A DNA stretch of 64,000 bases from Tubiluchus corallicola (lineage: Eukaryota > Priapulida > Priapulimorpha > Priapulimorphida > Tubiluchidae): contig JAQGDQ010000311.1 of assembly GCA_030141605.1 (NCBI GenBank), forward strand, positions 216,150-280,149, read 5' to 3'. The notes beneath the pieces are model-generated. The model did no database searches and was not told the origin of the DNA. It was given only the letters and a program-made list of their open reading frames with translations. This document shows positions 1 to 64,000 of the stretch, piece by piece (position 1 is the first letter of the stretch; every line of letters starts with the position of its first letter). The translations under genes were made by a program, and so were the position numbers.

Positions 1-83
1 TGTAGGTTGTTATTTACAGTCAGCGATAATAGCTCTTTGAGCTAATGTTAATTGTTGACCCAAAAGCTGACTTTAAATAAAGA
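1..83. other. Intron 33 sequence at window edge
   Basis: AT-rich, no exon recognised. The next MYO9 exon lies beyond the window. Confidence 0.5.
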
Positions 84-836
<753 letters not shown>

Positions 837-974
837 TATTATAACCGAGCTTAGATATAAACTGATTAGTAGAGAAACTGCTTACGCTTCAGTTGTAATA
901 ATTAGCAATTGTAGCATCAAAGATCAAAATAACACAAGTAAAAACTTGTACCAGAATCAAATGATTACACTTAC

Positions 975-1136
975 ATGAGAGAGTCTTCGCTAGGCGTCGA
1001 TGTTTACGGGCAGCCTTCGGGCTAGCGCTGCCGGGAATGGTCATCGTGCCACTCACTTGCTGGTCAGGACTGCGAGGAACCGGGTCACTAAATGCCGAGC
1101 TTGGGATGCACTTATGATGAAAAACTTGCTTACAAC
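975..1136 (-). CDS. MYO9: MYO9 exon 33: second half of C1 zinc finger
   Basis: 162 nt; encodes CKQVFHHKC, supplying Cys1521, His1526 and Cys1529 of the C1 finger, then a Pro/Ser stretch and [14 protein letters not shown]. The eighth zinc ligand, expected seven residues after Cys1529, is Asp; a Cys may come later, since the exon ends with T of a split codon. Acceptor ATCATAG, donor GTAAGT. RhoGAP exons should follow beyond the window. Confidence 0.92.
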
Positions 1137-4100
1137 CTATGATAAGAGAAAACAATAATTTACTGGTAAGCAGATGGTTTAATGTAAGAAAGAACAGAAA
1201 TGAAGTGAAGCATGACCGACAACTTTCTCCACATGAGCAAAATAGAAAAATATCAAACTAGTGAACACAAAATTATATTTAGGTAATGAAAAAAGAAGTG
1301 AGTTACTAACATTAAAAATACAAGACCGTTTTGACCTGTTGATATACAAAAGCGTCCAAACAAAAGCAGTGGTCACTCAAGAAGATGAGCATCCTTAGTC
1401 AGACTGGCAAAACACATTTAGAAAACTAGTATTCTTAGAACTAAGTTAAAAGTAATTGACCGGATGACCTACAAAAGCATCCAAACAAAAGCAGTGGTCA
1501 CTCAAGAAGATGAGCATCCTTAGTCAGACTGGGAAAACACACTTAGAAAACTAGTATTCTTAGAACTAAGTTAAAAGTAATTGACCGGATGACCTACAAA
1601 AGCATCCAAACAAAAGCAGTGGTCACTCAAGAAGATGAGCATCCTTATTCAGACTGGGAAAACACACTTAGAAAACTAGTATTCTTAGAACTAAGTTAAA
1701 AGTAATTGACCGGATGAATTACAAAAGCATCCAAACAAAAGCAGTGGTCACTCAAGAAGATGAGCATCCTTAGTCAGACTGGCAAAACACACTTAGAAAA
1801 CTAGTATTCTTAGAACTAAGTTAAAAGTAATTGACCGGATGACCTACAAAAGCATCCAAACAAAAGCAGTGGTCACTCAAGAAGATGAGCATCCTTATTC
1901 AGACTGGGAAAACACACTTAGAAAACTAGTATTCTTAGAACTAAGTTAAAAGTAATTGACCGGATGACCTACAAAAGCATCCAAACAAAAGCAGTGGTCA
2001 CTCAAGAAGATGAGCATCCTTATTCAGACTGGGAAAACACACTTAGAAAACTAGTATTCTTAGAACTAAGTTAAAAGTAATTGACCGGATGACCTACAAA
2101 AGCATCCAAACAAAAGCAGTGGTCACTCAAGAAGATGAGCATCCTTATTCAGACTGGGAAAACACACTTAGAAAACTAATATTCTTAGAACTAAGTTAAA
2201 AGTAATTGACCGGATGATCTACAAAAGCGTCCAAACAAAAGCAGTGGTAACTCAAGAAGATGAGCATCCTTAGTCAGACTGGCAAAACACATTTAGAAAA
2301 CTAGTATTCTTAGAACTAAGTTAAAAGTAAAAAGCTGATGTCCTTCTTCATGTTTGAGTTTGTCTTGATGTTTTTCACGTATAACATTGTAACACAACTA
2401 GGCCCTTAGATACTATATTTTTAATATTTAATTTAGTTTTTATAGCAAAATACATTATTTTAATTTTACTTGAGTGACTAACTGCGTCAAATATCCATGC
2501 AAACTGAAAATTTTTTTCTACAGCCACTTTTGTCAAACCTTCACTCTAAAAACTGGTGAATTTTCCTTTTGCTTGAGCACATATAAGAACATGGCGTGAC
2601 TTACTTGAGCACATATAAGAACATGGCGTGACTTACTTGAGCACTTATAAGAACATGGCGTGACTTACTTGAGCACTTATAAGAACATGGCGTGACTTAC
2701 TTGAGCACTTATAAGAACGAAGCGTGACTTACTCGAGCACTTATAAGAACAAAGCGTGACTTACTCGAGCACTTATAAGAACAAAGCGTGACTTACTCGA
2801 GCGCTTATAAGAACATGGCGTGACTTACTCGAGCACCTATAAGCACTTATAAGAACATGGCGTGACTTACTCGAGCACCTATAAGCACTTATAAGAACAT
2901 GGCGTGACTTACTCGAGCAGCTATAAGCACTTATAAGAACACAGCGTGACTTACTCGAGCACTTATAAGAACACAGCGTGACTTACTCGAGCACTTATAA
3001 GAACACAGCGTGACTTACTCGAGCACTTATAAGAACACGGCGTGACTTATAAGAACACAGCGTGACTTACTCGAGCACTTATAAGAACACAGCGTGACTT
3101 ACTCGAGCACTTATAAGAACACAGCGTGACTTACTCGAGCACTTATAAGAACACAGCGTGACTTACTCGAGCACTTATAAGAACACGGCGTGACTTATAA
3201 GAACACAGCGTGACTTACTCGAGCACTTATAAGAACACAGCGTGACTTACTCGAGCACTTATAAGAACACAGCGTGACTTACTCGAGCACTTATAAGAAC
3301 ACAGCGTGACTTACTCGAGCACTTATAAGAACATGGCGTGACTTACTCGAGCACTTATAAGAACACAGCGTGACTTACTCGAGCACTTATAAGAACACGG
3401 CGTGACTTACTCGAGCACTTATAAGAACACAGCGTGACTTACTCGAGCACTTATAAGAACACAGCGTGACTTACTCGAGCACTTATAAGAACACAGCGTG
3501 ACTTACTCGAGCACTTATAAGAACACAGCGTGACTTACTCGAGCACTTATAAGAACACAGCGTGACTTACTCGAGCACTTATAAGAACATGGCGCGACTT
3601 ACTCGAGCACTTATAAGAACACAGCGTGACTTACTCGAGCACTTATAAGAACATGGCGTGACTTACTCGAGCACTTATAAGAACATGGCGTGACTTACTC
3701 GAGCACTTATAAGAACATGGCGTGACTTACTCGAGCACTTATAAGAACACAGCGTGACTTACTCGAGCACTTATAAGAACACAGCGTGACTTACTCGAGC
3801 ACTTATAAGAACACGGCGTGACTTATAAGAACACGGCGTGACTTATAAGAACACAGCGTGACTTACTCGAGCACTTATAAGAACACAGCGTGACTTACTC
3901 GAGCACTTATAAGAACACAGCGTGACTTACTCGAGCACTTATAAGAACACAGCGTGACTTACTCGAGCACTTATAAGAACACAGCGTGACTTACTCGAGC
4001 ACTTATAAGAACACAGCGTGACTTACTCGAGCACTTATAAGAACAAGCGTGACTTACTCGAGCACTTATAAGAACACAGCGTGACTTACTCGAGCACTTA

Positions 4101-7100
4101 TAAGAACACAGCGTGACTTACTCGAGCACTTATAAGAACGGCGTGACTTATAAGAACACAGCGTGACTTACTCGAGCACTTATAAGAACACAGCGTGACT
4201 TACTCGAGCACTTATAAGAACACAGCGTGACTTACTCGAGCACTTATAAGAACACAGCGTGACTTACTCGAGCACTTATAAGAACACAGCGTGACTTACT
4301 CGAGCACTTATAAGAACACAGCGTGACTTACTCGAGCACTTAGAAGAACATGGTGTGACTTACTCGAGCACTTATAAGAACACAGCGTGACTTACTCGAG
4401 CACTTATAAGAACACGGCGTGACTTACTCGAGCACTTATAAGAACACAGCGTGACTTACTCGAGCACTTATAAGAACATAGCGTGACTTACTCGAGCACT
4501 TATAAGAACACAGCGTGACTTACTCGAGCACTTATAAGAACACAGCGTGACTTACTTGAGCACTTATAAGCCCCAGAAAAGCTACTGATACTCTTGCTGC
4601 ACACGCTGCAGGTTTCATGCCGATAGATTTTCGTAAGTTTGCGACTGTGAGTGCAGATCGACTGTACATTCTCATTCACGGCTTCGTTGACACCAGCTGC
4701 TTAAAAGAAAAATAAAAAATGCTGATTTTACTTTTTGTTATATAGTATGGAGTAAAACAAAACATGTGCAATTTGAATTTACTAACCAATTATTAAATGT
4801 TGCTAAATTGTAACGTAACAGCGTAATTCTGAGTGCAAAATGCATCTCAAATGCACACTCGATTTTTTTGCCATCTTCCAATGGCTTTCATTACATAATT
4901 TGCACACGAGCTGAAATCTTTAAAAGCCAAAGCTACAGGACCAAGTAAAAAGTAGGGTAGATTTTATGTAAGAATTTCTGAAAGCTAATAAACATTTCAC
5001 ACATTATTAGTTTTAATATAAAACAAATCAGAAGTAACAATATTTAATCAAAACCATACCGTCCATCCGTTGCTTAAGAAGGAGGAAGTCACTTGTCAAG
5101 TCCTCCGGTGGCGACTCCTCACTGTCGTCAAACTCTCTCTTCATTGACTTGTCTGGCTTCTTACCACCTGAAGCCATATTATATAATTTTAATTTATTTA
5201 CAATTCAGAAAACACGATAAAATTGCACAATTTGACGTACTTGACCTTCTCATATTCTTTGATTTTAAATTGCCAAATCGTAAATGCAAATTTCTTTCAA
5301 CATTTCACAGTCGGTCAATTTCATTGATCATAGTTTCCAAAAACCCGCCCCTAAACCAGCTTGCTTGATTGTTCAAACTAGCAGCTTTTTCTAAAGAAAA
5401 CGACTGCATCAAAAACGTCCACATGATTATAGGAATCAATACTTTAACGAAACAAAAGTAATTATTATGGTACCAAGCATGCGTCTTATGTTTTTCTTCA
5501 CACCAGAGAATGGACTACTATACTTCAGACCAGCTTTTCCATCAGTGTCGGCTTTGCTCTTCAACGCGTGTTCAACTTGACTAGCGGAGGAATGATGCTT
5601 CCGATTCAGCCCATCTAAACTTTCCTAAAACAGAAATACAATTCTAAGTAAGTTTCAGCACGTTAGTTTGCGCAATTAGTTGCTCCACACAGGCTGTCTA
5701 GCACTCAATGTACAGAGGTAGTAAAGTTTATGCATAATAAAACATAACTGTCGAACATGTCGCAGGTGCGAGCATTTAATTTACAGTTCATAAATAATTT
5801 TGATTTGTAGTTTTAAACTTTTTGTTTTTCATTACCACTAAGTCAGTGCTGACATCTGTTGGTACACTTGGAAGTTTTCAATATATGTATGTACTTGCTA
5901 CTGGTGTATGTTTGTATAGAACTGGGTCACTGGACTTCTCTATGAATAACTGCTACTGTTGACTTGGTAGCAAGATGAGTGGACAAGCAATAGGATTAAA
6001 CTGCGGTTTTGATTATTATAACGTTTGTGACTCAGGTGCAATGATATATTAGCAGATGTATTGACTTTAACTTTTGTTTATTGCTGTTTATTTTCGTGTA
6101 TACGTGTATTGATTATGAGATTATGATTTCGAATACAATACAGATCGCAAAGTTAATTTTCATCCATTGATTTCATCTGTTCAACACGAACATCGCAACT
6201 ACAAAAACAGTCTGATAAACCTGCCAATGTCGGTTGTTAGCTCTCCCCAAAACACCAAAGCGAAACTTTAGCGTCACGACAGAACAGCTAAAGATTAGAA
6301 TAACAAATATTAAAAATTTTCCTAAACTAAGACCTAGTGAAATGCAAACGCTTCCTTTCGATATTTAGCTAGAAGACCAAAGGCACATTGTTTGACAAAG
6401 AAGCCCTCATTTAAAGCTGTTCTAGCACCCTAGTTGCAAAGCATAAAACATTCTTGATAAAGAAGTTAAAGGAACAATGAGAAAACATTTCTGCATTATC
6501 GTAATCCCAAAATGAGGTATAGAAGCATTCTCCCTCTAAATACAATGCAAACTTACTTCTGATAACAAATACTTGCTTCTGACAACCTAAGAACGTGAAT
6601 AAAACAAATAATAGTAAAAAAGCCAAGTGCTGAGCTTAGTACAAAGTATGCAATAATGTACATCAGTCTAAACCCAGCAGTAAAACTCATTATTAACCAT
6701 TATCGTGTTATTAGTAAAAAAGCTAAGTGCTGAGCCTAGTACAAAGTATGCAATGACGTACACCAGTCTAAACCCAGCTGTAAACCACATTACTAACCAT
6801 TATCGTGTTATTAGTAAAAAAAGCTAAGTGCTGAGCTTAGTACAAAGTACGCAATGATGTACACCAGTCTAAACCCAGCTGTTAAATTCATTACTAACCA
6901 TTATCGTGTTATCCTGCTGCTCTGACAGGCTACGTCCTAATGTTGCTGCGCGACCCTCATTGTAAGACCTGCGAACTAACTCAGCCTTCTCCCTATTCGT
7001 GACTTGATCAATGATTGACTGTTGACTGGAGAATGATCGGGACTTCTTGTGGACTTTATTTCTCCTCCGAGAAACATCGGCGGATTGCTCCGTCCCTTGT

Positions 7101-10100
7101 TCATTTTTGTCTCTGCAAAAAACATTTTATAAAATGAACAAATTTGCTACAAATAAAAAGTTGTGAATGTACGGTTGCTCAAAACAAGAAAAATATACCA
7201 CAAAATTTAATTAACTGCAAAGCCTGATAGTGGTTAGAAACATTACTCACTCAAGCAATTTTTTAGACATGTCTTCCGTACGGGAGACAGAATGATCACC
7301 GTGGTGATGAACTCTTCCCAAACTTCTAGATTTTTCCATCTTCTGTTGAATTCTTTTTCTGATACGTGCAAGCTCAGCTTCCGCATCATCTGTGATACCG
7401 CTACTTCTAAAAATGTTATAAAAGTATGTACAGTAACAGTTTTTGGTATCACCTATTTTAATATATAAAACAGATGCTTCCTTCAAATAAACAAATATTG
7501 TACAGTTTGAACTGAAAGAGAAATCAAGTCCAAAAAGTTTCAAAAGTTTAAACCAGAACTTACAAATTGGTTGTCGTAGTTTCTACTACTTAAAGGACAA
7601 GAGAAGGGTCACCTGAGTAGGTTTCACAAAAATCATCTTAAAAACTATATTACTTTACAGCAATTTTATGCATATATCGTGTTCAAAGGATTTTTTGTTT
7701 GTTTTCATTTTAAATCTCCCGCAATATTGTTCTAACGGCGCCATTACATGACGTCACTACGCCACGTAAATCAAGGGAAGAAAAGGCAATGTCCTTAAAT
7801 CTCCCGCAATACTGTTCCGATGGCGCCGTTACATGACATTACTACGCCTATGCCAATCTACATACCTGCTAGAAAGACTTATATAACTAGACTAATAATT
7901 TAAAATGTTTGTGCCAATTGGTAAAATATCGCTAACTCACCCTCCAGGGTGCGCCACTCACTAGCCAAAAATGTATTCTTAATCTTATTGACAAGGTACA
8001 GTAATTTAGAATTTTATTTAGTTAGCAACATGTATGCTACGAATGCTCTGATTATTTTTTCAAACTTTACTCAGTGTTATCTAAACTTGTTTCAAATGAC
8101 CTACCATTAAAATGGCTGAGCCTAACGGTCATCGCGGGAGTTTAAATTTACATGTTTCATACAGAGTTACAGCCGATGCAAACTCTGCATTCAAAAAATT
8201 TATACGCAAGTGGGATAAAATTCGAGATGAATTTTTTCAGCTTATTGTAAGTGGAGGGTTTTCTTGTGCTTAAAACGTCAATGAATGTTAATCACCAAAA
8301 CTGAAATCATTTCGGTGCTTAAACATATAAACTTCAGCATGGCTGCTGATCGGATTCACAATCTTATTTCAAGAACTTTGTAAATAAATATACACAGCGA
8401 CTGTAGTACAGGAACTATGATTGAATACTCAAATATTGTTAAACATTAAACGAAGATTTGTGCAAAAATTTAGTGATAAATCCTAGATATCCAGCAATTT
8501 CTGAGCAAGTAATCGCAAGTACTTCCAAGATAGAAACTGCGTATTTCATCAGTGACTCACCAGCTGTTAACCCCGAATTTCTCATTCAATTTGGCACAAC
8601 TATAATATGAATTTTTTGCAATCAAGACATGAATTAAACCTCAGAAAATAAGATGATAATTTATCTGGCACTTAATTGTTATTCTCAATACTAAACTGGC
8701 CGTAATTTGTACCAAACTAAGCTGTTTTCTGTGACGAATCTACCCGAGGATTTTGCAAACTCAAATACTCACTCTTCCGAATCTTGCCGCTTTTTTTGCC
8801 GAGAGGGAATGTACTCTTTGACAGGTGATAAGGTATCTGACAAAACAGTCTTCCTGCTGCTGTCGTGCGTCAGTACTCCCTCATCGCTCTGAGAATGATC
8901 ACCTTTACTGCTTGTTGGACTTGGCTCTAATGGCGTGATTTCTAACAAAATTAACAAAATAACTTCCAAGTTGAACTCATAGACACAACGGATGCTTACA
9001 TTCAATTAAGGATACTTTAGGAGATCTAGTATGAAAATCTTACGACACTTAAAAGCGTGTTAAGTCATACGATAGTGATGAAACAGAAATAAACACACTG
9101 AATCAATTTTATACTACACTGCGCTGAATTAAATGTATTACACATAACACGACACATTATATGTCAAGTATGGTTATTAAAACTATATCTCTGCTAACAA
9201 TATAACTTGATAAACACACAGAACTGCTTTCAATTGGTCAATGAACTCATGTTAACAAAAAACAGTTAGTACTGCAAACAGAAGCAAAGTTAGCTCACTT
9301 ATTATCCATTATAAATCACTGCACTGAACACATAAATTTGTAGATATAAAGTTGGGGTTCAATCACCCACCAATTAAGCAAACAGGGTTATTTAGGTCAC
9401 GTCTTTACATACTTTTGTCTGCTAGCATTTAACTGCTTTGGAAAAGCTTAAATATAAATATATATATATATAAAACAATAGTCTTCTATTCCTGTTCGTG
9501 AGTTTTCATAAGTATAGCTATGGGCCAAACTATATACTGATTTTTAATGAAAATGGTTAATTACAATAGAGAATGTAGGTGGCTGATAGAACACAACCAT
9601 TTTTTAGTACTAAAATGCTAAAAAAATTTACGAAGAAAAATGCATGTAACAAATCAGTTAAAATAAGATTGAAGTCAACATCTAAACCTTCAAGTGCATG
9701 TTACGTGACCTTCAAGTGTATGTTAGTTGACCTTCAAGTGTATGTTACTGACCTTCGGGTGTATGTTACTTGACCTTCAAGTGCATGTTACTTGACCTTC
9801 AAGTGTATGTTACTGACCTTCGGGTGTATGTTACTTGACCTTCAAGTGTATGTTACTTGACCTTCAAGTGTATGTTACTTGACCTTCAAGTGTATGTTGC
9901 CTGACCTTCAAGTGTGTTACTTGACCTTCAAGTGTATGTTACTGACCTTCAAGTGTATGTTACTTGACCTTCAAGTGCATGTTACTTGACCTTCAAGTGT
10001 ATGTTACTGACCTTCAAGTGTATGTTACTTGACCTTTAAGTGTATGTTACTTGACCTTCAAGTGTATGTTACTTGACCTTCTAGTGTATGTTACCTGACC

Positions 10101-13100
10101 TTCAAGTGTATGTTACTTGACCTTCAAGTGTATGTTACTTGACCTACAAGTGTATGTTACTGACCTTCAAGTGTATGTTACCTGACCTTCAAGTACATGT
10201 TACTTGACCTTCAAGTGTATGTTACTGACCTTCAAGTGTATGTTGCTTGACCAAGTGTATGTTATTCGACATGTAAGTGTAGGTAACTTAAACTATATCT
10301 TTCGAGGAAGTGCTCAGAGTTATTCCGCATACAGGTTAAAAATTAAACAGCCAGTCACTGTTCTTTTCTTCTTATTCACAGCAACCATTCACTTACGATC
10401 AATAATACTAGACAGATCCATTGTCATGTGTCTACCACTGATGCCCGTGTCAGCGTAACGAAACTGTGGTCGCGGAGGTTCGGGAAAATCGGGCATTGGT
10501 ATCAATTCCATGTCTTCGCTGCGGGGATGTTTCGGTCGCACTAGTTTACGCCATTCGTCTGCGTCAGTGAAAAAGCAAACAAACGTATACGCATTCTAAG
10601 CAGTGTTAAAAATGACGACGAGACACTTAGTAAACATTGTTAAAAACCACTCAGTAATTTTAAATATAAACAACTATTTACTCTTGTACAAATCAAAAGC
10701 ATACAAGATCGCTAGCGACAACGGTTTTTTGTGATTTACACAATTGCTATACAATGTAAAGCATCAAACCATCTTCAAAAATTATCTTTAACATCTTTAA
10801 CACGAACATTAACATTAGCAGTGTTATAAAGCAGTGAAAGCACAGTCATTCAAATGTCAAAGCATCAATGTGATCATGCAACGGCGACGGTTAAAAATCT
10901 CTACAACGTAGTTTAAATACCGTTCCGTCGAAAAGGTAAACTTCTCCGCTTTTTTGATTCGTCGATTTCCACTGTGATCGAAGTCAAATCGACAGGCGAC
11001 GGCTGCTCCTATAAAAAATATGCAAACTTTAAATACATTTGGAAAATTATAGAACCAATAGAACTTATAATTTTTATATTGCATACTGCAAAATGCTGCA
11101 ATAAAAGGCATACAGCAAATGAACGCTCTTCAATGTTTCAATTAAAAAAAGTTTAAAGGAAAACCGGATGATTGTGTAAACACGAGTTCAGAATAAAGAA
11201 TGCTCTAAAATATTGAAAACTACAATAGCTTATTTTAAATCAAAGCTTAGATTAAATAATAATTACCTCGGATACTCAAATTTCGTTAAACTTTCAAAGC
11301 TACACGCGGCTCAGTGAATCTACTAAGACTGGCAGCGGCGCCTTTTTGTCACATTCACATGGCCGACAAATAGAGGGCGGTACCGTGATAAGCATGATCA
11401 TGAACAGCCGTGTTAGTTTCTGACGTCGTATGATGTACAGCCCATTTTTCGTGACATCATGCGTTTAAGCAGTACAGTAACACCTATGCAAACGTGCTTG
11501 ATGCGCAAGGGAAGATGCCTGCCATTGCACAAACTGTGGTTAGTTTCTCACGTAACCAATAGCTGTGTTCGATTGCCGCTAATTAACCTTCTAAGCTAAT
11601 TATTCAAATATAAGCAACAATTACTAACTTTTATAGGCAAGAAAATGTATATTTTGGACAGTAAATTAAAATGAGATTGAGTCTAAACAATCGTCCGGCC
11701 TTCCGTTATTTAATTGCAAAAATGAAATGATATATTTAAAGGGAACGGTTGGCAAGAAAAAGTTTTTTAACTTTGTGAAGAGATGCTCATCTTTCAAATG
11801 ACAGTATTTACAACCATTTTGCCAGTGCTGTGATGACAAAGCACATACTTGAGCGGACATTACACACAGAAGATTTGTGTTGAAAGGGATGTTGACCGAG
11901 TTCTAAATACATACGTAAGTCAAATGAAATTAGCACGTCTATCTAACATGTGACCTTAGAGTCAGCATAAACTCAAACAAGTTTTCTTATTTCTACATTT
12001 TTATTAAATTAATTTAACGCTATTTTTCACTTCACATGCCAAATGATATCAGACATTCAGCAATATGCAATACCTTTCTATTATCATGTAGATCCAACTC
12101 GACCTCCAATGGCTTCCCAGGCGGTGATCCCATCTTTATTTCTCCATTTTCCAACTCGAGTTGCAACTCGGCAATCCTCAGTTTCCGAGCTGCTGCGGCT
12201 TCCTCCTCCAGCTGCTTCCGCCGCTTGGCTTCTTCAACAAGTGCCTCTTTGTACCTATAATCATCGGGAGGAATGGGGGACGTGTACCTGTAAGGACCAC
12301 AGCCAGGTCATGCCAAATGGGTTAGTAATAGTCTAGGGATGTGAAAAACAAATCAGAAATTTCTTTCCTCGGTTGTATTCGAATTTACTACTGAAGTCCC
12401 AAACAAGTCACGAGGCACCGAATCCAGGGTCGTCCTACGGAACCTTAATAAACTAATAAACCTCAAGATGTCTCTATAAGCTGTAAGAAAGTTTCTCAAG
12501 CTTGTGTAACAGGTTTCATGAATACCAATGAAAGCATAGTATCAAATGTAAACGGACTCAAAGATTTAGTAGACCAACCTGACGACAAATACAAAATTTA
12601 TCTGATTGAACTAATGTTAACTGAGATAATATAATATACTTGCAAGACTAAATATGAGGGAGAGTTTTTCATCAAGAACAACAAGAAAAATAACTGTTCT
12701 GAGTTAATTGAAAATAAGTGCTACAACTGTGCAGTATTCTTTCAATTGGACAGTCTGATATGCAATTAAGTTTTGTATCGCTAACTGCAAAATTGTGGAA
12801 AAACAATAAACCAGCAATGCAAGAAAGCAGGTGAAATCAATCCATTTGACGAGCGACAAAACCAAAAGCACATACAGTTGACGAAAGCAGAGTAAAAACA
12901 GCAGCAAACATGAATGCCAATGAAAGCAGAGTAAAAACAGCAGCAAACGGTGACGTAATCTTCCATTTGCTTGAGTTTGAGATAAATAGCGGAAGCTTGA
13001 CACCACATTTTAGCGCCGAGAAAACAACACAACAAACAGAAATCATTGCTAAACAAAGGCTAATTTTAATAAAAACATTCGGTCTAAAACAATTAGTGGC

Positions 13101-16100
13101 CAAAAAGGAAACCAGAGGTTAGAGTGTTGAATAAAAAAATTCAAGTTTGGTATTTTAAAGTATGAAAACTGTGAGCCGCAATAACTAACTACAAAAAGAA
13201 TAACAAACCTAAAAGATGAAGAATTCCTAGATACAAATGATTTGCATTAACTTAATAAAATCTGACTAAGATAAGAAAAGAGACACTAACGACCTATTTC
13301 AATAACAGAGAGCAATGAGAAAAGGCTGTGCAAATCCTTACAAGAACACAAATCCAAAAAAGCACACAGAATTTGACAAAAATATATCAATCTTTATAAA
13401 ATACAGTAGGTGCCGATTAATAGACACTTTGGGATGGAAGCGTTTTGACCCAATTAAACGACTGATTCAATTAGGCGACGGGTGTAGCCTATTACTACTG
13501 TAGAAGTATGAATCATGACTCATCACCTTGGTATCCATTGCAAACGCTTTAAATGAATTGTATTGCCGATGTGCATTTATATAACACACTAATTTATATA
13601 AGTGAATTAGTAAAGAAAGAAAATAAAAAACTGCACAAATCTGGTTATTACCACTAAAAATTACAAAAATTCAAGCAAGGTCAGTTGCTTCCTTCATTTT
13701 TTCACGAAAAAGTTGATTTATGAAGTTCTCGTTGAAAACCTGTTGCTGTATGTTGCACATATTCACGCAAAACACGTAGTCACCTATTGCTTGAAATGCA
13801 GCGGGTGCTGACCTTGTTTCCCCCATGAAAAGCAGCAGTATCATTCAAAAGCAAACCGCTGGACAAGTGATTAAATGTTTAGCTTCCAGAAACAACGAAG
13901 TTAACTGCAGCGGACAAGCGGGTGACAGATTCAAAGGAAAAGTGCTACACTAACACATTAGCGCATATGATAAATGTACTGTACCTGCTTACAAAGCTGT
14001 ACCTAACATGACTATTTCCACGTATATTATAGTGCACAAAATCAACGTAAAGATGACATAAAAGCAGCAAAAGCTCTTTGGGCAAAGACAAATGTCTTGT
14101 ATTAAGTACAAGAAGGAAAAATATTGAGTCTATTATTTGGAGTTATTTGCGTCAATTGCCGACAGTCTTTATATGCATTTGAAGATGTTTTTGAGTCAAT
14201 TTAGGCGACTGAGTCTAATAAAAAACCTTGAGTCTAATAAACGGCACCTACTGTAGCAAGGTTTTCTTAATCAAAACATGTGAAACAACAGTTTAATACA
14301 AATAAGGCACAAGCGCAGAACAGCTTTGCCACACGACACTGAAACAACTTTAGCAAAAATTAAAATCCGCGCTACGCTATAATGAGGACTAACAACTTTT
14401 GAAATGTAATAAACAATAATTCAAATTTGAAAACAGTTGCATGCAACATTTTTCTCAAAACATACGATAAAAACTATTCAAAGAGGCAAATGTATGGAGA
14501 AAAACACATACACAACTCTGGCCTTGTATCCCCGCCACGCACTCTGTATCATGGTGGCCGCTCCCCGACTCAGCTGGTAATTCCTCGATGCGATGTAGCG
14601 GCGCCACCACTTCTGCACGATCACCACGGCCAACAGTTGAGCTTGCAAACGAACCCGTCTTCGCTGAGCTAAAAAGCGCCTGACGTATTTCTGCCAATAA
14701 AACAGCCAAATTTAACGCCGCATTAAACAGTAAATCTCACTTGCGACATAACTTCTTGAAACGGTAAAGTTTACCTCGTGTATTTACAAACAAAATCATC
14801 AATTTGCAATCTACGCAACTTCAAAGAAACAAAAAACTTTGCATTTGTTTTAACAGCATTTGCACAGGATGAATTCAATTAGCGTAAATTCAAAAGCTTG
14901 TCATGATCACAATATAGTAAACAATTCCACACAAAAGAAAAATCCAAATTACAGAAATGAAAAAATAGCAATGCACATCAGTCAAATTCTTAAAATGCAA
15001 CTATTTCAGTAAAAGTAGATAATTTCATGAAAGTTGAATAAAACTTATGAAAGTGAAAAGTTACCACTGGATTTGAACTGCCGTCTTTTGGACAGCAAGT
15101 TACCATTACCACTGGATCACTGGTTCAGTTTTGTTTCAAAAATTTAGTAACTGAAGGTTGATTCTGATATCTTGAAACTAAGATTATACATATTAATTAT
15201 GTAACTGTCTAATTTAATCCACTGTACATTAATCTAGTGTACGTTGTGTTACTGTCAACTTTACTAAATACGTTAAAACGTAGGGGATTCTAACCTGTAA
15301 GGTAACGGCTGCCTCTCTCATGCTGACATATTCCCTACGTTGCAGATGAGCTCTGTACCAGCACTGGATCGTGATAATCCGGCGGATGATTTCACGATGG
15401 AGTCGTTCATCCAACTTGCTCTTCTCCGCGTCTCGCATAAAGATCTAATCAACAGAAAAATGCTTGACGGCCTGTTATGATTTTTACCAGAACTGCAGGA
15501 TAAAACAATCTTAATTGTACAAATAAGAACAAACCTTGATGGTAATTCACGAAAGTAAGATTAGTTCTTAAAATCCACAAGAGAACTGAAGGCTCCACTA
15601 TAATCATAGGAAGCTAACAAGATTACAGACACAGAAAAACCACAAAGCCCTCCAACTGACTGCAGTGCATTTTTAGCTTGTTACAAAGACTGCAGAGCAT
15701 TGAATCAATAACCACTCAAAATCCTCTCCAAAACCAACAATAAAAAAAGCTTTAAATTAGTTCTTTTACTCCACAACAGGACCGGAATGCCATGGTGCAT
15801 TTGACAAATTAAGAACAATAATAATAACCTTCAGGCATAATAAAAAATCATTGCTCGAAATATCGTAAACTGATTTGTGTTACCTTTGTGCTTCCAAGTT
15901 GGTAATTATCCCTGTTTAGGTTTAGATTAGACAAAAAATCCTCAACATCCCGCCGTGAACTGAGCAGACCTTTTGGCAGCAGAATTCGGTAGTGTTGAAT
16001 GAATTCCTTTGAAAACAAAGCACACACGCACATATATTAACAAAAAGTTCAGGCATGGCTTCATTAAAATACCAAAAAAAAAGGAAACACGCTCTAAACA

Positions 16101-19100
16101 CCGTTAACCAGAATGTAAATAATTTACCAAGCTTAACTTTTCAAAATTCAAATGTAAAATTTGCACGGATAAAATGACGTCAAAATGTTGCTTAAGCTAT
16201 GTCTCACTTATACATATAGTTGGTCACTATAAAAATTAGTTTCGGATGCTTTAACAAAACAAGTCGCAAAAATAGGCTTTTTTCAAAAAATTCTTGGTCA
16301 TTAATTGGTACAACCGAGGAAGAGGAAGAACTGTAATCGAATCACATTAAAACAAATGAATGGTTAGAGACGTATTTTATAAAGAAATAAATATTTTAAG
16401 TTAAACAAAGCAGCATGTATTCACTAAACTTATTCCTAGTTGTACTTATTGGACAAAATGTGTCCATATTATTGAATGATTAATGAACCATTTTTGCTAT
16501 GCAAAGTATGACTTTAATAACGACTGAATGTTTAGATGAACAAATGCACAACCACTTCACAAACTCCTGAATTTTTTAGAGGCATACAGAGATGTACAGT
16601 TTCAACTACAGCAAGTCCTTGGCATAAAATGATAAAGTTTGTTCCCAGGCCTCGCTTGATACAAACGCTAGCACTTAGTGTGCAATCAGTCGCGAAACAA
16701 AAGCATATAATAATTGCACTGGTTACGTTACTAATTGCATTTTCAGAAGAGAATAGCACAAAATGTAATGTTTTAATGCATCAAATTAGGTTAAAAGTTG
16801 TTGATAAAATAAAAACTGGCTATAAACGACACAAAAAATCCACGTTAAAACGAAATGTGTGTCGTTAAGTGAAAAAAGGTGTCAAATGTTTAGCGCTGTT
16901 AAAATGAAATGTCGCTTAAACGGGGAGTCGTTAAGCGAGGATGCACTGTACTAAAAAAAACTCATCATATAAATTAGCTACAGCCGACAAAGTTAGCCAA
17001 TATCTAACCTAACTCTCACCTCGAATGTTAATCGCACGTTGAAACCAGCGCGTCGAATCCGTACGGTTTCCAACATTCCCGTGTATCTAAGCTGACGAAG
17101 GATGATGTCGTTATCAAACTTACACGGAGCCTGAAGAACAATATAAATTAATCAAATCATTTTTAAATCAAATTCATTCCATTTTTAAATCAAAACATAA
17201 AAAAAGATTACTATAAATCTTTACGCATGAAAATAATTCTATAAATGTCTGTTGGTCACAACTGTGTAATATTTCATTGGAACAAGCATTAGTTTTTAAT
17301 GTTAAGGTTGTACAGTACATAAATACTGACCAATAACATCTGACAAAAATATTTTTACAAAATTATTATAAAAAAATACTCGAAGGTGGTCTGCCATTAG
17401 CCATATCTTCTTAGGTCTGTATTATTTTCTTTATGTAACATCCATCATTTTCACAAAATTCTTTTTTACAGTTGACTATATATTTGTATTTCAAATTTAT
17501 GTCAATTAATGTGATCATGATATATATATATATATATATATATGTTAAATGAATAAATTACTTTGAATTTTGAATAAATTAAGTTTTCACGGAATATATT
17601 AAAGTACAAAAGCACAAGTATGTATCAATGCTACTTTTTCTCACAAATGGCATGTCATTTCGTGCAAAAATAAAAAATATGTTCTAAAAATTAGCATCAA
17701 AATGAAATGCCTTTGTTATAGTTTACAAGTAAAACAAGATTTCTACTGTTTTATTAAAATTGTAGAATAAAACACTTCATTTTATACATAATAAAATCAA
17801 AATATAAAATATTTCGTGTCATACCTTTTCAACGTTTGAGCGAATACATCGTACGAAGAATGGATTTGCCTCGTTGAGCGTTTCCATAAGCTTTGTTAGT
17901 GATACCTGCAATGAAAATGCGCTTGATGGTTTTCGAATATTTGCTCATACATTACAAATAACCGTAAAAGCTAAAAATAACATTTATGAAATCCGGTGCT
18001 GTCGACTAAACAAAAGCCATAACAATGGCAATACGTTAAAATTCGAAAAAAAATGTTAACAGGAGAAAACAGAGAGTTCCGTAAATACTAATGCAAGTAA
18101 CAACAAAGCATAAATCACCTGATACTGAAGTAAAGCTAAAGTTTTTAATAAACAATTTATTTCTCGATATGCAGTAAGCAAAATAAATTTTTAGTTAAAG
18201 GGCCCTAACTTAATTAGTACCAAAAAGAATAATGCCCAGTGTACTGTTATAAATATTATGTCTTCAAATTTGTGAGAGTTTAACAATTATAATAATAAAT
18301 AATAAGATATTTTTTCATAAAACTCTCTTTCAATCATTTTTTTCAAAGGCGCTGTACAATTCAAAATATTTACTAAATTATTAAAATACTAAGCTATCTA
18401 CAAATCAATAAAATCGCAAATCGTTAATCACTTATACATCAAAATACTGCTTAAAAAGATGAGTTTTCAGTTTCCGTTTAAAAGAATTTAAATTTAAACA
18501 TTCTCTAATTTCATTTGGTAGCTTATTCTAACACTCTGACTCAACGCTCCAAAAGAAAAAAAAATCAGCAAGGATTTTCTTTTATATTAAAAGGTACAAC
18601 AAGTTTTAGTTCATTTGGTTTGCTAGCTCTAGTGCGTTCCTGTTACAAACACGAAACTTGCAGACGATTAGTGAAGAAAGCTGGAGCCAGACCAGGTAAT
18701 GCTTTGTATGTTAAAAATCAATATTTTAAAAGCACACCGACATCTGATTGGTAGCCACTGAAGATTACATTAGGTAATGGAAACATTTAAAAACCATGCA
18801 CTGAACACAATGAGTGGGGTGTAATTCAGTATTCAAATTTTGCGATTTCCCACTGGGAAAATACATCATACCTACGTCGAGCCGTAACCCTTGATAGTGT
18901 AACAATCATGCATAAACACGATACTACATGGAATGTTTGGCATTATTGATCACTGGTGGTGGGAAAACACTTAGCATGTACACTTTTATCGGTTCCAATT
19001 TTTAATACTGCGTTTACTGGTAAATTTCTAGTTGGGTGAACAAGGGGTTATGTACACATAAATTACTGTAAAAAAGGTTAAAAACATGAGCCATAACTGC

Positions 19101-22100
19101 AAAAATCTTGCCATGTATTCACCAGATACAACCACACCAGCTAAGTACATTTCCAGCTGTACAAAAACACAAAAGCGTCTTTAGTACGATACTGCAAAAA
19201 TCATTTAGCCAAACTAGGCACTACCAGAGACAACACTGTCGTTAATTCAGCATTCTCACTCACCTGAAACTGAGCACAGACTGTGGGAGATTTCTTCTTT
19301 GACTTGTAAGTACCATAACCAGCTACCACCTTCATTGACTTGATGTCAATTAAACCCTAAATAAAACACAAATTGCAAATTACACGAGCTGCTGCGACGA
19401 CATCGAAGCAAAAGTCCAATGTACAAAATCAGCAACAACAAGAGCAAGTTTCACAAGAAGATGTTTCTGCAATTTGTCATTTTTACCTTGTTACTCCTCG
19501 TTCTCGGTTTGAAAGATTTGTTCCTCCTAAATAAAAGAACGAGATTTAGTACCGGTACAAAAAATTTCACTTTGTCATCACATATGTTACGCATTAGGCA
19601 AAAACTTTTAGATATCATTGTCAGCAAGGAAGAGCAAAATTTCGGCTAACCTTATTTAGTTAAACTACATCGTAATGTTCTTTCTGAGGTGCAAAAGTAA
19701 CTCAACAGATCTAACAGGGAAAATATCCCTAATAAAACAATTGTTTATTAATTAAAGGGAAAAACTGTCGGCATCCCAATATTTGAAACAGTTACAATTA
19801 ACAAATTAAAATAATATCAAGAGAAATAAATTTAGAAAAGCAATTTAGTCTTAAAGTGGTTTGTGCGGTTTCAGTTTATAATATTAAATAAAGAAAATAG
19901 ATTTAAAACTTCCTTCAAGTAATAACCTAGGTGGTTCTTTTTCAAACCGATGAGAACACAAAGTACCATTCATCAACACATTCATCATATTCAGAGTTAA
20001 CAGGCCAATGCTCTATGGGCAGAACCCTAAATTGCTTCTACGAGTTTAAATATTTTATGTTACGATTCTCTGCAGTGATTTTCACAACAAAAATTGAAAC
20101 GATGAAAAGTGAATTTCCAAACGGATACAGTGATACCTCGAGATACGAAATTAATTCGTTACGGAGGGGTCTTCGTCTCTACGAGACAAGATTCACCATA
20201 TAAATGACGTAATTCATTTCAGTCCCAGAAAACAGTCGTATAAAGTGTAAATACTTTACCCACCCGAAAGAAATATGTTCACTAATGACCGATCGTCGAA
20301 GGGTTTCGCTTATACTCCCCCGAGATAGCACTTAAATGCATGCCAATTTCATATTTAGCTGTAATTTCAAGCTTTGTTTCCATAGACATCATTCTTTTCT
20401 TCTTATCACTACCAATGGCACTTTCATATTTTTTGGACCCATGGTTATTAAATGCGTTCACATGAGATAAGAGCACAACAATGCATTCACGCGATGCTAC
20501 GAAATGCATTCTGGGAGGACCGCTGTCGGGTGGCACTTTTGATTTTCATTTTCGTATGTTGAATATTTTTTCGTTAAATGGACGGAAATTTTTTCGAAGC
20601 CCGATTCATATTCTGAATTTTGCGTATACGAAGGTTTTTGTAAGTCGAGGTTCTACTGTATGACAAAAACAAGAAGACGACGTCACAGTTATTACAGAAA
20701 ACCCATCACCACAATCTTGTGTAACAACACAATGCGTGGGAAGCACAAAATAAAAACTTCTTATGATTTCCTTTCATGCTTTTCTGTATAACAAACTACA
20801 TACACCATTTCCGAGCGAGTAATTTTTAAAAAAATTAAAAGGACTGTCAGTAAATATGCTGACTCTAAATACTTTAAATGGTGACTTTGTCAGAGCGTTA
20901 TAGAGTTAGTTCGCTTATTGCATAAGTCTCAGTCTGGATCAAGCACCCAAAGAGGCCTGTTACTTTGTTTAGGAAGTTTTCAGCTAGCGGTAGTTCTGAA
21001 ATAATGTGCGACATTTGCTAAAATCACATTCTTCGGTGTACATAAATATATTTTATAACGTATACATAAAATAATAGAGCATAGACATTCTTATAAACTA
21101 ATAGCCACAACTCAATAAATGAATACAATATTCTTCATGCAAGTCATTTCAAAACTTTAGCCAAAATTGAACTCATCAATAGGCGGATTATTTGGCAAAT
21201 GCAAAGATGAGTTTACGTGCAGAAAGTATGAGAAACAATTCTAACTAGTTTAAGGGAGAGTGCAAAATATAAGCAAAAACCATGCATACATAATGATTTT
21301 GTTGGCTTTTGCGAACACTTTGTTCTCTTCTTCGGACGGATAGCCACCGTTGACCTGCTCTTCTATGTTCCTGACGGTGGCAGATACGCTTATCATGGGA
21401 GTTCGCACTGACGACAAACGACTCAAATATTTAGGCACGTTTCTACGGTTACTACTGAAACATACGGCAAACGGTAAGGATTTGTTAGTACGCATAGGCA
21501 GAGAAGAAATATACTAAAAGCGACAGCAAGAGTTTAGTACCTATGTCTAGTACCGTTTATTTCTATGCACAGTTTCTATTCAAACAGTTTTTGTAATTCT
21601 AAACCAAAAAATGTGAGCAAAAACACTAAAAATGGTAAAATATCAGCAGTTTTCCATAAAATGGTACAACGCTAATGAAAACCACCAGTTTCCTAAAATC
21701 TAAAACAAGCACTAAGACAAAATTACGGCTATTTTCATGTTAACAAGGGCCTGTCTTATAAATTATTTTGTCTATGTATCAAATTGCAAACGCATATCAA
21801 AATCAGACACGTGGCAATGCAACATTTAACAAATAACTAGACAAATTCCAAACGATACACACAAAAAGCCAAGCACTTAATAATCAACATGAACAGGAAA
21901 CAAAAGTCTTCAGAGGCAACACAATGCGCACTCTTGCACACAACGAGGCAGACTTACGCCATGGCACGCAGCATGGAGTACACTTTGACTGTGCGCACAA
22001 TGTCACTGGAAAGCAAAAATCAATAAGCTAACAAAAGTAGTAACAAAAATTAGAGTGGATTGCAATTCAAAAAGTCTGCAAGGATAAGAAAGACACGAAA

Positions 22101-25100
22101 TTATTCATAAGGCTGCTAAGACAACTCAGATTTGGATTATAATACAGAGTAGGCTTTGAAAATGTTTAGTTTTTGAGACAAAATCAAGCAAAAATCAAAA
22201 ATGTCTAAGCAGTAAAAGTTGTTTTCATTTCTAAAGGTTGATTATTAAACTTTGTTCCTAAACAGCAAGTTTTCTGTGGGTCAAGAGAAAAAAATGTGCA
22301 ACTACCCGAAAGCCCAAGCATTTGATAGGAATTACATCATAGCTGATATTGCTGAAAGCACTAAAATAAGAGCAGCTCTTTTCAGAAGACTGAGCCAGTC
22401 GAAGCAGCCAATAACCAAAAGTATACAGAGTCTACTGAAAAGCGCAAGCAAAATTTGCAGATAATCCAACTTCTCTTCCACAAACAAGGAAACTTTCTCG
22501 ACAACACGTATTTGAGATGTCTGACATCAAACTGTTTAAATTGCTACCAATTTCACAACATTACATGCAAAAACGGGACACATACTTGGCATCTTCACTG
22601 ACACTTGGCTGTTTCGGCAAAGTTTTTTGTCTTCTTAAGCTTCCACGGCGACCTAAAATGCAAAATTTGACATAAAAGAAAAGTTGTTGCAAAAAAACTC
22701 GCTTAAATAGAACATCCTCTAAATTAGACAGCTAGTTGAGAACAACAAGATCATTCCGATATAATAGTTATGGTTTATAATATTTTTACTACGGTTTCGA
22801 AGAACTTGGCATTAATTCACAACTGACTAGGTCATTTCCAGGGTAGTTCAGTGATATTTACCAATGAATTGATGCAAGCGATACAATGAATAAGTGGAAA
22901 CTCTAAACAAAAGCATCGATTTGATATATGGATGAAGCATGTTGTGAGGGAGTATCGATGAAGTATGATTTTATGCAACCAATTACATGAAATCAATTTT
23001 CATAATCGTAGTTGAGAGATCTATTATTGCACGAAAGGCATGGTCAAGCCTAAATTAGTTACCTACATCATGCAGAAACTAGGGGGAGGGGGAGTCATGT
23101 GTTTCAAATTCAAAAAAAGGATTGTAATTGAACAGATTGTTTTATTCGGTTGAGGCAAATGGATAAAAGATCTCACCCGATTCTCTATACTGTTTTCCGG
23201 CTGCCCGAAAAGCATAAAAGGCTCTGAAATAGGCTCTGACCACTGCCCAGCGAAACACCGCTACTGGATCAGTGCCTGCAATGAAAACTAACTGTAGGAG
23301 CAATGAAATGACAGATCAAAATAGCACATCAAGTCAGCAGAAATGTAGTCCAGGGACCATTTCAGTCATCAGAAAACTTTACTTAATTTGGCCAGGCATT
23401 GCTATGGTTGTCCATTTGTTTTGTCAGAGTTACACTGAAGACATGACAATAATGTAAAATTTAATTTTCCAAAAAGTTAAATTCTAACAAAATATCTTAG
23501 TGACTTTTTATCTAAAAACATGACAAAACGAGTCAAGCTCCCGTGTAGTAGTGCTATTGGAATTCAAGGAGATACTTTCCCTTTGAAAACCGCGCATTAC
23601 GAGATTAAAAATTTCACTTCTTTGATTACTAGGCACTTCAAATTTTCAGAAATTCTATGTTAGCAAGAGCAAGAAGGGATTAATAATTGATGCTTGAATG
23701 TAGCAATTTTCTGAGACTTAACCAAATTTGCAAACAAATATGAGGAGTCATGCAAAACATAGACGTTACTTTTATAGAACCATTCTGCAAAATCACAGTC
23801 TGAAATGTCGCACACAACAACAATAAAAATATAAGGTTCAACACATACAGTAAACTGCAGAATACAATTTTATTAATGTTTATCACAATGATGTCCTATT
23901 AAACATCATTATCAAGTGACCGATTTAATATGCAACTATAAATGCCAGATCTTAAAACCTCAATATATGTATTACCGATTATCTAGAAAACTATTGGTAG
24001 AATACCATTTTACCAGTTTACTTCGCCTGTTAAGCAACTTCTAATGACATACTCAAGATGCTAACAAGTCTATAAGATTGCTAATTTGCAAACAAGTGAA
24101 AAATTTCAGTTCTACAAAAAAATCCAGTACATTCTTTCAAGTAACGAAGCTGTCTAATGATGATTCCTGCTGCAAAGCTATACAAGTACATACCGATTAG
24201 CTCTCTTACAAATGCCAGGCTGCTGCGTTTTAATACGCTGACAACGTCTGGACGAATGAGGTCTTTATTCTTCTCACGAAAGTCCTAGAAAAACAAAAGT
24301 TGTGTTATGTTTTATAAAATTGCTGATCAGTAATAATAATAATAATAATTTATTTTTTGCCTTCAAAATAACAGTCATAGATAGTATATAACAATGATTT
24401 ACAAAGATTAAAGAAGGGCGGGATGGTGAAAGACCAAAAGGTCATCTAGTCTGCCATCCCTAAATAGTGAGTCTACTAACTTCAGCATGGCGAGCAAATA
24501 TTGTTAGAACAAAATAAAGATTTGAATAGGAAAACAGATCAAAATTAAATTAATAGCAAACAATTATGGTAAATAAAATTATGCAAATTTACGAAAAACA
24601 AAGTGAAAACAAAATTAGCAAAGCAAATGAGTTCTATGGGCAAAACTAACTAATTAAAAGCAAAATCAACTAAACGCCATTGCATTTATTTGAAATACTG
24701 ACAAATGTAAATCATGATCAATGTGAGTATTCATTACGTAGCAGAAATGATTTTGCTTTGTTCCGTATCAGATGTAACTATTTTAAATACTCGTTCTTTC
24801 CTGAGTGAATGGAACAATTTGCTAAACTTTACAAAAGACTCTCCTTGCTTCAACACATTTTGCAGCAGATACAAACAGCATCTAAATGTTTTTAGCTGAC
24901 CTACATATTATACATTCAGAAGCAATTCCATAGACATGATTGAGTGTTGGCTTTTCTCTAGTAAAACATGATCTCAACAATCACGGATGCAGAGACAGAA
25001 CTCGTGACGACACAGAGACAGATCGTCTCAGGGGTGTTGTAAGTCCTGGGAACCACAGGGGGCAAATTATGCTTTTTGGGTATCAAAACCAAATTATCAA

Positions 25101-28100
25101 AAAAAAAATACACCAAAAACAACTTTCTTATGCTGCTATTGCAGTTCTTCTGCGTTATATATATGAACATGTTCTTTGGTAGACATGAAAAAAGCTCAAT
25201 AGTACACAAAAGTGCTTAAAGCAAAACCAGATCCAATCTTAAACTGTAGGTCAAAGAAACCTGCTCATTAAAATATTGAAAGTAAACATACTATTTTTTC
25301 AGGAATCACTTGCGTAAAAGAATTTATACCAGACATACACAATTTCACGTTCGCGCCGCTAGTTCTTCCCTGTTACATGCATTTCACCATTCGTTAGTTA
25401 AACAGACACTAGCGCCTGCATTTCGGAAATGGGTGCTGTACCTCTCAGTAACAGATGTGTTAGTTTCTGACAAACTACACACATTCGTCCGGTCATGCGT
25501 GAGCACAGCCGCTAATTCGAAATCTGAATTTTTACCTTAAAACTTGCCTAGTTTTAGCACAACACACTGAATATCTTACAGTGGCACTGTACTTCAATTT
25601 TCGCTTTCGCAAACACGTGCAACACGCTCGTGGAATTATTTTGCTGTTGAAATTATGTTAGTTTGTGATGTTATTGACAGTTGGAGTCGCGCATGTTAAT
25701 TAAGTTTTTAATCTATTATTTACTTATCAGAAATGCTTTTGCAGTATTACTTGTGTTAAAATGTATGCTTTTTATCGAACTTGAAAGTGGGAGTAATATA
25801 TGAATATTCATCCTGTCTTCCTTTAATTTTCAATAATTGTAATATCCTTTAGTGCAGTGGTTCCCAAAGTAGGGGTAAATTACCCCCCGGGGCTAATATG
25901 TTTTTTTGGGGGGAGGGGGGTAACGGGCACCCCTCTGAAAATTTTTAAAACTTCGCTCGGAATGCATTTTAAGTAGTTTTCTTCTTGAAGAGACTGCACC
26001 TGGAACTTTATTTATGTCACGAGCAAACATAAATAATTTTGCTTGGTTGTAGCATATACGTGTGTTTACTTTTTGAGTTGGAGAAGTAGTACTAGGTGGG
26101 GGGTAATGGACACGACCGGGTTTCCCGATTTGGGTAACAGTCCGAGAAAGTTTGGAAACCACTGCTTTAGTGTAATATACATCATAAGACTCATGGTTGC
26201 TACTGTGTTACTGAGGGTAGTACTACTGATTGTGTTGTGGTTAGTACAGATGGCAAAGGAAGCCAATGAAGCTAGGTGGTTCACAAACTTGCCTGTGAAG
26301 TTGCAGAATGTGCGAGAACTGAAATTTGATGCATGTGCACATGTGAAAGACTTAGAATGTGTGAAAGTTGGCAGGTCATTGCCTACTAGTGAAGGTGAAC
26401 AGTCAAACTTCTAGGTAGAAACAAGAATAGGTATCTGTCCCACTGAGATAACAGATAAACAGCAAGTTTATCACAGTAACAATGAATGGATAAGCCCAAG
26501 GTTTTTTGTGTTAGTAGATAATCCACAAATAAAATGGCAACTGTAAGTAAAGTACAATAATAGCTTATATAAGAACAGAAGTGAAACTAGAGCAAGTCTT
26601 GACACGAACACTGTGTACAGCATACATTATAAAGTACAATAATAGCTTATATAAGAACAGAAGTGAAACTAGAGCAAGTCTTGACACGAACACTGTGTAC
26701 AGCATACATTATTAAAATACAATAATAGCTTATATAAGAACAGAAGTGAAACTACAGCAAGTCTTGACACGAACACTGTGTACAGCATACATTATTAAAG
26801 TACAATAATAGTTTATATAAGAACAGAAGTGATACTAGAGCAAGTCTTGACACGAACACTGTGTGCAGCATACATTATTAAAGTACAATAATAGCTTATA
26901 TAAGAACAGAAGTGATACTAGAGCAAGTATTGACAAGAACACTGTGTACAGCATACATTATTAAAGTACAATAATAGCTTATATAAGAACAAAAATGATA
27001 CTAGAGCAAGTCTTGACACGAACACTGTGTACAGCATACATTATAAAGTACAATAATAGCTTATATAAGAACAGAAGTGATACTAGAGCAAGTCTTGACA
27101 CGAACACTGTGTACAGCATACATTATTAAAGTACAATAATAGCTTATATAAGAACAGAAGTGATACTAGAGCAAGTCTTGACACGAACACTGTGTACAGC
27201 ATACATTAGCACATTAGCAAAAACAATATGCACGACATACCTTTATCTGATACTTGACACTACCAGCATAATGCTTAATGATGAAGGCACTTTCTTTTTT
27301 AGCGGGTATTTCATAGTAGGAGTTGTTCTTATGTTGCTGATTGAACTTGGCCAATAGCGTGTCATTTGTAGCACCGGGAAAACTAAAATACAGAGAAGCA
27401 TTAGAAATATTTACTGAAAGAAATGACATTGCGGCTAATTTAAATGAAATCATTATAATTACTTTTCTGAGATAAAAAACTTGGCAGGTTAAAGAACATT
27501 AATTCATTCGAATGCTCGCTCATAACTAACAAAATGGCTGAAAAAATTTAAAAATTTGAAACTGGCACAACATAAAGTGTTACTGTTTTTGATACATTTT
27601 TCTAATACATAAGGAAGTTAGAAATGTCATTTTTTTAAATGTTTATCTATAGCCAGTGTTAAATGAGGTACTATAAAAAAGAAAAGAGTACAATTGCAAC
27701 AGTAAAAATATCCAACTAGAATAACAACTCTTTACTTCAAGAAGTATTAGCTACAGGTATTCGAAAACGGTTTTACCATAAAAAAATGGCTGCTGCGTTA
27801 GGTGGAACCGGGGATGGTACTGAAACCAAAATTTCATTTCGGTTTGTCGATAATTGTATTTTCAATTTAGTTTCGTTTTCGCTACAAATTATTAAGTTTC
27901 GTAGGTGAAACTTTCAGTAAACTTTTTCCGAGATTTTAATAATATTTATCCTGTTTACCTATTTTTTCTGCTACATGTTAAAAATTGCTGAAAAAAATTG
28001 GCTAAAATAGTTCAAATAAAGCATAAATATTGTATATTTAATTTTTTGTACCATTTGTAGCATGCTTTTTACGGCAATGCGGCATATCTTCAGTGTTGAC

Positions 28101-31100
28101 GACTGTGAAACTTTAAGGTCTCCAGTCATAATCAGCCGAAATATCAAAGTATTGTTTGAATAAAGTCACGTTTAATTTCGTTTATGAAATATGAGCAACA
28201 AAATAATTACAAAATAAAAGTTCTCAATTTTCTTGAAGCTTCATGATGTTTAACCATAAACATTGTTCTACTTTTACGGTTAAGATTTTTTGCTTAGCTA
28301 CTTCAGCAAACGTCTATCAGAGCAAATCACAGCAGACGAGCAAAAACAAAGTATTTTATTTATTCCAGAATTTTCTTGAAATTTGACAGTAGCTGGTTTT
28401 GGCAAAAAAAGATTTCCGTTCGGTTTCGGTGTCGGTTTCCCATGTTTCATAAATTTCTGTTTTGGTTTGCAATTTCAGTTTCAGTAACAACCCTGGGTGA
28501 AACTGACACAGCAAAACCAGTATGTGGCAACAAAAATGCTTGAAACTGTTCTTGAAACAAAAAAGTTAACGTACAAATGAAAATCAATGAAACTTCTACA
28601 AAATATCAACACTCATCAGAAGGTACTTTCACTTATTACAAAGCTTTGGTACTGCAGTTTCAAGAGTTATTCTAATTTGCGTAATTGATATTTTGCACGG
28701 ATCTTGAAAAACATCAAATCGTCTATTTTCTTAATATTTAGCATTCTAACAAGACTCTTCTTTATAGGAGCTACAACCAAGCAATCAACCCTTCTGAAGA
28801 TCTGCACTTTTTACACCAGCAGATGTAAATCAAACACTGTAATATTACTAAGGTCGTACTAAAGTTGCTGACTCAACATGAAAACAATGCTTAACAAGCA
28901 TGTCGCAGATAGAAATGGATTGAAGATGCCTAGAGGGCAGTGTAAACAATAGCAATGTGATTGAAATGTGTAACTGTAATTGGTGAATACTAGTAAATTT
29001 TTTTACTGTTAAGAAAAGTTAGCTAGCTATGCCACTGCTACTATCCAAAAAGCTCCACTACCACCATAATTACTTATACGCTTGACCAACACCGCGTGTT
29101 ATGTTCACTTCTCAAGTGTTGTACAGTAGTACCTCTGTTCTCGACCATAATTCGTTGCTAAAAAGTGTTTGAAAACCGATTTGGTTGAGAAGCGAATCAT
29201 TTATTCCCATAAGAAATAATGTAAAAGCAAATAATCCGTTCTCAAGCACCAAATGAACTGAAAGGTATTACTAAAACGAAAGATAATGATGCAAAAATGT
29301 TTATTCAAACAGTAGACATGACATAATTGATAAGAAAAACATAATAGAATTACTTTGAAAGAACAACATAATTGTTCTTGCACGGAAAAAGCAGAGAAAA
29401 ATAAGCATAGAAAGGCGATTCAAATCTTGTGTGTGACTACTTTCTGGCGCGGTCGGTTACGCTCGGCTCTACTCGGCTCGCCGCGCATGCGTTCGTCACG
29501 TGTTCGGCGATTGGTCGAGTACCGAAATTCTGGTCAAGAGCGGAGAAAATTTCAGCTCGCATTTCCTGGTCGGAAACCGATTTGTACGAGTACGGAGACG
29601 TTTGAAAACGGAGGTATGACTGTAATATATGACTGTATTCTTTGCAAACAGAACAAGCTATCTTCTGGTGCACAAACACTATTCACCGATTTCATCAGAA
29701 TTGATTAACTCATTTATAGGACTTTCTAATTCTATTAATGAAACCATGCAGATAAAGAAGCAATGCCATTCAATGTATACGTGATTTCAATTCTAATAAT
29801 TAGTCCAAAAATGTTTCGCAAATGGGTTTTTCAAAGTAGATGATTGCATCAAATCGCAATTTCAAATTTATTGCAATTTTTTGGAAAAAAATGGATGCTT
29901 TCCTTAATAAAAAAATGATAAAAACTGCAGGTAATTTGGTCATACAACATACACAGTTAATTTTACCTGCATTCTTCATCTAGCAAGGCAATTAACCCAG
30001 TTGGTTTTCCTCCAATCAAGTTTAAGCACAGCGTGTTGTCAATGAATGATATATTGCTCCATTTAATGCCTTCCCTTATGTACTCTTCTTGCTCAAACTT
30101 AAAAACATGCTGGTTGAAGTAAAACTGCAGCTGCTCGTTCGCATAGTTGATATTGAACTGTTCAAAATTGTTCTTGTCAAAGTCCTCAAAGCCAAAGATG
30201 TCGAGAACGCCGATAGAATTTCGCTAAAAAAATTTAAAAAGCATAATTTAGCTTTTTATCTATTTCTTAAAATACAAATCTACCTCCTAGTGAAAAAATG
30301 TATCACCAAATTTTCATTCCTAACATATTTTACGGTCCAACTGCATAGTCCACACTGCTGAAAGTTGTCAAGGAGTGTTGCAACCAGTTCCTCTGTCAAG
30401 TTACTCTAACCTGAAGGGGGCAAACTTTTTGCAATAGTCTCTAATGTTCTGAATTTAATGAAAATTAAATTTTCCCAATAACAAAATTATTTCTAGTTGT
30501 TGCAGCACTCATTTTAGGATAAAATTTGAAATATGTGTTTTAATTAAAATACACTAAAATGGCAGTCTGTCCATCATAATTTTGTTTTATAAAATTTCAA
30601 AGTAGCTTTGTTAAGCGTGTTATTCTATATGAGTTATAGGATAGTGCAAACTGAAATTGCCTGCAAGTACACTGCTGGGCTGAAAGTGAAGTTGCTTACA
30701 TTGCTTTAATATTAGTACAGTGAAACAATGTTCTACAATACAATACTCTGCTTTAATATTAGTACAGCGAAACAATGTTCTACAATACAATACTCTGCTT
30801 TAATATTAGTACAGCGAAACAATGTTCTACAATACAATACTCTGCTTTAATATTAGTACAGCGAAACAATGTTCTACAATGCAATACTCTGCTTTAATAT
30901 TAGTACAACAAAACAATGTTCTACAATACAATACTCTGCTTTAATATTAGTACAGCAAAACAAGGTTCTACAACACAATACTCTGCTTTAATATTAGTAC
31001 AGCGAAACGCATGTTCTACAATGCAATACTCTGCTTTAATATTAGTACAGCAAAACAATGTTCTACAATACAATACTCTGCTTTAATATTAGTACAGCGA

Positions 31101-34100
31101 AACAATGTTCTACAATACAATACTCTGCTTTAATACTAGTACAGCGAAACAATGTTCTACAATACAATACTCTGCTTTAACATTAGTACAGCGAAACAAT
31201 GTTCTACAATACAATACTCTGCTTTAATATTAGTACAGCAAAACAATCCTCTACAATACAATACTCTGCTTTAATATTAGTACAGCGAAACAATCTTCTA
31301 CAACACAATACTATCAAACTGAAGCTTATTTCACATTATTTCATTATCGTTAACATAAATGTAAATTTATCTAAAAACTGACTCACATGATGATCTCCTC
31401 TGAGTGTGTCCTTCTTCGACATGAGAGCGTGGTTCAACTGCAAGACAATCCAATCAAAGATGGCGCCATACAGGCATTTAGCTACAGCATCACGTGTTGC
31501 AATAGCCTGTAATTAATAACAAATAGCACTGTAGAATTTTTATTGCTAATTACAATAAGTATTTGCTTAACAATGCTAGTTGGCTTAGAACTTACAACAT
31601 GCTGTGATAATCTAGGAAGCCATTAAAATAAGCTGTTTATAGACAATAATGCAAAAGCAAACTATCTACTGAAAATAATGTTAAGTGCACAATTTTGTTC
31701 TTCACTAAAAATGTATACTGAATAAGTTAAAATTATGAATATGTAAAATATTTTGATATATGGTTCTAGCTAACTGCAGTTAAAAAGTTTTTAAACGAAC
31801 ATAGTGACTTGTACAGTCTGCATAGCCACTAAACAACAGGTAATTGTGTAATTATTTTTACATAATATGGTGCACAATACTTACTTAAATTTCATTTAAA
31901 ACTTGAACCTAAGATGATGTTTCTTAGACACGCATACTTTTCTTTAAAAAAATTAACAACTTGACTCAACGTGTACACATAACAGAGTATTGTACAGAGG
32001 AATTTCATCAAAATAGACATTTGCCACTAGGTGAAGTGTGCCTGCAATAATGGCAGAGAAGCTGACCCCTCTAGGCTCAAGCCAACAAATACATAAATAT
32101 GGCAGACTAACATTTAAGAAAGTGACACAGTGCCAAAACATTAGTGCAATTTTAATGTGAATGTAAGGTCATTAATCTGTTTGACATTTGTTGTTAAGGG
32201 ACAAAATGAATAGCGAAATTTCGACACTTGTCACTAAGATGGATGTTAGACTTAGACGACTTTTGTTTCTGAAATAACGTAGTTTTTTGTTTTTAAAACT
32301 GTGTGAGTAATTTGAATACCAAAACTATCACTCACGTGTTTATTAAATTTTGGATACCTATAATAAGAAAAAAGCAAAACAATCTGATCCAGCATTAAAT
32401 TCACCCTGCCCCAATCATACAACTCATAATGGCTTTCAAGTTAATTATAATGCAGCTCACCGAAAAACCACCAGCTAATACAGAAATCACTTTTTTCTTC
32501 CACACAGCTGTTAAGGCTGATTCCTCCTTAAAGAAATTTTCCCTTCAACAACTTAATGTTAAAAACATGTTCAAGAAGTACACCATGATTTTGAATCAAC
32601 ATGTAGAATTTTACCATTTCTCCCAAAGCCTCTAAAATGTAATTACAGATGTCGATCAACCCATCTGTATTTATCCTATCCCTTCAGCATGAAATACAGT
32701 CTCAATTAATTGTGTGCCACTGACTGTATTAAAACACATGTTTGCATTTATCTTTAGCACCATCTTCAATCTAAAGATGTTATCAGTCAATCGCTAAGTG
32801 AGAACTGTAATTTGTCTTACCTCAGACATGTTGAAGTTCATCACTAAGGTTTCGCCTCTTGCCGTTGTTTTCTTACTGGTCAGTGCTGTGTTCAGCGTTT
32901 CTTCCTTGACCTATGTGAACAAAAAATGCTCTATCTATTGCATTTAACTGCAAAAGAGTCAAAAGAGTGATTTCATGTATTTAAGTTTTAACAGAACGCT
33001 AAGATAATTTTCTATTGCTTCTCTAAATCAGCTCATCGTCTGTCTCACCGATCACAGAAATTGAACATCTGTTTAGTGAAATTTACCTTCTAGAATGCAG
33101 AAACACATCGTTTTCTGGAAGACTACAGAAAAAATTAACAACAACAGTGAGAGCCCGAGTGGTTCTGTGTCCAGCTACCTAACCTGCTGGATAACACATG
33201 TGCCAACTGTTGCCTTCAATACAACCAAATGCTACAACTTGTTCTTAGACAACCTCTTCTTAAGAAAAAGTACAGTTTGCCTTCGAAACAATCAAATCTG
33301 TACAATAAAGGCAAGCCCTTATGAAAATTCATAGGCGAAAATGATTTTTTAATATGTTGTCAATGTGTTGCAGAAACACTCCACACACAAATAGCACGAC
33401 ATGGACGACTAGCCAACAAGACCGACAGCAGTACAACAAACAGCTCATTGTTACAGCACCAAGATTCATTCTCCTGAAAATTGTTTAGTTTAAACCCAAA
33501 CATGGAATAGAACCATGTTCTTTCGAATCTACTGTGCAGCTAAACAAATTATCGGTTCGGTTTTCAAACACTACTACAGGCAGCCAGTTACAAAGCCATA
33601 ACATGAGCGATATATAAAGTTTTATTCTCCTGAAAATAATTAGTTTAAACCCAATCATAGAATCGAACCACATTCTTTCGAATCTAAAGCAATAACATTG
33701 CCCAGTTCAGCAAATTATCGGTTTTCTGCAATTATAAAGCCATAACACGAGCGATATATAAAGTTTTGTTCTCCTGAAAATAATTAGTTTAAACCCAGTC
33801 ATAGAATCGAACCATATTCTTTCGAATCTAAAGCAATAACATTGCCCAGTTCAGCAAATTATCGGTTTTCCGCAATTATAAAGCCATAACACGAGCGATA
33901 TATAAAGCTTTGTTCTCCTGAAAATATTTAGTTTAAACCCAGTCATGAAATTGAACCATGTTCTTTCGAATCTAAAGCAAGCACACTGCCATAAAGACAT
34001 AACATGAACGAAATATAAAGAATACCTTGAGAGTGTTTGATATGACTTGAACAACAGCTGGATTGCTAACCATGACCACTTCATCTTGATAGTGATGACT

Positions 34101-37100
34101 AGATTTGTGCTGTAAGCAAACACTACATGTTCAGTAAATACACATTTACGTAGATTACATTTTGCATAAACAATTAAAAATAAATAAAATGAAACAATGA
34201 TGATGCTGATCAAATTATGATTAGCTTAATAACAATTAAAAGTCGAACAGAAATACAAAATGAGACAAAGTTTCACTTTTACCTTAGGTTGCTTTGAATC
34301 TTGAATTTTTGTTAAAATTTCATGATAATACTGAATGCTAGAATGAATTACAAAAATCTTAGTAAAAGGCTTTATCAAGACTAACTAACCTAATCATTAA
34401 AACTTAAAACTGAGCAACTTTTTCATACCTTGACTTTGAAGTTTATGTTGCCTATATGAAGTACAGCAGCCAGCACTGTGAATAATCTGAAATAAAAAGG
34501 AATCAACTCTTGTAAACATAAAGTTGTAAGGGAGAAGTGTCGCTGAATAGACGGTTCCCGGAACAACTTCAGCTGCGACTTCGAAAAATCATGTCTTATT
34601 ATCAAATCATTCAATATTATTTGATAAACACAATGATGCAAGTATTCAAATAGTCAAAGTTAGGCAACACTCAGCGAGATACGCAAAGGCAAGGGATGGG
34701 TAACTGCATGGAAAACTGACTTTGCCATAGTTTTTCATCTTGTTGATGAAGGATGCACACGAACTATAGCTGCACACTTATCAAGGACAGCTCTCTCAGC
34801 ATAATCAATGGTTTATTGTATTATAAATAAATAAACATTACTTTACTGCATTATAAATAAACACCTTAATTAATTAAAACACGGGATGACAGTGTATCAT
34901 CGACAGCTTTAAAAAGCTCCAAAACTGGAAATTCCTCAGAACAACAAGCAAATAAAACAATGTGTATATATGTCTTCGTTTATTGCTTCTAGGTATATGC
35001 AGAATTACTGGATGTGAACAACAGGTACAGATTACATAACAAAATTTAGAAAAAACGGTGTGTGTAGCACTGCCACAGCGTTTTTGTTTGAGATATTCGT
35101 CATGTCGGACAAAGGCCAATGGGTCAGCAGGGCAAAAAATTCAAGTAAAAAAGCGCTACTGCACTTGTTGACCGTAGTTTTAGCTTAGCCAGGATTGAAC
35201 AATACTAGATTCGGCAACTCCTAAACGACTTAGCCACATTCAGGTCTTGGTAAACACTTGCAGAAAAGTACGTGAACGATTATAACTCGGGGAACTGATA
35301 CAGGTTACCATGTGGAATAGATTTAAACGATTTTCGAGTGTTTATTTAATTACTGAAATGCTTTTACGAATGCAATGAAGCATAAAAATGCAAACTGGCT
35401 TGTGTTAGTGGTACAGATTTTCCAGTGCGAATGAACTTGAAATAAACTTGTTTGGCAAGAATAGAGCTGTCGTGTAAATTGTATAAGGGAAAGCAAATAA
35501 AAGAACATTTGATTGTGTCCATAAAATGCTTAGGTACACCGTAAAGCATATGAAAGCAGTTCATAATGGTTACTCAGCAAAGAAAAAGATGCTTCTTATA
35601 GAGCAGTTGCAGAATCATGGGCGAGTGTATGTATCACGTTTAGAGAAAGTTGACACATTTGTTGATGGTAATTTAAAAATGTAAATGGCAGTGTGGCAGA
35701 TGATATTACCCAGATGAAGCTTTCTGAGAGTCACCTATCAATTCACTAACCAGGTCTTGTGCTGCTTCACGGTAGCAGCCAAATGGTACCGTTATCATTC
35801 AGCAATTTGCCTCACAGGATATAGAAAAAAATCTGAATATTACAAATTTTATTTCAATTAATCATTTCAATTAACTTCCTGTATTATTATCTGCCATCTG
35901 AAAATATTAATATTGTATTATTGACGTGAACCAGGGATGAAAATCATTTAAGTCAGTAAAAAAAATGAGCACCGAGCGTAATAGTAATTTTACCCTACTT
36001 TTGGAAGAACTAGAACATTGTATTCCTACCGTCTTTGTTTAACAGAAGTGAATCCAACTAGTTCCATCGACTGTCGGAGGCGAGAGAACTCATAAGCGTC
36101 ATCGACGCCTTCCAACGTGTAGCAATTGCTCTGAAAAATTTCAATATTTTCCTGTTACTTCACATTAATTATTTATGATCTTTATTTCACAATGTGAGCT
36201 TGCAAACCAAAACCATCCGTAAGTCGGCATAGTTAAAACTACGTTATGATGCTTCAAAACAGAACGCACCAAAAATTTGGTAAAATGTCGATTTTTCATT
36301 TTTATGAAAACAAATGCTAAATACACTGGACATTTATATTCTAGCATCAAATTATCAGCAAAATGTCCAGAAGATACTAAACAATTGATTTTATAACTCC
36401 TTACCCACTTTTCTGTCTAGAAACTAGTGCTGCAATTGTAAAAAAACTTGTATTTTCTAACTCCGATTGTAGCTCGTGGCAGCAGCCATTTCGTTTCGGG
36501 TTTTCCTGTTGACAAGACCAGATTTTCGTCAGAAAAAGCCATCTACTGGATTTAAACGTAACTTCAATTTGTTTTTGTAAAATCCATAGTAACCACACTT
36601 TTTACGGTTGCTAAGTGTTTTGTAGAGACGTGGCAAAAAAACAATGGCTGACTTTAACAGTGATTTTCTCAAGATTGTTTTCCAGTGTGTAGCCTGCACC
36701 TCAACTTCAACGTGGATTATCTCAGCTTAGAAATAAGATAGAGCGATGAGCTTGGTATCAAAACGATCCTAATGTAATGGAGGTTCAGGTTGTGTGAATA
36801 ACTAGCGAAGGTTAATTGCCGACTTATGGATGATTTTGCTATGCCAAGCACACAAATCATCATTTAACAATGGGAATGAACCAATAATAACAATATTTAG
36901 AGATCATGTCCACATACAGGCAATAAAAAACATGAACAAATTTGAGTCCGAATATATTTGAACGGGGAACTTTCTTGAAAAATGATGAAGCTTATCAGTC
37001 CTAGAGGGTGGCCCAAAAGTTCTATTACGTACAGTGCCCATACTAAGTAATTAAGAAGTATAAATCATTAAAAACTGATAGTAGTGTTGCTTATCCAAAT

Positions 37101-40100
37101 ACAGTTAATCACAATAAGGATTATTAATATTTCGGAAAATCGTTCCCACCTTCATCAGTTTACATAAAATTAAATACACAGCATTTAACAAATGTGAATC
37201 TTATTTTGCATTTTATAATAGTAGGCTAGCAATACAACAGCATTAGCAATGTCCAAATTCCAAGTCTTAAACAAAAGTGTCCAGCCACACACTCAACACA
37301 TGGGTCACTCAACACATGTGTACAAAACGGTCAGGACACTGCAAACTGCTTAAATAAACTCTGCATAATGTTAATAGTAAATAGAGCATACCCCTGTAAT
37401 CAGTAAAACATCAATGTCTTAGTATTTGAGCAACTTAAATATTTAGTGAGTAAACATATAGTGAAAGTAATAGCAATGCCCACGGAGTACAACCTGCAAT
37501 ACTGTTGCTAGGATCAGGAAGATGGAGTTAAGCATAAAGGAAATATGTCACACTTTCTATGCAAATATGGAGACTTTAGTACCTGCCATGAATTAAGTCA
37601 AAAGACTAATCCTGTATAAGTCCTTTGTAACAAACTATGAATGCAACACTCACACTAAAAGGCATTCAGGAGAATATGAAATGCTGGTCACTTAAACCAT
37701 TTGTGTTTATCTTGGTGACTTGAAGGAAAACCGGACGATTGTTTAGACTCAATCTTATTTTAATTTACTGTTCAAAATATACATATTCTTACTTATAAAA
37801 GTTAGCAATTGATTCTTATATTTGAATAATTAGCTTAGAAAGTTAATTAACGGCAACCGAACACAGCTATTGCTTACGTCAGAAACTAATCACAGTTTAT
37901 GCAATGGCAGGCATCTTTCCTTGCGCATCAAGCACATTTGCTTAAGTGTGACAGTACTGCTTGATGTCACGAAAAATGGGCTCTACGTCATATGACGTCA
38001 GAAACTTACACTGCAGCTCATGATCACTGTTATCACTGTACCGCGTTCTATTCGTCAGCCACGCGAATGTGACAAAAAGGCGCCGCTGCCAATCTTAGTA
38101 GATTCACTGAGCCGCGCATAGCTTTGAAAGTTTAACGAAATTTGAATATCCGAGGTAATTATTATTTAATCTAAGCTTTGATTTAACATAAGCTATTGTA
38201 GTTTTCAATATTTTACAGCATTCTTTATTCTGAACTAAAGTTTACACAATCACCCGGTTTTTTAGGCCATTTGTGCCTATACCTAACATCCAAATGTGCT
38301 GTTCCAAGTTTTTTGGAACACTGTGACCTACTAACTGTTTTTTAACGCGCTGGGAACACACACGTGCATCCATGCAGGTGGTGCAGATTGCAACAATACG
38401 TCACCCCATTTAACCATTTGCAAAGAACAATATTTGACTTAACGTAAAAACATGGCCGTGCGCCATTATCTAGACCGAGAAAAACAATGGAAGACAAACA
38501 AAACAAAAACCAGACCTCGAGTGTTTTTACAGGTGCTCCAAACTTAAAAACCGCAAAGCTGTCACACGTAAAATATCAAGTAAAAAAAAATTGTGACTAT
38601 GCTTGCTCAAACGTTTGCTTAAACGGCTATAATGCAGTGAATCCACAATCAAAGCAGATGAACAAACTTTTTAGTGTAGTACGTAAATATACATAAAACT
38701 AATTACATTTAAAATAAAAACGTATATGACGTGCCGTAGCAAGGAACTTAAAAATAAAATTTTACATATAAGACATGACTAAAGTTAGTATGCTTTGATT
38801 TCTGGTTTTCTTTTTAGCTTTTCATCCAACCTTAACTGATTTTGACATCGATCGAAACCAGTCTTTTGAAATTCCTCCGATTTAAATTTTGACTGGCGAT
38901 GACACTAAAGTTAGAAACAAAATGCCAAATCTCAATCCATCAGACTGACAAGAAGTTTTTGACAAGAAGTTATTCCATCTTTACATTACTGTATCTGCTT
39001 TACCGTAAATTTATGCATATAGTATAACTATTATTATTCACAATGTAACCTCGTATTTTATTCTCAAGAATTTCTCAAGTATATATATATATATATATAC
39101 AAACACCTAAAAAATGTCATGAGCCTGTAAGTAAACTTGTATTTTTAACAAGGGGCAGCTGACCAAGTGACCAATAGGTCTTTCGATGAAAAGAAAAGTA
39201 ATTATGTCGAATTTTAACTGCTACTGAGAAAATAAAATTGAATTGAATTGAGCCGTAAGCTGAAGTGCATCTGAAATTCAGCGAAGTGTACAGACCACTA
39301 TACGTTCTCATTATTAAAAATGTAGTTTTGCAAAAAGGTAAAACGCCTCCTCGGCAAACTCTGGGAGACTGTTTCAAAGCAAGACATCAGACGTGTCATT
39401 GGACATGTTCCGGGGGTTCATTCCACTGAATGTGTGAGACTGGACAGACTTGACATCCTGCAGTTTTTTCAAGCAGGCAAAAATTTATACAAGAAGGCTA
39501 AGACACCTTCATTAATCCTTAACGAAGTCCAAACAACAATTAGAGATTTTTATGCAAAGATTTAACTGGAAATGGTGGCTGATATTGGAGTTTCATGTGT
39601 TAATCATTAGCAGAATAATGTGCTTTGAACAAGATAGTAAAAATACAGAAGCTTAGCAGCAAAGTAGTTCTTTTTAGATTTTCGTCCAACTTGACTAAAA
39701 GAATAGCTAAAGTTTTGGTTCACTATATGTTGTTAAAAAACTATAAAAAATACAATTTGCATACCGATTTCTGCGACACCCTGTACATAAAAAGGTAATG
39801 TTTGTTAAAAAACTATAAAAAATACAATTTGCATACTGATTTCTGAGACACCCTGTATATAAAAAGGTAATGTTTGTTAAAAAACTATAAAAAATACAAT
39901 TTGCATACTGATTTCTGAGACACCCTGTATATAGAAAGGTAAAAGAAAAAACTTAATACACATGTAGTACTAAAATAAACCCACTTTTTGCACTCTGGCA
40001 AAGGTGCGCTGATAGCCTACCTGATTTAAATAGTGAAACTCTTCCGGTTTGCCAAGAGAGAGCGCTAACTTTTCCTCTTCCGATGCCCCTGCCAGCAGGT

Positions 40101-43100
40101 GATAGAAAACATGGTAGTTGCGTTCATTCTGCGCCTGAGACACGATCCGGGATTTCTCCAGGAGGTACTTTTCAACGACCGCCCTGTAAAAGATGTAATA
40201 ACAATCATTTTTGACTAGATGGCTTTGTCAATAGTCAAGCGAATAACATGCCATAATCATATAACATTTCATACAGCATCGTATGGAAAGTTCTAACTCT
40301 TTAGATCATTTTCAAAGTCTGGACTCCAATTGTCAATCTCCTCATGCAGTCATACAGGTAATTTTTTTGTGCTTTAACTATCTGCCTATTTATTTTACCT
40401 CAGATCATGAAAAATCGCTTTGTAATTTTTTACATTATGATATATTATGACTCCATTATACATTCGCTTGCTTATGTCTAAGAATTATGCTTGTGTTATA
40501 AAGTAAATTTCAGTTGCCATTGTTATTATGTTCCTGTTGTCTGATTTTTATTTCAGTTCTTGTTTCAGTTCTTATTTCAGTTATTTTCAGTTTGATTTTT
40601 TTATTATGCACTAATTATTACTGTGTATGAATTGTACTAACATGTTATGAGCATATCAATTTAATGTCATTCGTAACAATTAACTTTTTATTATAAGCAG
40701 TACTAACACTAATACACTGTAGCATAGCGCCTATAATAATCATCACTAGCCAAAGGGCAGCTGACTAGATGACCAATTGGTCTTTCGCTGCCCTTTCTTC
40801 ACATTTTTGTTACCAAATTAATTGTATTATAACTGTGCGTGTGTTACAATATAAATAAAAAGATTATTATTATTGTTATTATTCTAGTGTCCAATTGCAA
40901 ACCTGGCCATTCATTCTGTTCAGTAAAGCACCCTGGATGCACAAGCAACAAAACTTGTCGAAATGAAAGTAAGTGAAGTATAACTTGAAATTAAAGCTTA
41001 TAGTAAAAGCTGTTTTTAATTAAAAATGTTGATTAATTTTTAATTTGTAATTTAAAATTATTTTCACATATTACTGACTAATCCAGCTATGCAAGTATAA
41101 CATATGCATGTGCTACTAATTAACAACTGCTGCTATACAAGAATAATGCATTAGATAAAACATAATAATGATATTTAAATCTTTAACGTTTAATTTACAT
41201 AGCTCACAGTGCTAATCTATGTAGAGTTTTGTTATCAACTTAGTGGAAGGGTGGTAGAATTGATGATTTCTCGGACTTTTCACCACCCTGTCTCTCTTAG
41301 TAGTCACATCATTTGTTAATGCTATGTTGATTATGTTATTGAGAGAAATAAATTATTCTGTATTCTGTAGCTGTCATGTTTAGACGTCCAACTCCATAGC
41401 AGAAAATGTCTGACATAATCACAGCCAATGAGAATGTTGTCTAAGCATTCGAAAACCAATGGATTGCTTGCTAATTTCTCCTAAGAGAATTTTTAAATTT
41501 TAACATTTTATTAACTTTTTCTTCAAGTCAAAGACTACAGTGATACGTCCATACTTCAGGATTTGTTAAATGGCCCCTGATCATGAAAATTTACAGCAAA
41601 ACTATTTCAAACCTGTTGTTCATAGTTTCAGGGTATTTATTGCAGACAAAACATTCCACATTGAAACAGTTTATGATTCCCTTAAATTTTAAAATCAAGT
41701 GTACACCGACCACCCCTTTAACACAATGGAACGCTCTGTTTTGATACCGAAATTCTTCAAATTTCTAAAATGAAACTGAAGAGAAAGAAATGGTGAAGCA
41801 GACATTTTCGAAAACGTTTCTTCGTGGATTTCTCAGCCAAAAACCTCACACTATCAGCAGCTAATCAGCTTTGCTGAGATAATTAACACATTTAGTATTT
41901 ACAATTCATTAGCTAGGATAGGGTGAAGTAAAAACAAAGAGCAAAACTACTAAGTTAAGGCTACAAAGGATGATTCAGACAAATAAAGCTGAATTAAAAA
42001 AGTAGCAAAGTAATATAAAAAATTTTGGCATGATTTGCCTCTTATTTGCTAATACAAGTATTTGTCTAGAATTAGTTCCTAAAATCCACACAAGTACTGA
42101 AAACTCCTAGAGGGTTTTAAATGAATGGACTGACCGTTCCCCAAGTGGAGTTAAAAACATCATTAATTAACTACATTAACACTTTGCAGATCAGTAAAAA
42201 AAACTGACAGGTCCACAACAATGAAAGCAACCATTTGGTCATTCTAGGCACCTCCAGAACCACTGGAGTGTTCACATACAGCCTGCACACAAATGCTATT
42301 TTGGGTCCCTAACTCGCTGACCCCCATTTGTAATCTATCAAAAGCCAATAATCTTCTACTAATAAACGTATTTGCCAGGAATGTTAGAGCAAATTAGGCC
42401 TGCAGTAAATTCAGTAATAAAATACTAAACTTAATATGCTGAACACATGTCTGAATAGAAACTTCAAATTTGCACCAAGTCCGAGGCATATGGGACAAGA
42501 AATCGCAAGACAGTCTCAGATGGTCCACAATCCACTGACAAGCAGTCACTAGACTGACTTAACTTATGCTTTTTGTTCCAGCGAGATGAGAAAACCACTT
42601 CATTTGTCTTTTGTTTAGCAAGTTGGAAGTCCAAACCGTTCAATAAGTAAATACGTAAACCTATCTCAAAGTTACTCACATGGAAAGATTTGTATTGATA
42701 TGGCATTAATAAAGCAATTTTGAGTATTCAGAAAAAAGCACAAAGTAAGTTGTAATTTACAGGGTTCCCACAGAATTTAAAAATAAATTTCCCTGATTTT
42801 TCATGACTTTTCCTTGAACAAGTATTGACTTTCCATGACCGAGGTAGCAGAAATTGCATTACCAGTACACATATTCAAACGTTTTTTTGTATGGACATTG
42901 ACACACACATATATATAATGTGTATACATAATATAATAATGTAATATATAATGTGTCGGCCAATCATTATTTTTGGAACAAAATTTCCCTGACCTTTCGC
43001 TAAATTTTCATCATTTTCCCCGACTTTCTACCAAATTATCTTCTTCCCTGATTTTTCCATGACTTTCGAGAAATGCCTGTATTTTCAAGGACTTTCCCTG

Positions 43101-46100
43101 ACCATGCGAACCCTGTACAGTAATGCAATATACGTACCCGTGTACCATTCCATTTTCTCTATAATTGACTTGTATGAACTTTCCAAAACGACTGGAATTA
43201 TTATTATGCGACGTCTTTGCATTTCCAAATGCCTAAAAAAATGAAAATTGAACAATGTTTAAAATCACACACTGTGCTGTGCATATGCAGCTGAGTAAAA
43301 GAAAACAATTTATGGCCATTAACTGTGGAAATGGTCACACAGGAGTGAGTAAATAGAAAGAATAGAAAAACAATTAAGACTGCAAAACACAACCATTACA
43401 AAATTCAGATAACAAAGAACTAATGATTACAGAATAGAATAAGAAGCAGAAGAAATAAATTTGAAAGATTATAGTCAGCTTGTACTGAGGAAATTTTTAT
43501 TTCATCAATTTAGTATTTTTTGCTAATTTCTGCATAGATTTGTGACACTTGTTAATACAGTTTTAAAGGAAAATATTTCTATATCACATTGCATAAATAT
43601 AGAACGTATTAGAATTAGAATCTGAAACTGTTATCTCTCCAAGTCAGCCAGGAAGTTGATCATAACATCAAATTCCTCGCCCCCTCACAAATACGCTATA
43701 TACATAATTTCGCCTTTAGCACTGGCAAGCTATTATTAGTCATATAAAAGACACATTCGGTTGCACGATAATTCGAATTGACCTAAAATATAATCCAAAC
43801 AGGTTGAGAACGAGGTACGCGACCCATCCGCTTCCCATACATACTCCCAGTTGAGTCAGGAAAAGTGAATTATAATTTATAATGAATGGTATGAATGATT
43901 TGAATAATTCATAAACCAATCAGCAAAACGCTTAACGTGCAGACATGAAACTCAAGATGCACACATGCAAAGCTAGGGTCAAAACAATGATTAGAGAGAC
44001 AAACGAGGGTTAGTTATATCTTAAAACAGCTTAAACATTGAAAAAATGCAATAACCAAAAGCTAAAAGACGTGGGCACCGAGGTGAGGGGGTTAACGTAC
44101 AAAAAATCAAGTTTAAGACGTAATCTAGGCTTCCAAAATGCTAAGCAAGCTCAAAGAACTACAGCTACATTGAGAGGCTAGAAGAAATGACTGAGCGGTC
44201 ACCCTGTCTTCCACTGTTGTTCGGCTGCGAAGATCAGCAGCGTCGTGTCTAGTTACCGAATAGATGGATGTCAATAGTTTCATACATGTCATAGTTGCTC
44301 TACCTGCTTACCTCATGGAAGGAGGGTGCGTACACTAGCTGCACCTCCAAACAGGGCTAAGACACATTTGCCAGTTCAGTGCCTCACCTTAAGAGAACAT
44401 CCTCGAAAAGCTGAGCCAGTTTCTTGTACAGCACAACTATTCACCATCAGCAGTAGAGTAAGTATCCACAAATTGACTCTGATACGCAGTGTGAGTGAAA
44501 CATCACAAGACATGATAAGTAAACAATTCTACTCTACATAACAACGCGCCGCTTTTAAACAGTATATCATTAGCAAACTCTGTACCTAGCCAACGTATGT
44601 TTTTACCCAAGCTTTAAATAATAAAACTAAGAGTAATTATTCATTAAAACTCTTTGCAAGGCGTACATGCAAGACACACTTTCATGAATTTTTCTCAAAT
44701 CGTGTTGTTTCAATATGGAACTCATCGCCTGTTTCTGTAAATGGTTCACCATTAGTTACTGCTGGAAATGTTCAGTTATTTCATGAAAGATTTGAACATG
44801 TTGATTTAACAAGGTTTCGAATAATTTAAATTCGATAGGCACATGTAAATAGCCTGGCTCTGTGTGTCCTCCTACACATCTTAATAAGTGCTAATTACGT
44901 AATATGGTAGTAGTTGTATTGTATTTTTATTTTTTAATGAATGGATGCGAATAACCTAAACTAAACTAAATAACACCACATTTAAAATCTGTTGTACAAC
45001 CGCACCCTATAATTAAAGTCAAGAGTTAGAGAAAACCAACACGTTAGCAACCCCGGCATTTACCGAATAGGATCTAGTCAATTTAGGCAAGGCAACATAG
45101 AGGACACAGATAAATTTTCAGGGTCCCGCTGCAGTTGAAAACAGCCACGTGTTCATTTTCAGCAGGCTTAACATTAACCACGCTATAGACCCGTAAATTT
45201 ACCACACCCGAAAGAGGATAAATTATAGGAGAAACCGACACCCAGTGTTTATTATTGAAGCTGTTGATAGGGATAAGCTGTGATAAACAAACTGTAAAAA
45301 ACTTCAACACCAGCGGCAGCATGTTTTCCTTCAACAAAATTCTCGTATCCGCGGACAGGACAGGACAGCTTTTACAATGTTCCAAGGCCAAATAAAAGTC
45401 ACTAAAACGTTGTGTAAATGAACAGTGGGGTTGAGTAATAGCTAAAGATCATCATTTAAGACAAAAATGATCGTTCAAGACAAAAAACACGTTTTCGTTG
45501 AGCAATAAAAACACGTTTATTTAGTAAACTTTAACAGAGCGGGTTCAAAAGCATCCCCTGCGGAAGACCGTTATTTATTATCTCTTGAACTAGCGACAAA
45601 AACTGCGGAGTTTAGGTAAACACCACACCTGCTGTAATAGGGTGCATTGAAAAATCAAAATTCACAGTACTAATTTTATTAAACCTAAAATATGATATAG
45701 TTAAATATGGTACATTAGAGTTCTTATTTGTAAAGTCCAACCCAATTAGAAGGCAACATTGGATGCCATGGCAAAAACTGTATTTCTATAGCATTACCAA
45801 AACAACTTCTCAAAAGCACAGATTCGAAATTTTCTTCCACTGCCATCTGTATTTGATTGCATCAATGTTGCATAAAAAACGAGTAAAGAGAGTCACGTAA
45901 ACTCGACTCGGTCCAGAAATTTAACTAATGATCATCCTGAAGTCTGAACAACACCAATCAAATTCCAAAGAACACTGAATTAATCGAAAACGTACACAAT
46001 TATTACAGGTTTTACACGTCAAATGTAGACACAGGAAAGTTCAAATGTGACTTATGTAAGTCAAATGTAGACATGGGAATTTCGAATGTGTTTTGGTAAC

Positions 46101-49100
46101 TCAAATGTGACTTAGGTAAGTCAAATGTAGATGCAATTAATGTTAAGAATGTAGTGGAATTGGTTCCCACTTCCCAGTGAACAGTGAATCACTAATTAGT
46201 TTTTCAAGTAATGCATTAGCACTGCATTAATGAATTAGTTTCTCTCAAGAAACACTGTTTATTTTAAGAATGTATTGTTTTCTCTAACAGTTCCAATGGT
46301 ATGTAATGTTTACAGAATATTAGTGAACCTATAACGTTGTTATTTTAACTTAAGAGCAATTGTTAAATTGAAATTAAAGAAGATTAAATTTAACATCCTT
46401 AAACTTTACCACCTATCCACATTTGAGATACCAATGTCACATTTGACTTACCAAAAACGCTTAAGATTTCTTGAAAACCATTGTTAACACATTTGAACTA
46501 CCTAAGTCTACATTTGAGTTACCAAGACACATTTGAGTTACCTAAATCTACATTTGAGTTAACGCAGGTCTACATTTGACATGTAAAACCTATAACACAG
46601 CAACAGACGTGAAATCTATTGTTACGCATATTAAACAGAATGGGAAAAATGGTTGAAAACACAACTTACGAGCGACTTCACATGCAGAAAAAGGTAAAAC
46701 ACCACACAAGATAAATTCCAAATGTTGGCCCACAGAACAATGAAAATACGTATCAGGCAACTACCTACTTTAACGATACAGTCAAACATAACACAACTTT
46801 CTATAAATCACGAGAATGATCTTGTTTTGCTGGACAAACGCGACTAATCGCGTAGGTCGCAAGTCCTCGTGTATTAAAAGTGAGTTATTAATCAAGCAAA
46901 CAGTCTAACGTAAGTTAAACAACAAATAAACTTTATTAGCCCACATTTGGTAAACAGTTAGTAACCAGGTAAAATGAGTTAATAGAGCAGTCAACAAATT
47001 CATCCGGTTAAACATAAATTAGATGAATCAGATGTTTTCCATGACGATAAGAAACTAAATTTCATGACCATATTGCTTAAGCCTGTTTTTGTGTAAAAAT
47101 CTGCACTTGACTCAAAGTAAAGTAATATACATTCACGATCACGTGTTTTAAACACTTTTTCTCTTTATCAGGAGTAAAAAAACCGCCTTAGCTTGATTGA
47201 TATATGAGCAAGTTTACGTAGTGCACAATCTTTGCACGTGTTTACATGCAGTACAATCATGTAATATGTAATAATCCACACACATCAAGTATCAAATCCA
47301 CGCAAGCCTTATTAATTGCAACAACTTACACATTTATCTGATAACATATATAAACCAACTTGAGACGTGTTTCTCTTATATTTGTTTAGTCGTGGTCTGT
47401 TTAAAAGTAGACATTTTGCAAAGTTCTCAAAGAACAGGTGTTTTCTTCATTCTGGATTACTTAATTATATAGCAAAATGTCATAATTTTAAAAATTAATA
47501 ATGTTTCCTAAATTAAACTGACAACATTAATGCACAGCAGTGTCTAAGAATCATTTTATCTATATTCGGTAAAGGATAGCAGACTAGGTGACTTTATAGT
47601 CTTTTCGCTATCCTTTCTCTAGTTTTTAGATCTATCTATTCTTCAAAAACTTATTAGTTTTTGTCTTATAACTTATCTGTTATTAATAATGTTTTATTGT
47701 AGTATTATAAAGAGATAAATAAATTAAAAATGAATTTAATTTAACGTGATAGAGAGAGAGTAAATGACTTGTATAAAATTCTAACTCTTTGGAACTTTTG
47801 ATCTGATTCCTCCCCCCCCCACCCCCACCCCCAAAGGTTTCTCCGTGGCACCTCTCATCCTCAAAAGATCACACAGTTGTTTCCTTTTAGAAGTGCGTTT
47901 GTAACGCACGTGTTTAGGCCTAATATATCCCTAAGTCGCGGGGGGACAAATCTCATTTTCATTTCAGAAGATTACCCCTCCAAGCCCACTACACCCACGT
48001 AGGTCCTAGACTCCTGATGTGAGCATTGGATACTAGGCTTGATAAGTGCCAAACTCTATAAAAAAAACCGAGGAACGTATCAGGGCAGTGGGACAAATTA
48101 AAAAAAAAATAGGACGGCTTCTTTATAGGTCATCCAGCAAAGTTCTTTTGTGTAGTATGTATGATAACCACTCAAAAACGAATAGAATATGATGGCTTTT
48201 CGCAACTTCCTTCTCCTCACATTTTAACGCAAAAATTCTAAAGGAATTCGACTGCGCCACAACTTTTACCCGGATTTCTCTGTTTTTGCAAAAGTGACTG
48301 CATTTTCGAATTTCAACATCTGCAAAACAGCTTGCTTTGAAATCTTAGGAGAAAATTGAAGAAGTTTAGTTAGTTAGTTAGTTGATGCGTTTCACACATG
48401 GATGCTTTCCAAAATTATCAGTGCGTTGAAACTCATTTATCCCGTCTCTTGGATTTTTTGCCGCATCAGCCGCAGTTTTTTTCAACTTCAATCAATTAGC
48501 TGGGTTTCAAGTCACAGTATGTTCCACGTCAATTACAAGACGGTTGGCCTAAAGCAGAAAGTACTTGAAATTTGCAACATTCTATTTGTCTATCTGTCCG
48601 GCTGTCCGTTTCTCTACATGTCTGCATATCTATCAACCTGTCTGTCCGAGTAGTGTGCTAATTTGAAGGCGAAATATTACACACAGAAAAGCTAAAGCGT
48701 GTCATAAGAGAAATGTCCTGTCCGTCCATCTAGCAAGCAGCTTGATTTTTCCCTTTATACGTTTCGCTGCCAATATACATGGTGGTATTTCTGGCCATGT
48801 TTTTGTTTACATCATCTGTGGCCTATCCGTCTGCCTGTGTGTATGTCTGTCCACATATATGAGCAACGCAGAAGTTTCAAATCGATGAATAAAACATAAA
48901 ACTGACCAGATATGTAAAAATATCATAAAAATCTTTGGCTGGCAATAAGACTTATGAGCATGACTATCCAATTACGATAAAGAATTTTAGTGTCAACCTA
49001 TCAAAAGTGTACTATATGATGACCAGCATTTACAATTCATCAAAGACATTTTCGCTATTATGTACAGTGAAAAAGTGTGACTACTACAGTGTTTCGTACT

Positions 49101-51065
49101 ATTACGCAATTTTGTATTCATGTTATGTGTACAAATGTACATGGTTAGTGAAGCAAACTTAGATCCGTGTATCAACAAGATGAGAGGAAACCCGAGGGTG
49201 AAGCCACAGACTTCCAATCTTGCAAGCCATGAATTCCAAGATGTGTCAGTTGTTAAGAAGCCCTGTTTATTTTCCGGTTACAAACTCCTTGGCCAGATAG
49301 CCAATTAGAAGAAAGCAAGCGCCAGGGAATGACCACTAGTATCTTCGGTTACAAGTCGAGTGAACGAAATAGAGCAGGCAGTGCAGTCAGTGTTGTTTAA
49401 TGTCAGAGGTACACCGCTAATGTCTTACACATGGTGCAAACTGGTCGAAAATAAACACGCAAAAATCTTGCATTGATTCCACAGCATTCTTCATTAGATG
49501 CATCTTCATGACAAGGGCTGTGTAAAAACACCTACAGTCGATTATCCAAGTAACCAGAAATTTCCGCGAACCACAACTCTGCAAACTATCTAAAAGCACA
49601 CACACAAACGGAAAGACAACTTTGTTTACTGATAAGGTTTAACGAAGTACGATCTTCTCTTTTTCTCTATCTTTGTCTATTATTTTATCTTAACTATTTA
49701 TCTATCTTTTATATTATCTCATATATGAGCTTCATTCACTACACCATTCCATTCTGTAGCACTAATGTTTTCTTTATCATACGATTCACTTCAAATTTTT
49801 AGATTATATTCATTACTTTTTTTCTTTCACAGTGTGGGACAATCTAACAAGCCCTGCTTTTTGATTGCCCGCAACACATTTACATTTGTATATATAGCAA
49901 ACCTAAACTATGGTATATCTAAACTAGTTATGTGCTCAGTAAACAAGTAAACCGTATACGAATTTACTAAGCAACCTACAACAGCGATAATTCTCTTGTT
50001 TATCTTTCAACCCCACATTATTTTGAGTCAAGTTAGTATATTTGTAATGATGCTGTACATAATGTTGTTTAGACACCATTATTAAAGGAAGTAGCGATAT
50101 CACTATCTTTGTTTACCATAGGTTGACTTACGTCTAAAGACAGTCCAAAATTTGCTTCCTATTATGTATCTTACTGTTTGTTATTCATTGAATTATTGAT
50201 AAATTTTTGTTTCTTTCAATGTATTAATTATGTAATTGTGTTGATGTGAAATAAATAAAATAAAAAAAATCAGATACAGTTGCAAAAAATAGAAAATTCG
50301 ACACTTATACAGTGTGTCTCACGCTATGATGTTTATAACTGGCACAATGGCAATTATTTAAAGACTGCAACCAGCATAGAACACCTGTGCTATTTTTGGA
50401 ATTGCATTAACTAAAACCAGTAAAAATATCGATAGTCGCCTTCTTGCAAAGTTTTAATAACGTGACTATTGCAGGCCAAAAAAAGTTTTTATTTACTAGG
50501 TCAGAAAAGTTTTTATTTACTAATCGATGCATTGCAGAAAAGCAGCATTGAAGACAAAATTACTTCCGGTGGAGTAACAAAAAAAGGTAGCATTTTGCTC
50601 TAAAAAGTGCTGATATGTACGAAAATGTGTGCACAAGAACTTAATTAAACAACAGGCGTCCAGTTCGAGGTTCATATTTTACAAGTTTGATGGCTAGGTG
50701 TGAATGCGTCAAACGCAAACGTTTACTCAAATTACGGTATTAATCTCTTCCTGTGCTGTTTTACTGAACTTTCTTGGGCCTTCAAACAAAGCGTGCAAAT
50801 TTACCCGTCAAATATTCGCTTTGCCCTCAAAACAAGTGATAATAATGGGGGTTGCTAGCAACGCAAACCTTTCGATTTTTGGCAGCTAACGCCACGAACT
50901 GTAGTTACTATACCAATTACGTAGTTCTAAACAGCAAAGGCGCTAATTTGCCCTGTAGTTATACTCAGTTTAGGGGAACTTCTGTAAAGTGCAGCTAACA
51001 ATAGGCCAGTGTACTAAACAGTCACACTGTACAAAAATTACCATAATGGTTAAGTAGCCGGTACA

Positions 51066-51110
<45 letters not shown>

Positions 51111-54100
51111 TACTACATAAATGTTTATTTTTTGTAATGATTCAATTAACGCAGCTGGATTAACAACAACTCACAGTTGTTCGAAAAACAATTTATGATG
51201 TACATGCATGTATTAAACGCATGAGACGCAGGCACAAGCCGTAGCATTTTGACCAGTAACTCTCAGCCTTGCGCTTCGATATTAAATACATTTAACCATT
51301 GCTTCTCCATACGTACAGTGACTAGCAACAGCACATATTACTACTTGGCATAAAAGAGATTAGTACTTCATTTTCGTCCAAGACAAAACAGCATAGCAAT
51401 CGGATACAGCCTATTCAATGTAATTACAGTTTTTAATACTGTGAATGTACTACAATACTGCCGTACTAGTGCAAGGTATTCAATGCTTACGGCGTACTGT
51501 ACAATGGATTTCTGGATTTAATGTGTTAGGTGACTTGCTGTTACGAAAAATTAAAGCCGTCATACCAGCTCATTGGGTTCAGACGTCTAGAATCAGTAAG
51601 AACACCCTCGTACCGAATACATTGCAAACAGCACAATACAAATTCGTCAAGATTCTTCAGAAACCTCACTAATAGCAGGCTGAAAAGTGTGCTAAACGTT
51701 ATTTATGCATGACAGAACGAACAACCACTGTTCCTGGATGGTTAAAGGAACGACCAACCTTCTCAGAAGTTAGGACTATTTTAATGTTCGCGATTTATTT
51801 AAAAGGATTTTGTAATAAGTGTCATAAGCGGTTCGTATAATTAGTAAAATAGCCTTGAAGTCGCGATCATTTCACGCTTGGGCGCTCCCATTTTGAACGT
51901 CCGTTCTTCCACCAATGACCAATGAAGTAAAGAACTGTCAATTTCCGTCAAAAGTATAACAACTTTTTTTAAAATTAGGTAGCTAATTTTGTGATATCTT
52001 TGCATGAACATTAGGTAAGCTGCAGAAATTAGAGTTAGTTTAAGCAGAGTGCTCTTGCGAAAAACCACGACGCGCTTACGAAAAGTCCACCAGTTACGTC
52101 ATAATTTTCGTGAATGGCGGCTACCACGGCGCTTAAAAATTTCTATTCAGCAGTAGAAAAAATTAACTTTACGCTTTGTAGCCAGATTTTTCGCAAATTT
52201 CTTTGTCATATTTTTCTAAGTTTAGGTGATAAGAATAGAATAAACCCAACATGCTAAGGACATGTTGTATATCCAACCCATAAATTTAATGATACGTAAA
52301 ACTACTTATAACGGTAGTCTATTACAGCAGTACTAATACTAGAAAGCTAATAGGTTAATCAATCAGTTCAAGTCAGTTCCTTTCCACTGAGTCACTCTGC
52401 ATGAATGCCCCCTAATTTCGACTAGTAATTGCCTGAAATGCTTTCTCATTATCTAATGACAGTGTTTATTGGTATAATTCTAGAACTCGACGCGTCTAAA
52501 ATCAGTTACAAATCGATTTCAACGGAAACTGGAACACCGCACACAGAACATGGAATTACTGACTTTAATCACGAGGTCCTGAAAGGAAACGTTGATGTTC
52601 AACACGGAGTGTTAGTGTTAGTTCATGTAAAGGACAGAGAGTCAAACAACAAAAATGATCTATTAAAGAAAAAATATAAATATTTTTTAATCTAGGAGCA
52701 GTGGCTCCTAACAGACCATACAATATTCGCAGATTTTTCATTTAAATTTCATCACGTTAAAGCAAAAGGTACCATTATGGAAAGGCTATGCAATATTAAC
52801 AATCACCTTCACACTTAAGTTACTTAAAGCAAAACCTAGGGTTATCAAGACATGGAACGTTCCTCACCACTATGAAGCACAATTTTCAAAAAATTGTTTA
52901 AGCTAAATGTTCTGTCCTAAGTATCCTGATTTACGGATCTGGAAAACGTTAATACAGTAGTTCCTAATCATATTCAAAACATGTGAAAAAAGGTTTATTT
53001 TTCTTCGAATAAGTTACAAAAATGAAGCACCCTGTGTATGCATACATCTCCACACGAATACAACTAGCAGGCATGTGAAAAAAGGTTTATTTTTCTTCGA
53101 ATAAGTTACAAAAATGAAGCACCCTGTGTATGCATACAGCTCCACACGAATACAACTGGCAGGCATGTGAAAAAAGGTTTATTTTTCTTCGAATAAGTTA
53201 CAAAAATGAAGCACCCTGTGTATGCATACAGCTCCACAGAATACAACTGGCAGGCATGTGAAAAAGGTTTATTTTTCTTCGAATAAGTTAAATGAAGCAC
53301 CCTGTGTATGCATACATCTCCACACGAATACAACTAGCAGGCATGTGAAAAAAGGTTTATTTTTCTTCGAATAAGTTACAAAAATGAAGCACCCTGTGTA
53401 TGCATACATCTCCACACGAATACAACTAGCAGGCATGTGAAAAACGGTTTATTTTTCTTCGAATAAGTTAAAAGATGCAGCACCCTGTGTATGCATACAT
53501 CTCCACATGGAAGACAACTAGCGGGCATGTTGTGTTGGTTTTCCCCTCCTCACTGCTGTTATTTACAAATAGCCAGGCGAGCAGACGTACACATTCCTTT
53601 GCAAAAATATTTGTATTAGGTAACGTTTTTCTATTTCTGTACTAACTATATATCATCCACAGTAAAAAGAGAAAGAGGCTCAGAGAGCTCTGCTATCAAG
53701 GAAAACGGTGACTTTTGAAATCTTCTTCACTTTCGGCAGCAGTTACAGAAAGCTGGCGTTAAGCACCAAGACTTAAGTTAGTCAAAATACAACAAACCTA
53801 GACCTAATTACTAAGCTAGCATACCACGTATAACAGTTACTGTAAATGCCACATGAACATTATGAAGAAATGTGCTACCGAAATGGGAAAAATGAAAATT
53901 TTTAGTCGTTATCAATTCGCGTACACAGTATGTGGTCTGTAGATAAAAACCTTTTCATAGTTCCAGGGATTGATGATGATCGTTAAAAGGTTAAAGGTTA
54001 AATGTACCAGACAACACATTTGTGTAACACTTGACAACGCCTCGCAGCCCATGCTACAGTAATAGTAACGGTTTTAACAGTTAACTAGAACCTTACCTAT

Positions 54101-57100
54101 TTCATTTTTTCTTGTTCCCAAGCAAGATTTTGCTAGTAAATCACTCTACACAGAGACTAATGCATAATTAAGTAAAGTACTCGTAAAACAATTGAAGTGC
54201 TGAACTAATGTTCTGCGTTACCCACATGCCACGTGACGAATGTAGTTAAGACGCGTTGCTGTGGTACAGTTAACCTTTGACCTGCAGTAACGCGTACAGT
54301 TAACCTTTGACCTGCAGTAACTACGCGTGCGCGCTACGAAACTAAATTAGTTAGCCAAATAACGTAGAAAACGTTTAAATATACATTCGAGTGAGAAAAT
54401 CCATGTTAGTTTTTCACAAGTTACAGAACGAACCTTAATACCTTAATACAGGGTCTGAGATGGCTATTTGAGCTGACATACAGAGGTACACTAAAATACA
54501 TGATACAGAAGTACACTGAAATAAATGGTACAGAGGTACACTGAAATAAATGCACAGGAATATTGCGAGAAATGTGCCATTATGGAAAGGCTATGCAATA
54601 TTAACCATCACCTTCTTCACACTTAAGTTACTTAAAGCAAAACCGGATGCACATCTTAAACTGTAGGTCAAAACAATGTACTCCTTAATTGAACGGACCA
54701 CACTATTTTTTCCAAAAATGACTTACGTGAAAGAATTTGTTAGCACACAAATACAATTTCACATTTTTTAGTTTCTGACGAACTACGCAAGTTTGTGACA
54801 GCTCAAGTGCAAGCACAGCGGTAAATTTTAATGTTGGGTGTTGTTTTGCCAAAAACAGGCGTACCCTCAGTTCAGTGTGTTAGTTTTGACGAATACCAGT
54901 TGAAGCTCAGAAGCACAGCGGTAAATTTAAATTAATTTTATCTTAAATGCAAGTTTTAGTACAACACGCTGAATATTTTATAGTAGCACTGTACTTCAAT
55001 TTTCGCTTTCGTAAACACGTGCAACACGCTCGCGAAATATTTTTACTGTTGAAGATTATGTTAGTTTGTGATGTCATCAATACTTGGGCTCCCCCGTCGT
55101 TAATTAAGTTTTTAATCTATTATTTAATTATCAGAAATGCTTTTGCAACATTAATTGTGTTAAAATGTATACGTTTTTTCGGATTTGAAAATGGGGTAGT
55201 ATATGAAAAATCATCCTGTCTTCCTTTTTAAAAGCAGACTCAACACTGAAGTGAAATAAAAAGTGAAGGCGCGATTCTTTCTGAAAGCAAAGATATGCTG
55301 CTGACTGATCAAGGCGGAACAAGTCTGGACAAGTTTAAAGTTTAAATTTGTTATCAAAGAGCCATATAAAAGCACACACACGTATCATTCAAATATACAT
55401 GTACATACAGATACGTACTTGTTTCCAATTGTAACATGTACAATTGGCACATGTATTGTAATAAAATAGCTAATTTAAGAAAAACTCTGTCAAAAAGTCT
55501 AGACAGAGTCTAGATGCCTAGAGCTACAACTAAGTCTGAATGAAAAATTTCACAAATTAATACTAACAGTTAAACAGTTTACACCTACTTTTACAACTTT
55601 TAGCTGTCTAATTTGAAAAATTATATTGAAAAATTCAAAGCTTGCTGCAACTGAAACTTATTTACCTTGATAAAAAAGCGTTTCCATGATATGTGCCACT
55701 AAAAGTAGCTGATAATTTGATAAGATAGCTTAATAATCTCATCCTTTAAAACATTTGCAGTTTGCATTACACTTTCATCAAATATTTTAGAACAAAAAAC
55801 TACACATGAATTTGTGAAATTGCAACACACATATCCGGGATTTTCAAAGAGCAAAAATACGAAGCCAATGAAGAGAACGAAGTGACACTCACCTCGAGAA
55901 CCGGTCCTGCACCAAGGATCGTTTGCTCCACCCCGCTAGCATGCCCGCCCTTCCGGGTAAGAGCTGTCAAGTGGTGCAAGAGAAAATTCGTACTCTCCGT
56001 TTTGCCAGACCCGCTCTCACCAGATATCACAATACACTGATTAACCTTTGTCCGTAGCATGGTATGGTACGCCGTGTCCGCAATGGCGAATATATGCGGC
56101 GGAAGTTCACCAAGTCGTCTGTTCTGGTACAATTGCACATACTTGGGATTGTAAATTGGGAAAAACTGAAAAGGGTTGACGGCTATCAATATGGAGCCCA
56201 CGTACGTATAAATATGACCACTATTAAAACGATCGCGTAAGTTATGCATCAACAAGTTTTCCGTGATTTCCGGCAAATTACACAGGTCGGCATTCTCCCG
56301 ATTGACGGGCTGATTTAGGAAAGCACTAATGACCTTATCCATGGAGCCGTGGTCGATGAAATCCAACCAGGAAATCTGAGTGGGAGACTCCTTCGGTTTT
56401 TCCCGGAACGACAGTCGGTGCTGTTGCGGATTCGGGTTGTTCTTGTCGGGCACTTCCTCTTTCGGCCAGAGAAGAAAGACGCTGGCGGGAATGTCCTCCT
56501 TCTGTAGCGAGCGAATCTTACAGTCTTGACCGGCGAATCCGACCACTTCGGCCAGTTCATAGCGGTCAATGTCTGTAAGATGTAGCAACCTTGCAATCTG
56601 AAACATACAATTTAATATGAATAAAGATTTCGACTAGCACTTTAAACTTGACCAATTCCAAAATTACAAGATTAAAATAACCGATGTTAGTGGTAAGAGT
56701 ATTTTCAAGCACATACGTATATTACTTTAGATTCTTCAAATCTTAGTTTCCAACAATCTTATCTATACATGATTTACAATAAACAAACAACATATGTATA
56801 TTACTTTAGATTCTTCAAATCCTAGTTTCCAACAATCTTATAAATACATAATTTACAATAAACAAACAACATATGTATATTACTTTAGATTCTTCAAATC
56901 CTAGTTTCCAACAATCTTATAAATACATGATTTACAATAAACAAACAACATATGTATATTACTTTAGATTCTTCAAATCCTAGTTTCCAACAATCTTATA
57001 AATACATAATTTACAATAAACAAACAACATATGTATATTACTTTAAATTCTTCAAATCCTAGTTTCCAACAATCTTATCTATACATGATTTACAATAAAC

Positions 57101-60100
57101 AAACAACATATGTATATTACTTTAAATTCTTCAAATCCTAGTTTCCAACAATCTTATCTATACATGATTTACAATAAACAAACAACATATGTATATTACT
57201 TTAGATTCTTCAAATCCTAGTTTCCAACAATCTTATCTACACATAATTTACAATAAACAAACAACATATGTATATTACTTTAAATTCTGCAAATCCTAGT
57301 TTCCAACAATCTTATCTATACATGATTTACAATAAACAAACAACATATGTATATTACTTTAGATTCTTCAAATCCTAGTTTCCAACAATCTTATCTACAC
57401 ATAATTTACAATAAACAAACAACATATGTATATTACTTTAGATTCTTCAAATCCAAGTTTCCAACAATCTTATCTACACATAATTTACAATAAACAAACA
57501 ACATATGTATATTACTTTAGATTCTTCAAATCCTAGTTTCCAACAATCTTATCTATACATGATTTACAATAAACAAACAACATATGTATATTACTTTAAA
57601 TTCTGCAAATCCTAGTTTCCAACAATCTTATCTATACATGATTTACAATAAACAAACAACATATGTATATTACTTTAAATTCTGCAAATCCTAGTTTCCA
57701 ACAATCTTATCTATACATAATTTACAATAAACAAACAACATATGTATATTACTTTAGATTCTTCAAATCCTAGTTTTCAACAATCTTATCTACACATGAT
57801 TTACAATAAACAAACAAACACTGTACACTATTCCTTTTATAATTTTTATACGACACCTGCTAGTCACTTATTTAAAAAAAAGTGACTAAGACAATACGGA
57901 CAACGATGGCAGTGAATCTTGCTGCAAATGTAATAGAAGTAAGAAACTGAAAACCAAATGGATTTGCAAAGAATAAAGCAGTTCAACTTGCTTGCATGGC
58001 TGAGTCCACAAATTTAACAAATCTCAGGCCTATAGTGTTAATGAAGTTGACAGCAACTTAAAAAAAGCATACACAGGGCATCGATTAGCTTGTGAAAGCA
58101 TGTCTGTAAAGTTGTAAACACATTCAAAACTTAACGGTTAAAACAAGTAATACACAACAAACCTTCAAATGACTCAACGACAATACAGAGGTGCTACTAG
58201 CTTTTAAAAAAATCAGTAAATTCGACACAGTTTTCGAAAAGCACCAACCACCGACCAACACATCACTCAACAGAGTCAGTTCTTTGCCACAACACACTCG
58301 CTTACCACAACAACCAAAACCAAACGTTTATGAAAACAATAAACAGCACAGCTTTGTGTAAGTGAATGCGAGATGTTTATCGAGTTATTGCTGGCTGAAG
58401 TTTACGGAGCAGCTACTTGGCACACCGCATTGCCAAACGTGGCTTCCAATTCTGATGCTTAATTGCACCACATTTGAAAGAGAAATTATTGAGCCTATAA
58501 ACGAAAGTTAAAGCATGCAAGTTTATTGGGACAGCTGTACATTTAGAACACTAACTAAGGCCTGGCTGAATGAGCAGTAACGATAGTTTACAACCTGGGT
58601 TTAGGTGAGGAGGCAGGACTCGTTTGAGGCCTGGCTGAATGAGCAGTATCGATAGTTTACAACTTGGGTTTAGGTGAGGAAACAGGACTCGTTTACCTTA
58701 TATTTTTATTTCTTTCGAAGCCTAAATCATGTAAAATATTTGGATAGATCATTAGATACATTGTCTTTCAGCGAGAGGCCAGAGGGACTTTGACAGACGG
58801 AATTGCCCAGAATGTTTACTACAGTCACTCGACCATTAGCTTGACCATTAGGTTCAGTGTTGGCTAACTGTGGCAAAACGTGTATAATGACCCCTCTCAG
58901 CTATTCCCCTCAAATAAGTAAAATTATGGCATCCAATATTTTTGCAGTACATGCGGACACAAAAAATTGAGGAACCATCCATGGCCAACTTAAACTTGCA
59001 ACAGCAGTTCCAGAGGATGCAAAAAGTAGCTTACCTGACTTGCTACCTTAAGTAGAGCTAACCAAACGTATGTTAATGCCATTGAAAAACAGTTACAGTT
59101 AATTAGTTTAAAGACACCATCCAAACGTATGTTAATGCCACTGAAAAACAGTTACAGTTAATTAGTTTAAAGAGCCATCCAAACGTATGTTAATGACATT
59201 GAAGAGCGAAATATAGATTGGATTCACGAGAAACATGTCAGCAAACGCTGAGTTTTCCGACAGCATGATACTAGTACCCTTAGTTATAGATGCACATGTT
59301 TTTGTTCTGTGTATGTAGATAATGTATCAAATCATTACAATGTTTGTAGTTAAAGTGCAAGCGCTACAAAAAAGTTTGTTTAGAGATTGAATGAGCAAAC
59401 TCTTATTCATACAGACAGAATTAGCAAAATAATAATAAGGGGTTCATTATAACTTATAAAAGTCACACTTTCAGCTTCAACCTACGATGTATTAAAACAA
59501 GATATGCGACAAGTTTTTACGGTAGAATGATTTTGATTTGCTGACATGCAGTTCGGTTAATTTCTTTGGTGCCATATCAAATATGCCATCAACCTACCAT
59601 CAACCGTCAAAGCATTTCTGTTCACAGTAAAAGTTATTTAATGAGCATTGTCCTTGAATTTAAAATAGGCCTTCAAATAATAAAAAGTCAACTGGCCAGG
59701 ATTTGAATCACTTTACCTATAAAGCTAATACTTTGTTTTTGGAAAAAACTTTATCAAGATATTTTTTGATGGTTAAGTCAATTAGCCACATTGGAAACCT
59801 ATTAGAAATTAAACTTTTTATAGTATTGACTTCTTTATGAAATTTGTGATAGGTTGATGATATACAACCTATAGCTTGATGCTAGTACAAACATGCTGTA
59901 TGTATTAGAGTTTGAATAAGATTGCATTTGAACTGTTGTATATTATATTATATCTGAAATACATTATTTAATTTTGCAAACTTGTAACTTTACCGTGAAA
60001 CAACAAACAATGATGACCGCTCAGAAACTGAAGGAAACCTACTAGATCCCTTTGACAAATTTTAGCAAACGACCAAAATGTTTTGCCTCTAACGTAAAAA

Positions 60101-60980
60101 TCATAGCCTTGTTTATTACTTTCTGGCACATACAAATTACTAATAACAAAAATCTGAAGTTAAAGCAAAGTCGGCATGTATGGTATGCATGAATATCCCA
60201 TATTGCCCTATTGTCTTGAAATGTTTACGGATGCATTACAGTTTTGTGAAAACCCGCCTTTGTAAGAAAATGCGTGTGTCGAAGCATGTGTAATACAAAA
60301 GTGAATCAGCTTGTGCTCAATGTGCCATGTATCCAAAAAGAAACTGTGTATCCAACACACCATTTGTCCAAAAGTGTCTGTACGCAATGTTTCGCGTGTC
60401 TGAAAGAATCTGTGGCCAATGTGCCCCGTCCTGTGTGATCTAATCTTTCTCCCTGTTCTTTTTTTGTTCATTCATCCATTCCTTTTTTATTGGGTTCACA
60501 TGACAGTGGGCTTACACAAGCCTTTGCTTCTCTAACCCACTGCAGTACAATTATTCTTTTATGATAACGATAGTGTATGAAACATAATAATTTATTACAG
60601 TACGACGTAATAATTTTGATGTCACTGTGCATTTAACGTCATTATATTGTACTGAATGTGATAATAATAAAAACTTCAAACTTCATGTGAAACATCCATG
60701 TGCAATTTTAAGTATGTCCAATGTACTGTGTGTCTAAATGTTTAGGTGTCAAAGTGTGGCGAAATTGTGCCAAAAAAACCCAGCACCATTTTGCACAACT
60801 AACTACAAAATAACACGACTGTAACGTGTTTTTGTGCAAATGCTTGTAAAAAGAATTTGGTCTTACCCGAAAGACAACATCTTGTGAAGTGGTCTTCTTT
60901 GTGGCGCGGATATCAATGTGTCGCACGGAGCCGCTGACATCCGGGGTGATGTAGATACGCAGTTTATAAGCCTCCAACAT
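975..60980 (-). CDS. MYO9: Class IX unconventional myosin (MYO9-like), 33 coding exons, 3' end outside the window
   Basis: Class IX myosins are single-headed actin motors whose tail carries a C1 finger and a RhoGAP domain, so they move along actin and switch off Rho. Seen here in order: RA-like region (about residues 5-100), motor with GESGSGKT P-loop (231-238), [10 protein letters not shown] switch I (283-292) and DIFGFE switch II (518-523), loop-2 insert (about 707-840), converter, four IQ motifs (about 966-1058), charged tail, and C1 finger (1489-1529). The RA extension before the motor, the long loop 2 and the C1 finger together identify class IX. All 33 exons have GT-AG borders and matching phases, totalling 4,720 nt. 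The last exon ends with one base of a split codon, so coding continues beyond the left edge, where the RhoGAP is expected. Vertebrates have MYO9A and MYO9B; I cannot say whether this is a single pre-duplication copy. Exon borders are read by eye, without transcript support. Confidence 0.93.
1342..2328. repeat. 125-bp tandem repeat, 8 copies
   Basis: Unit starts recur at 1342, 1467, 1592, 1717, 1842, 1967, 2092 and 2217, exactly 125 bp apart. Copies differ by a few substitutions; the outer copies (first and last) share variants such as GCGTCC and GGCAAAACACATTTAG. It sits in intron 32, about 205 bp from the exon 33 acceptor. No coding signal. Confidence 0.97.
2567..4570. repeat. 32-bp minisatellite, about 60 copies, built on the exon 32 splice donor
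   Basis: The basic unit is 32 bp; a shorter 20-bp variant and a 42-bp variant occur. Read on the gene strand, each full unit holds TATAAGTGCTCGAGTAAGTC, which matches the last exon 32 bases and its donor with one base changed. Internal units carry CTCGAG; units at both ends carry TTGAG, as the exon does. Confidence 0.97.
4556..4696 (-). CDS. MYO9: MYO9 exon 32: first half of C1 zinc finger
   Basis: 141 nt. Encodes the first part of a C1 finger: His1489, Cys1502 and Cys1505 (HETCSVC) and Cys1518 (AYKCS). Spacing H-x12-C-x2-C-x12-C is one residue shorter in the third gap than the usual 13. C1 domains bind diacylglycerol or act as folding and targeting modules. The donor GTAAGT after TGCTCAA is the first of about 60 copies in the adjoining 32-bp array. 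Confidence 0.93.
5060..5167 (-). CDS. MYO9: MYO9 exon 31: acidic linker before C1
   Basis: 108 nt; encodes [20 protein letters not shown] and ends [10 protein letters not shown]. Acceptor CTTCAG, donor GTATGG, phase 1 at the end. Confidence 0.88.
5474..5624 (-). CDS. MYO9: MYO9 exon 30: tail
   Basis: 151 nt; encodes [20 protein letters not shown] and ends [13 protein letters not shown], basic before the C1 region. Borders TTTTAG and GTACCA, ends in a split Gly codon. Confidence 0.87.
6300..6610. other. Intron 29 unique sequence
   Basis: AT-rich intron sequence between the exon 30 acceptor region and the 100-bp array. I see no gene, RNA or further repeat here. Confidence 0.5.
6611..6911. repeat. 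100-bp tandem repeat, 3 copies, including the exon 29 end and donor
   Basis: Copies start at 6611, 6711 and 6811. The right-hand end of each (CCATTATCGTGTTA on the plus strand) equals the last 13 bases of exon 29 plus its donor. Copy 1 has a mutated donor (GTTAAT); copies 2 and 3 keep GTTAGT. Confidence 0.95.
6899..7112 (-). CDS. MYO9: MYO9 exon 29: basic/Ser tail; donor duplicated in a tandem array
   Basis: 214 nt; encodes [36 protein letters not shown] and ends [11 protein letters not shown]. The only donor giving the phase needed by exon 30 is GTTAGT after ATAATG. The last 13 exon bases and this donor belong to a 100-bp unit repeated three times (6611-6911). Confidence 0.83.
7251..7406 (-). 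CDS. MYO9: MYO9 exon 28: tail helix
   Basis: 156 nt; begins [20 protein letters not shown] and continues [12 protein letters not shown], a short charged helix, then a His-rich turn and TEDMSKKLL. Borders TTTTTAG and GTGAGT. Confidence 0.87.
7708..7857. repeat. About 78-bp direct duplication in intron 27
   Basis: The string TTAAATCTCCCGCAATA and the following GCGCC(A/G)TTACATGAC recur about 80 bp apart with a few changes. A related inverted piece, CGCGGGAGTTTAAAT, occurs near 8141, so these may be ends of a worn DNA transposon. That is inference. Confidence 0.6.
8773..8941 (-). CDS. MYO9: MYO9 exon 27: Ser-rich tail
   Basis: 169 nt; encodes [20 protein letters not shown] and ends [12 protein letters not shown]. 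Likely disordered, with several possible phosphorylation sites (inference). Borders GTTAG and GTGAGT, phases consistent. Confidence 0.86.
9700..10260. repeat. 22-bp minisatellite, about 25 copies (TGACCTTCAAGTGTATGTTACT)
   Basis: The unit is TGACCTTCAAGTGTATGTTA plus CT, with 21-bp variants lacking one T and occasional GGG or TAG changes. It lies in intron 26, about 130 bp downstream of the exon 26 donor. On the gene strand each unit holds TGAAGGTCA, the extended nuclear-receptor half-site pattern. Confidence 0.95.
10397..10558 (-). CDS. MYO9: MYO9 exon 26: tail
   Basis: 162 nt; encodes [20 protein letters not shown], a Pro-rich stretch and ends [10 protein letters not shown]. No domain recognised. 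Donor GTAAGT. A 22-bp tandem array begins about 130 bp downstream of the donor. Confidence 0.85.
10942..11008 (-). CDS. MYO9: MYO9 exon 25: small tail exon (predicted)
   Basis: 67 nt; encodes [20 protein letters not shown] plus RR. Placed because exon 24 ends at phase 0 and exon 26 begins with two bases of a split codon; this piece fits both. The donor is a weak GTTTAC, so the 3' border is the least certain in the gene. Confidence 0.68.
11157..11704 (+). mobile_element. MITE family A, copy 1 (548 bp) with imperfect terminal inverted repeats
   Basis: Starts AGGAAAACCGGATGATTGT and ends ACAATCGTCCGGCCTTCC, so the termini are imperfect inverted repeats of about 24 bp. A second copy lies inverted at 37724-38264. 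No transposase frame. The left flank is TTTAA; a clean target duplication is not visible. Confidence 0.8.
12074..12287 (-). CDS. MYO9: MYO9 exon 24: tail, Glu/Lys-rich helix
   Basis: 214 nt; encodes [20 protein letters not shown] and a charged helical run [20 protein letters not shown], possibly a short coiled coil or single alpha-helix after the IQ motifs, then a Pro/Gly segment. Borders CTTACAG and GTATTG. Confidence 0.9.
12288..12879. other. Intron 23, first part
   Basis: No gene or repeat recognised beyond short AT-rich runs. Confidence 0.45.
12880..12960. repeat. Short direct duplication in intron 23
   Basis: The segment GAAAGCAGAGTAAAAACAGC followed by AGCAAAC occurs twice, about 42 bp apart. 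No other signal in this part of intron 23. Confidence 0.75.
13402..14255. mobile_element. Pogo/mariner-like non-autonomous element (about 850 bp)
   Basis: Left end TACAGTAGGTGCCGATTAAT and right end AATAAACGGCACCTACTGTA are inverted repeats of about 24 bp. TA at both ends fits the TA target duplication of the Tc1/mariner/pogo superfamily. The inside is AT-rich with no intact transposase. Confidence 0.8.
14512..14690 (-). CDS. MYO9: MYO9 exon 23: IQ motifs 2-4
   Basis: 179 nt. Completes IQ 2 ([18 protein letters not shown]), then IQ 3 ([17 protein letters not shown]) and IQ 4 ([13 protein letters not shown]). Donor GTATGT was chosen over nearby GTs because it leaves the phase required by exon 24. 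Confidence 0.92.
15295..15444 (-). CDS. MYO9: MYO9 exon 22: end of converter and IQ motif 1
   Basis: 150 nt; starts [18 protein letters not shown] and contains IQ-type motif [19 protein letters not shown], then AAVTLQ, which begins the second IQ motif. IQ motifs bind calmodulin or light chains. Donor GTTAGA, phase 0. Confidence 0.94.
15884..16006 (-). CDS. MYO9: MYO9 exon 21: converter
   Basis: 123 nt; encodes [14 protein letters not shown] and ends [14 protein letters not shown], the converter with the usual F...Y..L.P and ....YQ.G.TK motifs. Phase 0 at both ends, donor GTAACA. Confidence 0.95.
16860..16950 (-). mobile_element. Single terminus of a pogo-like element
   Basis: Ends TCGTTAAGCGAGGATGCACT then GTA; on the minus strand this reads TACAGTGCATCCTCGCTTAA, the style of pogo/Tigger termini. 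I could not find the opposite end, so the element is truncated or rearranged. Confidence 0.4.
17020..17130 (-). CDS. MYO9: MYO9 exon 20: SH1/SH2 helices
   Basis: 111 nt; encodes [20 protein letters not shown] then [26 protein letters not shown] is the SH1-helix signature of unconventional myosins. Phase 0 at both ends, donor GTGAGA. Confidence 0.97.
17519..17543. repeat. (TA)n microsatellite
   Basis: About 12 TA units in intron 19. Confidence 0.9.
17825..17905 (-). CDS. MYO9: MYO9 exon 19: SH helix region
   Basis: 81 nt; encodes [20 protein letters not shown] and IRSNVEK, the conserved LM..L....P.FVRCI..N segment. Phase 0 at both ends, borders TTGCAG and GTATGA. Confidence 0.97.
18431..18710 (-). 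pseudogene. LINE reverse-transcriptase C-terminus remnant
   Basis: On the minus strand the end reads [20 protein letters not shown] followed by HLFKQYFDV and a stop, typical of the C-terminus of CR1/L2-type non-LTR retrotransposon ORF2. Upstream, broken by stops, are pieces such as [15 protein letters not shown] and [17 protein letters not shown]. The 3' side continues with TACAGCGCCTTTGAAA and an A-rich tail down to about 18290. Confidence 0.8.
19264..19356 (-). CDS. MYO9: MYO9 exon 18: end of loop 2
   Basis: 93 nt, phase 0 at both ends. Contains a basic stretch [15 protein letters not shown], where the motor resumes (xVxxQFxxSLxxLM). Donor GTGAGT. Confidence 0.92.
19487..19526 (-). CDS. 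MYO9: MYO9 exon 17: 40-nt microexon in loop 2
   Basis: Encodes [13 protein letters not shown] after completing a Met codon. I looked for it because exon 16 ends at phase 2 while exon 18 starts at phase 0. It fits both phases and matches the RNKxFKxKP segment known at this place in class IX myosins. Acceptor TTTAG, donor GTAAAA. Confidence 0.87.
20126..20660 (-). mobile_element. Tigger/pogo-like transposon relic (535 bp)
   Basis: Ends TACAGTGATACCTCGAGATA and AAGTCGAGGTTCTACTGTA are inverted repeats sharing TACAGTnnnACCTCGA, with TA at each end. Inside, on the minus strand (about 20282-20399), a frame encodes [20 protein letters not shown] followed by YKRNPSTI, resembling the N-terminal helix-turn-helix of Tigger/CENP-B-type transposases. 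The rest of the transposase is missing. Confidence 0.82.
21290..21454 (-). CDS. MYO9: MYO9 exon 16: loop-2 insert
   Basis: 165 nt, symmetric phase. Begins [15 protein letters not shown] and ends [14 protein letters not shown], where VFAKANKII aligns with the LLERAHGI-like helix near the end of class IX loop 2. Acceptor TTTCAG, donor GTATGC. Confidence 0.87.
21958..22005 (-). CDS. MYO9: MYO9 exon 15: small loop-2 exon
   Basis: 48 nt; encodes [15 protein letters not shown] between split codons. Acceptor TTTCCAG, donor GTAAGT. It starts and ends in the same phase, so it could be skipped without a frameshift. Function within loop 2 unknown. Confidence 0.82.
22586..22652 (-). CDS. MYO9: MYO9 exon 14: loop-2 insert, basic
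   Basis: 67 nt; encodes [20 protein letters not shown], strongly basic and Ser-rich, as expected for the actin-binding loop 2. RRGS and RRQKT could be kinase sites, which is inference. Borders TTTTAG and GTATGT; phases match exons 13 and 15. Confidence 0.85.
22653..23176. other. Intron 13, no feature recognised
   Basis: About 520 bp of AT-rich sequence; a G-rich run GGGGGAGGGGGAG occurs at about 23083. Confidence 0.45.
23177..23275 (-). CDS. MYO9: MYO9 exon 13: start of loop-2 insert
   Basis: 99 nt; encodes [20 protein letters not shown] and [11 protein letters not shown]. The [14 protein letters not shown] segment is typical of class IX and precedes its long loop 2. Donor GTGAGA, split Gly codon. 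Confidence 0.95.
23276..24193. other. Intron 12, no feature recognised
   Basis: About 0.9 kb of AT-rich sequence with only short open frames. Confidence 0.45.
24194..24284 (-). CDS. MYO9: MYO9 exon 12: lower 50K
   Basis: 91 nt; encodes [20 protein letters not shown] and [10 protein letters not shown], the segment leading to loop 2. DFREKN with RPDVV is characteristic of class IX. Donor GTATGT, one base of a split Gly codon. Confidence 0.95.
24331..24462 (-). mobile_element. LINE 3' end with conserved hairpin and (TTA)n tail
   Basis: On the minus strand: stem GGGATGGCAGACTAGATGAC, then GGTCTTTCACCATCCC, followed by an AT-rich stretch and an ATT-repeat tail. It shares this design with the copies at 39150, 40752 and 47571. 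Confidence 0.7.
24714..24899 (+). pseudogene. Possible LINE ORF2 C-terminal fragment
   Basis: The frame ends [20 protein letters not shown] then [15 protein letters not shown] and a stop. The pattern (FL..WN.L......F..F..R...HL) resembles the last residues of non-LTR retrotransposon reverse transcriptases. It is short and alone, so the call is tentative. It is antisense to MYO9 in intron 11. Confidence 0.45.
25220..25822 (+). mobile_element. TTAA-flanked non-autonomous element, copy 1 (603 bp)
   Basis: Begins AGCAAAACCAGATCC and ends ATCCTGTCTTCCT, with TTAA directly on both sides (25216-25219 and 25823-25826). TTAA target duplication is the hallmark of piggyBac-type transposition. The termini are weak inverted repeats. 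A second copy lies at 54636. No transposase. Confidence 0.72.
25855..26164. mobile_element. hAT-like MITE (310 bp) with 8-bp target duplication
   Basis: Starts CAGTGGTTCCCAAAGT and ends AGTTTGGAAACCACTG, inverted repeats of hAT type. CTTTAGTG flanks it on both sides (25847-25854 and 26165-26172), a perfect 8-bp target duplication. It sits just beyond the TTAA element. Confidence 0.92.
26549..27208. repeat. 83-bp tandem repeat, 8 copies
   Basis: Unit begins AAAGTACAATAATAGCTTAT and ends CAGCATACATTATT; copies are 82-84 bp long and differ by few bases. The array ends 33 bp downstream of the exon 11 donor. Confidence 0.96.
27241..27382 (-). CDS. MYO9: MYO9 exon 11: lower 50K
   Basis: 142 nt; completes Ser, then [14 protein letters not shown] and [15 protein letters not shown], the conserved lower-50K strand FxIxHYAGxVxY. 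Donor GTATGT at phase 0. An 83-bp tandem array starts 33 bp downstream of the donor. Confidence 0.96.
27809..28495. mobile_element. hAT-like non-autonomous element (687 bp)
   Basis: Starts CGGGGATGGTACTGAAAC and ends GTTTCAGTAACAACCCTG, imperfect inverted repeats. The flanks GGTGGAAC and GGTGAAAC match at 7 of 8 bases, a hAT-length target duplication. The subterminal regions repeat TTTCGGTTT-like motifs. No transposase frame. Confidence 0.8.
29122..29624. mobile_element. Tigger/pogo-like MITE (503 bp)
   Basis: Ends TACAGTAGTACCTCTGTTCT and GGAGGTATGACTGTA are inverted repeats with the same TACAGTnnTACCTC start as the element at 20126, with TA on each side. A GC-rich block near 29450-29510 has no counterpart elsewhere in the window. 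Confidence 0.82.
29967..30223 (-). CDS. MYO9: MYO9 exon 10: switch II and relay helix
   Basis: 257 nt; encodes [20 protein letters not shown], where DIFGFE is switch II (residues 518-523), then the relay segment [17 protein letters not shown] and LIALLDEEC. Acceptor TTTTAG, donor GTAAAA, split Ser codon. Confidence 0.97.
30703..31311. repeat. 47-bp tandem repeat, about 13 copies
   Basis: Unit contains CTCTGCTTTAATATTAGTAC and AACAATGTTCTACAATACAA. Spacing is 47 bp. It lies in intron 9, about 75 bp downstream of the exon 9 donor. Confidence 0.96.
31387..31506 (-). CDS. MYO9: MYO9 exon 9: motor helix before switch II
   Basis: 120 nt; encodes [20 protein letters not shown] followed by LNHAL, the conserved A.RD..AK.LY..LF.W helix. 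Phase 0 at both ends, donor GTGAGT. A 47-bp tandem array starts 75 bp downstream of the donor. Confidence 0.95.
31507..32820. other. Intron 8, no feature recognised
   Basis: AT-rich sequence of about 1.3 kb with only short open frames. I see no domain, RNA or repeat I can support. Confidence 0.5.
32821..32910 (-). CDS. MYO9: MYO9 exon 8: motor
   Basis: 90 nt; encodes [20 protein letters not shown] and ends FNMSE. It corresponds to the segment of myosin heads that reads L...ALT.R.....E. Phase 0 at both ends, donor GTAAGA. Confidence 0.92.
33468..34020. repeat. About 145-bp tandem repeat, 4 copies, abutting the exon 7 donor
   Basis: The marker TTCTCCTGAAAATAATTAGT recurs near 33468, 33624, 33768 and 33913; copies contain TTCTTTCGAATCTA and GAGCGATATATAAAG. 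The last, shortened copy stops directly at the donor GTATTC of exon 7. Confidence 0.93.
34026..34109 (-). CDS. MYO9: MYO9 exon 7: motor
   Basis: 84 nt, 28 codons from [11 protein letters not shown] to VISNTLK, matching the variable segment after the LHIGNI helix. Phase 0 at both ends, acceptor CTTACAG, donor GTATTC. A roughly 145-bp tandem array runs right up to this donor. Confidence 0.88.
34429..34486 (-). CDS. MYO9: MYO9 exon 6: LHIGNI helix of motor
   Basis: 58 nt; encodes [19 protein letters not shown], the conserved upper-50K helix. Acceptor TTTCAG completes the split Arg from exon 5. Donor GTATGA, phase 0. Confidence 0.94.
34487..36029. other. Intron 5, no feature recognised
   Basis: About 1.5 kb of AT-rich intron. 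Short open frames only; no repeat copy found elsewhere in the window. Confidence 0.5.
36030..36130 (-). CDS. MYO9: MYO9 exon 5: motor, upper 50K
   Basis: 101 nt; encodes [15 protein letters not shown] and [12 protein letters not shown]. It joins directly to YLNQ of exon 4 at phase 0, as in most myosin classes, without the extra residues I recall for vertebrate MYO9 at this point. Donor GTAGGA, split Arg codon. Confidence 0.93.
37724..38264 (-). mobile_element. MITE family A, copy 2 (about 541 bp), inverted to copy 1
   Basis: Matches the copy at 11157-11704 over its full length in the opposite orientation, for example GGCGCCGCTGCCAATCTTAG against the complement of CTAAGACTGGCAGCGGCGCC. It lies in intron 4 of MYO9 while copy 1 lies in intron 24. 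Confidence 0.8.
39077..39100. repeat. (TA)n microsatellite
   Basis: About 11 TA units in intron 4, just before a LINE 3' end. Confidence 0.9.
39150..39251 (+). mobile_element. LINE 3' end (partial hairpin)
   Basis: Contains GGGGCAGCTGACCAAGTGAC and ATAGGTCTTTCGATG, matching the hairpin family, but the 3' half of the stem is lost. Ends AAATAAAATTGAATTGAATT. Confidence 0.65.
39326..39565 (+). pseudogene. Unrecognised coding remnant, 79 codons, likely transposon-derived
   Basis: An open frame reads [20 protein letters not shown], then [20 protein letters not shown] and ends TIRDFYAKI with a stop. Its composition is protein-like, with no start codon near its upstream stop. I cannot name the family. 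Position in intron 4, antisense to MYO9 and next to a LINE tail, suggests a transposon fragment. Confidence 0.45.
39731..39945. repeat. About 71-bp tandem repeat, 3 copies
   Basis: Unit contains GTTAAAAAACTATAAAAAAT, ACAATTTGCATAC and GACACCCTGTATATA. It lies in intron 4, 76 bp downstream of the exon 4 donor. Confidence 0.93.
40021..40183 (-). CDS. MYO9: MYO9 exon 4: upper 50K segment
   Basis: 163 nt; encodes [15 protein letters not shown] and then [16 protein letters not shown], among the most conserved stretches of myosin heads. Ends HYLNQ at phase 0, donor GTAGGC. A 71-bp tandem array lies 76 bp downstream of the donor. Confidence 0.96.
40752..40883 (+). mobile_element. LINE 3' end with conserved hairpin and (ATT)n tail
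   Basis: Stem AAAGGGCAGC pairs with GCTGCCCTTT around GACTAGATGACCAATTGGTC. It is followed by an AT-rich stretch, AATAAAAAGATT and an ATT-repeat tail. The body of the element is missing (5'-truncated). Confidence 0.75.
41246..41370 (+). mobile_element. LINE-like 3' end with a different hairpin
   Basis: GAAGGGTGGT pairs with ACCACCCTGTC around a 26-base loop ending CGGACTTTTC, followed by an AT-rich part ending GAGAGAAATAAATTATTCTG. Same layout as the other LINE tails, different stem sequence. Confidence 0.5.
42760..43115. mobile_element. DNA-transposon-like repeat (356 bp) next to exon 3
   Basis: Starts CAGGGTTCCCACAG and ends ATGCGAACCCTG, short inverted termini. Inside are several TTTCCCTGA and TTTCCATGAC motifs. 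No clear target duplication. It ends 23 bp from the exon 3 donor. Confidence 0.65.
43138..43232 (-). CDS. MYO9: MYO9 exon 3: switch I
   Basis: 95 nt encoding [19 protein letters not shown] and on to HG. This is the myosin switch-I loop, which contacts the nucleotide phosphate. Acceptor TTTTTTTAG, donor GTACGT; it ends in a split Gly codon completed by exon 4. A 356-bp transposon-like repeat ends only 23 bp from the donor side. Found by searching for the expected motif between exons 2 and 4. Confidence 0.95.
44590..44829 (+). pseudogene. LINE ORF2 C-terminal fragment
   Basis: An open frame reads [20 protein letters not shown], then [18 protein letters not shown] and ends [14 protein letters not shown] with a stop. 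The F..RVV..WN.LP-like pattern is typical of the end of non-LTR retrotransposon reverse transcriptase. Cut by a stop upstream. It is antisense to MYO9 in intron 2. Confidence 0.75.
46007..46591. mobile_element. MITE with 24-bp termini and repeated subterminal motif (585 bp)
   Basis: Starts AGGTTTTACACGTCAAATGT and ends ACATTTGACATGTAAAACCT. The motif TCAAATGT(A/G)GAC or its complement occurs about five times near each end, in inverted order between the ends. No transposase, no clear target duplication. Confidence 0.8.
47571..47742 (+). mobile_element. LINE 3' end with conserved hairpin
   Basis: AAAGGATAGC pairs with GCTATCCTTT around AGACTAGGTGACTTTATAGT, followed by an AT-rich part ending GAGATAAATAAATTAAAAAT. 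Confidence 0.7.
47743..51065. other. Intron 2, middle part
   Basis: Mostly unique AT-rich sequence. It includes a C-rich run at 47811-47831 and an A-rich tail GAAATAAATAAAATAAAAAA at about 50249 that could end an old retroelement. Short frames here (for example 48402-48653) show no recognisable domain. Confidence 0.4.
51066..51110. repeat. (TTA)n microsatellite
   Basis: About 15 ATT/TTA units in intron 2. Confidence 0.95.
51880..52150. repeat. Dispersed repeat, copy 1
   Basis: Shares with 63745-64000 the string GTCCACCAGTTACGTCAT, plus TTAGTTTAAGCAG and AATGGCGG(A/C)TACCAC in the same order. The copies are diverged. Class of element unknown. Confidence 0.7.
52772..52836. repeat. 65-bp segment duplicated at 54577
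   Basis: CCATTATGGAAAGGCTATGC onwards to CTTAAAGCAAAACC matches 54577-54644 almost exactly. In the second copy the TTAA element follows; here it does not. Confidence 0.85.
52976..53535. repeat. 92-bp tandem repeat, 6 copies
   Basis: Unit contains GGCATGTGAAAAAAGGTTTA, TCTTCGAATAAGTTACAA and GCACCCTGTGTATGCATACA. It lies in the middle of intron 2, away from any exon. Confidence 0.95.
54286..54343. repeat. 27-bp direct duplication
   Basis: ACAGTTAACCTTTGACCTGC followed by AGTAAC occurs twice in a row. A second small repeat, GAGGTACACTGAAATAAATG, follows at 54480-54560 in about three copies. Confidence 0.8.
54636..55227 (+). mobile_element. TTAA-flanked non-autonomous element, copy 2 (about 590 bp)
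   Basis: Begins AGCAAAACCGGATGC after TTAA and ends ATCCTGTCTTCC close to a TTAA. Aligns along its length with 25220-25822, including GTGCAACACGCTCG and TTAATTAAGTTTTTAATCTA. Confidence 0.72.
55893..56597 (-). CDS. MYO9: MYO9 exon 2: rest of RA domain, motor N-terminus and P-loop
   Basis: The largest exon here, 705 nt, residues 39-273. It completes the RA-like domain (to about residue 85) and enters the motor. [15 protein letters not shown] is the typical myosin beta-strand, and GESGSGKT at 231-238 is the ATP-binding P-loop. It ends GAGPVLE just before the switch-I exon. Acceptor TTTCAG, donor GTGAGT, both phase 0. Confidence 0.96.
56705..57815. repeat. 79-bp tandem repeat, 14 copies
   Basis: Unit contains CATATGTATATTACTTTAGA, TCCTAGTTTCCAACAATCTT and TTTACAATAAACAAACAA. 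Exact 79-bp spacing over most of the array. It lies in intron 1, about 110 bp upstream of the exon 2 acceptor. Confidence 0.96.
58559..58690. repeat. 67-bp direct duplication
   Basis: GGCCTGGCTGAATGAGCAGT and following bases to GGACTCGTTT are repeated with few changes. Confidence 0.85.
59060..59205. repeat. About 57-bp tandem repeat, 2.5 copies
   Basis: CCAAACGTATGTTAATGCCA and ACAGTTACAGTTAATTAGTT recur two to three times. Confidence 0.85.
60429..60672 (+). mobile_element. Retroelement 3' end, copy 1
   Basis: Begins CTGTGTGATCTAATCTTTCT, holds a stem (AGTGGGCTTACACAAGCC ... CCCACTGCAG) and ends GAATGTGATAATAATAAAAA. Closely matches 62380-62634. The hairpin followed by an AT-rich tail resembles the other LINE 3' ends here. 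Confidence 0.7.
60867..60980 (-). CDS. MYO9: MYO9 exon 1: start codon and first half of RA domain
   Basis: Encodes residues 1-38, beginning [14 protein letters not shown]. The ATG at 60980-60978 has A at -3, and an in-frame TAA lies seven codons upstream, so an in-frame start further 5' would need another spliced exon. Donor GTAAGA follows, phase 0. The beta-strand-like LRIY start resembles the RA/ubiquitin-like fold at the N-terminus of class IX myosins. An out-of-frame ATG lies 17 bases upstream. Confidence 0.85.
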
Positions 60981-63420
60981 GCTTGATGCCACAACATGTT
61001 ACATTCAGATGCTCGCCAGACTTCCTGCTAAACATGATTCAAACACAGGTGTGTGATTTGAGCTTGAGCACTTAACACTGGATACACTTCTCAGCACCAA
61101 ATCGTGTGCAGCAATCGGCTCATGTCTGAAATAATGTAAACAAAGACCTGACAACCAAATGTACGGTACAGTACAACTGAAATAAGCCGTAATGGCAAAA
61201 CAGGTTATGATTCATACACACAGGTTATGATCTGTTCACGTATGATCAGTACAAAAGGCATACCCACACGGGGGTGAGTGGTGGAACACTGCGGGTATAT
61301 GGAGCAATGAACTATAATCTATGGGCTATTATAATGGCAGCAACAAACCACGCGCAGAAATTTGAACAAAACACACTCGCCATTAATGCGCATACATTAT
61401 CGCATAAAATAATAAAATAAAACAAATTACTGTCATCATCAATCCAAGAGCTATCAAAGAGGACAAACAGAAGCACCCTCGGGGAGAAAACCAAGCGCCT
61501 ATTAATCAATAACTTTGAATCACATTGTCCCCAATTCACCAAAATTTCACATAATCCAAAGGTCAAAAGACGCTTTTATTTGAAGTGCAAAATTTACAAT
61601 CATGAATCAATATGAATCAGAACAACATTTGCAACAATTTGTCAATGTTAATTTTCCATACAGGAACTTCAGAGCTATGAGCACGTACAAGCAGATTAGC
61701 TAAACTCACTGACGATGATTTATGCTCTAAGTACCGTTTACAGAAACGCCTGATTCATAACATTCGAGTTTTAATGGCCTGTGAAGTTATTTTAATATAT
61801 ACTAATTGTAGAAGACCTTCAAATGTTAATAAGAGCTGACAGCGGGGTAACAGGTGATTTCGAATGGCCTTAAACTTCTGTGAGGCTTATGACCTGTCAT
61901 TCACGGTGCACAGTAAAAAACTTGTGCAAGTTCAAGTTTATTGGGCAAACCAGAACATGTTAAAGCAGCAATGCATACATCATAACAACTCAGCTTTAAT
62001 AGTTTTTACTGTTGTATTTCTTGACAAAAGCACACGCCGTTAAACATAATTTTCAGTACAATCAGCATCATAAACAACGTGATAAATAAAATTTATTACT
62101 ATTACTATTATTCCTCTACTCCATTGGCGGTGAACTATGTAAACTCAGTGCTGTAAAACTGTTATCAAATGTTAACAAAGACTATATAACAAGAAAACTA
62201 AACAAAAACTAGAAATACTAACAATAAATAACTTACTTAATAGTTATTCTACAAACAGTCATACCACAATCCTGGTATAGATTATGCAAAACAAGGCATC
62301 ATTGCTCAATCTTTAGAGCTGATGTCAACATAGCACAATCTATTATCTTTCTTCCTACCACTTCCATCCTTCTACTCTTCCTGTGTGATCTAACCTTTCT
62401 CCCAGTTCTTTTTTTTATTCACTCATCCATTCTTCTTTTATCGGGTTCACATGACAGTGGGCTTATACAAGCCTTTGCTTCTGTAGCCCACTGCAGTACA
62501 ATTATTCTTTTACGATAACGATAGTGTAACATAAAACATAGCAATCTAATACAGTAGATGTAATGATTTTGATGTCACTGTGTGCTTAATGTCATTATAT
62601 TGTACTGAATGTGTTAATAATAATAAACTAAAAAACCTTCTCGTACTTTTCTACATAAACAGCATTGCTAACACAAACTAATTAAAACAACTGATCACAA
62701 TTAAGTTACGCGGCGTTATTGCTGTACCTACTGTACTGATCCGTCAAATTTCTTACTGCTGACCTAGTCAAAAGTTAACACACAAATGATATAATGACTC
62801 TTCTCCATGAGCTGAATACTAAACTCTCGGCTTGTGACACGACAAAAACGTTTGGCACAGAACTTGTACAGCCGCGTATACTTACTAAACAACAAGACGC
62901 TCTAAACAACGCCTATTTAGCCAAGCGAAACTGAACTGAATGGCCAACGAAAACACGGTGCCGTGAACACTGAACTCAACGTGGAATTCTCACAAGGAAA
63001 CCGCCAGTGCATTTGAGTACACCTACTTCCCACATGCACTAGACTTCGGTCAAACAAACAGATTATTTCATATCTCTGCTAACCCCTTGAAACACGTTGT
63101 AAAGTTGCGGCTAGGCTGCCAATGTGCACAAAAGCTTTACAGCGCATGCCCAACTTTCTTAGATGCTTCGGGACACATTACAAGCGCGCCGCAAATATTC
63201 ATGTCATAACATATTTGCATTCCAACAAAAAACGCACTTTACTGAAATGTTATTAGACCAAGGTCTGACGCAAGTTGTAAACAAAATATGCAAGTGCTAT
63301 TACTAGCTGTAACTGTTGTATTGCAGCGCAACTAGAAAGGAAAACGGAATGTTATCAAGCCGTCAAAATTATTAAAATCTGTCAGGCTATCATCACTGCG
63401 TGTAGTTGTCCTAATGTTGG
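60981..63420. promoter_or_regulatory. Upstream region of MYO9 (5' UTR and promoter expected, not resolved)
   Basis: No coding exon seen. The transcription start, any 5' non-coding exon and core promoter should be here if exon 1 is complete. I could not identify a convincing TATA box or initiator, so this is a placement by context only. Confidence 0.3.
62380..62634 (+). mobile_element. Retroelement 3' end, copy 2
   Basis: Same family as 60429-60672: ACAGTGGGCT pairs with AGCCCACTG around a loop with CCTTTGCTTC; the tail ends TAATAATAATAAAC. It lies upstream of the MYO9 start codon. Confidence 0.7.
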
Positions 63421-63460
63421 CTTACTGGTTTGGCTGAACGGTTTGCTACTCTGCACCTTC

Positions 63461-63607
63461 GCATTAAGTGGCGTTTATGCATCATGCGGATGCGGATGTG
63501 TTTTCACTGCGTTACAGCCTGCGAGTGCATTGAAAACAATATAAACAGATTTTATCTATCCGTAGCCGCAAAACGCATCCGCATGCTACAAAAACGCCAC
63601 TTTACGC
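63461..63607. repeat. 147-bp inverted repeat with about 34-bp arms
   Basis: Left arm contains AAGTGGCGTTTATGCATCAT then GCGGATGCG; right arm contains CGCATCCGCATGCTACAAAA then ACGCCACTT. It could be a tiny MITE or a hairpin. A short open frame across it is incidental. Confidence 0.75.
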
Positions 63608-63744
63608 AAATATTTTAAGCCAATGTAACCTGCTAACCTTGACGACAAGGTTCGACGCAACACTTAGTTGAATGCAGCACAAGCGCAAGATAATTCAAGG
63701 CATATTTCCTCAATTGGCAATGTAGAAATGTCCTCAATATGGCG

Positions 63745-64000
63745 TAAAGCTTGTTGAAGTCAAATGAAGAAAAACTGTGCACTGTCAACTTTCGTCAAAA
63801 GCATCAGTTTTTACAAACAATTACATAAATAGGATGTTTTCGCATGAAGGTTATACAAGCTGCATAAGTTTGGATTAGTTTAAGCAGTGTGCGTTTGTGG
63901 AAAGCCATGATGCGCTTACAAAAGGCCACGAAGTCCACCAGTTACGTCATATTTTCAAGCAAATGGCGGATACCACCGCGCCTGAAAATATATTTACAAC
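63745..64000. repeat. Dispersed repeat, copy 2 (cut by window edge)
   Basis: Same order of shared strings as 51880-52150, same orientation. The right end runs out of the window. Confidence 0.7.

Follow-up and report, generated by a model that had tools for sequence, protein, structure and literature searches.

The stretch of DNA analysed here (the window: 64,000 nt of contig C382 of Tubiluchus corallicola, positions 216150-280149) carries on its minus strand exons of a class IX myosin gene. This assignment follows from the presence in one gene of myosin-head exons (upstream, also on C382), C1 domains and, downstream, the beginning of a RhoGAP domain, of which the first 39 of 148 positions were matched with 29.9 bits; the IQ region was recognised by eye only. 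A second C1 domain, downstream of the one discussed below, scored 32.8 bits. All array coordinates are window positions and refer to one assembly. Our gene model uses its own exon numbering and is incomplete towards the 5' end. The eleven modelled exons from E21 to E31 are open in a single frame. In gene modelling, E4, E7, E13, the E17 donor and the 5' end of the gene were not found, and joining E18-E38 gave no open frame in any of the frames, the frame being lost in the model from E32 on.

Exon E25 (exon 32 of the initial annotation; 4556..4699, minus strand) encodes the first C1 finger up to the residues YKCS. It is bounded by the acceptor TTTTAAG/CAGC and the donor CTCAA/GTAAGT, the authentic 5' splice site CAA/GTAAGT lying at 4550..4558 (minus strand) with the first intron base at 4555. 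The next exon, E26 (975..1136, minus strand; acceptor CATAG/GTTGTAAG), completes the C1 finger. Joined, E25 and E26 match Pfam C1_1 with 27.0 bits (cut-off 26.5), which bears out the earlier reading of the exon end as the YKCS of a C1 finger; this domain and the open frame together support the exon borders. Upstream, exon E22 (6899..7112, minus strand) ends with ATAACACGATAATG/GTTAGT. The first C1 finger of myosin IX is interrupted by a tandem array that begins within E25 itself. No Rfam family was found at gathering score within the window. Searches gave no match to COX1, to the arthropod cuticle family (PF00379) or to mollusc haemocyanin (PF14830); for the latter two the controls gave no signal either.

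Structure of the array

Tandem Repeats Finder (TRF) places a 32-bp minisatellite at 2575..4570 on the minus strand. The repeat proposed in the initial annotation for 2567-4696 is therefore real and lies within that interval. The proposed number of about 60 copies compares with a TRF total of about 61 units (47.9 + 13.3 copies, in one assembly); the copies that bear a donor number 58 and are accompanied by five short units without one. In gene direction the array runs from 4570 to 2575 and starts 15 nt inside the exon end, not at the true donor as had been supposed. The gene-strand unit, CTTATAAGTGCTCGA/GTAAGTCACGCTGTGTT, consists of 15 nt resembling the exon end and 17 nt resembling the intron start. 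The last 15 exon bases, which form part of the array, show a single mismatch to the unit consensus (CTCAA in the exon, CTCGA in the consensus), and the 23-nt exon/donor context is found again in full (23/23) within the next 2500 nt, compared with a maximum of 15/23 in 30 shuffles of the stretch. Both results support the reading that the repeated unit is made up of exon end and donor.

The motif GTAAGTC occurs 58 times from 4555 to 2604, as the authentic donor and 57 copies, with a spacing of 32 bp apart from eight steps of 31, 42, 50, 52 or 72 bp. Three variant units are 42 bp long (TRF, 2800..2969, minus strand), and the five donor-less units (18-20 bp) lack at least 12 bp around two internal TAAGT motifs. 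The 57 downstream donor copies (2599..4523, minus strand; first bases 4523 to 2604) comprise 53 of the form CGA/GTAAGTC and four of the form CAA/GTAAGTC. The latter, located at 2700-2604, are the same as the authentic donor, and the CAA form thus makes up 5/58 overall. More than half of the donor-bearing units (36/58) are identical to the consensus, and adjacent units resemble each other more than they do after shuffling, with 0.93 differences compared with 1.46 (0 of 5000 shuffles). Exact matches to the 20-nt unit core, the only matches counted, number 48 in the 343.5-Mb genome and all fall inside the array. Since the exact core is confined to one locus, the array most likely grew in place, which agrees with the origin at the exon/intron border proposed earlier. 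The same intron holds a further array of unlike sequence (125 bp x 8, 1331..2330, minus strand; TRF), which has no exon contact.

Predicted consequences of inner donor use

When the frame is read donor by donor, each of the 57 inner donors leads to a predicted stop 18 or 38 codons past the normal exon end. The frame shift foreseen for the second donor holds, and an early stop is predicted for all 57. The added length is divisible by three in 18 of the 57 cases, all of which still reach the stop. For the second donor, the product that is one unit longer has no C1_1 match and scores below the cut-off for C1_2. Judging from these translations, any inner donor, if used, would break the C1 domain and everything after it.

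The genome contains 11 matches to U1 snRNA genes, nine of them above the gathering score, and the U1 gene that was read has the canonical 5' end ATACTTACCTG, as had been assumed when the donor was described as a U1 match. The energy of a simple U1 duplex is equal for the authentic donor and the copies (-5.6 kcal/mol). In a matrix computed from 31 further myosin IX donors, the authentic donor reaches 8.7 bits versus 7.6 bits for the copies, which are thus 1.1 bits weaker. Folding of the array RNA revealed no special structure (z 0.74), and accessibility is 0.0037 at the authentic donor versus a median of 0.0025 for the copies, the authentic donor ranking 25th of 58. An RNA structure hiding the inner donors is ruled out by the z value and these accessibilities. 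Recursive splicing was likewise ruled out by inspection, because the unit has no AG/GT. Beyond the 1.1 bits, neither U1 duplex, folding nor accessibility gives the outermost donor a clear advantage. With equal duplex energy, no special fold and similar accessibility, sequence alone therefore offers no reason for the outer donor to prevail. Where donors are equally strong, the downstream one is sometimes favoured over the upstream one, and exclusive use of the outermost donor is therefore not guaranteed.

Other boundary repeats and arrays near donors

Boundary-spanning repeats recur in this genome, and the case at E25 is not singular. A second donor-straddling array (100 bp x 3, 6612..6912, minus strand) starts 14 nt inside E22; its copy 2 retains GTTAGT, copy 3 reads GTTAAT, and the context recurs with 22/23. 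Use of these copies as donor would also lead to a predicted stop. Outside the window, at the E34 acceptor, the 3' splice site is present twice, the two copies lying 105 bp apart (22/23). Across the 33 modelled introns, each scanned as far as 2500 nt from its splice sites, the context accordingly recurs at two donors (23/23 at E25, 22/23 at E22) and one acceptor (E34), the best score being 15/23 at the remaining myosin IX donors and 16/23 at the remaining acceptors. No context recurrence was found at 12 donors of the neighbouring gene, which is WDR1-like as recognised by eye only. Other myosin loci were sampled in nine stretches from eight loci (64.1 kb), picked by protein matches and not for arrays. 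Here a boundary repeat was present at one of 35 exon matches, namely a 36 bp x 9.9 array at the donor of a myosin exon on contig C2144. In six of its nine donor copies GT is no longer present (two read AT and four GC), as would be expected without selection. A donor-rich array on contig C5, chosen from a pattern search, has its start within an open frame that is flanked by an acceptor and a donor. The C5 gene was considered as a phosducin relative, but this identification found no support (the sole Phosducin match is on C572, and the PDB match has an E value of 5.7). Further donor arrays lie, for example, on C29, C30, C32, C34, C173 and C217.

Several further arrays on the minus strand start shortly past a myosin IX donor: a 22-bp array at 9686..10289 (107 bp past the donor), an 83-bp array at 26548..27208 (32 bp), a 47-bp array at 30702..31312 (74 bp), a 144-bp array at 33588..33980 (45 bp) and a 72-bp array at 39730..39942 (78 bp). 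Among the myosin IX arrays with a TRF score of at least 200, seven of ten begin no more than 110 bp past a donor (0.87 expected; 0 of 20,000 placements), a limit that was picked after the data had been seen and in a model in which missing exons lengthen some introns. In the same set, no array of the ten has its end 110 bp or less from an acceptor (0.86 expected), nor within 150 bp. At a score of at least 50, the counts are 9/22 at donors versus 2.4 expected and 2 at acceptors versus 2.4. The WDR1-like gene has four arrays, none of them 110 bp or less from a donor (0.52 expected) and one of them at such a distance from an acceptor; among the three larger arrays on C2144, one is in contact with a donor.

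Genome-wide, MAG/GTRAGT three times in a row gave 929 matches versus 162 for the reversed pattern (about six times as many), these being overlapping matches and not arrays, with the C5 array alone giving 28 among the matches listed. Triples of AGGTRAGT, likewise counted as overlapping matches, number 1,976 versus 245 reversed, partly from a dispersed satellite. Triples of bare GTAAGT show no real excess (18,832 versus 18,402 reversed), and many of the matches listed are tetranucleotide runs. The clustering at donors is a lead, not a result. That 5' splice sites are birth hot spots for minisatellites in this lineage, perhaps through transcription- or U1-linked breakage just past the exon, appears rather doubtful.

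Origin of the array and rival explanations

Our analysis suggests that the array is very probably a mirage, i.e. a tandem duplication of an exon-intron boundary that has reached about 60 copies and would be nearly neutral, lacking a function of its own. The repeat spans the authentic boundary (4570-2575 covers the exon end at 4556 and the donor at 4555), and its unit derives from that same boundary, with one difference from the exon end and the exact core at a single locus. In this scenario a short stretch across the exon end and the 5' splice site would have been duplicated in tandem and would then have expanded, through slippage or unequal exchange, to some 60 copies. The coding sequence presumably came first and the array later: a conserved zinc-binding cysteine is encoded in the exon part, so that the coding copy most likely predates the others. 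The outermost donor may be kept in use by exon definition, because no other donor has a real exon, with its upstream acceptor, in front of it. The remaining 57 donors would either be ignored, or rare early-ending transcripts would be removed by nonsense-mediated decay.

That a dispersed satellite or a mobile repeat came to lie at the donor by chance is extremely improbable. Minisatellites are indeed numerous in the genome, and one or more dispersed units with AGGTAAGT occur (C17, C26, C38), but 48 of 48 core matches (exact matches only) lie in the array and the repeat reaches 15 nt into coding sequence. A misassembly that created the array or its length also seems very improbable: the copies differ in an ordered way and the pattern is seen at several independent loci, even though one amphioxus mirage is described as misassembled in the draft genome (PMC3087553).

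Would the array instead serve a function? Its 58 GTAAGT matches to canonical U1 might act as a U1-binding platform against early cleavage and polyadenylation, or the early stop behind each inner donor might tune myosin IX output via stop-containing isoforms. We consider this quite unlikely, since donors have decayed in the sister arrays (the third E22 copy; six of nine C2144 copies), the RNA has no special fold (z 0.74) and the authentic donor is not more accessible (rank 25/58). All 58 GTAAGTC motifs are intact, which could hint at constraint; given that 36 of 58 units are identical, homogenisation can explain this as well. Frequent use of the inner donors, in a gene that tolerates noisy or regulated alternative splicing, would be compatible with a mirage origin and draws on the nearly equal strength of the copies. 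This is unlikely too, as each inner donor would break the C1 domain and all that follows, and the accessible text on amphioxus mirages suggests normal splicing (PMC3087553, PMC3902484).

The observation made in the initial annotation is correct apart from small details; its conclusions are mostly sound, and its interpretation is partly supported. With dozens of almost identical donors in tandem, the locus is a natural experiment on donor choice by the splicing machinery, and one with a clean readout, because each wrong choice would truncate the protein. As such repeats are seen at more than one exon edge, duplication of boundaries seems to be ongoing in this genome, which bears on intron length change and possibly on intron origin.

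Comparison with known systems

For the human 6-16 gene (IFI6/G1P3), a paper by Turri, Cuin and Porter (1995, NAR 23:1854) is said to report a minisatellite giving multiple splice donor sites, reportedly with a short 12-bp unit whose copies are actually used as donors. The myosin IX array is alike in supplying several donors, as far as the title of that paper goes, and differs in its 32-bp, frame-shifting unit from the 12-bp unit with used donors reported for 6-16.

The mirages compared here are those of amphioxus, in which G+C is higher than the 35.6% found here over 264 kb. They include Adh3 (Canestro et al. 2002, as cited in PMC3087553), the globins BflGb6 and BflGb9 (PMC3087553) and, further, PGBD5 and troponin C (PMC3902484). 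According to the accessible text of PMC3087553, many of the repeats carry AG/GT signals, their clusters are unstable in length, and the data suggest that regular splicing is undisturbed. These mirages likewise span an exon-intron boundary. Those of the globins are smaller, with 6 or 3 units in BflGb6 and one duplicate in BflGb9 (PMC3087553), compared with about 60 copies and 58 donors here. A literature search for myosin IX by name found no report of the array among the matches listed, which were mostly without subscription papers. The Rogers model, in which introns are gained by tandem duplication of AG/GT sites (as discussed in the accessible text of PMC3087553), begins with the same kind of boundary duplication; unlike that model, the myosin IX array contains no new exon or intron and no recognised acceptor in its copies. 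The array thus looks like a large and tidy example of the mirage kind already known, and not like a new kind.

Tandem repeats at exon edges

The 32-bp minisatellite of the myosin IX gene (window 2575-4570, minus strand) ends distally in a partial unit at window 2566-2590. At the donor position this last unit reads GCAAAAG, and the array therefore finishes in the exon-like half of its unit. Another exon edge of the same gene is also duplicated. Outside the window on the same contig, C382 (negative coordinates denote positions before the window start), two tandem copies 105 bp apart span the 3' splice site of the modelled exon E34 at -8214 to -8319 (stretch L009).

Repeats at exon edges were also found in other genes. 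On C2144, a contig carrying another myosin gene, a 36-bp array of about 10 copies (L036:3201-3555, a stretch read from this contig) begins within the end of a myosin-head exon, and GT is replaced by AT or GC in six of its nine copied donors. On C5 a 33-bp array (stretch L039, C5:114068-115527, minus strand) begins within an open frame that is bounded by an acceptor; a CAG|GTAAGT donor is present in most of the copies seen.

Other repeats and open reading frames

L036 additionally holds two 25-bp arrays of near-identical unit (4591-4813 and 5243-5503); they are separated by about 430 bp and are inverted relative to each other. A dispersed repeat with a unit near AGGTAAGTCAAATGTGACTT is located at window 46018-46579 and recurs on contigs C17, C26 and C38; it occurs in both orientations within the window and, as far as seen, bears no relation to exons. 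Window 89-836 is occupied by an ATC trinucleotide repeat of about 750 bp with a CA stretch within it.

An open frame of about 490 codons was identified on C382 at -28213 to -26741 (minus strand). The 93-bp tandem repeat inside it (-27925 to -27685) possibly represents coding repeats. Judged by eye, the open frame at window 20282-20545 (minus strand) is a candidate pogo/Tigger transposase fragment. A closely similar sequence lies on the same contig outside the window at about -50378 to -50151.
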